Assembly (NCBI GenBank): GCA_916610825.1
Contig: OU744451.1
Coordinates: 10,228,989-10,292,988, forward strand
Reading direction: 5' to 3'
Length of the DNA stretch: 64,000 nucleotides
Source of the DNA: Haliclystus octoradiatus
Taxonomy: Eukaryota > Cnidaria > Staurozoa > Stauromedusae > Haliclystidae
Shown here: in pieces, positions 1 to 64,000 of the stretch
How the letters are laid out: each line of letters opens with the position of its first letter
Numbering within the stretch: position 1 is the stretch's first letter
The notes under the pieces: generated by a model
What the model was told of the DNA's origin: nothing
Seen by the model: the letters and a program-made list of their open reading frames with translations, nothing else
Database searches by the model: none
Position numbers and translations under genes: made by a program

Positions 1-3000
1 CAGGCAGTTAAATCATCAAAATTGTAAAAGCAGCTAATAAAATTTAAATCTACATCCAATCGCCTAACGCAAAGAGTCCAACATAAACATCAAACCTAAA
101 ATTAATTTATATCAAATCAGCATTGCATTGACATCTTGGCTAAAACACAATAATCTGTTTGGTACCTCCTACTACCAGGCAGTTTAATCATCAAAATTGT
201 AAAAGCAGCTAGTAAAAATTTAAATCTACATACAATCGCCTAACTCAAACAGTCCAACATAAACATCAAATCTAAAATTAATTTATATAAAATCAGCATT
301 GCACTAACATCTTGGCTAAAACACAATAATCTGTTTGGTACCTCCTACTACCAGGCAGTTAAATCATCAAAATTGTAAAAGCAGCTAATAAAATTTAAAT
401 CTTCATCCAATCGCCTAACTCAAACAGTCCAACATAAACATCAAATCTAAAATTAATTTATATAAAATCAGCATTGCACTAACATCTTGGCTAAAACACA
501 ATAATCTGTTTGGTACCTCCTACTACCAGGCAGTTAAATCATCAAAATTGTGAAAGCAGCTAGTAAAATTTAAATCTACATCCAATCGCCTAACGCAAAC
601 AGTCCAACATAAACATCAAACCTAAAATTAATTTATATAAAATCAGCATTGCATTAACATATTGGCTAAAACACAATAATCTGTTTGGTACCTCCTACTA
701 CCAGGCAGTTAAATCATCAAAATTGTAAAAGCAGCTAATAAAATTTAAATCTTCATCCAATCGCCTAACTCAAACAGTCCAACATAAACATCAAATCTAA
801 AATTAATTTATATAAAATCAGCATTGCACTAACATCTTGGCTAAAACACAATAATCTGTTTGGTACCTCCTACTACCAGGCAGTTAAATCATCAAAATTG
901 TGAAAGCAGCTAGTAAAATTTAAATCTACATCCAATCGCCTAACGCAAACAGTCCAACATAAACATCAAACCTAAAATTAATTTATATAAAATCAGCATT
1001 GCACTAACATCTTGGCTAAAACACAATAATCTGTTTGGTACCTCCTACTACCAGGCAGTTAAATCATCAAAATTGTGAAAGCAGCTAGTAAATTTAAATC
1101 TACATCCATTCGCCTAACGCAAAGAGTCCAACATAAACATCAAATCTAAAATTAATTTATATAAAATCAGCATTGCACTAACATCTTGGCTAAAACACAA
1201 TAATCTGTTTGGTACCTCCTACTACCAGGCAGTTAAATCATCAAAATTGTGAAAGCAGCTAGTAAATTTAAATCTACATCCATTCGCCTAACGCAAAGAG
1301 TCCAACATAAACATCAAATCTAAAATTAATTTATATAAAATCAGCATTGCACTTGCATCTTGGCTAAAACACAATAATCTGTTTGGTACCTCCTACTACC
1401 AGGCAGTTGAATCATCAAAATTGTAAAAGCAGCTAGTAAAATTTAAATCTACATACAATCGCCTAACTCAAACAGTCCAACATAAACATCAAATCTAAAA
1501 TTAATTTATATAAAATCAGCATTGCACTAACATCTTGGCTAAAACACAATAATCTGTTTGGTACCTCCTACTACCAGGCAGTTAAATCATCAAAATTGTA
1601 AAAGCAGCTAATAAAATATAAATCTTCATCTAATCGCCTAACGCAAACAGTCCAACATAAACATCACACCTAAAATTAATTTATATAAAATCAGCATTGC
1701 ATTAACATCTTGGCTAAAACACAATAATCTGTTTGGTACATTCTACTACCAGGCAGTTAAATCATCAAAATTGTGAAAGCAGCTAGTAAAATTTAAATCT
1801 ACATCCAATCGCCTAACGCAAACAGTCCAACATAAACATCAAACCTAAAATTAATTTATATCAAATCAGCATTGCATTAACATCTTGGCTAAAACACAAT
1901 AATCTGTTTGGTACCTCCTACTACCAGGCAGTTAAATCATCAAAATTGTAAAAGCAGCTAGTAAAATTTAAATCTACATCCAATCGCCTAACTCAAACAG
2001 TCCAACATCAACATCAAATCTAAAATTAATTTATATAAAATCAGCATTGCACTAACATCTTGGCTAAAACACAATAATCTGTTTGGTACCTCCTACTACC
2101 AGGCAGTTAAATCATCAAAATTGTAAAAGCAGCTAGTAAAATTTAAATCTACATACAATCGCCTAACTCAAACAGTCCAACATAAACATCAAACGTAAAA
2201 TTAATTTATATCAAATCAGCATTGCATTAACATCTTGGCTAAAACACAATAATCTGTTTGGTACCTCCTACTACCAGGCAGTTAAATCATCAAAATTGTA
2301 AAAGCAGCTAGTAAAATTTAAATCTATCTCCAATCGCCTAACTCAAACAGTCCAACATAAACATCAAATCTAAAATTAATTTATATAAAATCAGCATTGC
2401 ACTAACATCTTGGCTAAAACACAATAATCTGTTTGGTACCTCCTACTACCAGGCAGTTAAATCATCAAAATTGTAAAAGCAGCTAATAAAATTTAAATCT
2501 TCATCCAATCGCCTAACGCAAACAGTCCAACATAAATACCAAATCTAAAATTAATTTATATAAAATCAGCATTGCACTAACATCTTGGCTAAAACACAAT
2601 AATCTGTTTGGTACATTCTACTACCAGGCAGTTAAATCATCAAAATTGTAAAAGCAGCTAGTAAAATTTTAATCTACATACAATCGCCTAACTCAAACAG
2701 TCCAACATAAACATCAAACGTAAAATTAATTTATATCAAATCAGCATTGCATTAACATCTTGGCTAAAACACAATAATCTGTTTGGTACCAACTACTACC
2801 AGGTAGTTAAATCATCAATATTGTAAAAGCAGGTAGTAAAATTTAAATCTACATCCAATCGCCTAACTCAAACAGTCCAACATAAACATCAAATCTAAAA
2901 TTAATTTATATAAAATCAGCATTGCACTAACATCTTGGCTAAAACACAATAATCTGTTTGGTACCTCCTACTACCAGGCAGTTATATCATCAATATTGTA

Positions 3001-6000
3001 AAAGCAGGTAGTAAAATTTAAATCTACATCCAATCGCCTAACTCAAACAGTCCAACATAAACATCAAATCTAAAATTAATTTATATAAAATCAGCATTGC
3101 ACTAACATCTTGGCTAAAACACAATAATCTGTTTGGTACATTCTACTACCAGGCAGTTAAATCATCAAAATTGTAAAAGCAGCTAGTAAAATTTAAATCT
3201 TCATCCAATCAGCTAACTCAAACAGTCCAACATCAACATCAAATCTAAAATTTATTTATATAAAATCAGCATTGCACTAACATCTTGGCTAAAACACAAT
3301 AATCTGTTTGGTACCTCCTACTACCAGGCAGTTAAATCATCAAAATTGTAAAAGCAGCTAGTAAAATTCAAATCTTCATCCAATCGCCTAACGCAAACAG
3401 TCCAACATAAACATCAAATCTAAAATTAATTTATATAAAATCAGCATTGCACTAACATCTTGGCTAAAACACAATAATCTGTTTGGTACCTCCTACTACC
3501 AGGCAGTTAAATCATCAATATTGTAAAAGCAGGTAGTAAAATTTAAATCTACATCCAATCGCCTAACTCAAACAGTCCAACATAAACATCAAATCTAAAA
3601 TTAATTTATATAAAATCAGCATTGCACTAACATCTTGGCTAAAACACAATAATCTGTTTGGTACCTCCTACTACCAGGCAGTTATATCATCAATATTGTA
3701 AAAGCAGGTAGTAAAATTTAAATCTACATCCAATCGCCTAACTCAAACAGTCCAACATAAACATCAAATCTAAAATTAATTTATATAAAATCAGCATTGC
3801 ACTAACATCTTGGCTAAAACACAATAATCTGTTTGGTACATTCTACTACCAGGCAGTTAAATCATCAAAATTGTAAAAGCAGCTAGTAAAATTTAAATCT
3901 TCATCCAATCACCTAACTCAAACAGTCCAACATCAACATCAAATCTAAAATTTATTTATATAAAATCAGCATTGCACTAACATCTTGGCTAAAACACAAT
4001 AATCTGTTTGGTACCTCCTACTACCAGGCAGTTAAATCATCAAAATTGTAAAAGCAGCTAGTAAAATTCAAATCTTCATCCAATCGCCTAACGCAAACAG
4101 TCCAACATAAACATCAAATCTAAAATTAATTTATATAAAATCAGCATTGCACTAACATCTTGGCTAAAACACAATAATCTGTTTGGTACCTCCTACTACC
4201 AGGCAGTTAAATCATAAATATTGTAAAAGCAGGTAGTTAAATTTAAATCTACATCCAATCGCCTAACTCAAACAGTCCAACATCAACATCAAATCTAAAA
4301 TTAATTTATATAAAATCAGCATTGCACTAACATCTTGGCTAAAACACAATAATCTGTTTGGTACCTCCTACTACCAGGTAGTTAAATCATCAAAATTGTA
4401 AAAGCAACTAGTAAAATTTAAATCTTCATCCAATCGCCTAACGCAAACAGTCCAACATAAACATCAAACGTAAAATTAATTTATATCAAATCAGCATTGC
4501 ATTAACATCTTGGCTAAAACACAATAATCTGTTTGGTACATTCTACTACCAGGCAGTTAAATCATCAAAATTGTAAAAGCAGCTAGTAAAATTTAAATCT
4601 TCATCCAATCGCCTAACTCAAACAGTCCAACATCAACATCAAATCTAAAATTAATTTATATAAAATCAGCATTGCACTAACATCTTGGCTAAAACACAAT
4701 AATCTGTTTGGTACCTCTTACTACCAGGTAGTTAAATCATCAAAATTGTAAAAGCAACTAGTAAAATTTAAATCTACATCCAATCGCCTAACTCAAACAG
4801 TCCAACATAAACATCAAATCTAAAATTAATTTATATAAAATCAGCATTGCACTAACATCTTGGCTAAAACACAATAATCTGTTTGGTACCTCCTACTACC
4901 AGGCAGTTAAATCATCAAAATTGTAAAAGCAGCTAATAAAATTCAAATCTTCATCCAATCGCCTAACGCAAACAGTCCAACATAAACATCAAATCTAAAA
5001 TTAATTTATATAAAATCAGCATTGCACTAACATCTTGGATAAAACACAATAATCTGTTTGGTACATTCTACTACCAGGCAGTTAAATCATCAAAATTGTA
5101 AAAGCAGCTAGTAAAATTTAAATCTTCATCCAATCGCCTAACGCAAACAGTGCAACATAAACATCAAATCTAAAATTAATTTATATAAAATCAGCATTGC
5201 ACTAACATCTTGGCTAAAACACAATAATCTGTTTGGTACCTCCTACTACCAGGCAGTTAAATCATCAAAATTGTAAAAGCAGCTAGTAAAATTTAAATCT
5301 TCATCCAATCGCCTAACGCAAACAGTCCAACATAAACATCAAATCTAAAATTAATTTATATAAAATCAGCATTGCACTAACATCTTGGATAAAACACAAT
5401 AATCTGTTTGGTACCTCCTACTACCAGGCAGTTAAATCATCAAAACTGTAAAAGCAGCTAGTAAAATTTAAATCTACATCCAATCGCCTAACGCAAACAG
5501 TCCAACATAAACATCAAATCTAAAATTAATTTATATAAAATCAGCATTGCACTAACATCTTGGATAAAACACAATAATCTGTTTGGTACCTCCTACTACG
5601 AGGCAGTTAAATCATCAAAATTGTAAAAGCAGCTAGTAAAATTCAAATATTCATCTAATCGCCTAACGCAAACAGTGCAACATAAACATCAAACCTAAAA
5701 TTAATTTATATAAAATCAGCATTGCACTAACATCTTGGATAAAACACAATAATCTGTTTGGTACCTCCTACTACCAGGCAGTTAAATCATCAAAATTGTA
5801 AAAGCAGCTAGTAAAATTTAAATTTACATCCAATTGCCTAACTCAAACAGTCCAACATAAACATCAAATCTAAAATTAATTTATATAAAATCAGCATTGC
5901 ACTAACATCTTGGCTAAAACACAATAATCTGTTTGGTACCTCCTACTACCAGGCAGTTAAATCATCAAAATTGTAAAAGCAGCTAATAAAATTTAAATCT

Positions 6001-9000
6001 TCATCCAATCGCCTAACGCGAACAGTCCAACATAAACATCAAATCTAAAATTAATTTATATAAAATCAGCATTGCATTAACATCTTGGCTAAAACACAAT
6101 AATCTGTTTGGTACCTCCTACTACCAGGCAGTTAAATCATCAAAATTGTAAAAGCAGCTAGTAAAATTTAAATCTTCATCCAATCGCCTAACGCAAACAG
6201 TCCAACATAAACATCAAATCTAAAATTAATTTATATAAAATCAGCATTGCACTAACATCTTGGCTAAAACACAATAATCTGTTTGGTACCTCCTACTACC
6301 AGGTAGTTAAATCATCAAAATTGTAAAAGCAACTAGTAAAATTTAAATCTTCATCCAATCGCCTAACGCAAACAGTCCAACATAAACATCAAATCTAAAA
6401 TTAATTTATATAAAATCAGCATTGCACTAACATCTTGGCTAAAACACAATAATCTGTTTGGTACCTCCTACTACCAGGCAGTTTAATCATCAAAATTGTA
6501 AAAGCAGCTAGTAAAATTCAAATCTTTATCCAATCGCCTAACGCAAACAGTGCAACATAAACATCAAATCTAAAATTAATTTATATAAAATCAGCATTGC
6601 ACTAACATCTTGGATAAAACACAATAATCTGTTTGGTACCTCCTACTACCAGGCAGTTAAATCATCAAAATTGTAAAAGCAGCTAGTAAAATTTAAATCT
6701 ACATCAAATCGCCTAACGCAAACAGTCCAACATAAACATCAAATCTAAAATTAATTTATATAAAATCAGCATTGCACTAACATCTTGGATAAAACACAAT
6801 AATCTGTTTGGTACCTCCTACTACCAGGCAGTTAAATCATCAAAATTGTAAAAGCAGCTAGTAAAATTTAAATCTACATCCAATCGCCTAACTCAAACAG
6901 TCCAACATAAACATCAAATCTAAAATTAATTTATATAAAATCAGCATTGCACTAACATCTTGGCTAAAACACACTAATCTGTTTGGTACCTCCTACTACC
7001 AGGCAGTTAAATCATCAAAATTGTAAAAGCAGCTAATAAAATTTAAATCTTCATCCAATCGCCTAACTCAAACAGTCCAACATAAACATCAAATCTAAAA
7101 TTAATTTATATAAAATCAGCATTGCACTAACATCTTGGCTAAAACACAATAATCTGTTTGGTACCTCCTACTACCAGGCAGTTAAATCATCAAAATTGTA
7201 AAAGCAGCTAGTAAAATTTAAATCTTCATCCAATCGCCTAACGCAAACAGTCCAACATAAACATCAAATCTAAAATTAATTTATATAAAATCAGCATTGC
7301 ACTAACATCTTGGCTAAAACACAATAATCTGTTTGGTACCTCCTACTACCAGGCAGTTTAATCATCAAAATTGTAAAAGCAGCTAATAAAATTTAAATCT
7401 TCATCCAATCGCCTAACGCAAACAGTCCAACATAAACATCAAATCTAAAATTAATTTATATAAAATCAGCATTGCACTAACATCTTGGCTAAAACAAAAT
7501 AATCTGTTTGGTACATTCTACTACAAGGCAGTTAAATCATCAAAATTGTAAAAGCAGCTAGTAAAATTTAAATCTTCATCCAATCGCCTAACGCAAACAG
7601 TGCAACATAAACATCAAATCTAAAATTAATTTATATAAAATCAGCATTGCACTAACATCTTGGCTAAAACACAATAATCTGTTTGGTACCTCCTACTACC
7701 AGGCAGTTAAATCATCAAAATTGTAAAAGCAGCTAGTAAAATTTAAATCTTCATCCAATCGCCTAACGCAAACAGTCCAACATAAACATCAAATCTAAAA
7801 TTAATTTATATAAAATCAGCATTGCACTAACATCTTGGCTAAAACACAATAATCTGTTTGGTACCTCCTACTACCAGGTAGTTAAATCATCAAAATTGTA
7901 AAAGCAACTAGTAAAATTTAAATCTTCATCCAATCGCCTAACGCAAACAGTCCAACATAAACATCAAATCTAAAATTAATTTATATAAAATCAGCATTGC
8001 ACTAACATCTTGGCTAAAACACAATAATCTGTTTGGTACCTCCTACTACCAGGCAGTTTAATCATCAAAATTGTAAAAGCAGCTAGTAAAATTCAAATCT
8101 TTATCCAATCGCCTAACGCAAACAGTGCAACATAAACATCAAATCTAAAATTAATTTATATAAAATCAGCATTGCACTAACACCTTGGCTAAAACACAAT
8201 AATCTGTTTGGTACCTCCTACTACCAGGCAGTTAAATCATCAAAATTGTAAAAGCAGCTAGTAAAATTTAAATCTACATCCAATCGCCTAACGCAAACAG
8301 TCCAACATAAACATCAAATCTAAAATTAATTTATATAAAATCAGCATTGCACTAACATCTTGGATAAAACACAATAATCGGTTTGGTACCTCCTACTACC
8401 AGGCAGTTAAATCATCAAAATTGTAAAAGCAGCTAGTAAAATTTAAATCTACATCCAATCGCCTAACTCAAACAGTCCAACATAAACATCAAATCTAAAA
8501 TTAATTTATATAAAATCAGCATTGCACTAACATCTTGGCTAAAACACAATAATCTGTTTGGTACCTCCTACTACCAGGCAGTTAAATCATCAAAATTGTA
8601 AAAGCAGCTAATAAAATTTAAATCTTCATCCAATCGCCTAACGCAAACAGTCCAACATAAACATCAAATCTAAAATTAATTTATATAAAATCAGCATTGC
8701 ATTAACATCTTGGCTAAAACACAATAATCTGTTTGGTACCTCCTACTACCAGGCAGCTAAATCATCAAAATTGTAAAAGCAGGTAATAAAATTTAAATCT
8801 TCATCCAATCGCCTAACTCAAACAGTCCAACATAAACATCAAATCTAAAATTAATTTATATAAAATCAGCATTGCACTAACATCTTGGCTAAAACACAAT
8901 AATCTGTTTGGTACCTCCTACTACCAGGCAGTTAAATCATCAAAATTGTAAAAGCAGCTAGTAAAATTTAAATCTTCATCCAATCGCCTAACGCAAACAG

Positions 9001-9265
9001 TCCAACATAAACATCAAATCTAAAATTTATTTATATAAAATCAGTATTGCATTAACATCTTGGCTAAAACACAATAATCTGTTTGGTACCTCCTACTACC
9101 AGGCAGTTTAATTATCAAAATTGTAAAATCAGCTAGTAAAATTTAAATCTTCATCCAATCGCCTAACGCAAACAGTGCAACATAAACATCAAACCTAAAA
9201 TTAATTTATATAAAATCAGCATTGCACTAACATCTTGGCTAAAACACAATAATCTGTTTGGTACC
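1..9265. repeat. 175-bp KpnI satellite array, about 53 monomers
   Basis: A head-to-tail satellite fills the first 9.26 kb. Each monomer is about 175 bp, AT-rich, and most carry GGTACC followed by TCCTACTACCAGGCAG. The first GGTACC is at 161 and the last at 9260, which gives 52 monomer steps plus a partial copy at the left edge. Length changes are confined to the left end: one extra A near 211 and one missing A near 1087 and again near 1262. From 1735 to 9260 the spacing is exactly 43 x 175 bp. A diagnostic variant, GGTACATTC, occurs at 1735, 2610, 3135, 3835, 4535, 5060 and 7510, always at multiples of 175. No open reading frame of note exists on either strand. The array ends abruptly after GGTACC at 9260-9265 in unrelated sequence. 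Monomer length fits one nucleosome plus linker, as in many centromeric or pericentromeric satellites, but location is not shown here. Confidence 0.98.
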
Positions 9266-9837
9266 TGTAAATATATATCTCATGTAAATGTAAATGTAAT
9301 TCTAAGTTACATCTCATCACCTGAAGGAAATAATTAAACATAAATATCCAATCTAAAATTAAATACAAAAATCAAATAGATATTTATTTATTTATAAATT
9401 AATTGTTAGATAGCTGATATTCCACAATTATTTCAAGGTGGGACTGACGTTAAATTAAGACAAAAACAAGGGAACAGTCTAATCTATGTATTTATGAATG
9501 TGATGAAAGGTAACCAAATACGTATCTCAGTCTCAGATGTTATCAGATTATTTGAGTATCATAGCGACAATCTAATATGTCACATGCCAATCTTTTCATG
9601 TCATTCATCAAATGAATTATGTTTCTTCAACCTTGTCATTAGTATGTATGGTTGTTTTATCAGTCGTGTTGAATAATTTATTGTAACAATTTAAACAGCG
9701 TAATATTAGTGCTGAGCCCGATGAAAATATATCTATGACACCAAATTTGCTTGTGTATTTATTTTTGTTATGACCAATTTAGTAACACACGGTATGAATA
9801 TTTAAGTACTATTTCAGTTCTGCAGTTTTTATGTTTT
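9266..9837. other. Non-repetitive AT-rich spacer
   Basis: Unique-looking AT-rich sequence follows the satellite edge. It begins with a short run of ATGTAAATGTAAATGTAA-type repeats at about 9280-9299. The 60-residue open frame at 9494-9676 has no recognisable similarity and no splice context, so I do not call it a gene. Confidence 0.6.
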
Positions 9838-10441
9838 GATAATAATCTTTTTCGAAAGGTTACGCTAGGTATTTATTTCATTCGACGTTATATACCCAAA
9901 CACAGAGCCTCCTTAGTTTATAACTCAATTGTTTTGCCTCATTTCGATTACTGTGTTGTATGGGGGAACTGCAAACAGCAACATCTTGATCGCCTCCAGA
10001 GATTACAAAGCAGAGGGATGAGAGCAGTTCTTCATTGTGACTATCACACGCCTGTCTCTGAGTTGAGTAGTCAATTTGGTTGGCTCTCAATCAATCAGAG
10101 ACAGAATAACATGGCACCAACTAATGATCATCCATAAAATTAAATTTAATCTTGCTCCTCCTCTGCTCTCCAATTTTTCAAACGTCCAAATACCAAAAGC
10201 ACTCAACCCCATTCCCACAATGACATCTACATCAAGTCGAGCCATCGCCATTCATATCAATACGCTGGTACTCACAAACGGAATGATCTGCCGTCTGCAA
10301 TCAAGGAAGTCTCAAAAAGGACCGGTTTCAAATGTCTCCTCAAGAACTATATGATGGAATGATAAAACTTTATTCAACTCTCTATTTTTATTTTGTAAAT
10401 ACTAAAATTTACCTCTTATTGTTTGTTAATGTTTTATTTAC
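9838..10441 (+). mobile_element. Truncated, decayed LINE 3' end (reverse transcriptase thumb)
   Basis: Reading the plus strand in two frames gives the region that follows the reverse transcriptase palm in non-LTR elements: YNSIVLPHFDYC near 9916-9951, then LDRLQRLQSRGMRAVLH, then HDxY-like and GWLS segments. A frameshift near 10110 moves the rest into another frame (LAPPLLSNFSNVQIP). The 3' UTR, from about 10345 to 10441, matches the minus-strand copy at 59655-59760. The element is 5' truncated and broken by frameshifts and stops. Same family as the copy at 59.7-61.0 kb; the exact clade is not determined. Confidence 0.8.
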
Positions 10442-10489
10442 TTCCAAATGAAACATGTTTGTTAAATTGATTTGCTTCAAACCAGAACA

Positions 10490-11010
10490 AGAAAAACAGT
10501 GAATTTTATCGCCTGTTTTAGTGTGAGAGACAATTAAAGTCGAGAAACATAGAAACTGGCATTTTGAAAATCTGAAAAGTGGTGAAATCACACTTATGTT
10601 GACCTAGATGGCCATTACTGAGCATAGAATTGATATATAGTATAGATTGAGTATAGATATTTTTTCATTTAGTTTTTGAATTCACTTTGATACATGTCTG
10701 AGTATCATAAACTAAGGTAATAAGTGAATTGGCACGGCCCTTTTAGTTTGACAGATCATTAAAGTTGAGAATCATAAAAACCGGCTTTTTCAAAATCTGA
10801 AAAGTGGTAATATCTCACTTACGTCACCATAGATGGCTGTTACTAAATATACACTTGATATTTCTCATCTAGTATTTTTAATGCACTTCAATACATGCCT
10901 GCGTATGACATACTACGATAAACAGTGAATTTTATAGCCTGTTTTAGTGTGAGATATTAGAAAATCTAGAAAAACATACAAACCGGCTTTTTTCAAAATC
11001 ATCACAATGA
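10490..11010. repeat. Diverged tandem repeat, three units of 200-227 bp
   Basis: A block beginning GTGAATTTTAT, passing through CCTGTTTTAGTGTGAGA and AACCGGC-TTTTCAAAATC and ending with ATACATGYCTG, recurs from about 10497, 10724 and 10924. The third unit is cut short near 11010. The units are clearly related but differ by many substitutions and small indels, so this is an old local duplication. No coding potential seen. Confidence 0.7.
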
Positions 11011-11289
11011 TCACATCACTCTCCCGATTAAGTTGTGGAATTTGGAAAGTATATTTGCATTAACTTGATGAAAGCTACAAGCTGTTTAGCGATTTAGCAC
11101 ATAGACGAGAAATGATGTCAAAATGTTGAAGTTTCATAAAATTCTATAAAAGTGGAGCTGTAGGCTTAGACATACAAAAATAAAAATAAATTATAGAATG
11201 TTTTATCAAAAGTATTATAATTTCTCAATTCTGGATGTGTTATTTTCACACCAATGATCAATATTGCATAGGCATATGTTTCACGCAGT

Positions 11290-12035
11290 GTGTGTCCATG
11301 TCTTGGTCGTCTCAACACTTCCTGTCAGAGCAAAAACTTTGTTCAGGTTGCGCAGACCTTACTAACGAGGAAGTTCGATTTTGATCCCCTAAAGTCTGTG
11401 GGCAGGCTATGTAAGGCTTTGAGAGACAAGTTATATGATAATTACTTGAATCTTTTAGAACAAGCGCCACAGAACTAAAACAGCAGGTTTCTCCGGGCAA
11501 CTTGGAAATCATATTTAATAGTGTTAATAAAAGTATGCTTAACAATTACCTCTTTCTTTTTTTAATTAAATTCTATTGTAAACCCTTCAAAAATCCAATT
11601 TATATTTCATGATTCACAGTCACAGCCTTCTAATCATTTTGAGAAAATGCTGCATATCAGCTTCATGGTCTTTGATTCTTTTGTTCTCTCAAGATTGTGC
11701 GAATCCATAGAAGCATGACGAAAACACAAAATGTATGAGTTAAGAGGGCTCTGACCTCGAAATGATTTATGAATTCATCTCTGGTCGAGCTCCACAATAA
11801 AATTTGACTAAAACAAGAAACGGGAAAGTATTTATGATATTTTTATGGACATTTTATGTGAATTTCAAGTTGCCCGGAGAAACCTGTCGTTTTAGTCTGT
11901 GGCACTCGGTCTATATTAACTACATCGACCATAGTCGTACATCCAGTTTGGGGATAGCCTACATAAAAGATCCAAAAACTTCCTGTCCAAATACAATAAC
12001 TGCATCTATTTTCTGTGCAAATTTGAACAGTTAAA
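11290..12035. repeat. Foldback (inverted repeat) element
   Basis: The stretch at about 11462-11510 (CCACAGAACTAAAACAGC then AGGTTTCTCCGGGCAACTTG) returns in reverse complement at about 11860-11908 (CAAGTTGCCCGGAGAAACCT). Weaker inverted similarity extends outward on both sides, including AGGAAGTT segments near 11369 and, reversed, near 11977. The arms are about 350 bp apart. It looks like a foldback or MITE-like element or an old inverted duplication; no transposase or clear target duplication was found. Confidence 0.6.
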
Positions 12036-12151
12036 CTACAATTCTTGGTTTGTGAATATGGTTACATTATATATCCAACTAAATGTTACGAAAAGTAGGT
12101 AGTCCTACAATAGGCTACTATAAAAATTAAACAGTAGCTAATACCTCGCTT

Positions 12152-13213
12152 CTATCGTGTTTTGTTGCACCTCCATACTTGTTCATATGGATATGGGATA
12201 TGAACATCACTAACCCTATCAAGTTCTTTCATGTCGTCATTTGTTAATTCCCATTCCACAGCACCAAGATTATCTATTAACTGTTCTTTATTGGTTACAC
12301 CTACAATCACAGAGGAAACAGTCTTGCGTTGCAACAGCCAACGAATTGCAACTTGAGACACAGTTCTTCCGTTGCGTTCTGCTATTTCTTGCAGCTTGTC
12401 AAGAATCGTCCAATATTGTAGATTATTCTGATAGTCAGACCATGCTGGAAAGGCTTGGTTGTGAAAGTTGACATGGTTAGACCAGGCTATCCTTCCGTCA
12501 ACTAATGAATTCGAACATGATTGATTGTATTTCCCTGATAATAAGCCTCCCTTCAAAGGTCCCCAAGTCACAAAAGAGACATTTTCTCTGTTGCATATAT
12601 CCTGTAGTTCCCATTCAGTTTGACGGCATAATAAATTATATTGGGGCTGCAAACTAACAATGCGTTCTAATCCAAGGAATTTACTATAATCAATCATTTT
12701 TTGAAGTTGCCAACCAACGACATTGCTAGCACCAATATATCTAACTTTACCACAACGTACTAAATCATTCATTGTCCTTAATGTTTCCTCGATGTCAGTC
12801 CCATCATCCCAGCAATGCAACTGATACAAATCGATATAACTTGTATTTAATCTCTTTAAACTTGATTCAACTGATTGTAGAATGCATTTTCTGCTTAGAC
12901 CAACTCTGTTGACGTTTCCACCTCCAAATCTCACTTTTGTAGCTATAATGAAATCATCTCGATTAACCGTTGAAAGCCAATCACCAATTACCATTTCTGA
13001 TTCTCCATTTTCATATACATCAGCAGTATCAATAAAATTTCCACCTTTAGCGACAAACTCGGAGATAACTTCTTTGGCGGTATCAGCACCGATTATTCTA
13101 GAGGAAACTCCATTGCTATTCTTTGCTTTTGGGCCTCCAAGATTGAACGTCATCGTGCCAAGACAAATGCTTGAAACTTTCACACCAGTTTTACCGAGAT
13201 ACCGATATTCCAT
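12152..13213 (-). CDS. Aldo/keto reductase (NADPH oxidoreductase, YajO-like group)
   Basis: A 353-residue uninterrupted frame encodes a full-length aldo/keto reductase, a cytosolic TIM-barrel enzyme that reduces carbonyls with NADPH; the true substrate is unknown. The catalytic tetrad is visible: Asp62 and Tyr67 in DTADVYENGESE, Lys93 in ATKVRFGGG, His133 in LYQLHCWDD. The N-terminus YRYLGKTGVKVSSICLGTM and the cofactor region IVGVTNKEQLIDNLGAVEW (about 303-321) are typical. The best-resembling group is the bacterial-style YajO-like reductases also annotated in marine invertebrates. The coding region has no intron, unlike its neighbours. The frame stays open upstream of the chosen Met to a good splice acceptor (TCTCCCCTGTTTTCTAG on the minus strand, ending at 13259), so a 5' UTR intron or an extra N-terminal exon is possible. 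It is head to head with DCAF6, 305 bp away. Family sure; exact activity unsure. Confidence 0.93.
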   Translation of the reverse strand: MEYRYLGKTGVKVSSICLGTMTFNLGGPKAKNSNGVSSRIIGADTAKEVISEFVAKGGNFIDTADVYENGESEMVIGDWLSTVNRDDFIIATKVRFGGGNVNRVGLSRKCILQSVESSLKRLNTSYIDLYQLHCWDDGTDIEETLRTMNDLVRCGKVRYIGASNVVGWQLQKMIDYSKFLGLERIVSLQPQYNLLCRQTEWELQDICNRENVSFVTWGPLKGGLLSGKYNQSCSNSLVDGRIAWSNHVNFHNQAFPAWSDYQNNLQYWTILDKLQEIAERNGRTVSQVAIRWLLQRKTVSSVIVGVTNKEQLIDNLGAVEWELTNDDMKELDRVSDVHIPYPYEQVWRCNKTR

Positions 13214-13518
13214 ATTGGAGCAAATAAGAGTTTCTGGATCTGGTGCAGTAAAAAGCTAGAAAACAGGGGAGAAATAGAGAAATGAAAGTTTACATAAACA
13301 TTCTCGCGATGATTCCAGTGGAGATTCATGGAAAGACGCTCACCACGCCTCCCCTGTTAAATTGTATTACATGGGAATGAGACAGGACTGTTGACTTCCT
13401 GTTCTATTAGTTCAATGTTTATGTTCAACTTATATTCGCCAATGTTGGCTTTCGCAAATTGAAACCGTAGAGTTACAGTCGAAACAGGATATTATTCAAG
13501 CCTGCTTAACGTATATTT
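13214..13518. promoter_or_regulatory. Candidate shared (bidirectional) promoter of AKR and DCAF6
   Basis: Only 305 bp separate the AKR start codon (minus) from the DCAF6 start codon (plus). The interval contains a CACGCCTCCCC stretch at about 13344-13354 that resembles a GC/CACCC box, and no TATA box is convincing. Both 5' UTRs and core promoters must lie in or overlap this interval unless upstream exons were missed. The role is inferred from spacing only. Confidence 0.55.
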
Positions 13519-13612
13519 ATGGCAAGACGAACACACGAGGGTGTTATTTCAGCCCTGGTAAGAAATTCAAGTGGCTTATCAGGATCTCAAACATCATATC
13601 GCCGTTTGTTTG
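13519..13612 (+). CDS. DCAF6: DCAF6 exon 1 (residues 1-31, phase 1 end)
   Basis: ATG at 13519 opens a 94-nt coding exon ending in CGTTTGTTTG before the strong donor GTGAGT. Its end, RRLF plus the split codon, continues into exon 2 as D-R-F-S-F-P-Q-R-L, which lines up residue for residue with the vertebrate N-terminus around its REFIQRL segment. This long-range assignment is the least certain exon because 12.1 kb separate it from exon 2. Confidence 0.8.
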
Positions 13613-16600
13613 GTGAGTATGAGTAGGCCTACTTGCGACTTGCGAGAAGACAGAGTTGTCAGCTGGTAAGATCTTGATAGCAAAGCAGCAATATTTTGAA
13701 TATTGATCTGGCTGCATATTTCAAGTCTGTCAAGCTTCCCCCTCTCAGCAGCAATACCCACCTTTTTTTGTATCCAATCCAAGTCTATCTCACAATCTCA
13801 TGACTGCTCAGTGGTCTAAAAATTTGCTCACCCAATTATCTCCGTGTGAGTAGTCTATATACAAATAAACACAATACTTGGCAATACCAAGTGCCAGGGA
13901 GGGGCAGTGCAGCTTGATGCCAGTCTTCCGGCCCCCATGTTGGAACTATGCTATATTTTGGTATCAAAATTTAGGGATTTTGAAAAACAGATTTATCATC
14001 ATGTAAGTCACTGAGGTCGTTATTAGTCCTACTCATTTGTTACTAAGCTACAAAACTGTGTGATTCTTACGGAGTCGGCATGGAGGAGACAGAAAACACA
14101 CAGTTAAATTCACGTTATAACTTTAGTAGTTCACACAGCAACGATCGACAAGCAAGAGGTCAATTGCAAACATGTGCTACAACTTATACAATGTGTGTAA
14201 TTTTATTTTGATTTTATTTTGATTTTATTTATAATAATCTACGCATGACAAACAATACCGATGACACAATAACCTAATTACCCAATTACAATACACCATT
14301 TACAATCACATGATAAACAATCAATTAGCAACAACTTTCACATCAATAAATCACAGTAAGACCTACAACACAATGACGCTATAAACAGCACGTACAATTT
14401 CGCACTACAAAAACTGACGGACAACATTTGCATACTACTTCGTGAGATTGCATTCATTTAACTTTCGTCTACACAATCTGTCGACTCATTTTCTTTGATA
14501 ATTTCCGACGATATACAGTCAACAACTAGCTGTAGGCCTACAGCTTCACCATTAATCATAATAGCTTCATCAGTGGCAGCAATCGCAAAGATAAGATTAT
14601 TAAAGTCCAAACTTAAATGAGTAAATTAAAACGTCTAGTTTCTATCAGAAGCATGGTCAACTGAGGAGGTGGAAGTGCTGTGTTGTCTTCAAACCGCGTC
14701 ATCACAATTCGAGGCAAACAAACACTTATTTCGGACTCAAACCCCAGCTTCCTATCTTTCTCATTCTAGTGTCTTGGTGTCTATGCTTTGCCTTGAAACC
14801 CCAAAACGCAACATAAATTAATAGCATCAGAAACAAAATGATGTTTATACAGAAGCAACAATTTTGTGTTAATCTTTGTGTTACACTGTTATAATATTTT
14901 ATGTTAATCTTATTATTGTTATTGTTGTTTGATAACGAGGCAGTCTTTGAGTTTTTCCAAGATGGCTACTTGACCACATGTTGTATTTACTGCTTCATCT
15001 TTCTCTGAGTATTTTCTACATATTATAACATGGTGTCAGATGTAAAAGATTGAACATTAATTGAATATTACTTGAACATTAATTGAACAATACTATGGCT
15101 GAATCTAGTGAATTTTCTAAGCCTGGACCGCTTGTATTTGATGCAAACGCTGCTGAGAACTGGCGCCGTTTTTTGATGAGATTTCAAATTTACCTTGTTG
15201 CAAAAGAAAAGGATGATAAACCTGATCGCCTCAAGGTGAATATGTTACTGAATTTCGCTGGCCCTGATGCTATAGAAGAATATAGCCATTTTACTTATGG
15301 TCCAAGAGAAGATATGGAGAATTATGATTGTATAATAAGCAAGTTTGATTTACTATGCCGTGGTGCAAAGAACGTCATTTATGAAAGATTTGTGTTTTTT
15401 ACTAGACAACAAAAGGACGGTGAAAGGATTGACTCCTTTATCAGTGAACTGAAAAGGTTAGCATTGTCTTGTGAATTTGCTGGTCTACGTGACTCTTTAA
15501 TTCGAGATCGCATTGTTGGGGGAGTAATCTCTGATGACTTAAGAGGAGAATTGCTAAAGAAGCCAGGCCTAAACTTGAAAACTGCCCATGATTATGCAAG
15601 GACATTCGAGGCAACTGAAAGTCAGAAGCAGCAGTTTTCATTATCTGCCCGTGCATCACAACCAGAACAGACTGCAATTCATTTTGTGAAGGATAGTAAA
15701 AGAAGCAGCAAGAAGTCAACCTGTAAATTTTGTGGTTATAGTCATGCCATGAAAATATCATTATGTCCTGCCCACAATAAAAAATGCAGAAGATGTGATG
15801 AAATTGGGCACTTTGAAAAAATGTGCACAACACAAAAAGATAACAGCAAGAAGATTCGGACTGTCCAGAGAGATGAAACTGACAGTGAAGAAGATGTTGA
15901 AAGCCAATTATATTTTGGATCTCTTGAAGTTGGTGCTATATCTTCAAAGATGCATAAGAAAAGCATGGTGACTGTGAAAATAGCTGGAAAGGATGTACAA
16001 CTGAAGGCTGACACAGGTGCAGAAGCAACTGTTATTCCGTTGTCACTATACAGGCACTTGTCCAAGAAGCCATTAAAGAAAGTGCGTCTACCATTAAAAG
16101 GCTGGTTAGCAGACAAGTCTGTATATCCTAAAGGGTGTGTTCGTCTACACACACAGTACAATAATCGGAGTTTAGACATTTTGTTTTTGGTTGTTGATGA
16201 AGAGTTTACACCACTTCTTGGCTGTGATGCGTGTTTGGATCTTGAAGTGGTGAAATTTATGAATGTTGATTGCATATCGGACATGAGCCCCAAAGTACCC
16301 ACTTGCAATGTATGTCCAGTGGATACATCACCTGTGCTGAAAGAGTTTAAAGATTGTTTCTCAGAACAACCAGGACTGCTTGCAGATTCGGTTAGTTTGG
16401 AAATTGATGAGTCCTGTAGTCCAATAGTCCATGCACCTAGGAAGATACCAATTGCATTACAAGAGCCTGTCCACAAAAAACTTAAGGAGATGGAAGACAT
16501 GGGTGTGATTATAAAGCAGACATCTAGTACACCATGGGTGTCTTCAATGGTTGTTGTAGACAAAAGGAAATCAGCACAACAATCAACAAGACCTTGTGCC

Positions 16601-19600
16601 AAAGATATTCGGATATGTATAGATCCTAGAGACTTAAACAAGGCCCTGAAACGCTCACATTATCCGATGGCTTCAATTGAGGACATTGCTGCTCGTATCC
16701 ATGATTCCAAGGTGTTTGCTGTTTTAGATGCTTGCAGTGGCTATTGGCAGTTACCAGTGGATTTACCAAGGTCTAGGTTACTAACATTCAACACTAAATG
16801 GGGAAGATATAGATTTACACGACTACCATTTGGAATATCACCTGCTCCAGAGTTGTATCAACGTGAGATGGATCGTCTGTTTGAAGGATTGCCAGTTGAC
16901 ATTATTGTTGATGATTTTTTGGTATGTGGCAAAGATCAGAAAGATTTGGATCAGAAACTGCGTCTAGTGTTACAGAGAGCACGTGAAGTTGGGTTGCGAT
17001 TTAATCTAAAGAAATTAAAATACAATTTACCTGAGGTAACTTATGTTGGCCATGTATTAACATCGGATGGTCTGAAACCTGATCCTGAAAAGATCCAAGC
17101 CATCCAAGAGATGCCAACACCAACAGATAAAGAAGGAATTCTACGGTTTCTGGGTACTGTCAATTACCTGGATAGATTCTTACCAAACAAAGCTGATTTA
17201 CAAGGACCTATTTCTCAGCTCTCACAGAAGAATGTCAATTTTGTGTGGGACACACCTCAGCAAGAGGCATTTGATGCCTTGAAGAAGTCATTAACCAATG
17301 CTCCTGTCCTTGCTTATTTTGACAACAACAAGAAAACAGTACTGAGCGTTGATGCTAGTGGGACTGGACTTGGTGCAGTTATACTTCAGGATGGAAGACC
17401 AATAGCCTATGGGTCAAAACGACTAACTGAGTGTGAACGAAGATACACAAACATAGAGAGAGAGCTGCTGGCAATTGTATGGGGTGTAGCAAAGTTCCAT
17501 ACGTATGTCTATGGAAGGCAGATAACGGTTGAGACTGATCACAAACCGCTAGAAGCTATATTTTGAAAGAATCTTAACGATGCACCACCAAGACTCCAAA
17601 GAATGCTGTTAAAGTTGACCAAATATGCCCTAGATGTGAAATATGTACCAGGACGAGAGCAAGTACTGCCTGATTGCTTAAGCAGAGCTGCTATCGCAAC
17701 CACTGGAAATATTCCAGAATACGATTCAGACCTTCACATAAGTATGATTAACAATGTCGCCATTCAAGATAAGTCAATCGAAACCTTCCGACGTGCCATT
17801 TCAACTGATGAGGTATCAATTGTTGTAATGGATTACATTGTAAATGGTTGGCCTGAACAGAAAGATTCTGTAGATGAATTAGCAAAAGAATACTGGAACT
17901 TGAGATATGAACTCAGCGTGGAAGATAACCTATCATCTTTAAAATGGATCGCCTTGTTGTACCACGATCACTACGAAAGGAGGTGTTAGAGGACATTCAT
18001 GCTGGCCACATGGGGGAAAATAAAAGCTTGTCTCTTGCAAGAGAATACGTATTTTGGCCTGGTATGTCAGCCCAAATTAAAGATACTGTGTCGTCATGTG
18101 GAATTTGTAATTCATTCCGAAACAGACAACAAAAAGAAACGTTGCAGCCACATGACATTCCAGATTTACCATGGCAATCAATTGGATGTGACCTTTTTGA
18201 CTTTGGTGGGCAAACGTATTTACTACTCACAGATTTTTTCTCAAAATACTTTGAAATTGAACAATTAAAGAGTGCAACTGCTTTGTGTGTGATCACAAAC
18301 ATTAAGAAGATATTTGCAAGATTTGGCATACCAGATACTGTCTACAGTGATAATGGACCACAGTTCAGCAACACTCAGTATTTATTTAGCACATCACATG
18401 AGTTCAAAAAATTTGCAATTGATTGGAATTTTAAACATGTCACCAGTAGCCCAGAATATCCAAAATCAAATGGAGCAGCAGAGCGTGCAGTGCAAACATC
18501 AAAAAGATTACTCCGAAAGGCACAAGCATCTGGCAGAGACCCGTTTGAGGCATTATTGAAGTTACGTAACACACCATTTGAAGATATTGGCCTTTCTCCA
18601 GTTCAGTTGTTAATGGGACGCAGGACAAAGACATCACTTCCAACTCATCGAAGGTTACTTGTGCCGCAGAATGTATCTCCTGCTCGTGTTGTTGAACAGC
18701 TGAAAAAGCGACAAGTCACTGCAAAACGCTACTATGATACATCCAGTAAAGACCTACCAGTTTTGAGTGATGGAGAAAAAGTCAGATTTAGACCAAACAA
18801 AGAAAAGTCTTGGAGAAAAGCGGAAGTACTTCCAAGATCTTATGTGGTGCAAGATGAACAAGGTCGAGTCTATCGACGCAATAGACAACACTTGATTGCT
18901 GTACCAAATGATCGAATGATGATAAATCACCAGCCTGTCAATCACGAAGCAGATGATGTGTCTCAAAGTCAAGACCCTGGTCAAAGCAATGTGCACAATA
19001 GTCAAGAGTCTGATCAAAACAATGATGCAACTGGACTACCAATCCAAAGCCTGAAACCCAAGAAATCAATGAGAGAACGTCGAGCAACAGACAGACTTAT
19101 TCAGTCGTGCTAACTAATTATTATTAAAGTTATATTGTTATGACGAGGAGGATGTTATAATATTTTATGTTAATCTTATTATTGTTATTGTTGTTTGATA
19201 ACGAGGCAGTCTTTGAGTTTTTCCAAGATGGCTACTTGACCACATGTTGTATTTACTGCTTCATCTTTCTCTGAGTATTTTCTACATATTATAACAACAC
19301 TATTGTTGAGCTTCGAGTCTCAATCCAAATACTGTGTATGATAGATCATAGATAAAGACACAGATAATACAAATGTTTCATAATAACTTTAAGATGTATA
19401 TTCATATATAATCGCGTGTTCTTCACACCGCATACTTCACATTCTAATTCTAGCATCAATGTCCTATATATTTTAATTAAGAGCTGAGAATCGAAATGAG
19501 GCACAACACTTGCCCCTTCTTCTAAAGTAAATTAAAATTTAATAAATTGTCATATAAGTAAAGTCAATTAATAAGATATAAAAATTTAAATAAAACCTTC

Positions 19601-22600
19601 ACGGTTAAACTAAGTTATTAAAACGGTTCCGTTAATGAGTGGTAGGATCTGATGGATCAAAACGAGTTGGAGCTTTCACGATTCGTCCACTGCGTGTTCT
19701 TTGAGATGCATCTGAGACGGTTTGCTCACTTGTTCTTAACGGTGTAATCACTTGAGCACGTGCCCGTATTAAATTTCGACCTGATTCAGTGCACACCTCA
19801 ACGCGGCGAGAAGTGGCTGATTGTACATGTCCACGAATAGGACTATTTATGTCATTAATATTTCTCATCGCAACTCGCTCACCAACGTTTGGCTGAACAA
19901 GTGGAGCAATTTTTTTTTTTGAATCGTGCGCTAATTTCATGACGACTTTAGCGGTGCGCTGATGACGTTCATTGATAATTTTATTTTCGATCATAGCTGG
20001 AATTGGAGTTATGGGTTTATGACCCATTAACGCATGTAACGGAGAAGTTCCTATTGTGCGATGATAAGTAGTACGTAGTATATATAGCGCGCGTCTTAAA
20101 CGATGTTTGTCATTTAAATGGTCCAAACGATGCCAACGACGCTTGAAAGTGCGATGGAATCGTTCTATCATACCGTTTGATTTTGCATAACGCGGTGCAG
20201 AATGTCGAATTCTAACACCCCATGATTTACAGAATGATTTGAAATCATCGGAAGTGAATTGTGGACCATTGTCACTCATGATTTCAAAAGTTGGGCCATG
20301 CATTGAAAAAATAGCCTCAAGCGCATCTATAATCTCAGAGGCCTTCTCTTTTCGCAAAGGATATACTTCTGGAAAGCGGGATCCATAGTCCACCACAGAC
20401 AAAAATGGTTTTCGATCAACGTGGAATATATCTGTGGCAATTGTGTGCCATGGAGGTAGAATTGCAGATGGCTGAAGTTCAGGATCAGGAATTCTTTCTT
20501 GAAATTCTTTGCAGCTGTCACAATGATCTAACGCAGACTTCACATCGCTTGACAATCCCGGCCACCAAACAGAACTTAGTTGGGCAAGTGTAGATTTAAC
20601 ACCGAGATGACTATCATGTGCTAGTTTCACAAGATTTTCACGTAATGATGATGGAATAACAATTTGATTTCCTCTTAGAAGTATTCTCGGCTCATTTAAT
20701 ACAGTTAAATTGTGTCGTTCTTTAAAATAGCAATCAAGTGACTCAGGTAAACCTGACCAGTCATTTGTTTCAATGGCGTTAATGACACGAGACAATGCAT
20801 TACTATGGGTGGTTTCTTTCGAAACGTCATCTAGTGTTACAAATTGCTGTTGTTGTATAATGTTTTCATCGTCATCATCATCATCATAAGTATTTATAGC
20901 TGCTATTTCATTAATTTCTTGTGTTGATAATAATAATGTACCTGCAGATTCCAAAGTGACAAACGCTACTTGGTTGTACTCTGCTTCTGTTAACTCAGGT
21001 GTACTGTCGTGTGCTGGTGACCGCGATAGAGTATCCGGTAATCGGTTCATCGGTTCTTTTGCCGGTTTATAAAGGATCTCGGATCCAAATGGTGCAAGAC
21101 GTAGCATCATCCGCTGAAGTCGCGGTGGTATAGCATCTAACGGTTTAGTCCATATTGCTTCTAAAGGCTTATGATCAGTCCAAAATTCGCAAGTGCCGCC
21201 GATAATAAACTGTCGGAATCAATTTGCTCCGAACACTATTGCTAACAATTCTCTTTCCATCTGTGAATATTTCTGCTCTGTAGTCGTGAGCGAGCGACTG
21301 GCCGTTAACACAGGTTTCCACTCATTATCGTGCAGCTGTAATAATACTGCACCTAAACCATAAGGGCTTGCATCGGACAGAATTGCAGTTTCTGCATCTG
21401 GCGCATAAAACGACAAAGTTTTAGTTGCAGCACGACGTAAACATTCTTTGACAACAGTCCAAGCGTTATGAACAGCATCAACATTAAATTCTCCTTTCAA
21501 AATATCTCTAATTGCTTTGACGTGCGTAGATAAATCAGGCAGAAATTTCTGCATGTAATTAGGCATACCTAGAAGGCGCCGAGCCTCGGTTATGTTATTA
21601 GGTGGTGACATGTCTAACGCTTCAGTAATTTTAGATGTATCTGGGGATATTCCACTAGCAGATATAGTATACCCTAAATACATTAATTTATCCTGTGCTA
21701 TTTTACATTTTGATTTATTTAGTTTAGCACCAATGGTTTTCAAACGAGCCATTACAATAGCTAATCGTTCGTCATGTTCTTTCCGGTCATTACCATACAC
21801 TAATATGTCATCTATGTAGACACGGCAGCCGGATAGATCCGATAAGTGATCTGACATTGTGCGTTGGAAAATCTCGGGTGCCGAACTGACACCGAACGGA
21901 AGTCGTAAATAACGATAATTACCGCAATGAGTGGCTATTGTAGTCAACTCAGATGACGCTTCGTCTAATTTTATTTGATTAAACCCTGATTCTAAATCGA
22001 GGGTAGAGAATATTGTTGCGCCATGTAAATTTGCGAAAAACGATTCCGCTGTAGGAATAACAAATCGTTCACGACTAATGCACTCATTCAATTTTCTAAA
22101 ATCGCCGCAAATTCGTGGCTTTCTGTTCTTTCTCCATGCAACTACGATAGGTGATAGCCATTTAGTAGGGCCCGTCACTCGTTCAATAATTTTCATTTCT
22201 ATCATTCTGTCTAGTTCCTCAGAAACAGGATTATGAAGCCTAAACGCTAATTTTCTGGCTCCTTGAATAACTGGACGACTATTATGTTTAATTGCGATTG
22301 TTGCAGCACCAATAGTTCCTAACACCTCAGCGGCATTTATTTCTACAGCAAACTCTGTAGGCAGCGATAAAGACTGACCTCCGAGCTCTAAATAATCGTG
22401 ATACGCTAACAATGGGCATTTTAAATTATCTATTGTCTTAGCCGCAACAGAAATAGATTTATGCTGTGGTGTTGCAGACAATTTTATTGTACCTTGAGCT
22501 GTAACACGAATTGGTTTACTGTTCCAAGGCCTGACATGGGCATCTTTGAGGGAAATAAAATGCTTGGAATCTTTTAAATATTCGTTAGGCACCATTGTAC

Positions 22601-25600
22601 ATGTCGAGCCAGGGTCAATAAGAAATTGTATTGGCTTACCTCTAGACCACAGCGTTACATACGCCCTTTTGCCTGGCTTTGTAGAATCTACTGCAAATGA
22701 GCTGTCATCAGTGTCAGAACTGTCAGTGTGCAACGCAGCTGCTTGTGGCCTACGTTTGTTGTCCGATTTTCTGCCTTTTCTTTTGTCAATCCTTTTAGAT
22801 TCTTTTTCAAATGATCTTTTATCTTTGCTACTCTTTGATCTGCATACAATTGCAAAATGATTTTTACGATCACAATTCGTGCAGGTTTTTCCGTAAGCAG
22901 GGCATTGTCCGTATATATGCTGTCTACCGCAGTATTTACAATTGTCAGATGTCATTGCGGCAGCCAAATCTGTCACAATAACTGGTTTTACAGTCTCGAA
23001 TGTAGATATTAGCTTAGTACATTCTGCAATTGTCAGAGTATCTACATTCTGCTGCATGATAAGTCTTTTTGCGTCTGCAGAGTTTAGTCCTCGTATCAGT
23101 AAATCTCGTAATAATAACTCTCCCGTAAGCGTCGCATCCGTGTATCCAGTCTCCTCGTACACAGAACGTAATGACTGTAGAAATTTGTGAATGGGTTGAT
23201 CAGTCCCTTGTTTTAAATCTAATAACTTGCATCTATAACTGAGATGTCTTCTTTGTGGTTTTAACACAGTTTCCAATCCAGACAAAATGTTGTCTACTGT
23301 TTCGGGCGTGTCAGCCGTAAACGTGATATTTGTTTGTGCAAATTTTCTAAAATCTTCACCAGCCACGTTATATAAAATCGCGACTTGCTTTGCTGGAGTT
23401 TTCAGATCTAAATCAGTTGCAACCATGTAAATATTGAACATAGACTTCCAATTTATGAATTTGTCATACGCATTGTGTTGTTTGGGGTTGAAAAATCGGT
23501 AGCTTTCCACGGAATTGTACCATAATCATACACAGTATAATAATACTTAAAAATATATCCTATCAGCTGCGCCAATGTTGAGCTTCGAGTCTCAATCCAA
23601 ATACTGTGTATGATAGATCATAGATAAAGACACAGATAATACAAATGTTTCATAATAACTTTAAGATGTATATTCATATATAATCGCGTGTTCTTCGCAC
23701 CGCATACTTCACATTCTAATTCTAGCATCAATGTCCTACATATTTTAATTAAGAGCTGAGAATCGAAATGAGGCACAACACTATTTAGCCTACCTTTCGT
23801 ATTCAAATTGGCAACCTAGAGGTCTAGGAAAACCATTTTAATCTGATCCGATCCGATCGAATTCGAGTTATATTTTTTTATCGTCCGATCGGATTGAATA
23901 TGTTTTCTTGTTTGGCTAATCAATTTCGGACCGGATTTCTTTGAAAGTATTAGGCCTATTAATTTATTTTACAATTACTCTTTTTTAGTTAATTGATCGA
24001 ATAAAGGGGTGGTGGTGTAAGAATTTTATATAAACAAGGTATCAGTTCAACATCAATATGTTGCAAACACTCTTTCGAATCATTTGAAAATATTGATATG
24101 ACATTTGCTACTAAAAAACGTTTTCGTGTAATTACTATTTATCGTCCTCCAGACACATCATTGCTGAATCTCTTTTTTGATGAGTTTTCTACCCTATTAG
24201 AAGAAGCTAGGCCTACTATTTGTCAAGATGAACTATTAATAATGGGGGATTTCAATCTCCATGTAGATGATCAATCAGATCAAGGCTGTTTGTTTCCATC
24301 TCAATATCAAGAAACCAGCACATATAAAGAAAACAATAAATTCACGCAAATTAGACGACTTTAGCATAACTTGATTTGATGAATTGATTAAATCTTCCCA
24401 TTTATTAGATAATGTGATCTCATCTGATCTCACTTCTCTCTTGTAACGAGATATGATAAAGTACTGGTGGAGACTATGGATATATTAGCACCGATTAAAT
24501 CCAAGACTATTATATTAAGACCTCATGCTCAATGGTTTACTGAACAGAATAGCATACAAAAAAGAATAAGAAGAAAACTGGAACGCAAATGGCGTTGCAC
24601 TAAGTCAGATATAGATAAAGATAACTACTTAGAACAATGTAAGATAACAAATGAAATGCTTTACAAAGCTAAGGAACAATTTTACTCCTCGATAATTTGT
24701 GAAGTAATTTACTACGATTTGATCATTGACTATGCATAGGCCTGTATATTTATTCCTGGGAAATTTTCTTCCCTTTTGAATAGTCAGGTTCGGATTGGTT
24801 TGGATCGTATGGGATTACAAAGTCTGTCTACAAATTTTTTGGAATTTTTTACTGATTATTCTGAGATATATTCTAATATCGGATCGGATCGGATAGGATA
24901 CAAATCGCACATTTTTCAAACACTTTGGATTAGGCCTACCATCTAGTGCCTAATCTGATCTGATGCAGACCTTTAACACAGGTAATGTACACGGTGTCGC
25001 CCTACCGAAGGCACCCATACCACTCCTCTATTTCTAGATGCTTTTTCGCTGAGAGCGATGATTTTAAACGCTCTTTGTTGATCTCAGCCGCGACACTGCA
25101 GATCAATTTTCAACTTCAATTTCGATTTCATGGCAGATAGGTCGTAATTGTCAATGCGCATCGATGCACCGCAGCTACTCGCAATGCAATTCTCTCTGGA
25201 CCATCCCATCCGCCATCCTCAGATGGTACTCATTTGATGTTTCAGATCAGATAAAGTCAAGACTGAGTTGACCTTCGGGGGATTTGAACCACAGTCGATC
25301 AGATGTTATCCGATCTGAAGTTCGATTGCTCTGCCATCTGAGCTAATCCTTCACTACGTTTAGACGTCTGATGCGTGATGGTAAAGCGCTGGGAAAACGA
25401 TAGCAATTTTCAACCAACTTTTCTATTATCTAAAAATCCTTGTCAATTAGTAACTCCTTCAATTTTGCTTGACGCGGCTGGATTGTGTTGTGACTGGACT
25501 GTAAAAATAAAATTAGCTCCAAAACAGGAAAAACACAATTCAGACAAAAACAGATTTGTTACGCAAATGTTGCTAACATTATGTCAGGGCCTAAGTTGTA

Positions 25601-28600
25601 ACGTTTACATTTATCAAGGGATACAATACACTTGCTATGTTTGTATAGTTATTCAAGAAATTTTTTGCTATCTAATTCTACCATCAGTCTATGTTTTATT
25701 ATTGCGTAGAAATTAACATGACTTTTAATTATTTTATCAATGACAGATCGGTTTAGTTTTCCGCAACGTCTACAGAAGCAATTTAGTTTAGATGGCCATT
25801 CAGGATGTGTGAGTGTTATTTGTGGGCCTCAGTACTTGTTTGAGTTACAATTATTTATATTTAATTTTATTATGATGTGTGGCTATTAGTTCTGCATTGC
25901 TAACATATTAGTATGCTATTGTCTTTAACGTATTTGCGAATTTATATTTAATTTCAACATGATTTTGCTGTCGTCTTCTATCTATGAATTGTTCATGAAC
26001 GCATTGAAGGAAGTTCATGAACTGTTCATGGACACATTGAAAAAAGTTAATAATGTGTTGATAACGTTCATGAATGATATCCACAGGTGGATTTACAAAA
26101 TATTTGATACCAACAGGTTCAATGAGTAAGCTAGACCTATGTAAAGAGTTAGTACAAGTTTCCAATGATGCTGATAAACACATTTCAAAGCAAATGACAA
26201 CAAGGGTCCAATAAATTGTTTATCTATCCGGGATTCCAATTTTTTTCAAGTGATTTCATCTTTCAAGCGTTATCAAAACTTTTTATATTACGGTTCTTGT
26301 CATGAAAATATGATAAAAACTGCACGGTTTTACTGAACGCTATCCAAAAAAGAATTCAAATGAATTTTCTTCCGATTAAAAAAACTTGAATGCAACTATT
26401 TCTTCCCCTTCCTCCTGAATTTTCGCTAGCCTTCCGGGACTCTCAGTAACAGAATCCTCCATTATATCGAACCCTGATGGAAACATTTGTAAAAGTAACC
26501 TCTTTTGATCTCCATCAAATTCTGTTTTGAACTTTATTGATATTCATCTTTATTCATCATACTTTATTGAGAAAACTTTTAAATTTAGAACTTGAGACAA
26601 AAAATAGCAACTGACGGTAGTCTGTTTATGCTTATTTGGATTCTGTACCTTTGAAGAAAAATAAATATGTCAACAGTTATATTGAATGTCTTAATTGTTT
26701 AATTCTCATGATTATTATTTGTTGTTAGGTAAATACTATTTCTTGGAATGAAACTGGTGACCTCCTGTTGTCTGGCTCTGATGACCGCCATCTTAACATT
26801 TATAATATATGGCAGGAAAAAGTATGTAATAAAACATCAGCGAATAATTGTCATTTATTTAATTCAGGACGCATCTTCTTAACAATTATATTGATATTAG
26901 TGAAGTATGAACTTAGTTAGAGGATGATCAACATATCCCTCTTGTCTTTGCTGCTCTTTCAAAACAACCTGACTTCCATCGTGGCTTGTATTCCTAGGTG
27001 TTGGATCCTACGCACATACCTCAACCTTCTCATTCGTGCAATGTATGACATATAGCCTAAATACTTTCTAAATTGAATAAAAAGTCAAAACTCAAATTCA
27101 TAACATTTTATCAAGTTTGATATCGATTTGTTTAAAAAATTGTTGCAACATGACTATTGTTAGAAAAAGGAATCACTTTTCAATTTCCTATTTTGATTGG
27201 AAGCAGCCGAGCGAATGATTGTAAAATAAGATCATCAGAATTCACCATATCTTCATTAAAATTATCATCAATATGTGCTTGATCAATGCATCAAACAACT
27301 GAAAGCTCTTTTCAGCAATCATACAAATATGTAACCCTAAAGAATAGGTTCGATGTTTAGCTTATATTTATCGCCAGTAGAAATGACTAAAATATTGTCC
27401 TGCTATTTGGCAACAATTGATTGCACGCCATTGCACGCCTTCAGTTGCCAAGGCTTGTGTTTTGTCGCACATATTTAATTTCCGGATTACAAGCCATGCT
27501 GCCTTCAGATCTTGATGGTCTATGCCCCCAATAAATTCAATAGTAAATTTATTTATTTTAACGTTGTAAGTAGATTACTTACTCCGAAATATATTATACA
27601 GACAAAGAGTCGAATGCAGTTGAACAATAATCAAACTTATTTCTTCACGCCAAAACTACACTGAGGTGCGCACAGAATATTGCACGTGCTATCATGAATC
27701 TCACTTTGATACATGCCTCGTTTTACATACTTACGTCAATTATAATTATAACACTAAGGTACAATTACAAACGTCAAATTAATATCCTACTATTTTGTAA
27801 TGGCGGAAGAAGCAATCTTTAGGAAATTGCGTTCTTAAATACTACGATTACAGAAGACCAAAACCTGTGGACATACTCTATTTCCAAAAGCTATCTGCTA
27901 TGAAATGAGCTGAAATTGATATTAACAGTGTCACAATTTCCTAGTCTTTGGAGTAATTTTAATTTTAAATTTGAAACTGTCCTTTTAATTTCTAAGATCC
28001 TCAAAATATTTATGTTATCCTTTTAAAACTGTATACAGTCAAACCTATCATAACGGTCACCTCTATACAACTATAGTGGTCACTCTTGCAATGTCTAAAA
28101 TAGTATTTTTCTATTGAACCAGACCTGTATATGAAGACCACCTGTCTATAGCGGTCAATTTATCTACCTCTCATAGCTGGCCGCTATATACAGGTTTTAC
28201 TGTACCTATAATGTAAGGTATCCCGAATAAAAAAGCATTCAATGCTTACGGGACAACCTGATGTAACAGTTCATTTCTTTATCTCACTGTTAGCACTATA
28301 ATCTGTATTAAGAAGTTACAAGTTATTATTATCAAATAAACATCTACGTGTGAGAGTCATTAAAAAAATTTAACATCATTACTTTAAAAAAATAAATCAT
28401 TCCTCTAATAATAACAATAATGATACTGTCGCCTTTGTTAGGGTAATACCGACATACTGTCTCAATCATACTCTATTGCAAATCATCTGCAATCAAACCT
28501 GTTATACCGGTCACCTCTATACAGCAGCCACCTGTCTATAGTAGTCACTCTTGCAATGTCTATAATAGTCAGTTTATATTGAATCAAACCTCTATATAAA

Positions 28601-31600
28601 GGTCACCTGTCTATAGTGGTCAGTTTATCTACCTCTCTTAGCTAGCTGTTATATATAGGTTTCACCGTACTAGAATTGGTATCCGCTTGTATTTGTATTC
28701 TACTATGGGTTTAATCAGTTCATCTTTCTTGATTACTTTTTGCAGTTGTTATTTTCCATTTTGTCTGGTCACCGCGCCAACATTTTAAGTGCTGCATTCC
28801 TACCATGCACATCTGATACTAAGGTTGGTAGATGCTTGATTGCTTGGTTTACTGTAACTTTAATATTTTTTCCGCATTGTCTGTAAAATCATCACATTTT
28901 AACAGTGCAGTTAGCCTACCTAATTTTGACTATGGCCACCCTGAGAAAAACAGTTTTGGAGTTCATAAACGTTAAATGGCCCCATGTTTTCATGAACGGT
29001 TCTTAAAAATTGGGGCAATTACGTTCATGAACTTTTCATGATCTCCTGAACTGTTTTTCCCAGAGGCAGGACTATGGGCTAAACTCTAAGCTTCAAACCT
29101 ACCCAACATTTCAGACTTTTGAATTTTGACTTTGAAAATTCTTAGTTTCAATAGAAACAATGAAAGAAGCAATTTGAAGCAATGTAACAACTAAAGTTCA
29201 CTGATTGGTTCTATTTTCACAAATACAAATATCGGTATAATATTTTCACCAATGAAATAACAGCTTGGCTTTCTCAGTGGTGGAAAAGCCCAGCCCATAT
29301 AGCCTACAATTGATAATTATATGATAATGTTCTCTTTATCTTTTGGATTAAATAACCCTATCTTGTTTTAGAAAAAGCTGGGATTGTTTTTCAATTGTAT
29401 CTATCCAGTGGAATCCACGTACGTATGATGGCTAGCTATAAGAGACTATTGATCAAAATAGAGAAGCGTTCTACGGGTGCTAAATTGCCCGGTCCCCTTT
29501 ATCATAACTCAGCTCAAGAAAACCATGTACACTGTTTGTAGTCATTATATTTTTCTTGGTACAGTTAAAAAAATTAATACGAAATCTATAGATGAGTAGA
29601 ACTGTCATGGAATTATAAATTTACAGTACTACCGGTATATATTTATAAAATCACCACTTCATAAAAGACACAAAGATATAGCTCTATGTGTTTGACTCAG
29701 CCAGTACACGACACGTGTCGATTAAACTACAATTAAAGCTTCTGTAAATGTTTACCCTACTCTTATTGAGCTGTTATTGTGTGTGTGTTTAGACTGTATC
29801 TTGCTCAAGTGATGGGATGGTCAGAGAAAATGATTTCAGCGCAACCAGAAGCTCTGATGTCAATGGATTCTGCTGTCACATCGGAACAGTTTATCAGGTT
29901 CATACTGCATAATATTTTTATTTTGTTACAGTGCTGTAGCTTCATTAAATGCTATTCTCATTATTATTACAGCCTATACACAATGGTTGTATAGTTGTGG
30001 AAAGTTGGAAGAAAAGCAGTTGATCAAATCGTGATACAACCACAAGCCTAAAATGTCTTTATTAAATTCACCCTGCATGAGAACGACAAATGTGAACACG
30101 CCCTTGACCATGCATTGACACAATAATATTAAACATTTGAATGAAAGAAAATCATTCTAAATACGATGTGCTTCTGCCATGACAAATAATTTCCATTTTT
30201 GACAATCTTCATTTTTTGTTATTTAAAGGAAAAGGTTTTATTTTTAAATGAGATCACATAGATATATACTTGAATTATCCAATAAGATTTTTTAAATATT
30301 TTAAATATAGATTTATGATTTAACTTTCGTGATCTAATGTTTGTTTTTGAATGTTAAAAGAATTTTTTTTTGAATAAACAATCTTGATTTCATTGGAATA
30401 CTGTGATTTCGCACATTCCATTTCCTCAAACCTCCTTAGCAACGACTTTGAATCAAGAATAAACCGTTAATTTGTAAACATAGTGAACAGAAAACACTTG
30501 CACAAGAAAGATAATGTTTTATTTGTTTAGTTCATGCTGAAAAATGAAAATTTCCTACCGGAATTCGATAATTTTACAATAAATTTCCGCCATACTTAAC
30601 AATTGCATTTTGCCTTGATTGTCTATTCTGACACAAACTGTCACATATAATAAATTGCAAATATGTACGGTAAATATGAGATTTGATAGAACATCCTATA
30701 CATTCTTTAAAGAAGAACATGTCGTTGTTTCCCAAATGATTTAGAGAAAATAAGTTATGAAGATCGCCTCCACAACTTGAATTTACAATCTCTAGAAAGC
30801 AGACGAAAAGTTGTTGATCTTTGTTTCCTTTACAAAGTTTTACATGGTATCAGTGTTGATAGATATTCCCAAGAATCTATCAAGCCTAATTGTTTGAAAA
30901 ACAATTCTTATATCTTCACGTCATAAATGAAAATGATGTTTGTAAGAATTTCATTCCAATTGTATTTAATGAAAAATCAATGACCCATTAAATTAGAAAA
31001 CAAATCATTGTTGTAGTGAAATTGATGAGAGATAATTGATGTTCCAGACAAAGGTTATGTTACATGTATGATAAGGTTATCTTATGTCACAAATAATAAA
31101 TGGCAAATATGTACGGTAAATACGATATGGATTTCTCGTTTGCTGTTAGTGAACTCGTGGTTCTAAATTCCGATAACCCACTTCCAAGCTAAGAATGACG
31201 TAATCCCTCAATACTGTGTAGTATTAGTGTGCTCTGTGTGCCTTCTATATGAGTAGGCTACTCTTTTTTTAAATTTTAATCCCAAATAAAGATACATGAT
31301 GTCAATTATGCAGCTGTTTTTTATTTGTCAATTTTTAGGTTCTAGTTGTCAGTGGTGAAGCAAATACGTTTTTTAGTTGCGGTGAAGATGGTATCGTTAG
31401 ACAGTATGACTTACGGCAGAGTACGAGCTGTTCATGTCCAAATGGAAGATGTCAAGTGGTAAGAAAGTAGGCTACATTTTTGCAAACCATCTGCATATTA
31501 TTTTTATACTGTACACATATTGGCAATCTATTAACTGGCTTTAAGGACAATCTGGCAAAAGTGTGTTATCCTGCAATCCTTGAACACTGAACTAGAACAC

Positions 31601-34600
31601 TGGAGCAAATTCAGAAAACTGAAGGCTGAACATGCGTTATAGTTAGTTCCTCTTTGTTTGAATTGTTACTTAGTTGAATGATTTATCTATAAATGCTAGG
31701 GAAAAATACTATGTAATCTAGGTTCTAGTTTAGGTCTTAAATTTCAGTCTGTATTCGGAATCAGGCTAACTTTGGCATCACTTCAATATCATGTCTGGCT
31801 AATTGCTTGAAAATAAAAACGAAAATACCATGAAAGGGTTTTGAAAACATCATGAAATTGTAAAAAGTGAAAAACACAAATATTTCTATGAAATTTTTGG
31901 AAAAAACATCCATATTTAGGATACCGGTATCAGAATGTAAAAATGCCATCAAGCAAACTAAAGATTTGATGTATTAATTATATTAATTGTAACCTAATTT
32001 TTAAAATAAAAATTATTCATACATTTTATCCATATTTTGATATATTAATTGTAGAATATTGCTATTCGTAACTCAAAACCAATTTCGTGCATGTCAGTCA
32101 ACCCTATCATGCCTTATCAACTAGCTATTGGTAGCAGTGATGGCTTCATTAAGATATATGACCGCCGCAATTTATCTACTAGCAATTCAGAAAATGAAAA
32201 CAGTCTATCAAAACCTATATGTGCGTTTGTACCATCAAAGCTTGCCAACAAGGAAGAAGCAAGACTAACATCACTAACATTCAGGTAAACAATGATGTGC
32301 TATAAATAGACAACGATATACATACATACATATACGCATTAGGTAATGCATATTTACCTATCAGGTAATAGATGTGGGATGTGGACCTTTGACCTGTGTA
32401 TCTCTGAAAAAAGACATCAATAATTTCTGTTGTAAATTTACTATTCCTCGGTATGAGAACAAATGGTTGAACATAGTAGTTCGAATGTGCTACTTTTGAA
32501 TTGATTAATCAATGATTTAATCACTGATTTATGGAAATAGGAAATTACATTGGAAACAATCATAACGTCAAGCCGTAACAGTAACTGTAATAGCAAACCA
32601 TATATCATTATTTTGTTGCGTTTCCCAATAGGTATAGAATTCAAAATCTGGCAACTTTGGGGATTTTTGATGTCGATAAGGGAAAAGTAATTTTGCTCGC
32701 TTCATTTTTAAAACAGAGAATGATTTCTGTTGTGACACTACAAAAGAAACATCAACCATTGATTTAACATTATTAATAACTGAGTGTCTCAATAATGAAG
32801 AAACAACACACATGCGTCATATAAATCCATTATGATATTTTCATTATTATGATGTTTGATTGGATGGATATTGACTTATACTTGAATCTGCTCCCCAAAC
32901 TCTGCTGCTAGTTTATCATTACTTTGCTTGAAGATATATGATTGTACTTCCCCATAACATTTAAAAACTACGTTGACTATTTGAATCCAATATTAAATTT
33001 CCTTTTTAAATTTAAACCAAATTGAATACTAGAAAGGTGCATTTTATTCATGAAGTATTTTATCTATATTGTTCTTACTTCCATACTTCCAGTTCTAGAG
33101 GCAATGAAATCCTTGCTAGCTACAGAGCTGATGGTGTGTACTTGTATTCCCTGGATCACAATAATTATAATTCTAGCTCTAATCAGACTGAAGGTGAAAC
33201 CTGCCCTGGGACAAGAAACATATCATCAAACAGAGAACCTTCAACTAAACGTCTAAGGCTTCTGGGGGATTGGTCAGATACTGGACCAGATGCTCTTCCA
33301 TTTGCAGAGAGATCTTGGACTGAACAACATACAAATGAGAGTGTTACAGAAAGAATGAATTCATTGTTCAATAATTGGTACGAAGAATCTTTCAGTTTCA
33401 ACGCTGATGATGACTATGCGTATGACGCACTACAAACTTCACAGATGGGTGGTGCAGCTAGTGTATCAAGGCAGATGTTAAATGCTGTAGATGCTAGCAA
33501 TGTAGATGATGAAAGTATGCAGCCAAATGACACTAACAGGGGAAGTTTGCATGCTGAGAGTGAAGCCGCATCTACTATTCAACGATTTTTTCGCAAGCAT
33601 TGTAAACCCAAGTCAAAATGCAAGGACAATAATAGAGAAGACAGTCTGATAAAGCCAAAATTATTAATGAAGTTTGAAGGCCATCGAAATGCAAGGACAA
33701 TGGTAAGGAGAAATGATTTACTCTGTAGGCCTAATTGCTAATTGCTTCTATTCAGAATCCATACAGGAAAACCTAAGAAAAGCTAGATGCATTATTCAGT
33801 TTATATTTTTTGTTACAAAATTTCCCACAAAAATTGGTACGTTCAAAAGCATAGAGCATTTCACTTAAGCTTCGGTTATTATATCAAAGACTCTGATAAA
33901 CAAAGAAGAAGAGCTTCCAACATTCAAACAAATTACCCAAAATATTAGCTTACAGAAAGTACCTTGTTTGGAAAGAAAACTACAATATGTATTGATTATT
34001 TATAAATCAAATATAACACAGATTCAATGTGAAACTCGAAAAGCGTAACAAAACAATCGCTCTTTTTGTCTCATTAATATTTGTGCATTATTTTCTCATA
34101 AAGATCTTAGGTCAATGTTATATTTGATAATTAATGTCAATTGCACCACCAATCTTCACATTGCTCAGCCTATGGATTAAATTGTTGAGGGCCAATTCTG
34201 AGGTACCAACAAATATGCTGTGTTGCTGTCTTAATGTATAATCTACAGTACCTGGACTATAAAGTTGATACGTTGGCAATGCGATTGATAATGCTCAGTC
34301 GAGATTCAGGGTTTAGATCTTTGGATTGAGATTTGAGGGTTGTTAGTTGAAACCAAATCAGTTCCAACCATCATTCATTTGGAATCAGTGTACTAGAAAA
34401 GTCTGGATCCTGGAATTCGTGCGAAATTGACCGAAATCAGAATTATTAAAAAAATTTGTAGGATTTCTATAGACATTCTTCTGACTTTGAAGAGATGTAT
34501 TACTTCTTTTGTTAGTTGTGTGACAAAATTCCTAAGAAAATTTTAGAAAAAACTTAAGGATTCCGAAAGTTAAAACCTATTCTCAGAACCTGTTGTAGTT

Positions 34601-37151
34601 TAGGAAGAGTATCTGGCAGTATATTACACTGATGCTTCATCTGTAGGGAGACAAACCATTTGCCTAATAAATTAAAGTTTCCCTTGTTAAGACGCTATGT
34701 TGATGTTCCATAATTTGAAATGTCATATTGTAATTCTTATTCTATCGAAAGATCCAGCAGGCAAATTTCTTTGGTGACTCTTTTGTTATCAGTGGCAGTG
34801 ACTGTGGCCATGCTTTTATTTGGAATAAACAATCAGGAAAGCTAGTAGCTATGTTTCTGGCTGATCAACATGTTGTCAACTGCCTTCAACCTCATCCATG
34901 TACTCAAGGTTGGTAACTCGTAGGAATGCAACGCATAATATATGCTAAAATCTCAATTATTATTCAAAATGGAGGCTTATAGCTTATATTCCACCTACCA
35001 TTTTATAGTTTGATGATTCTCTGCTTTTTTCTTGCGACAGTGCATCAATTCTAATTTTGAAAAGTTGCTATACTTTTTTATATTTGACAGGCTTAATCCC
35101 AATCTATTTGGTTATTAATTGCATTGGCATTATTCTATGTAAATTGGTTACAATATTAATATAAGGCAAATGTAAGAAACTGATGGGTCTCTCAGAACTG
35201 TTATTAATGTTTTGAACCAAATAGCATAATTTGATTTTGATAAATATACGTCACATTAGTCTGTAATAATTTACTTTTCTTTAAGTATTGGCTACCAGTG
35301 GGATTGATAATGATATCAAGATATGGGCACCAACTTCAGCTGTACCAATGTCTCTTGACAACGCTAATGAAGTAAGCATATCCTGAAAACTACCACAGCC
35401 CCCTGCCCCCCACAGAAGCAAATGGACAATCGCTCATGACATCATTTTATTTTAGATTTTAATTTATCTAACAGATATGTATGCTCTTTAATGTTTACAA
35501 TCCATGAAAATAAAATACGGTCTTGTGATTGACAAAATAAGATCATTTGGATAATGGAAGAAGCTTATTACAATATCTACAATAGCTGGCAGGGTACCGT
35601 TGCCATTAGTTGAGAAAATGTAATATAAGTTCATGATAACAGCTCCTCGATATTTCAGATTGAACGCATTCCATTGATGAATGTTGGCATTTGATGCTTT
35701 GGTTAGTGGGACAGATGTACCATAGTTAAAAGTCTGTACTGGACTTACATGCAAACTTGTCACCGCCTCAATCATCATTCACACCGATACTCATCAGTGG
35801 AAATTACTGATTATAATATAAAATTAAGAGAACTTGTGTACATTGCAGATTAAGGAGTTGGTGGGAGGTTTGTTTTACGGCAACGGATACTGACTAATAG
35901 CTAAGCTCAGGCTAGCAAATGTAGCAACTAGCAAGTATCATAAAAGATCTCAAAAGCATGGCTAGCTAGCAAATTACAATCAAATTCATTTGATAATCCC
36001 TTACCTTCCATCTTAATTTTACTTTCAAAGGATGACTTTCTTTTAATTCATCTCATGAACACTCTCAACAACACGTATGTCCAGCCAATAAGAGCGGACC
36101 ACTGCATCGACTTCATGTGTTGTTTGCATGTGAGATGAATCCGCACGCATACAAGGTACCTTTTTATGAATGGCAACTTGAAAATACGGTCATTCAATGT
36201 TTATGAGCTGTGTTTCAGAGGATTGGTAATTTCTGAATATACACACAAAATAGATCAATTGGACGTCCATGTGACCATGTGTTGATCTGAACATGGATGA
36301 CCTAATCAACTACTTTAGCACTAATAGAGCATTTATCTGATTTATAGGAGCCTATTAGGAAAATAGCCCATGTTTTGGCTATACAGTATTTCAAAATAGT
36401 ATACCCTTTCATTTTATGTAGGTGATTCGTCGTAATGAGGCTATTCTATCAGAAAGCCAGAATTTTCTAACTGTTCCAGGATCCTTCATTTTTCGTATGC
36501 TGGTGACCTCTGTTGCAAACAGGCGAGGTGAGTTATCGAAATTGGTTGTTTCTCATGTTAAATGTTGCAGTTACTTTTACATCTATATAGAATTATTGCC
36601 TCAAGGTATGAGCAAAAACAATTATGATTCTGCTCTTAAAACTAATGGTTGCTAATCTAATCAATAACAGTGCATGTCTATTATTGTGGGGCATTTGAAT
36701 CCCTTATCATAGTAGCATCCAGGGGTGCAACCCAGAGAGGTGCGGAGGACGGGGGACACCTCTCTATAATCAAAAAGCAGACCTGGCACCACCTCCCCAT
36801 TTAATATTACTCGCATCACCAACCACCAGTCACACTCTATTGCAGGGTTAAGTCAATGGAATTCCTAATTATATTTTCCTTGATATCATATAGGAGAATA
36901 GGTGGGAAAATTGAAATCAGTTTCTCCCCCCTTGAAAGGATAGGCTTCTCCCCTTAACAACAGAGTACTTCACAAATAAGTAATGTATACAACAATAGAT
37001 TCAATACGAAAGGTTCCATACCATGTTTGAAATCATTAAACGCTATTGTTGTTTTCAACAATTATGCATATCTTTTTTTTATATAGCTGCACGCAGAGAA
37101 CAATCAATGCGCCAGCAAGAAACAGCAGCATCATCCAATGATCCTTCGTGA
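13519..37151 (+). CDS. DCAF6: DCAF6 / NRIP (IQWD1) orthologue, 12 exons, complete
   Basis: WD40 protein of the DDB1-CUL4-associated factor family; vertebrate DCAF6 (nuclear receptor interaction protein) is a substrate receptor of CUL4 ligases and binds calmodulin through an IQ motif. Exons: 13519-13612, 25747-25808, 26729-26821, 28746-28823, 29793-29897, 31339-31458, 32055-32284, 33093-33702, 34752-34908, 35286-35371, 36422-36527, 37087-37151. They join with matching phases into 601 residues. Landmarks: first WD units at about 45-285 (SGSDD, GHRAN, SCGEDG, AIGSSDGFIKIYDRR), the family signature KRLRLLGDWSDTG at about 314-326, an IQ-like motif TIQRFFRKHCK at about 422-432, and the final WD units with GHRNARTM, SGSDCGHAFIW and SGIDNDIKIW. 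The acidic linker between the WD halves is much shorter than in vertebrates (about 860 residues), which explains the size. Intron 1 is 12.1 kb and holds the transposon nest. Confidence 0.93.
13613..14882. other. Start of DCAF6 intron 1, no gene seen
   Basis: About 1.3 kb of intron before the first LTR element. It contains two copies of the TAGGCCTA palindrome (13624 and 14533) and a short TTTTATTTTGATTTTATTT run near 14200-14230. A 43-codon frame at 14081 is not conserved-looking and lacks splice context. Confidence 0.6.
14887..15030 (+). repeat. 5' LTR of element 1 (144 bp)
   Basis: Starts TGTTATAATATT and ends TATTATAACA, with 11-bp terminal inverted repeats. No difference from the copy at 19153-19296 was seen on direct reading. 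It is unusually short for a gypsy LTR. Confidence 0.95.
15031..15040 (+). other. Primer-binding site of element 1, tRNA-Leu type
   Basis: TGGTGTCAGA follows the 5' LTR without a gap. TGGTGTCAG is complementary to a tRNA 3' end CTGACACCA, which is the usual end of a leucine tRNA. Confidence 0.7.
15095..19113 (+). pseudogene. gag-pol of element 1, interrupted by a TGA and a frameshift
   Basis: Gag and pol share one frame from the ATG at 15095. Gag has two zinc knuckles (CKFCGYSHAMK near codon 209, then CRRCDEIGHFEKMC). The protease has DTGA near codon 305. Reverse transcriptase shows FGISPAPELYQ and the catalytic IVDD near codon 605; RNase H shows SVDASGTGLGAV and ends in TDHKPLEAIF. There an in-frame TGA (17564-17566) interrupts; the frame then continues to a second break near 17935-17943, where the reading frame shifts by one base. 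Integrase follows to 19113 with an HHCC finger (HAGHMG...CGIC) and the D, D, E residues (CDLFDFGG, YSDNGPQF, NGAAERAV). TGA could be a decayed CGA codon. Neither break has a recoding context I recognise, so I treat both as inactivating. Confidence 0.88.
19141..19152 (+). other. Polypurine tract of element 1
   Basis: TGACGAGGAGGA lies directly before the 3' LTR, the expected place and composition for the plus-strand primer. Confidence 0.7.
19153..19296 (+). repeat. 3' LTR of element 1 (144 bp)
   Basis: Same 144 bp as at 14887-15030. It is followed by the target duplication ACAC at 19297-19300, whose last base is also the first base of the duplication of element 2. Confidence 0.95.
19304..19508 (-). 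repeat. 3' LTR of element 2 (205 bp)
   Basis: On the minus strand it begins TGTTGTGCCTCATTTCG and ends GAAGCTCAACA. It differs from the partner LTR at two sites: CTTCACACC versus CTTCGCACC and CCTATATAT versus CCTACATAT (plus-strand text). Confidence 0.95.
19509..19523 (-). other. Polypurine tract of element 2
   Basis: Minus-strand AGAAGAAGGGGCAAG directly precedes the 3' LTR. Confidence 0.75.
19632..23510 (-). pseudogene. gag-pol of element 2, one in-frame TGA
   Basis: One reading frame from 23510 to 19632 carries gag with two zinc knuckles (CKYCGRQHIYGQC, CTNCDRKNHFAIVC), a protease whose active site reads DPGS near codon 300 instead of DTGS or DSGS, a reverse transcriptase with STLDLESGFNQIKL, FGVSSAPEIFQ and YIDD near codon 568, and RNase H starting SDASPYGLGAVLL. 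A TGA at 21219-21221 interrupts RNase H just after ERELLAIVFGAN; the same frame then runs open through integrase (HHCC finger HDSHLG...CDSC; ATDIFHVD, SDNGPQFT, NGMIERFH) to 19632. The frame opens at GTG (23510) and no in-frame ATG lies upstream before a stop, so the original start codon may be lost. Probably inactive because of the TGA, the protease change and the start. Confidence 0.87.
23559..23574 (-). other. Primer-binding site of element 2, tRNA-Ser type
   Basis: Minus-strand TGGCGCAGCTGATAGG lies one base inside the 5' LTR. It matches the Mag-type serine primer site TGGCGCAG exactly in its first eight bases and closely beyond. Confidence 0.65.
23576..23780 (-). repeat. 5' LTR of element 2 (205 bp)
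   Basis: Partner of 19304-19508, with TG...CA termini, followed on the plus strand by the target duplication CTAT (23781-23784) and then TTAGCC, the resumed intron sequence. Confidence 0.95.
23785..24002. other. Intron segment rich in GATCCGATCCGATCG-like words
   Basis: Contains ATCTGATCCGATCCGATCGA near 23841-23860 and a further TCGTCCGATCGGATTG near 23880. Similar words in the opposite sense (ATCGGATCGGATCGGATAGG) occur at about 24879-24898, beyond the LINE remnant, so the LINE piece may sit inside an older inverted-repeat element. No gene. Confidence 0.45.
24003..24740 (+). mobile_element. LINE remnant: endonuclease end and linker
   Basis: Two broken open segments encode non-LTR retrotransposon sequence. 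The first (24098-24364 and some codons upstream) contains ITIYRPPDTS and MGDFNLHVDD, the C-terminal motifs of an apurinic-like endonuclease. The second (24467-24739) resembles the basic linker between endonuclease and reverse transcriptase (RKLERKWRCTKSDIDKDNY, AKEQFYSSII). The reverse transcriptase itself is absent. Possibly the same family as the pieces at 9.8 and 60 kb, which cover the other end of such an element, but this cannot be shown from non-overlapping parts. Confidence 0.75.
24986..25349 (-). mobile_element. tRNA-derived SINE, copy 1
   Basis: On the minus strand the element opens GGATTAGCTCAGATGG (box A and D arm of a tRNA) followed about 50 bases on by GTGGTTCAAATCC (box B, T arm). 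An extra stem TCAGAT...ATCTGA sits between them, so it does not fold as a normal tRNA. The roughly 270-bp body that follows is shared with the plus-strand copy at 38275-38612, including AATGAGTACCATCT, GATGG-ATGGTC, AATTGATCTGCAG and GAGTGGTA-GGGT near the tail. RNA polymerase III promoter boxes plus a shared body define a SINE. Family name not known to me. Confidence 0.85.
25350..25746. other. End of DCAF6 intron 1
   Basis: AT-rich intron sequence. A 113-codon open frame at 25375-25716 has no recognisable motif and is probably chance. The acceptor of exon 2 reads TTATTTTATCAATGACAG. Confidence 0.6.
25747..25808 (+). CDS. DCAF6: DCAF6 exon 2 (residues 32-52)
   Basis: 62 nt between acceptor TGACAG and donor GTGAGT. 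It encodes RFSFPQRLQKQFSLDGHSGC, matching the DCAF6 segment just before the first WD repeat. The first two bases complete the codon begun in exon 1. Confidence 0.88.
25984..26085. repeat. GTTCATGAAC-rich repeat segment
   Basis: Three near-copies of the palindrome GTTCATGAAC within 100 bp (TGTTCATGAACG, AGTTCATGAACTG, CGTTCATGAATG). Probably a decayed member of the element family at 28936, 40768 and 52212. Confidence 0.5.
26207..26485 (+). repeat. Dispersed repeat R1, copy 1
   Basis: Starts GGTCCAATAAA and runs through GGGATTCC, CTTGTCAT, TTTTCTTC, TTTCTTCCCCTTCC, GCTAGCCTTCC-GGACTCTCA to AACCCTG. The same order of words appears at 62068-62355, and its right end also at about 44500-44575. No coding potential. 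Confidence 0.7.
26729..26821 (+). CDS. DCAF6: DCAF6 exon 3 (residues 53-83)
   Basis: 31 codons between TTGTTAG and GTATGT. Encodes the first WD unit with ISWNETGDLLLSGSDD, highly similar to the vertebrate exon. Confidence 0.95.
28036..28202. mobile_element. MITE, CAGT termini with TA target duplication
   Basis: Begins CAGTCAAACCTATCATAACGG and ends in the inverted CCGCTATATACAGGTTTTACTG. TA flanks both ends (28034-28035, 28203-28204). Internal GGTCACCTCTATA and GTCTATAGYGGTCA repeats are typical of this family. CAGT ends plus TA duplication point to a Tc1/mariner-pogo type MITE. Confidence 0.75.
28490..28667. mobile_element. Second, more decayed copy of the same MITE
   Basis: CAATCAAACCTGTTATACCGG at the left and TATATATAGGTTTCACCG at the right match the copy at 28036-28202, as does the middle CACTCTTGCAATGTCTA. 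Its termini have lost exact inverted identity and a clear TA duplication. Confidence 0.65.
28746..28823 (+). CDS. DCAF6: DCAF6 exon 4 (residues 84-109)
   Basis: 26 codons between TTTTTGCAG and GTTGGT. Encodes SGHRANILSAAFLPCTSDTK, the GH start of the second WD unit. Confidence 0.94.
28824..29792. other. DCAF6 intron 4
   Basis: Contains the TIR element at 28936-29069. The rest is unique AT-rich sequence; nothing else recognised. Confidence 0.6.
28936..29069. mobile_element. hAT-like MITE with 8-bp target duplication
   Basis: Inverted ends CTGAGAAAAACAGTTTTGGAG and, reversed, CTGGGAAAAACAGTTCAGGAG enclose a core with TTCATGAAC words. GACTATGG flanks both sides (28928-28935 and 29070-29077), the 8-bp duplication expected of hAT transposition. 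Relatives lie at 40768 and 52212. Confidence 0.75.
29793..29897 (+). CDS. DCAF6: DCAF6 exon 5 (residues 110-144)
   Basis: 35 codons between GTGTGTTTAG and GTTCAT. Encodes TVSCSSDGMVREND...NGFCCHIGTVYQ, equivalent to the SCSGDGVI...CHYGTTYE segment of vertebrate DCAF6. A longer open frame here (29779-29994) is in a different frame and is not used. Confidence 0.92.
30640..30683 (+). repeat. Direct repeat, left copy
   Basis: TGTCACATATAATAAATTGC then AAATATGTACGGTAAATA. The same sequence with few changes is at 31084-31126, on the other side of the LINE remnant. Confidence 0.7.
30735..30930 (+). mobile_element. Short LINE remnant (region after reverse transcriptase)
   Basis: Encodes YEDRLHNLNLQSLESRRKVVD followed by LCFLYKVLHGI, the conserved helix-rich segment near the C-terminus of CR1/RTE-like reverse transcriptases. 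Only about 60 codons remain before stops. Confidence 0.75.
31084..31126 (+). repeat. Direct repeat, right copy
   Basis: Partner of 30640-30683: TGTCACAAATAATAAATGGC then AAATATGTACGGTAAATA. Confidence 0.7.
31339..31458 (+). CDS. DCAF6: DCAF6 exon 6 (residues 145-184)
   Basis: 40 codons between ATTTTTAG and GTAAGA. Encodes NTFFSCGEDGIVRQYDLRQ, a WD unit, then a Cys-rich loop (SCSCPNGRC). Confidence 0.95.
31459..32054. other. DCAF6 intron 6
   Basis: 596 bp of AT-rich intron. A minus-strand 63-codon frame has no recognisable content. Confidence 0.6.
32055..32284 (+). CDS. DCAF6: DCAF6 exon 7 (residues 185-260, phase 2 end)
   Basis: 230 nt between TTGTAG and GTAAAC. Encodes QLAIGSSDGFIKIYDRRNL, the best-conserved WD unit, and CAFVPSKLANKEEARLTSL, matching the RFIPSHL...RVTSL segment of vertebrates. 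Confidence 0.96.
32285..33092. other. DCAF6 intron 7
   Basis: 808 bp of intron; nothing recognised. Confidence 0.6.
33093..33702 (+). CDS. DCAF6: DCAF6 exon 8 (residues 261-464), linker and IQ motif
   Basis: Largest exon, 610 nt between CTTCCAG and GTAAGG. Contains a WD strand (GNEILASYRADGVYLYS), the family signature KRLRLLGDWSDTG, an acidic low-complexity linker, the IQ-like TIQRFFRKHCK (possible calmodulin site) and the start of the sixth WD unit, FEGHRNARTM. Confidence 0.95.
33703..34751. other. DCAF6 intron 8
   Basis: 1049 bp of intron. One TAGGCCTA palindrome at 33726. No gene or repeat recognised. Confidence 0.6.
34752..34908 (+). CDS. DCAF6: DCAF6 exon 9 (residues 465-516, phase 1 end)
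   Basis: 157 nt between TATCGAAAG and GTTGGT. Encodes SGSDCGHAFIWNKQSGKLV and HVVNCLQPHP, nearly identical to vertebrates. Confidence 0.96.
34909..35285. other. DCAF6 intron 9
   Basis: 377 bp of intron; nothing recognised. Confidence 0.6.
35286..35371 (+). CDS. DCAF6: DCAF6 exon 10 (residues 517-545)
   Basis: 86 nt between CTTTAAG and GTAAGC. Encodes LATSGIDNDIKIWAPTS, the last WD unit. Confidence 0.96.
35372..36421. other. DCAF6 intron 10
   Basis: 1050 bp of intron; a 96-codon minus-strand frame (35488-35778) is without recognisable motifs and is rejected. Confidence 0.6.
36422..36527 (+). CDS. DCAF6: DCAF6 exon 11 (residues 546-580, phase 1 end)
   Basis: 106 nt between TTATGTAG and GTGAGT. 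Encodes VIRRNEAILSESQNFLTVPG and SFIFRMLVTS, matching the vertebrate VITRNE...TVPASFMLRML segment. Confidence 0.95.
36528..37086. other. DCAF6 intron 11
   Basis: 559 bp of intron; nothing recognised. Confidence 0.6.
37087..37151 (+). CDS. DCAF6: DCAF6 exon 12 (residues 581-601) and stop
   Basis: 65 nt after the acceptor TTTTATATAG, ending in TGA at 37149-37151. Encodes a short polar tail AARREQSMRQQETAASSNDPS. The nearest polyadenylation-like signals are ATTAAA variants near 37248-37272; no AATAAA is seen. Confidence 0.88.
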
Positions 37152-37779
37152 TCCCTCTGGTGAAATATGATGATGTGGAATATTATTTTATTATTTATTA
37201 TCTGTAAATATACTGCATTCTTTATTTTGTTAATTTACTAACCATACATTAAAATCGTTAAAATCATTAAAGGGAATTTGTACATACAATCATTTTAACA
37301 TTCATTAAATCTGTACTGAATAATGAATCTAGTTGATCTATATTCAATTCAAGCAATATTTATATTAAATTGGCTCTGTTTTTTATTCCTGTCATCATCT
37401 TTTTTTTTTGAATGACTGAATACCATCAAATGCATTTTTGTGGTCTCCCATCATAAACACAATAGTCATTGTTGAGCAATTTAGTAGTTTTCTGATTTTT
37501 AAGGCATAAATTACCATTGCATCAAATGATTGAAGAGTTGATTGTATTTACCGTAATGGACGGTTCATGAATGTCACAAGCAGTTTATGAATAATTTGTA
37601 AACATGGAGCTACTACTAGTTACGAATTCTTCATAACGATTTACTTGGAAATGATGTCAATTAGCAAATTTCACAGCGGCCTGTTTTGTTTGTCATTTAT
37701 AAATACTATCTTGTACAAAATTGTGTAACTATGTGTATATGAAAATCTTTCTGGTGACTCAATAGTGGAAAAGATGCTT

Positions 37780-37915
37780 GTCACGTATGAAAACGTTCAT
37801 GAACGATGACGATGACTAATTTATGAAATATTCGTATAATGCAATGTTCATTAAAATTTGTCAAAATTTGGTCAATTTCGCATTGATAATGAACCAGTTC
37901 ATGAACCTTCAATAA
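37780..37915. repeat. GTTCATGAAC-rich repeat segment
   Basis: AACGTTCATGAACGATGA near the left and CCAGTTCATGAACCTTC near the right, with TTATGAAATAT between. Probably another decayed member of the family at 28936, 40768 and 52212. Confidence 0.45.
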
Positions 37916-38274
37916 TAATCAGGAGATTTACTGCATGATAAGCCACACGAGAGTCTGCTTGAGCACTACATGCGTGTGTATGTTATTAAAAAATGAAATA
38001 TCTAAGGCGAAGGGATGTGGATATTTGTATTTTACTGCTACCTCTATAGAAAGCATGATAATAGAGCCCCTATAAAAAACAATTATTCCAGTCATGTATA
38101 ATTTTTCAACTGTCAATATTTCAAAGTTGCGTTCATGAACTGAATTATCTAAAAGTAGCCAAAATTCATAGTGGTGAATATGTACCAATAGAGAGGTGAT
38201 GATGACTATTATCCAAAACTGATATATTAGTAAGCAAACCATAAATTTGTTTTTCATTAAAGAGCATTTCATGA

Positions 38275-38612
38275 TGACTACACAGCTTAGATTGCAGAGC
38301 AACCGGTCTCCGACTGAGGTTCAATCTAAGGTTAACTCATTTAACTTGACTATATCTAAAACATCCAATGAGTACCATCTTCTGATGACGGATGGAATGG
38401 TCTATAGGGAATTTCATTGTGAGTATCTGTGGTGCATCGCTGTGCTTTGACAATGAATCAATGAAGGCCTACTGCCACGAAATCTGTTGAACTTGATCTG
38501 CAGTTCACTATGCAGATCAATAATGAGCACTTACAATCATTGCTCTTAGCGAAAGCAGGCACTCATCTAGTAATGGAAGAGTGGTACGGGTACATCCAGT
38601 AGGGCAATGTCA
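38275..38612 (+). mobile_element. tRNA-derived SINE, copy 2
   Basis: Plus-strand partner of the copy at 24986-25349. Head: CAGCTTAGATTGCAGAGCAA (box A) and GAGGTTCAATC (box B); here the head lacks the extra stem and is nearer to a tRNA in length. The body shares CAATGAGTACCATCT, GATGGAATGGTC, GGTGCATCG, GATCTGCAG, AATCATTGCTCTTAGCGAAA and GAGTGGTACGGGTAC with copy 1. It lies between DCAF6 and DOP1, perhaps within a 3' UTR. Confidence 0.85.
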
Positions 38613-39601
38613 TCTCAATTACTTACTTTTTGTATATGTTTAGACCACTGGTGCAGTCAAAATAGAGAAAAAATGTTAAAAATAATAGCAAGATTAGATT
38701 TATCGCTTGTTTCAAAGTTAATAAAGAGGAAAAAACAGTTGTTCTAAGAAAATATCTTTCTTGTCTCTGCATGTTTTTTATGGAGGTTGAAGAAATTCTA
38801 GACATATGAAAACTAAGAATTATAGTTATTGTAGAAATATTTGTATATAATTCACATATGTATATACATGTATTCAAGTTTTTATCAATTTACGATAAGC
38901 AATATTACTTCGCTTGCCTATAGATAAAAATCTTCTTGAATCTTACTATTAATAATAATGATACTAAAATTTCCTATAAATAATTCATATTAAATAATAT
39001 AGATATATAATAATTATACTATATCAAATACTGTATTGCGTTCTTAATATATAACTCAAAACATCAGGCTGTCCATGTTTGTGGAACCATAGTATATTCT
39101 TGTGATTTGGATAGTTTCCGATAGATCATCAATTAGGAACAATTGAATGTTGATACAAAGTGTTAGATGTTAGTAGTCTTGCAAGAAAATGTTACATGCA
39201 ACTACTTGAGTGATGTGAGATTTCTTCTCAATGGTGATATCCGTCTAAGTGTATTACTATTTAAATATATCTTATTATCTACAACAAATATGAACTGAAG
39301 TGAAATAGATGATATCCTCTTCTCGGTTGTATGAAGTAGGATATATTGAACATTCCTAGTGATTGATAAATTAATTTTCGATTGACATGTAGCCCATATA
39401 AGCGAATGAGTTTGTTTTGTTTAATAGAAATTAAATGAATAATGATATCAAAAGAGATTTCACAACAGTCCCATAATTCTCTATAATATTCCATGCTTGT
39501 TGGCTGATCATAAGCAGAAGCTATCCACGTCGACATTATAGGATGATACGGAGTCAGAAAAGCTACATCATTTATCCAATATCGGAGTAATGCAGATGAA
39601 A

Positions 39602-40474
39602 CTATTGCGGTGCATCAATAAACTCTTTGGCAATTTGCTGTTCAGCTTGATCAGGATTGAACCCTTTTATTACAAGGATATCAGATAGTTGAGCTGATCC
39701 TACTCCAGTTTTACCTAATAAGTAAGGGTACAAATCCATGACATTAGTGATTTTGTTAGGCAGGGTTTTCGTTTTTGGTTCCCTTTTCTCTACAGGTAGT
39801 AGATCATGAATCAATTGCGTGATGCGACAAAGGTATGGCATAAAGCTAGTACGCATGACATCTTTATGATGCTGTAGATCAGCAGTGGTATTATGTAGAC
39901 CAACGTTGGATTTACCCCATCTAGAATTCTTATTTACAGTTTTGTTTCTGTTATTCCCCGACTTTGAAGTAGTTGGTTTGCTTGCATTACCATTCACTTG
40001 TGTCATACTTTTAGTTGTACCACGGTTCAATTTTGATCTGCGCTCGCCATCAGCTAAATCATATTCTGTTTCTTTCGCTTTGACATCATTACCAGCTATC
40101 TGAACACCATTTGCCATAACCAAATCTACACCAGTCAAATCGAAGAATGACCAGCGATAAATTTGAAACTGTGGCATTAATTCACTAGGTAAAGAGATAG
40201 CTAGATCAAGTAGCTTCAATGCAGATACATATAACTTTAACCATTTTGATCTCCTGTATTGGTACGCACTAACACCAACATATGACTCCAGATTAGCTAA
40301 CGGTAATGGCTTTTTGTCTCCGCAACCATTGACTTTCAGATCTTGCTCTAAATGAAGTAATACATGCACCAACTCTGTAACAATGGATGGCCATAGAGAT
40401 ATTAGATGATTAGGTGTCATACGAAACATCAACACACGGAAGCATAAGAAGACTTGTTCATGGAGACAAGGAGC
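39602..40474 (-). CDS. DOP1: DOP1 last exon and stop
   Basis: 873 nt from acceptor TTTTGATCAG to TAG at 39602-39604. Encodes FRMTPNHLISLWPSIVTELV, QRSKWLKLY-like RRSKWLKLYVSALKLLDLAI and LPSELMPQFQIYRWSFF, then a basic low-complexity stretch and a lineage-specific C-terminus. No clear AATAAA was found downstream. Confidence 0.95.
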   Translation of the reverse strand, partial: APCLHEQVFLCFRVLMFRMTPNHLISLWPSIVTELVHVLLHLEQDLKVNGCGDKKPLPLANLESYVGVSAYQYRRSKWLKLYVSALKLLDLAISLPSELMPQFQIYRWSFFDLTGVDLVMANGVQIAGNDVKAKETEYDLADGERRSKLNRGTTKSMTQVNGNASKPTTSKSGNNRNKTVNKNSRWGKSNVGLHNTTADLQHHKDVMRTSFMPYLCRITQLIHDLLPVEKREPKTKTLPNKITNVMDLYPYLLGKTGVGSAQLSDILVIKGFNPDQAEQQIAKEFIDAPQ

Positions 40475-43400
40475 CTGATCAAAATAAACAAAAACATATT
40501 ATTATCAGAGCCATTGTTATCGGTATACAATACTAGTGACATATTATCAACAACAACAACAACAACAAATAAACTCATGATGGATTGCATCTGTTTTGTT
40601 GAAAATACGAGTAACATAGACGTAGTAGGGAGTGCCTTATGGTTGAAGCATCTTGTGAAAAACAAAAACTGATGCAAGGGGAAAGAAAAAACTAGATACA
40701 TGTCTTATTGTCCCAGCCGAAGCATTCAGATTTGCTAGTAACACTGACATGATTGTGATATGCAACAGCCCCTGCGAAAAACAGTTTATGAACAGTTCAT
40801 GAATGTTAAATGGCCCCAAATTTTCATGAACTGTTCATGAACTCCTGAACTGCTTTTGGCAGGGGATGACAGTAAGCTTCTATGATTGCTTACAGATTAC
40901 CCATAAAATTGAAGATTCATTTTGGTACACTGCAACCTATTAAATACAATGCAGTGTGAACATGTGATAATATTGTATCATTGCCATTGTTCAGCCAAAA
41001 AGTGATAATGAAGTCCATTGTGATATTACCTAAATTGAAATCCGTAAGTTCGGAAGAAATTGTTTCTGCACATTTATTTATATCAAGAAATTTGTGATAC
41101 TAACAGTAGTGTCTGTTCAACCATTTTTATTTTATTACTTCGAGTAAGTGAATCAAAATATATCTACCTGTAGTTGTCGAATACATTCTGCCATTCTTTC
41201 TTGAATATCTGGTAAATGACTGTGGTATTGATCTATTTCACCACAAAATAGAACAAAGGACAGGCGACGGAGTAATTGTGACCTTTGTTCCAATTCCTGT
41301 AGAAGATCACAAAAACAAAAACAAAGTCAAAAGATAATGTTCTTAGTTCAGCAAACTCAGGGTAACTGAACGAGAGCAATGTTTGCACACATGAACACAT
41401 TTTTAGATAGAAGCTTACTGTTAAAATTTATATTTGTTTAGTTAACTACCCATTGATAACTGATAGTCACCCTGGGCTCCCAACAAAGCGAGGATACTCT
41501 GTCACTGTGCGTGCACAATTACTCGTTGTATGACGTACATCTCTGCGAATGTAGATATTATGTGACAGTAAAAAAGATTACTTTGAATTACAATATTAAA
41601 GTTGATAGACAATTTTATTTATTCATTGCACAGGAAATATGATTATTAAACAAATCCAGTATTTGGGGTTTTGGATTCAATCACAATGCAATTGAGTTTT
41701 GAGTGATCGTTGTTACCATATGTTAAACTGAGATCAAAAAATATTCAGTCACCATAGCCCCCATCGTATAATTCTCTGGTTTAACTATTTAACGGCATTT
41801 AACAGTGTATTGCATTCGATGCAGGATTGCTTGAAGTAATTACCATAGTTGCGGCACAATACGCCCTGGAACTGTACTCAATACCAACAAGTGTAATACA
41901 AAAGCTTGATTTCTAATATAATATCATGAGACTATATTGTATAATGCAGTTGAATTACCTGTTCTTTGTTTGTAAACAAATTGATTGCTCCACTCTGTGA
42001 CACTGATACTCTTGTTATTAAATCCTTAAAAAGTGGTGCTTCAAATGTCATGAGACGATCAATGATAACACGCCATGACTCAAGACAACATTCATCCATA
42101 CCAAAGAAATCTTGTTCTAAGAACAAATCATAGACATCTTTCTTCCACGCTCGTAGGGTATATTGATAATCAGTGATGTCTGCTAACATGGCACTAGCTG
42201 CACGAAAACTGCTGATATTTTGAGGACTAAAAAAACATAAGCGACGTTTTAGATTTCGATTGCATGGTAATGCCTCACAAGATGCAATTCCAAAAAAAAA
42301 AAATATATATATATATAAATGCCATCTATGTCTAATTGAAAAGTATCATATCATTTGCGCAGAAGAAGATCTATTGAATAAAAAGTTTGAACTCATTTCC
42401 AAATGTAGACATGAAAATAAAATTTTATCTAACTAATTATAAATCCGTGAAAACATAACATATACTTTATAATTTACATATGCAGATGATAACTAACCAG
42501 CGACAACAGGAAATAATAACAATGCAATTTATTTCTAGTATCAAAAGCCTTTGTTCTGTTAAACAATAACTGTAGGTTTGTAAATCGATATAGGCGGAAC
42601 TGTATGTTTTTCATTATTTAGTTTATTTGTCTGATGATTGCGTAAGCATGAAACTATTAGTAACAATTATGAATGTGTAGTCTTTGACTCCTTTTATTAT
42701 ATTTAGCTCTGTCAAATGATATCGAGCACTATTTTTTGCTATTAGATAATATCTAATATATATATATAACAAATAAGTTCATGAATGTGAAATAGGCCAG
42801 TTTTCAGGTTTCATGAATGTGAAATAGGCCAGTTTTCAGGTTTCATAAATGTGAAATAGGCCAGTTTTCAGGTTTCATGAATGTGAAATAGGCCAGTTTT
42901 CAGGTTTCATGAATGTGAAATAGGCCAATTTTCAGGTTTCATGAATGTGAAATAGGCCAGTTTTCAGGTTTCACTGTATATGCATACCTGTGGTTCTTCA
43001 GATATGGTACTACATTGTACATGACATAAACTAATAAAGCTGCCACTTTGTCTTTCTCTTCACTCAAGTACAACAGATCAAGCATGGGAGCAAGCATCTA
43101 CATAAAGCAATATAAAGAAAAATAATAAAGACAAAAAGGACTCCAATATTTAATAGTTATTGATTGAAGGCAAGTTGAATATCAGCTGATAATTACCGAC
43201 GTCAGCCAAGGTCATTATCAGCCGATTTTCATCGAGCTTGGGATCAATAACTGTTTTAGTCAATGATTAACAGGTCAATTTTGGAACAAATAATCATAAC
43301 ATGGATTTAACTGTATTTTAATGCATCAAAAACGCAAGTATTCGTAATTGCGTCTTTTCTGCATAATGGTTAGAAACACAGAACAGTCAACAAAGTTTAG

Positions 43401-46400
43401 AATTGACTGCTTTTCGACAAATCAAATAGCTCGATTTTTGTACTGACCTGTTGGTCAATGACTGAATATATATATATATATATATATATAATTTCAAACA
43501 TCATTTGAGTAGTTCAAATGTGTTAATTGCAGCAGGTATAACCTGGAACGGTCAGTTGTTTGAAAAAAGTTTATAATAACTTATCAGGTTCTGAATAAAT
43601 GATGATCGTGAATTGATAATGATGATGATGATCATCATGATCACGATGAGTACTGCCGTAGTAAATTACCTCAGCTAGGGTACAAAGAGCCTGTACACTA
43701 AATTGTGAGTTCTTTACTGGGAGATTTGCTGTGACGGGGGGCATAGGGGGAGCTTCAGGAGGGGTAGCCTCTTCTGTCTTTGGATCATCTACTTTCCAAG
43801 GATTATCAATATCATATTTCGCCAAGTCTTTATTCACAACAGTCAAATTCCGACGGAACCATGCTGAGCTTTCAAGAGATGCACCAGCAACACCATTGCA
43901 GAAATCAATCAACTTCTGAGCCAGATCCTGTTGAGTAAAATTTGAAAGGGATTGAGTTGTTTTAATTGAATTTGTAATCAAATTAATATACTAATGATAA
44001 ATAAAAATCGGTGGAAACAGGAAATGTACACGTTACAGATTATAAGATAAGCTTGTTGGCCAAATTTTGATTAAAGTCTCTAGTAATAGCCCCTGCGCAA
44101 CATTATATATATTTTTGTGATAATGGGATATAAAGCCCTTTTAATATCAGACTGATCGCAACTACATGGTAAGGGTAACTGAAGGACACTCTCTCTACAC
44201 TAGATGACAGTGTATCCATTCAACCACATGTTTCCCTCGTTGCCTTGTCAATTGGCAACTCATTAGGTTCTGATCATGCTAGATCAAGTTACACCTGTTG
44301 AATACAAATGCAAGATAAATACAAATATTTGACATGAACATTTGAATAAATGAAAGGCAGCTTGGTCAGTTAAGGGCAATGTTGCATTACATATCATTAC
44401 AATCAGAGTCAGACAAGAGGTCAAGTCTTCTGGAATCCTACAGGTATTTCAACATCTTCTTCTGGATTGTTTTGTTGATGTTTGACCTATATATCATGAA
44501 AATATCATTTTTCTTCTGATTTTGCTCTAACCTTCTGGAATCCAGGATTCCTACTTTTGTCGGACCCTGATTAAAACTGGTGATGAAGTTATTGTTGTTA
44601 CCTGTAGTTCCTTTCTTGCCCTTCTCTCGTCTGGCACAGGCACTTTCTGTACAAACAAACTCATTATAGCCATCAGAACAAATTGAGCAGGTGGTAGAAG
44701 ATTCAGAGTGAGGCCATCGCGGAAAAGAGATAGCAAAGCTAACTTCACTTGAATAACTTTATCAAGATCAGCTCTTTGAATTAACTCATACATTAACTGT
44801 AGCAAGTTGACTTCTAATGTTTGACGGACAGCATTTGCTTTGTCAGTGGTATTTATTATCCCATTCGTACTTGTGACACCATGCTTGAGGATTTGCCGAG
44901 TAGTATCAACAAGGGATTCGAGACTCAATGCCTAAATGATAAATAGGTGTTAGCACTTTAGTAACATTGCCCAGGTTACATATTTACGTAATACAAGAAC
45001 TTTTCTCATTGAAAAACAAAATAGAAGATTCTAGCATATGATTTAATTATTTGAGTTTTGAGATGCAGTAACAGTGATTTAAGCTGGATTCATGCTAGCC
45101 CAATATTGCGTAATTATCAGAATTCAGAATGGGAAATGTCATACCCAACAGAAGCTTAAAATTTGGTTAATGTAACCACAATGTGACGTGTCACATGAAA
45201 AATATTTTTATACTGAAATATTCCGCTTGTGATATTTGATAAATCATACTCATCAAATTCTACATGAGTAAAAGAGTATAGTAATAGGTATAATTATAAT
45301 TATAACTACTGTATTAGCAGCAGACAAACTGTACTTGTTTCTGGCCATTACAGTTCATCAGTACTGATCAGTGTATTAAAATTATAATTCTCTCTTAACA
45401 TAGATTACCATAGGAGTATATAGGAGTATCATAGTATCGTTATCATTATACAGCCATAAGAGCCATTATACCACACAAGGATTATCAACAAATTATGGTA
45501 AGAACTGTTCAGACCACGCGGTTTTGGCTGGATATTGACGTCACAGTGGTGTCCCGCCAAATATGTCAATTTTTCCCGCGTGATTTGTTGATGATTTTTA
45601 ATTATTAATTACACGCTCACTTCTTGATATTTTAAAAAAATTTCTTGGATACATTACTTTTAAAAATACTTGAACCGATTTATGAAGAGAAAGATCGGAA
45701 ATATTGCTTTGGTGAGAATCCCCTATTATAGTTATAACTACTGTATTAGTAGCATACAAGTACTTGTTTCTGGCCATTAGCCTTCATCAGTACTGCTCAG
45801 TGCACTGAAATTATTATAACTACTGTATTAAAATTACAATTCTCTATTAATATAGATTTCAAACGAATCAAACACTTCCAGTTATTGTATTCAAAAATAG
45901 ATCCATACCAACCTTTATTGATGTGATTATATTCAATAATGATAATTGCTCTTCGTTAACAACGGGGGTCGTCTTTCGGTTCATTACAGTTAACCATTCC
46001 TTTGTAGTTTGATTAACAGTCGGATTGGTTTTACTTTGTGTAGCTGATTCTTTAGCTTTTGTTTGGCACCAGACATCTGCTGATGCAGCGAGGAAAATGA
46101 TGGTATGGTTCATAGCAATTGGGGTAAGTAATTGCAACACAGACTGGTTGACATCCTAAACAATAAAAAACATACAATTTTCTCTAACAATTCACAATAT
46201 TAGCATTGGATGCAGCAGCAATGTCAGCATAAATAAAGTCTGGAATTCAAATCATGATCAATACAGCATTGTCAACAAGTGAATAAGAGACTATGAAACT
46301 AAGCATGGTGATTGCATAGAGTGTGGCGTCATACAAGTGGGCATCAAAAACATTATAATACAATAACATTTTAGCAAACGGTACTTTTTTAATAATGCTA

Positions 46401-49400
46401 TATCTGAATGTTTAAGTGAGAGATGCTGCAGTGAAACATGAAATTCAGCATTATGGATTCCTGTCGTTTTTGAAATTGTAAAACTATTAACATTGATATC
46501 ATCGCTGCACAACGAAGACCATTACCTTTGAAGCACCAATCTCTAGAGATGGAAATGGTAGAGATGATTTGGCAGACGAAGATAAAGAATTAGCCTCTGT
46601 CTTATGCCATACACTCCATACTTGAACAAGAGAGAAAAGAATACCTGGAAGAGCACTAAGTACGCTTTCTCTTGCGTCAATCAACGGCTTGTCAACTGTA
46701 AACAAAACATTAAAATGAAATTATTCTTCAAGTTTACATAACAAACAATATCCCATCAATATACCTAATATCAACTTTATCATGAACAAAATGCATCTCC
46801 TCAGTTATACTCAAGGCATCTACCAATACATTATTGTTGGATGTAATTAGTTATAAGGAGGTTGTCACCAACTATACACTATTTATCACTAGAAATCACT
46901 ATGTAAATACTATAGTAACTCTACGATCCACACAGGTGGGACTTTTTAACATTCGATATATATAAACTGTAACAATCTGTGACCCTATGAAGATATTGAC
47001 AGTTATATAACAATGTACTATCACTAACCCTCTTCTGTTGTTTGCTGTTTGAGTGGTGCACCTTGTGCTGAAAACACATGGACCAGATTTGAGAATATTT
47101 GTAATGAGCTGGTTGACGATGCGCTATCGTCAGCATTTTGTTGCTTTCCTTTTGAACGTGGTTTTGGTGCCATAATAGCAGCGGCAGTGGATGAATCAAC
47201 AACACAGAAATGAGACATGTTGGTGATATCTTCAAGCATTGTCAACATATGATCAACAGGGGTATCAGCAATACTAAACGAACAAATTAATATGTGACAA
47301 TGAGATATCAATTACATTATGTCAATATATTGTTGTGTTTGATTTGATCCTTTCTATCAGTAATGACTCTTTCAAGCTGCTGAGTTGAAATGGACCAAGT
47401 TAAAAGTACCTAAGATTTTACAAATCCTCTGTTGGCAAGAAATAACACAAATAATTGTTTTAGCTAGTATACATGCCCAGAATTCGACACCTGGTGCAAT
47501 TGGATGTCTTTTAAATTATAGCCTGCGTGCAGACTAAAACCTATCTTAGCGAAAGTGTAAGTTTATGTAAGTGTAAGTGTAAGTTTAAAAGTTTACACTT
47601 TCGCCAAGATAAGTTTTAGTCTGCACGCAGGCTATTAAACTAGGCAAGATGCATAAAAATACAATTGAAAGTATAATTTCCTTTTTTGTACAAAACAGGA
47701 AGAAAATAGGAAAATCAAAGCCTATCAGGAGCACAACTAAAAACAGAAATGATAATTATCTATTAATAATTATTATACTGTAATAATGTACTATATCAAT
47801 TTACTATATCACTAAACCATCTTGCATATGAAATGACTTAGATAACTCTAGAAAACTGGACGTTATACACAACCCACCGAGATTAGACAAAAATTTATCA
47901 ACAAACTTGAAAAATATAAATTGGACAAAATTAAAAGGAGTTGATCCATACCTGTCAATAGTATATTGTTTTGTAATGCCAGCATACATATTAGAAATTA
48001 TTCTCAAGTTCAGAGAAAGCTGCTCAATTACTGGAACAACTAACTTTGGTAGAGCATTGCCTAAACTAGCCAAACTAGAGATAATCAGATTATTCCAATC
48101 ATGGTGTAACAGCATCCATGTTTTCTCTTTCAACGCACTGAGACAAACAGCAATTAACATTGGTTGAGCTGCAAGACGTTCATTTGAAACATAGTCCCAC
48201 TGAATATGTTCACTTGATGATGAGGATTTGACATTCTTCTTGAAACGTGGTTTATTTTTAACATGTGACTCAACCGTATCATGATCAATATCAACCACAC
48301 CGACACAATGTTCCAATGCAATCAGACTTCGAACAAGACCAAGTAAAGATTTTTGCAGGTCAAAACGCATTTGATCATTTCGATTAAGCATTGAAGAATT
48401 AACATTTAACTGATTGAAATTGTTAGCACCTGCAAGACCACCTTCCAATGTATACACAGTAGATAATAAACAATGTAGGGCAATGCGTTGTACTTTACAA
48501 CGACGGAATAAATCAGCAACAAATGATCCAAATCCGCTACCATTATCATTAGCAATATCAAGTACTTCCCAAACAATAGTTGTTAGAAGTTCAATTGTAG
48601 CTGTTACAACAGCAAAGTTACCATCAACATCATCCTTATTTGTACGTAAAACAGTATGATATTCAGATCTAATATAATGAAGTGATATTGAAATAAGTAC
48701 TTCAATGTATTTCGCAGTACTTGCACGGACAAGAAGTTGATGACCTAAAAATACAATAATTGTCTGTTAATTTAATAGCAAATCAAGGATAGTGGGGAGA
48801 GAACGAGTATCGCTGCACTTGTACTACAATTGCCTTAATAACACAGTGAAACCTGTAAATAACAGCTGGCTATGAGAGATCTATAAACTGACTTCTATAT
48901 ACATGTGAACTTTATATACGGATTTACCTGTAGATGGGAATTAAGAAAATTAAAATTGTAGAAAATGCTGGTACATTTACATTCAAAGCTGCTATATAGC
49001 CGACACCTCTTTTAAGCAGAAACATGTCTAGTCTATCATAGTCACTGTAATAATGTTTTACTTAACTGTAGCATAATTCAATGCAACAATTGTTTCATTG
49101 CAACAACCGTGTATATAGACCACATGCATATAGTGATCAATGTATCAACATCCTAAAGATGACTATTTTATGCATGTTTCAATGTGAATCATGGTTCTAC
49201 AGTAGAACTTGCTTAATATCCCCCCTCTGGTACGGATAAAAAGCGGGACATTAAGCGGGGTGGGATATTAAGTGAGGTAAGAATATGAGAGCTTGTATGG
49301 AGAATTGAAAAAGAAAATCAGTTTTAAGTGAGGATATTAAGCAAGGTGGGACATTAAAACAGGGGATATTAACCGAGTTTAACTGTATTCTACTAAAATA

Positions 49401-52400
49401 GAGAAATGAATATTTCATAAACACCTTTCTATTGAAGCTGTGACAAGAAACAACAATATAAAATAAAGGACACTTACTGTCAGCTAAGGAGCCATAGAAC
49501 TCTTTAGCTGTCAATGCACGGCGATGACGTATCAAAAGCTCTCGTAATGCATGCTGATGTGGTGTGTTACACATGCTCATACTAGCAGTTGTGGCTGAAC
49601 ATAAAAAGGCTCTACCATTAACAGTTAACATATTCCGCAATGTTTTTAAAGAGTACAAAACTTGTTCTGTGTCATATGGTTGAGTGTAATAGAGTTTGTG
49701 AACTATCAAAGGATGGGGTGTTTGTTTACGCATGATACGGTTTGGATGAACTGGACCTAAAAGACAAAATATTAAAAAGTCAATCAGATAACAAAACAGG
49801 CAAGCAAAGTGTAACTTCCAAATATTATCATACTAATTATGTGTGTTAGAAGTCAGATGGAATGGATTATCATACTAATTATGTGTGTTATAAGTCAGAT
49901 GGAATGGATATCATACAAATTAGGTGTGTTATAAGTCAGATGGAATGGATTATCATACTAATTAGGTGTGTTATAAGTCAGATGGAATGGATTATCATTA
50001 CAAATTAGGTATGTTATAAGTCAGATGGAATGGATTATCATACTAATTAGGTGTGTTATAAGTCAGATGGAATGGATTATCATACTAATTAGGTGTGTTA
50101 TAAGTCAGATGGAATGGATTATCATAATAATTGGGTGTGTTATAAGTCAGATGGAATGGATTATCATACTAATCAGGCGTGTTATAAGTAAGATGGAATG
50201 GGTAATCATCAGGATGAGACCATTGATTTTGCAAATAACAAACAACAACATTATTGAGGGTCAGCATTAATTCATAGGCAAACTTGATTACAGTAGAGCC
50301 TTTTCTAGTGTTTCATCAATCAAGTAACTCTCATTGAACGTATGAGTATAACATGCAGTATAACAATCATTGATATACTTGGAAATTGTTTAGAAACAGA
50401 ATTCAATTAAAATTAATAAGGATTCGATGAGGATTCAGATTACAACATTCTTATTGTACAGCCTCCTGTGTAGCAATTGCGCCGAAGTCGACAACGGAAG
50501 AGGTTATACATTTGTAGATAAACAGTCATGACCACGTTGTAGCATGTGGTTTATCCTATGAACAAGGCTTTTGAGAAACTAGTTGAAACCTCAGAAATGA
50601 TCCATGTTGACTATGAACTAATATTAATCATTATCCAGGAATTGCTGCAATCACATAATTATTATGAATTGAAAATGAAAAATGTACGATTTGAATGCTG
50701 TAAACTGTGGTCATTGTTACTGTGCAAATAACACCCATATTCACAGGTTTAAATTTGGATCAATTTCAGTAAATGTTCTTTACCATTTTGCTTTGAATCT
50801 TGAGATCCAGGCTGAGGTGTTGGTGATTCAACATCTAGATTATCAATGTCTTGTTCATCACCAGGTTCTTCAATTTCTGTTTCACTACTATGTTGATCGC
50901 CATCTGGAGATTTCATGCCACGATATTCAACATCAATATTCTCATTTATAACATCACTGCTTGACCCCAGCCGTTTATCTAATAAGAATATAAAGCATTG
51001 AAACATGACCTACATAATGATTTCAATCCAAATGTTAATCATAATGCAACTATTTAATAATTCAATGTGACTAAAAACACTGCATTATACTACATACGCA
51101 TGTTTTCATTAGCTATTTTCATGATATGCTGGGTAAATTGGTTATCAGTGTTGTATGTGATCAGGTGAACACTATTTTACTAATAACGGGTAAAAATTGA
51201 AACAAATTACGAATACAACTGCACGGCATTCATTTATTAACATGCAGTCAGTCGCAATAATTATTATGGTTTTCTTTGACTATTTACTTAGTTATAGTAG
51301 ACAGATTGTGATCAAACTTTCAATTATACTTTCTATCTGCTGAATTATAAGAACTGAAACATTGGATTCAAGGTTGGATATCTGCATTTGACATCATAGC
51401 TGTTAACCAATCAGATTACAAAGATCCTTTTTCTAAAATGAAGTGGCTACAGTAGCATTCAAATGAACAGAAGTTATGCGGAAACAATTTTAAAGTTCAT
51501 CAAACCATCCCTCTGAAGTCAATCCTTTGAAACAATTTAGAGGGGTATGTTAATGCCTACACCCCAAGCTGATAGGGTCAAATCCCTCTCCTATCCTTAT
51601 AAGACAATAGTTCACATCTCTGTTTACCATTCTGATTGATTTGCTCTTTCAGTTTCTGTCCATCCAATTCATCATCAAATGATTCAATGTCATCTTCAGA
51701 AGGTTCTGCATTTAATGGCTTACGCTCTGATGTCATTTCCCCGCTACTTAGCATAGAACTCTCAAGCCAGTAATCTGCATAATGAACAGATACTCTCGCA
51801 CTTGAAGGTTTTAATAGAATGAGTAACAATGGCTCAAGAAGTCTACCAATATCACCAAAATGATTGGAATGAAGTAGCCAATTCTTAGCCAACATCCTTT
51901 TAGAAGGAAGAAAATCAATTTAAATTAATACAGTCAATACAGCTATTTACAAATTGAGTACTTGTTGTATCAGTAAGTATGAAATTTGTATACATTGTTT
52001 GGGGCAGTTACTTGAATGATAAGGACTGGACAAAGGGTTATACAGAGTCTGTAAACCAGGGCATAGGGTTTGCACAAGCCTAGGGAAATTCATAAGTTGA
52101 ATGAAAAATATAGGATATTTTAAATTTATACAACTTGAATTTAAAGACTTGTAGAAAAAGTTGAGGTTCCCATAAAAAATTCTTGGTAGGTCCCTGACTG
52201 GATGATTTCCCTTTCGAAAACCAGTTCTGGAGTTCATAAACAGTTCATGAACCCTCACATACAGTTCATGAACAGTTGATGAATGTTAAAGGGCCAAAAA
52301 TTTTTATCAACTGTCCGTGAACTGTTCATGAACTGTCAATGAGGGTTCATGAAAATCGGTGTTATTCAACGTTCATGAACTCCTGAACTGTTTTCCACAG

Positions 52401-53137
52401 AGGTTATGATGCAGATTCAAATAGAACTAAAACAACCAACAAAAATCACTGATTTTCAACTGATAATATTGTCTGGTGCTTAAATATCCTGAAATTTCAC
52501 ACCCTGAATAGTGTCAATTATTTTATAATCAACATAATCCAACTATTATGATTGATTGGGTACAATTAAGGATTACTCAAAACATTACATATATATACAG
52601 TGCTAGAAATCAATTAGTTACCTAATGCTGGGAAGAACTGATTCAAGGCTGTCCATACACAAAAGCATGCAACTGAAATAGAGTAGAAGCAATCAAATAT
52701 AAAATGTCTCTTATCAACCCAATTATTATAAACTGGATCTGAATCACAAAGATAGATTCAAATACAAATGAGGAAAGAGAATTTCATCTTAGAATCTTAG
52801 ATCATTCCAAACAATTCAAAATGGCAGTAAAACCTGAATAGAACAGGCAGTCATGGCATCAAGAGATCCAAATTGATCATTACAGACACATGGTTTTTAT
52901 ATAATCGTCTGATTTAGTAGAACATTTCTTTTTGAAAATTACCAACTTGACCGCTACTGACAGGTGATTGTGATAGAGATGGTATTTATAACAGGTTTAA
53001 CAGCATTTTTAAAATCCATCCCAGAGTTACTTAATCAATTGAGTAGAATTGAACTGCACATATTTTCTTTGATGAGGCAACACTACTGACACCAAAAGTG
53101 AGATTTTATTGCTTGTTCATGGCATTTTCACAGCATT

Positions 53138-53208
<71 letters not shown>

Positions 53209-56200
53209 ATCTCATTATCATCATGGACGGACGGAAATTATTTTACTCCCCTGACCTATTTTGATATGATAGCTACAATGAATTTATAATATCTCAATTG
53301 CTGAATAAAGTTTATTAGATTTGAAAAGAGTTATTATAGTACATTGTATCTTGTATTGATGATACCAAAAGCGACGCAATAAAACCGTATGGCTGTAAAG
53401 TCAGGCAGGAGCCTTAAAGTTTTGAATGAATTTGAGAATACGAAACTCGATTCAAGCACATGTATAACTACATCCATCAAAGCTAGCTATAGAAACGACA
53501 TATTACATACTGCAAGATTCAACACTACAGATGTTAAAATATGGAAAGAAGCGACAATCAATTATTTCAATGATATCAACATTTTATCAACTAGAAAGCC
53601 AACAAAACTAGAAGACAAGACAGTACTTTCCTTCTTCGCCCCTAAATCAACTCATGGTAAACAAAAGAAATTATTAACAATTAACTTTTTCAGTACAGGG
53701 ACAATTATGTGCTCAGGTGAGGAATTAGAAAGTTTTATAGATCAACATTTTTTAAAAATTAATGACTCAATAACTACTGAGAAGCCCCAGGAAAATCTAC
53801 AGAATGATAAGAAAGGCGTATTTAAACAAGTAACTGGCGCTTTGAGTATGCAAAACAACAGCGACACTGAAACGGAAATTGACGAAGGAAGTCAGGGCGT
53901 ATTGACCGACAACAGTTCATCACCATCAGAAATGACATTAGGATGTCCCGGACCATCAGACAAAGTGATTAGTACGAATGATGACAATTACAAACTTATT
54001 TTAGAGCCCTCGAATAATTCCACTTTTGACACAATTATATTAGATAGCGCAGGTGAACACGAACAATTAAGCCCCAATATTATGTTAAAACGAGGTGAAA
54101 GCCTTGGTCATGCCAATCAATCGACAACAGTCCCTGAACGAAAACAAATTATTGGTATTTCAAAAATTACAGACAAAAAATCAATCGTAGTTGCCGACAC
54201 AGATCCGATATCACCTAATGAAGATCTGTGGAGGGCATTACGCAACCTGCAAATTCATGTTTACAATCTCGAGGAAGAGAACTCGGTGTTGAAAGCTAAA
54301 GTTGACTCAATTGAAAAACGATTATCTAGCTCAGCTAACGCGGTTAAAGTAGCAAGAGATAATATACCCAACAATACCATAATTGAAAATAGAAACAGCA
54401 AAACAATTCGACAGTCGAAAGGGGAACATTCTCGCACCCAAACAGAAACACAAGATCTGTTGATTATTGGAGATTCCCATCTTCGACACATCAACCCAAA
54501 ACGTATTTCAAAATCGGCCGACGCTAAAAAAATAGTATGTCAAGGAATGGCCACCCACAAATTTATTTCAGAAATCGAAGACATAGGTAAGACAAAAGAT
54601 CAATACAAACACATTATCCTACACATCGGATCAAATGACATACACTCACAACACCTAGACGTCTCATTGACAGACCATAAAAGAGTAATCGAAACCGCTA
54701 AAAAACTGTTTCCACATGCTAAGCTGCATCTGTCATCAGTATTACCTAAAACAGATAACCAGAAGACAAATGAGGCGATTGAAGTATTTAACAATGAGAT
54801 GGAAACTTTCTGCAGAGGAACAAACATTAATTACATCAATCACACAAAAACATTCACGATTGTCAAAGACGGACAATCTAAACTCAACCCTAAGTTATAT
54901 CTTCCAGATAAAACCTATACGAACGAACATGGCACAAAACTCCTTGCCACAAATTTTATCAGAAATTTTCACAAAATAGAAACAACTACTTCAGAGCTAA
55001 AAGAATTTCAAACATTTACTAACACAAACAGCTCTAATAAATCAGTAATGTATCAAACAACAGTTCAAACACAACAAACGAATCCTCCTTTATTGACCAA
55101 TAAGCCCGTGAATACAAACAACGATGTAACAGAAAATATCCAAATCCAAGAGGAGCGCAAAAATAAAGATGAAAGAAATATGTATAACACACCATACAAC
55201 GGAGGTAGAGATATGACGTACAATACCGGTAATATCAACATACAACAAAATCATCCGCAACAAAATCAATACCACTTACAACCACAAATGAGACCTATCC
55301 ACGCAAATCACAACCAGCAAAATCAACAAATAGGCACTAACATGTCAGTAGGCCCTGGCATGCCATCTGCATACTCACAGCCCCCCAAAAATCCCCCTCC
55401 GTTACTTGGGCCATATCAAAATCATAATACAAGAGAAATGATGCCACCGTATGGAGGTATTAACCTACCCCACTATAACAACTTTGCACCCCCCCTAATG
55501 ACCATGCCTCTCAATCAGCAATATTATATACCAATGAGCACACAAAAACAATGGAATGACACGCTCTTTTACCCACAAAATCAAATGCATAGATGTTATT
55601 AACTACACCATGGCACTACCAATGAAAATATTAAAAAGAATGGAGTACTATTGCGTCCAAGCAGATAAGTACTGTACTAATACACTACTAATTATATTAC
55701 ATAAATCAATAGCAGCCTATTATAGTCTACATTTTATTATCGATTTTAGCACTAGTCTATACATTCCAATTGAATACAATTTCTACTTAGCATATATATA
55801 TGTAGCAATAATTAAATGTTGCCACAGAAAATGCACTCTTTTCAATATGGAATCCCAAATTTTTTTTATTCCCAAACCAATATGATTACAAAATCAAAAA
55901 ATCTTAACATTACATTTTGGAATGTCAACGGATTAGGATCCAAGTTTGAGAACCCTGATTTTTTAAATATTTTTCAAAATGAAATAATTTTCCTTTGTGA
56001 AACATGGTTGAATAATAACAAAACATATGATATTCCACTTAAAAACCAATATACTGCTAATTTCAAAAATAGATCTAAAAAATCCAAAAATAATCTTCGA
56101 AATTCAGGAGGAATAATAACTTTAATTAAACATGATATCAAGTGCGGTATCACTGAAATACAATCAGAGTCAGATGACATTGTCTGGCTTAAACTTAATA

Positions 56201-59200
56201 AAACATTCTTTGCATTTGAAAATGACTTATATATAGGTTTTTTGTACATCAGCCCCCACGTTTCATCTGTGGACGCTATTCATAAGTCCCATGTTTTTGA
56301 TATTCTCCAACGTGAACTTATAAACATCCCATGCGATTGTGACGTGGTTCTTGGGGGTGACTTTAACGCGCGAATAGGCAACGCCCAAGATTTTATCGAA
56401 AATGACGAAGATATTTTTTTCGATTTACCATCATCATACGAGCTAGATTTTGATATTGTTTCTAGAAAATCACGAGACGACACTCGGAATGAATATTGCA
56501 GACATTTGATTGATATATGTACAAGTAACCAGCTGAGAATTCTAAATGGTAGACTGAAAGGAGATGAAAATGGAGAAATGACCTTTTGTAACGCTAAAGG
56601 ATCGAGCGTGGTAGATTTTGTACTGGCATCTGAAAAATTATATCTGAATGACCAGCATATCCTCAAATCACTTTCTGTTGACCAAGAAGGTTTAATCTAT
56701 TCTGATCATTGTGCACTGCATCTCAGTTTAACTTTTGACAGTATCATACCAAAGAATACAGTTAATCCTGATATCTTTACTAATACCAGGCCGTCTCGCT
56801 ATATTTGGTCGCATGATAGAGTATCAGAGTATAGTGCAAAATTTGACCAACTAAAAGTTAGACAGACCCTTCAAGAACTTGAATCGAATATTATCGAAAA
56901 CGAAGACGACCTCAATAACTTCATAACTACTATAACTGATACATTAACTTTCTCGTGTGATGGCATTTTCAGGCTAAAATCATTCAGCAAACAGATTTCC
57001 AAAAGGCAACCCAAAGCAAATTGGTATACAAAAACATGTTCAGGAATAAAATCCCAGCTAAACAACATTATTCGGTTATTGAAAGTCAATCCAAGCAACC
57101 CTTACCTACGCGGACGTCTCTTCAAAATGCGTAAAGCTTACAAAACCGAGATAAAAAAATCGAAGCAAACTTACAAGGCAACAGTTTTAAATGAAATTAA
57201 TAATGCTATGTATACCAACAGAAGTAGATTTTGGGAACTTATAAATAATAATCTGAAAACACAATCGTCAAACGAAAAAATGCCAAACCCTGAAGATTTA
57301 CTTCTGCATTTTAAAAAATTACACGAAGATACTCTAACCGTCGATGATTCAACTAGTGAAGCATCAATGCCATTACGAGTACCATCATCACCAAGCCTTC
57401 TCGATTTTCACGACAGTTCAAATTTAAATCTACCCATAACGGAAGATGAAATTCTGACGTCTTTAAAACTTTTGAAAATTCGAAAATCTCCAGGAACTGA
57501 TGGTGTCCTATCAGAGATGATTCATTGTACGATTGATAAATTTCTAAAAATATACAAAAAACTTTTCAACAACATTTTACAATGCGGTATTTTCCCTCTG
57601 GCTTGGAAAGAATCTATGATCTTACCAATTCACAAATCTGGTGACTTACTCGACCCTTCTAATTATAGAGGAATAAGCTTAACAAGTATCCTTGGTAAAC
57701 TTTTCTGTATCGTTCTTAACGAAAGACTAAACAATTTTTTGGAAACAAACAAATTAATTCACCCAACCCAAGGAGGTTTCCAAAAAAATCGCCGAACAAC
57801 CGACCATTTATTCTGCTTAAAAACAATCGTTGCAAAATATACAAAAAACCATCAAAAGCTATATGCCTGCTTCATTGACCTAAAAAAAGCGTTTGATTCT
57901 GTTTGCCAAAAGAGGCTCCTACAAAAACTAGAGCAACTCAATATCACTGGCAAGTTTTATGACATGATCAAAGTTTGTACTCTGACAATTCTGCATTCAT
58001 TATCCATAACAAAAGGCTAACCAAAGCAATCACACCAAACATTGGAGTAAGGCAAGGTTGCATACTTAGCCCAAATCTCTTTAATATCTTTGTAAATGAC
58101 CTTGCCAAAACCATCACATGTAATTCCTCTGATCCTATTATCTTGCTAGATCAACCATTAAACTGTCTGATGTTTGCAGACGACATTGTTCTTTTTTCTT
58201 CCACCCCACAAGGGCTTCAAAACTGTATTAATATAACTTCCCAATATTGTTCCAAATGGAAACTAAATGTCAACCACGACAAGTCAAAATGTATCGTGTT
58301 TTCCAAATTACAACCATCGGGACCTTCGCACAATTTTTATATAGACGGGAAACAACTTACTTACACTGATAGTTATAAATATCTTGGATTCACATTCCAT
58401 AGATCATGCAAGCAGATTTTTGGTATAAAAGAGTTATGTAAAAAAGGTGAAAAGGCCTGGAACATGAGCAGGCGCTCGTTGAAGGGATCCCCCACGAACT
58501 ACGTTGCTATCCATCATACGCTATATAATACCGTTGTTAAACCAATTCTCCTCTATGCTTCCGACATTTGGGGAGACACTATAACTAGTGAAGAGAACAA
58601 CATACTGGAAGCACTGCAAAGAAAAATCATGCGCCAAATGCTGAGCGTAAAGGGAAATACGAACACCCTAGCAGTAAGAGGAGATCTAGGCATTGCACCA
58701 CTGCAGATAGACATTAAAGTCACTGTATTGAAGTACTTGCTACGACTGATCAACTCCGATCGAAGCACGATTATATATAAATCCTTTTCTGAGCAAATGC
58801 TCGATAACTCGCCAACATCTTGGCTAGGAAAAGCTAAATCCTTTCTGTCAGAAGTCAACATAGACCTTTCATTATTACTATCCAAAGATACTGCTAGTAA
58901 ATGGAGTAAAAAAAAATTAATCAATACAATCAAAGAAGAGCTAATTGATAAATATTCTGAAAAATTTAAAAACTTAATCACTAACAGCCTAAACAGATCC
59001 AATCAATTAAATTTTTATGCAAATATTTATGAAAATTTTGAATTTCAAAGTTACCTACTAATACCAAATGCCTCCGCTAGGCGTGCAATAACTAAACTAC
59101 GAACTAGTGCACATAAACTCGGGGTTCAGACTGGTAGATACTTTGACATTCCATACCCAGAACGAACATGTAAATTTTGTGATGAAAACTATATTGACGA

Positions 59201-59545
59201 TGAAGTGCACCTTCTGTTTCAATGCATTGATAATACCGATCTACGCGATCAATTTTTCAAAATAGCTGAAGAAGTATATACAAACTTCAGACAGATTGAC
59301 ACCAAAGAACAGTTAAAGGTTTTGTTTACCAAAGCATCATCCCAAATCACAAGAAGACTTGGGATATTTATCTCGAAGTCATTAAAAAAGCGACTTTCTG
59401 AAAGTCAAGTTGATGATATTATCTAGCCTGTAGTCATGTAAATAATTTAATTGAATATGTATAAATAAGACTACATCTTACAAACCTGTCACACATCCTG
59501 TATTTATTTTGGATATATTGACAATAAATGAAACAAACAAACAAA

Positions 59546-59587
<42 letters not shown>

Positions 59588-62500
59588 TCATTCAGAAAAC
59601 CTTTAAGTTTACATCAAACTTTTTTTCAAAGGACTGATTAGGCTATACACTACAACATACATATATAGCAGGAAATAAAACATTAACAAAAGATAAGAGG
59701 TAAATTTTAGTATTTACAAAATAAAAAATAGAGAGCTAAATAAAGTTTTATCATTCTATCATATGGTTCTTGAGGAGACATTTGAAACCGGTCCATTTTG
59801 AGACTTTCTTCATTGCAGATGGCAGATCACTCCATTTGTGAGCACCAGCATATTGATATGAATGGCGATGGCTTGACTGGATGTAGATGTCATTGTGGGA
59901 ATGGGATCGAATGCTGGTGGTATTTGGACGTTTGAAAAGATTGGAGAGCAGAGGAGGAGCAAGATTAAATATAATTTATGGGTGATCATTAATTGGTGCA
60001 AAGTTATTCTGTCTCTGATTGAGAGCCAACCAAGTCGACTACGCATCTCAGAGACAGGAGTGCGATAGTCACAATGAAAAACTGCTCTCATCCCTCTGTT
60101 TTGTAATCTCTGGAGGAGATAAAGATGTTGCTGTTCCCCATACGACAGCACAGTAATCAAAATGAGGCAAAACAATTGAATTATAAACTATAAAACTAAT
60201 GAGGCTGTGTGTTGGGGTATATAACGTTGAATGTATTTCAATACACCGATGCCTGATCAATTTTCACACCTAGATATTTTAAAAGGGTTATATTATCAAT
60301 ATAGTCATTATCACAGTTATATTAAAGTTTTGTGAGCTTTGCTTTTTAAATGACATTTGTGATACTGTAAAGAATTTTAAAATAAATCTTTATGCTGATG
60401 ACACTCTTTCATACGTTGCCAATAAAGATATAACAGAAATTGAAAAACACATGATTTAAATAATATTAGATATTATCTAATAGCATAAAATAGTGCTCGA
60501 TGTCATTTGACAGAGCTAAATATAATAAAAGGAGTCAAAGACTACACATTCATAATTGTTACTAATAGTTTCATGCCTACGCAATCATCAGACAAATAAA
60601 CCAAAACAATCTTTCGAAAGCCTGAAACTATTAGTAACAATTATGAATGTGTAGTATTTGACTCATTTTATGATATGATTTAAATAACATATATATTTGG
60701 CTGTGTTCAAATAAATTGAGTTTAAATGCATCTAAAACAAGCTGTATGGCCATATGTACTAAACCAAATCTAATATAAATTAAAAAGAGAAGCTGCCCAA
60801 GGATTGACCCTTGGGGAACACAATGTTTAATTACACTTATATCTGAATTTTTATTATTTACATTAACTATTTGCTTCCTACCTATTAAACAAGATTTAAA
60901 AAAGTTTATAGTATTTACATCGTTTTCATATAATTTAAGTTTATCTAGAAGTATATAAATATCTACAGTATCAAAGGCCTTTTTTAATTCTATGTTGACT
61001 ACACCTACATATGGATGTTTTCATGTTTTTAAAACTTTTTCATGGCTTAAAAATTGTAGTTTTCACTTTTTTACATTTTGATGGTGTTTTCATTTGAACA
61101 CTTTCATGGCATTTTCATGATTTTTATGCTGGTAGTGTAATATGTAATCTGAACGGTATGGATCATCTGCATTACATTCAATAAATGTCTACACGTTCCA
61201 ACAATATTTGATTAAAGAAATTTCATCAAATATAAAGTTTGTAGCCAATGAAATTCAAATCAAATTCATACACTTGGAATAATGTTATCATAATTCACCT
61301 GTCTAGTGTCCGTAATACTCTTTGACAACGATTTGAGTCATTTTTATAAAACTCTCTTGATAGATGCCATAATACACTAAACCTCCAATGTGCTATCTTT
61401 GAAACATCCTAACAGATATGATGAAAAGGAAATATGAGATTGAAAGATAACATGAGAAAATAGATCTCTCTTCCTCAGTAAACAGTGAGATCTGAATTCA
61501 GCTTCATGCCTTCATTTTGACATGTGATGTTATATCTAGTTTGTGTTCTCTGTTCATCACTTAGGTGTTAGGATTGCTCCAACATATAGGCAGATCAATC
61601 ATATCTATTATTTCCACGTCACTCATACACAGGGTCAGGCAAAAGTAGGAATCCTGGAGTCCTAGATTTCAGACGGTTAGAGCAAATTCAGTAGAAAATT
61701 GATATTTTTTATGATTCATTGAATGAAAACAATTAGCTTCCTACTCAAAATATTGATGAGTATATTATTTAGATTATATTATATTTTCTTTGCTGGGTAT
61801 GATGGTGATGTATAGGCCTACAGAGATTGCAACAGAATTGAAAATTATCAAAAATATGCTGTCAACTTTTGCTTAGAAATGATTAGGCAAACTATTAAAA
61901 ATAAATACAGATATAGATCATATAGATGTAAGTCAAACTATGTCACAATGTGGCAATCACATTGACAAAGAATTATAGAAAACGGCTAATGATTGCAATC
62001 AAAACATGAAAAGTTGTAGGCTACAAATCAAATCTTTGAAGCATGTTATGAATATTATCTGTGAGGTAAGGTCCAATAAAATATTTTTTCTTGCGGGATT
62101 CCGATTTTTCTTCCAAACTTTCTTTGTTGAATTCATCATGTAAATGTTTTTACATCCTTTTATTATAGGGCTCTTGTCATAAACATACGATAGAAACTGA
62201 ACAATTCTACTTCTCTGTCCAAGAAAATAGAGAAAATTATTTTCTTCTGATAAAAAAAGAATACAAGTTCTATTTCTTTCCCTTCCTTCTGTATTTGTGT
62301 TAGCCTTCCAGGACTCTCATTACCAGAATGCTCCAGTTTGTCAAACCCTGCTGTGAGGTAAACAAAGTTTGCTTGCAAAATTTGAAGCACTTTAGTAAAA
62401 CTTGTTTCAACTCTGTTTCATATACAATCAAGCTAGGTTAATACCCCCCTTTTTAATTTCCCACCTTACTTAATATCCCTACATAACTCACATAATATAC

Positions 62501-63914
62501 ATATATATATTGCAAACAGTAAGATATTACACACCGGATCATGATGAGCAAGGGATAGAGAAATGACGTTCTCACAAAGACTTGGTGTAGGTGTAAGGTT
62601 ATGCAGTTGAAGGAATAATTCAACACAAGTTTTATGTTGCTGACAATTATCAATGTGGATGTCCTCCCATAAATTCTTAGCCAACATCTGAAAATAATTT
62701 TTAGAAAAACAAAGCTAGTCCATATTGTGACAAATAATTAACAAACTTTGATTTTACTATATATTTTAAGCTGATAAATATTGTTTGCATTGATTTTTGG
62801 AGACATTCACATGAGTTATACATTTCAGTTCGTTCTTCTGTGGGGGTATTCCATCTACAAAGACAATTTGATTGAAACGATTGTGATGATCCCATTGACT
62901 GGTCATCAGACCAAAACAAAAAAGTATTACAAAGTGCAGTATATAATAATTAATAATACTAATATTTACATCGTCATTAAACTGATCACACTTAGTTGTA
63001 AATTAGGCATACAGGAGTGTGTTGCACAGCGTTGTTAAAAACACGCATATGATTAATAAAACAGAATTTTACACAAGTTATATTGATGTTTGGTCTTTTG
63101 TCTTATTTCGTCCTTCAAACTCTACAACAATACAATCTTACACAAAGTAATTAGGCCTACTATAAATCCTTATATTCATCATTACGGTTCTTCTTTAATT
63201 TACTGCTCTATTCAAGGGTGGTACAGTATTAAAGACCAAGAAGATAACTTCATAGTATAGTTTCATTACTTCCAACTTCATTACGCCCAAGCAAAAAATA
63301 ATTTGTATAACAATCTGCAATTCACTATTTTGAACAAACAAAGACACAAACATTTCTTGACTTGGCCAGTTTGATTTCTGTATGAGCAGCGGAAATGATG
63401 TTTGGCCTGAATAGAGAACTATAATATTAGCCAAAAACTCAGCTATAATCTAACCAGCTTACATGCAATTCGGATAAATGAAATCCCTGTTTCTCTGAAA
63501 AGTTGCTTCAGAACCCCATCAAGTATTTAATTACCATGAATTAATCACTTTGCAGTCAATTCATTGTTAAAAAGTTCAGGATTAGTGCAAATTTGGATAA
63601 ATACAATTTGATTTGCATTTCAGCGGGTAACACTGTAAAAGAATATGGATATATCAACAAATATAATATCCTCACTTCATAGATTGGTGCTTCTTCAATC
63701 TGCCTTAGGCTATCCATAGATATCAATGGAACAATATTGGATTGGGTCTCTTGTTGCACCATTTTAGAACTATGTGAGAAAACTGACAGTGAAACATTTA
63801 ATAAATCCAGTATTGTTCTGATTGCGCATGTTCTAATATCAAAGTCATAGAACTGACAACAGCAAAGTAAAAGGGATTGAAGCCACGCAGGAAGATGATA
63901 CATTCCATTTCCTC
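39602..63914 (-). CDS. DOP1: DOP1 / dopey orthologue, C-terminal part, 17 exons in window
   Basis: Dopey proteins are large cytosolic leucine-rich proteins that act with MON2 and P4-ATPase flippases in traffic between endosomes and the trans-Golgi. Exons, 5' to 3': 63676-63914, 62535-62687, 61299-61408, 52622-52672, 51628-51896, 50784-50978, 49478-49756, 47952-48744, 47029-47273, 46526-46695, 45913-46155, 44602-44931, 43670-43927, 42988-43097, 41959-42226, 41168-41296, 39602-40474. All phases agree and give 1570 residues. Diagnostic segments include VELFLQLHNLTPTPSLCENV, DIGRLLEPLLLILLKP, LLQLLTP-style PIAMNHTIIF, GASLESSAWFRRNL, GYQYTRRAWKK-like DYQYTLRAWKKDVYDLF, the EIDQYHSHLPDIQERM helix and FRMTPNHLISLWPSIVTEL. 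The N-terminal dopey domain lies right of the window. The disordered middle is shorter than in vertebrates (about 2300-2465 residues in total). Confident in family; exon ends are hand-called. Confidence 0.94.
40475..41167. other. DOP1 intron with a TIR element
   Basis: 693 bp intron containing an (AAC)n-like run near 40552-40566 and a GTTCATGAAC element at 40768-40868. Confidence 0.6.
40768..40868. mobile_element. hAT-like MITE, copy 2
   Basis: Inverted ends CCCCTGCGAAAAACAGTT and, reversed, CCCCTGCCAAAAGCAGTT. The centre holds AACAGTTCATGAATG, TTAAATGGCCCC and TTTTCATGAACTG, as in the copy at 28936. Target duplication unclear. Confidence 0.65.
41168..41296 (-). CDS. DOP1: DOP1 exon, dopey C-terminal helices
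   Basis: 43 codons. Encodes LLRRLSFVLFCGEIDQYHSH and LPDIQERM, one of the best-conserved parts of the family. Acceptor TTCTACAG, donor GTAGAT. Confidence 0.95.
41297..41958. other. DOP1 intron
   Basis: 662 bp of intron; nothing recognised. Confidence 0.6.
41959..42226 (-). CDS. DOP1: DOP1 exon with RAWKKDVYDLF
   Basis: 268 nt, acceptor TTTTTTTAG, donor GTAATT. Encodes YQYTLRAWKKDVYDLFLEQD and FKDLITRVSVSQSGAINLF, both diagnostic of dopey. Confidence 0.96.
42619..42758 (+). repeat. Ribozyme-bearing repeat family H1, copy A
   Basis: 140 bp that match, with few changes, the reverse complement of 60465-60603: GTTTATTTGTCTGATGATTG, TTGACTCCTTTTATTATATT, GAGCACTATTTT and a terminal TTAGATAATATCTAA palindrome. 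It is one unit only, antisense to DOP1. Confidence 0.8.
42621..42670 (+). ncRNA. Hammerhead-ribozyme-like motif, family H1, copy A
   Basis: The conserved hammerhead order is present: CTGATGA (42631-42637), stem II TGC-GTAA-GCA with a GNRA-type tetraloop, GAAA (42650-42653), a two-base-pair stem III CTATTAG, then UA (42661-42662) where cleavage would occur. Upstream TTGT pairs with downstream ACAA as stem I, with two further pairs after one mismatch. Very short stem III is known from Penelope-like element and retrozyme ribozymes. Against activity: the first stem II pair is U-U instead of the usual G-C. Confidence 0.5.
42778..42973 (+). repeat. 32-bp minisatellite, six units
   Basis: Units TTCATGAATGTGAAATAGGC plus CAGTTTTCAGGT repeat with starts of ATGAATG at 42781, 42813, 42845, 42877, 42909 and 42941, exactly 32 bp apart and with only two or three substitutions in total. 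The unit resembles the centre of the GTTCATGAAC elements. Confidence 0.9.
42988..43097 (-). CDS. DOP1: DOP1 exon
   Basis: 110 nt, acceptor CTTTATGTAG, donor GTATGC. Encodes MLAPMLDLLYLSEEKDKVAA and VPYLKNH, matching the vertebrate LDMVFYSDEKE...VPYLRNHS segment. Confidence 0.95.
43098..43669. other. DOP1 intron
   Basis: 572 bp intron with an (AT)n run of about 26 bp at 43466-43491 and a short GATGATGATGATCATCATGA stretch near 43619-43640. Confidence 0.7.
43670..43927 (-). CDS. DOP1: DOP1 exon
   Basis: 86 codons, acceptor CTCAACAG, donor GTAATT. Encodes DLAQKLIDFCNGVAGASLES then AWFRRNLTV, equivalent to the AGSSLEQTTWLRRNL block; a Pro-rich variable part follows. Confidence 0.95.
43928..44601. 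other. DOP1 intron
   Basis: 674 bp intron; the part at about 44430-44575 belongs to dispersed repeat R1 and ends 26 bp from the donor. Confidence 0.6.
44430..44575 (+). repeat. Dispersed repeat R1, copy 2 (partial)
   Basis: Contains ATTTTGCTCTAACCTTCTGG, AATCCAGGATTCCTACTTTT and GTCGGACCCTGA, the right-hand end of R1. The same words occur in reverse at 61640-61690. Confidence 0.6.
44602..44931 (-). CDS. DOP1: DOP1 exon
   Basis: 110 codons, acceptor TATCATTTAG, donor GTAACA. Encodes LSLFRDGLTLNLLPPAQFVL and AIMSLFVQKVP, matching LLILLKDSIQLSLPAPGQFLILGVLNEF. Confidence 0.95.
45281..45410 (-). repeat. Repeat family H2, copy 1 (decayed)
   Basis: Shares TATAACTACTGTATTAG, GTACTTGTTTCTGGCCATTA and TTCATCAGTACTG with copy 2 in the same order and spacing (plus-strand text). 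On the minus strand it keeps CTGATGA and GAAAC, but stem II (CTG versus GCC) no longer pairs and stem III has an insertion. Confidence 0.7.
45481..45596. repeat. Small foldback with TGACGTCA
   Basis: ATCAACAAAT near 45484-45493 and ATTTGTTGAT near 45584-45594 are inverted. Inside lies TGACGTCA (45536-45543), a perfect CRE palindrome, and two CCCGC words. Could be a MITE; no clear target duplication. Confidence 0.5.
45721..45860 (-). repeat. Repeat family H2, copy 2
   Basis: Contains the complete hammerhead-like motif of this family. The word TTATAACTACTGTATTA occurs twice in it (45732 and 45813, 81 bp apart), which suggests the trace of a tandem unit. Confidence 0.7.
45740..45803 (-). ncRNA. 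Hammerhead-ribozyme-like motif, family H2
   Basis: On the minus strand, which is the sense strand of DOP1, the order is CTGATGA (45784-45790), stem II GGC-TAATG-GCC, GAAA (45767-45770), stem III CAAG-TA-CTTG, then UA (45755-45756) as the cleavage position, followed by TGCTAC. The bases before CTGATGA (GAGCAGTA) pair with TGCTACT as stem I: four pairs including one G-U, a mismatch, then two pairs. All core bases fit; the first stem II pair is A-A, which normally lowers activity. It lies about 110-170 nt into the intron. Confidence 0.5.
45913..46155 (-). CDS. DOP1: DOP1 exon
   Basis: 81 codons, acceptor TTGTTTAG, donor GTTGGT. Encodes VLQLLTPIAMNHTIIFLAAS then ADVW and NEEQLSLLNIITSIK, matching ILELLGPISMNHGVHFMAAIAFVW and EEQLLLVELVRSI. 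Confidence 0.95.
46156..46525. other. DOP1 intron
   Basis: 370 bp; nothing recognised. Confidence 0.6.
46526..46695 (-). CDS. DOP1: DOP1 exon
   Basis: 170 nt, acceptor TTTACAG, donor GTAATG. Encodes ARESVLSALPGILFSLVQVW, matching ARSGILSILHMIMSSVTLLW. Confidence 0.93.
46696..47028. other. DOP1 intron
   Basis: 333 bp; nothing recognised. Confidence 0.6.
47029..47273 (-). CDS. DOP1: DOP1 exon
   Basis: 245 nt, acceptor TTCGTTTAG, donor GTTAGT. Encodes VDHMLTMLEDITNMSHFCVV, matching DMILTLLEGITAIIHYCLL, then a variable Lys/Ser-rich stretch. Confidence 0.92.
47274..47951. other. DOP1 intron with foldback MITE
   Basis: 678 bp intron containing the hairpin element at 47521-47632. Confidence 0.7.
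47521..47632. mobile_element. 112-bp foldback MITE with TA duplication
   Basis: GCCTGCGTGCAGACTAAAAC at the left returns exactly inverted at the right (GTTTTAGTCTGCACGCAGGC), and the arms continue as CTATCTTAGCGAAAGTGTAA with two mismatches. The loop is a GTAAGTGTAAGTGTAAG run. TA flanks both ends (47519-47520, 47633-47634), as in mariner-type MITEs. Confidence 0.85.
47952..48744 (-). CDS. DOP1: DOP1 large exon
   Basis: 793 nt, acceptor TATTTTTAG, donor GTATGG. Encodes IEVLISISLHYIRSEY, CKVQRIALHCLLSTVYTLEG, LIALEHCVG and AAQPMLIAVCLSALKEKTW, matching vertebrate EILISLCLYYMRSHY, CKVQKVILHCLLSS, LIVLEHRV and HAQPITCQGMF. Confidence 0.95.
48844..49160. mobile_element. Decayed MITE related to 28036-28202
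   Basis: Starts CAGTGAAACCTGTAAATAAC and contains CTGGCTATGAGAG, GTATATAGACCACATGCATA and TAGTGATCAATGTATCAAC, words of the same family. The right end is not clear. Confidence 0.5.
49200..49385. mobile_element. MITE, CAGT termini with TA duplication, second family
   Basis: Left end CAGTAGAACTTGCTTAATAT, right end inverted CAGTTAAACTCGGTTAATAT (read from the minus strand). TA flanks both sides (49198-49199 and 49386-49387). The interior repeats GGGACATTAAGCGGGG-like words. Pogo/Tigger-type ends. A fragment of similar sequence (CCACCTTACTTAATATCCC) is at 62460-62480. Confidence 0.8.
49478..49756 (-). CDS. DOP1: DOP1 exon
   Basis: 279 nt, acceptor GTCTTTTAG, donor GTAAGT. Encodes HPLIVHKLYYTQPYDTEQVL then YSLKTLRNML and RELLIRHRRALTAKEFYGSL, matching HPLYQHVLLYLQLYD...LYAFSAIKAIL and LARHRISVMGKDFY. 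Confidence 0.95.
49757..50783. other. DOP1 intron with 42-bp minisatellite
   Basis: 1027 bp intron. Apart from the minisatellite at 49824-50205 nothing is recognised. Confidence 0.7.
49824..50205 (+). repeat. 42-bp minisatellite, nine units
   Basis: Unit about GTGTGTTATAAGTCAGATGG then AATGGATTATCATACTAATTAG. GATGGAATGG occurs nine times at steps near 42 bp. Because 42 is divisible by three, one frame reads as a 14-residue protein repeat (MEWIIILIRCVISQ), which I regard as an artefact. Confidence 0.9.
50784..50978 (-). CDS. DOP1: DOP1 exon, acidic linker
   Basis: 195 nt, acceptor TTCTTATTAG, donor GTAAAG. Encodes an acidic, Ser/Asp/Glu-rich disordered stretch (SETEIEEPGDEQDIDNLD). Accepted because the phase links both neighbours exactly; sequence itself is not conserved. 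Confidence 0.85.
50979..51627. other. DOP1 intron
   Basis: 649 bp; nothing recognised. Confidence 0.6.
51628..51896 (-). CDS. DOP1: DOP1 exon with DIGRLLEPLLL
   Basis: 269 nt, acceptor CTTCTAAAAG, donor GTAAAC. Encodes WLLHSNHFGDIGRLLEPLLL and ILLKPSSARVSV, matching DIARVLEPLLLLLLHPKTQRVSV, followed by an acidic stretch. Confidence 0.96.
51897..52621. other. DOP1 intron with TIR element
   Basis: 725 bp intron with the GTTCATGAAC element at 52212-52397. Confidence 0.6.
52212..52397. mobile_element. hAT-like MITE, copy 3
   Basis: Left CGAAAACCAGTTCTGGAGTT, right inverted GGAAAACAGTTCAGGAGTTC. The interior has five or more GTTCATGAAC-like palindromes and the family core AATGTTAAAGGGCC. Longer than the other copies, perhaps by internal duplication. 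Target duplication unclear. Confidence 0.65.
52622..52672 (-). CDS. DOP1: DOP1 micro-exon (51 nt)
   Basis: Acceptor CTATTTCAG, donor GTAACT. Encodes CMLLCMDSLESVLPSI, matching LFIMLDSLNSLDGS, with phases that join the exons at 61299 and 51628. Easily missed because it is tiny and 8.6 kb from its upstream neighbour. Confidence 0.88.
53137..53209. repeat. (CAT)n microsatellite, left of LINE
   Basis: About 24 CAT units, nearly pure, directly before the presumed LINE 5' end. A second CAT array lies directly after the LINE 3' tail. Confidence 0.95.
53389..55602 (+). CDS. LINE ORF1 protein with SGNH/GDSL esterase domain
   Basis: 737 residues, intact from ATG at 53389. Residues about 285-315 form a likely coiled coil (NLQIHVYNLEEENSVLKAKV). 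Residues about 355-530 form an SGNH hydrolase: block I IIGDSHLRH, block III HIGSNDIH, block V TYTNEHG with the Asp/His pair region. The C-terminal 180 residues are rich in Asn, Gln and Pro and resemble an RNA-binding or disordered tail. In the family ORF1 binds element RNA; the esterase role is not settled. An open frame of this length suggests recent activity. Confidence 0.88.
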   Translation: MAVKSGRSLKVLNEFENTKLDSSTCITTSIKASYRNDILHTARFNTTDVKIWKEATINYFNDINILSTRKPTKLEDKTVLSFFAPKSTHGKQKKLLTINFFSTGTIMCSGEELESFIDQHFLKINDSITTEKPQENLQNDKKGVFKQVTGALSMQNNSDTETEIDEGSQGVLTDNSSSPSEMTLGCPGPSDKVISTNDDNYKLILEPSNNSTFDTIILDSAGEHEQLSPNIMLKRGESLGHANQSTTVPERKQIIGISKITDKKSIVVADTDPISPNEDLWRALRNLQIHVYNLEEENSVLKAKVDSIEKRLSSSANAVKVARDNIPNNTIIENRNSKTIRQSKGEHSRTQTETQDLLIIGDSHLRHINPKRISKSADAKKIVCQGMATHKFISEIEDIGKTKDQYKHIILHIGSNDIHSQHLDVSLTDHKRVIETAKKLFPHAKLHLSSVLPKTDNQKTNEAIEVFNNEMETFCRGTNINYINHTKTFTIVKDGQSKLNPKLYLPDKTYTNEHGTKLLATNFIRNFHKIETTTSELKEFQTFTNTNSSNKSVMYQTTVQTQQTNPPLLTNKPVNTNNDVTENIQIQEERKNKDERNMYNTPYNGGRDMTYNTGNINIQQNHPQQNQYHLQPQMRPIHANHNQQNQQIGTNMSVGPGMPSAYSQPPKNPPPLLGPYQNHNTREMMPPYGGINLPHYNNFAPPLMTMPLNQQYYIPMSTQKQWNDTLFYPQNQMHRCY
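55816..59426 (+). pseudogene. LINE ORF2 (endonuclease-reverse transcriptase) with one frameshift
   Basis: From ATG 55816 the first frame encodes an apurinic-like endonuclease (ITFWNVNGLG, FLCETWL, VVLGGDFNARIG, YSDHCALHLSL) and the start of the reverse transcriptase (SPGTDGVLSEM, NYRGISLTSILGK, CFIDLKKAFDSV). Near 57968-57975 one base appears to be missing, and the second frame (to 59426) continues with RQGCILSPNLFNIF, the catalytic FADD in CLMFADDIVLF, the thumb and a C-terminal Cys/His cluster (CKFC...HLLFQC). Only one break is visible in about 1200 codons. Clade cannot be fixed by eye. Confidence 0.88.
59546..59592. repeat. (CAT)n microsatellite, right of LINE
   Basis: About 14 CAT units and two CATT variants directly after the ACAAACAAACAAA tail of the LINE. 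Confidence 0.95.
60464..60674 (-). mobile_element. Ribozyme-bearing insertion, family H1 copy B, 13-bp target duplication
   Basis: 211 bp inserted in the LINE between two copies of ATGATTTAAATAA (60451-60463 and 60675-60687). The LINE reading continues on both sides. The insert holds the reverse complement of copy A (60465-60603) and, on its right, an inverted partial copy (60619-60664) that makes 42-bp hairpin arms (60532-60573 with 60623-60664). No transposase or long A tail. The arrangement recalls Penelope-like or retrozyme remnants. Confidence 0.75.
60551..60601 (-). ncRNA. Hammerhead-ribozyme-like motif, family H1, copy B
   Basis: Minus strand (sense to DOP1): TTTGT, CTGATGA (60585-60591), stem II TGC-GTAG-GCA, GAAA (60569-60572), CTATTAG, UA (60560-60561), ACAA. 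It differs from copy A within this motif by one loop base only, so core and stems are conserved between copies 18 kb apart. First stem II pair is U-U, as in copy A. Confidence 0.5.
61299..61408 (-). CDS. DOP1: DOP1 exon with VLWHLSREF
   Basis: 110 nt, acceptor ATATCTGTTAG, donor GTGAAT. Encodes IAHWRFSVLWHLSREFYKND then CQRVLRTLD, matching EAHAKFAVLWHLTRDL...VRSFDRS. Confidence 0.93.
61409..62534. other. DOP1 intron with repeat R1
   Basis: 1126 bp intron. Holds an inverted R1 end (about 61640-61700), R1 copy 3 (62068-62355), TAGGCCTA at 61813 and a fragment of the 49200 MITE family near 62430-62480. Confidence 0.6.
62068..62355 (+). repeat. Dispersed repeat R1, copy 3
   Basis: GGTCCAATAAAATATTTT, GCGGGATTCCGATTTTT, GGGCTCTTGTCATAAACATA, TTTTCTTCTGAT and TAGCCTTCCAGGACTCTCAT follow in the order seen at 26207-26485. 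Confidence 0.7.
62535..62687 (-). CDS. DOP1: DOP1 exon with VELFLQLHNL
   Basis: 51 codons, acceptor ATTATTTTCAG, donor GTGTGT. Encodes KTCVELFLQLHNLTPTPSLC then ENVISLSL, matching KSVELFYQLHNLVPSSSICEDVIS. Confidence 0.96.
62688..63675. other. DOP1 intron
   Basis: 988 bp intron with TAGGCCTA at 63162; nothing else recognised. Confidence 0.6.
63676..63914 (-). CDS. DOP1: DOP1 exon with LPAWLQSLLLCC (most 5' in window)
   Basis: 239 nt, acceptor CCTTTTTAG, donor GTGAGG. Encodes LPAWLQSLLLCCCQFYDFDI then AIRTILDLLNV, matching PPQWLQTLMNACSQASDFSVQSVAISLVMDLVGL. Upstream exons lie beyond 64000. Confidence 0.92.
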
Positions 63915-64000
63915 CTAAAAAGGTAATACATAAAAACAATTATCATAGCATCAGAGAACAATATAGCAGTCGGCTAATTTTGTCTTTCTAGCCTACCAGC

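Follow-up and report, generated by a model that had tools for sequence, protein, structure and literature searches.

Two copies of a hammerhead motif lie in introns of DOP1 within the window, the 64,000-nucleotide stretch of Haliclystus octoradiatus DNA analysed here. The sequence analysis confirms both as genuine hammerhead motifs of the type I-like class, with predicted cleavage. Both are very probably the pLTR hammerhead ribozymes of a Penelope-like element (PLE), each brought into its intron by an insertion of its own, and both are now fossils.

Two hammerhead motifs with covarying stems

Copy 1 is on the forward strand (42623–42670) and copy 2 on the reverse strand (60552–60599). CTGATGA starts at 42631 in copy 1, with the predicted cut at 42662|42663, and at 60591 in copy 2, with the predicted cut at 60560|60559. 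An earlier note had proposed an intact core in both copies (CUGAUGA, stem-loop II, GAAA, a two-pair stem III and UA) and cleavage at 42663 and 60559; the sequence confirms the core, and its geometry gives the same positions. The consensus CUGANGA ... GAA, with A15.1-U16.1 and an H17 other than G, is present in each. Stem I consists of four continuous pairs (UUGU/ACAA), stem II reads U-UGC-loop-GCA-U with U.U as its first pair, and stem III contains A-U, C-G and U-A closed by a 3-nt loop. In copy 1, stem-loop II occupies 42638–42649 (+), as seen in the sequence and in covariation over families, and the mini stem III (A15.1-U16.1, C-G, U-A, loop AUU) occupies 42653–42661 (+). The predicted cleavage site of this copy, with A as H17, is placed between 42662 and 42663 (+) by core geometry, and the insertion 5' ends of other copies cluster there.

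A covariance model (R1) of 25 genome copies matches copy 1 with 61.9 bits (E 3.7e-16), a score that is partly by construction as this copy, as locus L012, is among the 25, and copy 2 with 58.1 bits (E 5.3e-15). The two copies agree in every core base, as the earlier note had observed. They are also 97.2% identical across 143 bp (60463–60605 versus 42617–42759), so the agreement mostly reflects shared recent ancestry, not constraint, and weighs little as evidence.

Could the motif be a chance feature of a non-ribozyme repeat, its hammerhead look preserved by recent copying? The near-identity of the window copies fits such a reading, as do two negative results. The Rfam scan of the window returned no hammerhead at the gathering score and none at E ≤ 10, and on seven sister loci the best Rfam match, to HH9, scored 22.8 bits, below the cut-off of 52. 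Folded by itself, the 50–69 nt RNA shows no unusual stability (four z-scores, −0.02 to 0.86), and the minimum-free-energy structures of the isolated motif differ from the hammerhead fold. Weighing against chance, the strict pattern CTGATGA-N4-24-GAAACT-NNN-AGT-H, found in the window at these two places only, has 1915 + 1951 (3866) matches genome-wide versus 2 + 0 for the reversed control, and a looser pattern (CTGATGA-N6-30-GAAA) has 7928 + 8931 versus 1233 + 1242. These matches belong to many families whose stems I and II differ in sequence and are still paired. We therefore regard a chance motif as highly improbable.

The pairing was quantified in 25 diverse copies. Stems I and II are paired in 77.1% of cells, compared with at most 43.2% when the alignment is slid. 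The covariation score is 0.251 versus 0.176 in shuffled alignments and was reached in none of 500 shuffles; cells with double changes number 32 versus 17.5 ± 3.2. Four pairs of stem I and four of stem II have changed on both sides. Two of the five covariation measures were often matched by shuffles: double-change pairs in 168 of 500 and further pair types in 377 of 500. Of the checks proposed in the earlier note, the one for covariation in stems I and II thus gave a positive result and the scan with Rfam hammerhead models did not. That note would have been refuted by the lack of both a model hit and covariation, and covariation is present. The core and stem III are invariant in all 25 rows, as the search pattern demands. 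Weak Rfam matches near the motif (13.7–15.1 bits), which could be read as snoRNAs, were rejected as chance.

The first pair of stem II is less regular. Position 10.1-11.1 holds no standard pair in 19 of the 25 aligned copies, A-U in three and U-A in three; the canonical G10.1-C11.1 is absent from all 25 and from the window copies. The earlier note took the U.U pair as a possible sign of low activity or of a variant class; by itself it does not mark a new class. Natural hammerheads whose stem II starts with U10.1-U11.1 have been published, and the same report ranks this mismatch above all other mispairs in the cleavage that it allows (Perreault et al. 2011, PMC3088659). The hammerhead of axolotl retrozymes has the U.U pair as well, according to the portion of PMC7229834 consulted.

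Association with a Penelope-like element

Copy 1 is embedded in a 452-bp unit (42317–42768, +), the 3' end of a 5'-truncated PLE that lies between DOP1-matching segments and is antisense to the gene. The unit has whole-length or nearly whole-length matches in genome copies at 91–98% identity, and other copies extend upstream into the PLE frame. A C-terminal remnant of this frame is retained at 42317–42433 (+), where a tblastn search with the PLE homologue P0031 matches residues 666–705 (L012:1218–1334; 57.5% identity, E 5.9e-8). The distance between frame and ribozyme is nearly constant. Protein matches that reach the C-terminus end 188–198 nt before the motif in 16 distinct pairs of the H1 family, window copy 1 included; the exceptions are L055 (309 nt) and the H1 motif of L026 (425 nt). 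In L072, the frame itself ends 177 nt before the motif.

The PLE frame has 3808 homologues. In the predicted model of one of them (pLDDT 88), telomerases top the fold matches, pointing to a telomerase-like reverse transcriptase in the linked frame. The homologue table lists a precomputed PF26215 for many of these proteins. Pfam and NCBIfam searches of the frame and its homologues gave nothing above cut-off, GIY-YIG included, and a PDB sequence search with the frame gave nothing relevant. No GIY-YIG chain is among the best 50 rows of either fold list, which reverse transcriptase fills, leaving the C-terminal part barely tested. The frame contains a YIG...R...H motif, which may be that of a GIY-YIG endonuclease. 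Traits of PLEs are also present among the copies: 5' truncation, inverted head-to-head copies, a tail and target duplications. The PLE match upstream, together with covarying stems I and II, bears out the link drawn in the earlier note between these motifs and the type I hammerheads of such elements, whose stem III is tiny.

We considered whether the motifs instead belong to non-autonomous retrozymes, small SINE-like elements with circular RNAs. Many short copies consist of ribozyme and tail alone, and the U.U pair at the base of stem II and the two-pair helix III resemble HHR_Amex2 of axolotl retrozymes. In the part of that report consulted, the axolotl ribozyme has a tetraloop on stem III and sits in retrozyme tandem repeats of about 350 bp (PMC7229834), whereas here PLE ends carry a triloop. 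The long copies of the H1 family, window copy 1 included, reach the PLE frame at the near-constant distance given above. Furthermore, 69 loci of 3–7 kb, which make up a small, selected fraction of the genome, contain no tandem arrays of one strict motif; the only same-strand strict pair 100–600 bp apart joins two different families. A retrozyme origin is thus improbable.

The hammerheads described for PLEs and Terminons, so far as the consulted parts of two reviews go (PMC7761336, PMC6155905, citing Cervera and de la Pena 2014; Lunse et al. 2017), are of the same minimal type I-like form, lie in the pLTR and occur in thousands of dispersed copies. They usually lack helix III. In contrast, 3866 matches here have a helix III of two pairs and a 3-nt loop, as the pattern requires, and the first stem II pair is non-standard in 19 of 25 aligned copies.

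Element ends and head-to-head insertions

Comparison of genome copies defines the ends of the element. The main 5' end of other insertions, 46–48 nt before the cut, corresponds to 42615–42617 (+) in the end map; copy 1 itself extends upstream beyond it. At the 3' side there are two tail ends, about 39–43 and 106 nt past the cut. The short-tail end (S) falls at 42701–42705 (+), where most inverted partners end (L012 1602–1606), and the long-tail end (L) at 42768 (+), adjoining (TA)n.

Copy 2 consists of two arms inserted head to head and flanked by a target duplication of 13 bp. Its main arm (60463–60605, −), sense to DOP1, carries the long tail, is the stretch 97.2% identical to 42617–42759 of copy 1 and has its 5' boundary 46 nt before the cut. 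The inverted partner arm (60612–60676, +) carries the short tail, is 90.8% identical to 42638–42702 and contains only the 3' half of the hammerhead (13.5 bits in the covariance model, a partial match). This arm would pair with, and disturb, the ribozyme of copy 2. The target site duplication, ATGATTTAAATAA, is found at 60451–60463, where its border with the element is ambiguous by a few bases, and at 60675–60687. Clear target duplications are seen in window copy 2, L038 and L041.

The same arrangement recurs in the genome. Pairs occur in 59 stretches; we dropped nine loci that are duplicates or belong to the sister family, a second pairing in L077, and L148, which has a weak arm, leaving 49 pairs. 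We assigned each arm to an end class by its distance before the cut (−2..12, C, or 35..54, P): 30 pairs are PP, 11 CC and four CP, and four fall outside both classes. The two arms therefore share a class in 41 of 45 pairs. The tails, readable in 44 pairs, behave oppositely: one is long and the other not in 40 of the 44, a tail counting as short when the long-tail motif is not found in the next 60 nt. Inverted pLTRs, most commonly head to head, with a tail on one of them and 8–10 bp target duplications, are described for Penelope elements of Adineta vaga in the consulted part of PMC3846280, which mentions no hammerhead; here, the tail asymmetry is counted.

These observations suggest how the element may integrate. 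Transcription would start about 47 nt ahead of the cut site and thereby place the ribozyme at the 5' end of the RNA; in longer RNAs the ribozyme would recur after the coding frame. Reverse transcription would be primed on both nicked target strands and would begin a short way downstream of the ribozyme, at either of two sites that give the long or the short tail. Both cDNAs would extend to the 5' end of the RNA and be joined head to head, producing a short insertion with a target duplication. Head-to-head copies could also arise by snap-back (self-priming) of a cDNA, a published proposal for rotifer PLEs in the same report (PMC3846280), and the shared 5' end class of the arms agrees with it. 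However, arms with different tails, as found in 40 of 44 pairs, are not what simple copying of one arm would produce, and the PLE protein of the anole cuts and extends both strands, according to the available text of PMC11167929. We consider snap-back rather unlikely. The copies also yield a rule that can be tested, namely that a head-to-head insertion has a long tail on one arm and a short tail on the other, and this rule bears on PLE integration.

Insertion ends at the predicted cleavage site

PLE hammerheads, the U.U pair and head-to-head PLE copies are already published; what is new here is the insertion ends. A literature search judged by titles and the starts of abstracts recognised no study using insertion ends at the cut, which is weak evidence of novelty. 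In a genome with thousands of copies, ribozyme activity could be read from insertion ends without an RNA sample.

Ends were collected from two H1 samples and from a sister family. H1 sample 1 consists of 60 merged places among 100 matches listed of 507 and omits L019, L024 and L026, all long copies already covered as 3-kb loci, with a slight bias toward short copies as the result. Sample 2 consists of 60 merged places among 100 matches listed of 101, minus a few places covered before. Removing 15 sister-family copies (11 of 79 and 4 of 70, told by the six bases before the anchor) and three duplicates from 149 anchors left 131 copies. The sister family was sampled as 40, then 20, places among 100 matches listed of 302, with some neighbours omitted.

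Among the 131 deduplicated H1 copies, 47 have their 5' end 46–48 nt before the cut and nine have it exactly at the cut, one of the nine (L084) being ambiguous. Against a uniform spread over −5..12, nine exact ends have a post-hoc binomial probability of 4e-5. In the sister family, 4 of 52 ends in the first sample are at 0 and 22 of 52 at 44–48; in the extension, 0 of 22 and 6 of 22, for a total of 4 of 74 at the cut. These rows are not deduplicated: L236 and L237 are apparent duplicates, and the arms of L203 are one insertion. Counted by insertion, three of five short ends in this family are exact (p 0.0013). In a third family, the end test had too few exact anchors, with four matches each.

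The ends at the cut are a hint of cleavage in vivo. We word it so because of a rule set beforehand, by which a cluster at the cut site counts as chance unless the window −2..+1 beats every other 4-nt window. In the first sample of the sister family this window led (four versus at most one), but in H1 sample 2 it only tied with +2..+5, at six each, so that by the rule the cluster there counts as chance. We tentatively propose, with somewhat less than even confidence, that PLE hammerheads are active in the living animal, where the cleaved RNA serves as template. The ribozyme may cleave some of the RNA ahead of reverse transcription, which would account for the minority of cDNAs ending precisely at the cut. 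The insertions would then record two kinds of RNA 5' end at roughly 5:1 (47 versus 9), namely the start of uncut RNA, about 47 nt upstream, and the site where the ribozyme cuts. Each insertion would come from two templates of the same kind, with long-tail priming on one target strand paired with short-tail priming on the other.

Alternatively, ends at the cut arose by chance or where reverse transcriptase stopped at the folded ribozyme, which would be inactive in vivo; we put this just short of an even chance. Stops near stem III do occur, since 17 of the 131 H1 copies have other ends, at +2..+12, and the tie in H1 sample 2 and the lack of ends at 0 among the 22 of the sister-family extension point the same way. 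Nor does the PLE of the anole, PAc (Poseidon of Anolis carolinensis), need cleavage in vitro: in the consulted part of PMC11167929, ribozyme mutants were still inserted, and the cut was neither the start nor the end of any RNA-seq read. PAc is alike in having a hammerhead near the start of reverse transcription, two start sites, tails and extension of both target strands. In that account its frame begins inside the ribozyme, whereas the tail ends here are about 39–43 and 106 nt past the cut, which is itself an end point of some insertions. Three observations favor in vivo cleavage over stops or chance. In the short end class the most frequent position is exactly 0, whereas stops before stem III would give +1. 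Two families with different stems have ends at the cut site. Finally, both arms end at the cut in L083, L152 and, in the sister family, L203.

Hammerhead motifs in the window and across the assembly

Two hammerhead-like motifs lie where the earlier note put them, with CTGATGA at 42631 on the plus strand (copy 1; predicted cut 42662|42663) and at 60591 on the minus strand (copy 2; predicted cut 60560|60559). The agreement of their cores, which that note had stressed, is real and shows little, because the copies share 97.2% identity across 143 bp. The covariance-model search that it proposed gave a divided answer. Rfam reported no hammerhead in the window, neither at its cut-offs nor at E<=10; a model from 25 aligned genome copies, which includes copy 1 among its own rows, matches both motifs at 61.9 and 58.1 bits. 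The isolated motifs fold no better than shuffles.

In the assembly holding the window (261.9 Mb, 33 contigs), CTGATGA-N6-30-GAAA occurs 7928+8931 times, versus 1233+1242 for the reversed pattern. Adding the stem III signature (GAAACT-NNN-AGT-H) leaves 1915+1951 matches genome-wide versus 2+0 reversed. Among the 100 strict matches listed, stem II varies in sequence with pairing kept (for example TTGC..GCAT, TCGCC..GGCGT, TCACC..GGTGT, ACGC..GCGT, TCGC..GCGA). Core matches with G-C at the stem II base (e.g. C1:449666, C1:2257031) appear in the looser listing and are missing from the strict one, which suggests further hammerhead families.

For the alignment, 43 distinct motif sequences from fetched loci were reduced by similarity to 25. 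The hammerhead structure pairs 77.1% of cells, versus 27-43% in slid versions. The compensatory stem changes sought in these copies are present: both-side changes occur in 32 cells versus 17.5 in shuffles, and the covariation score is 0.251 versus 0.176, neither value being reached in 500 shuffles. Two further covariation measures on the 25 copies were not above shuffles (reached in 168/500 and 377/500), and stem III, fixed by the search pattern, carries no covariation information. Pair 10.1-11.1 is non-standard in 19 copies; the other 6 have A-U or U-A. Starting stem II with U.U, once read as the possible mark of a variant class, is already known and tolerated (PMC3088659). Two reviews (PMC7761336, PMC6155905) describe hammerheads of Penelope-like elements (PLEs), and PMC7229834 describes a two-pair helix III with U.U in an axolotl retrozyme; the window hammerheads therefore belong to a known kind.

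Head-to-head insertions

Two arms arranged head to head make up copy 2: a main arm on the minus strand and an inverted arm (60612-60676) that retains just the ribozyme's 3' half. ATGATTTAAATAA is duplicated at both sides of this double insertion. DOP1, recognised by TPR_DOP1 and two DOP1_C matches, runs along the minus strand; relative to the gene, copy 2 is thus in sense and copy 1 in antisense orientation. Position 60.5 kb is likely still within DOP1, judging from a frame without a Pfam match.

Head-to-head pairs are frequent. The first 100 listed strict matches include 22 cases of neighbours closer than 1 kb, and 16 of these are -/+ (+/- 3, ++ 2, -- 1); a head-to-head pair is present in 59 of 122 stretches (120 loci and the window's two). 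The element has two alternative ends, a long and a short tail. Both tails are readable in 44 pairs: 40 combine a long with a not-long tail and the other 4 are long+long, leaving no pair without a long tail. The 19 pairs in longer loci include 1 short+short and 2 long+long pair(s), and the remaining 16 are mixed. Away from simple repeats, clear target duplications of 13 bp (window copy), 16 bp (L038) and 15 bp (L041) are present. Flanks share at least 9 bp in 14/19 pairs versus 137/363 mismatched flanks, many in (TA)n or (AAT)n. Head-to-head PLE copies, tails and target duplications are already published (PMC3846280, seen in part); the near-fixed pairing of tails was not found in that part.

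Where insertions end

Insertion ends were mapped from an anchor beginning 6 nt downstream of the predicted cut, which lets copies with an end at the cut itself be counted too. In sample 1 (79 anchors, 60 loci) ends cluster chiefly 46-48 nt upstream of the cut, with a second cluster at the cut. Before sample 2 (70 anchors, 60 loci, variant anchor) we required that -2..+1 beat all 4-nt windows in -6..-3 and +2..+30, failing which chance would be accepted. It tied with +2..+5 at six each, and the strict form of the prediction failed.

After removal of 15 rows of a sister family, a second hammerhead family with other stems, and 3 duplicates, the pooled set holds 131 ends. Of these, 15 fall at -2..+1, including 9 at exactly 0; 17 lie at 2..12 and 10 at 28..38, the stretch 13..27 between them being empty. 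A further 66 lie at 40..50, 47 of them at 46-48, with 3 at 53-54 and 20 beyond 54. Exact-0 ends exceed a uniform spread over -5..12, a null chosen post hoc, with p of 0.013 (sample 1), 0.001 (sample 2) and 4e-5 (all). The -2..+1 prediction is borne out in the sister family, where 52 anchors give 22 ends at 44-48 and 4 at exactly 0, the latter from three insertions. Another 22 anchors of that family added 6 ends at 44-48 and no exact-0 end. The arms of one insertion fall in one class (-2..12 or 35..54) in 41/45 pairs, with 4 mixed pairs versus 18.5 expected, and both arms end exactly at the cut in L083, L152 and L203 (sister family).

In both families the main end coincides with the end of a common TTTTTCATT or lies no more than about 3 nt from it, and the sequence resembles a transcription start. 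Most simply, template ends would be set by the original 5' end of the RNA or, in fewer cases, by the ribozyme cut. Reverse-transcriptase stops or chance, the outcome to which the tie in sample 2 was assigned beforehand, are a serious rival for the cut-site ends; set against chance are the excess at exactly 0 and its recurrence in the first sister-family set. The insertion ends hint that hammerhead cutting may take place. In PMC11167929, an anole PLE protein begins copying at two adjacent internal sites, extends both target strands and does without ribozyme cleavage in vitro, behaviour with which the template-end account agrees. RNA-seq of that species gave no sign of cutting, in contrast to the hint here. 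Specialists may wish to pursue the map of insertion ends in particular.

Other features

The window opens with a satellite array (1-9266; 175-bp unit, 53 copies, 96% matches). Inspection by eye suggests two Gypsy-type gag-pol elements in opposite orientation in the long split frames at 15083-19113 (+) and 19632-23525 (-). Tandem repeats occupy 42778-42973 (32 bp, 6 copies) and 49824-50209 (42 bp, 9 copies). A LINE-like element at 53383-59426 (+) has RVT_1 in a later frame; its first frame weakly resembles a GDSL lipase, with a score under the cut-off. On small IMG/VR contigs (4.4-6.9 kb), CTGATGA-stem-GAAA motifs (L001:981, L001:4048, L002:981, L002:3368, L003:27-59(-)) lie a few dozen bases upstream of GGAGG-like sites and ATG starts. 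By eye, the flanks of those at 981 fit a type III hammerhead, and these too have U.U at the stem II base.
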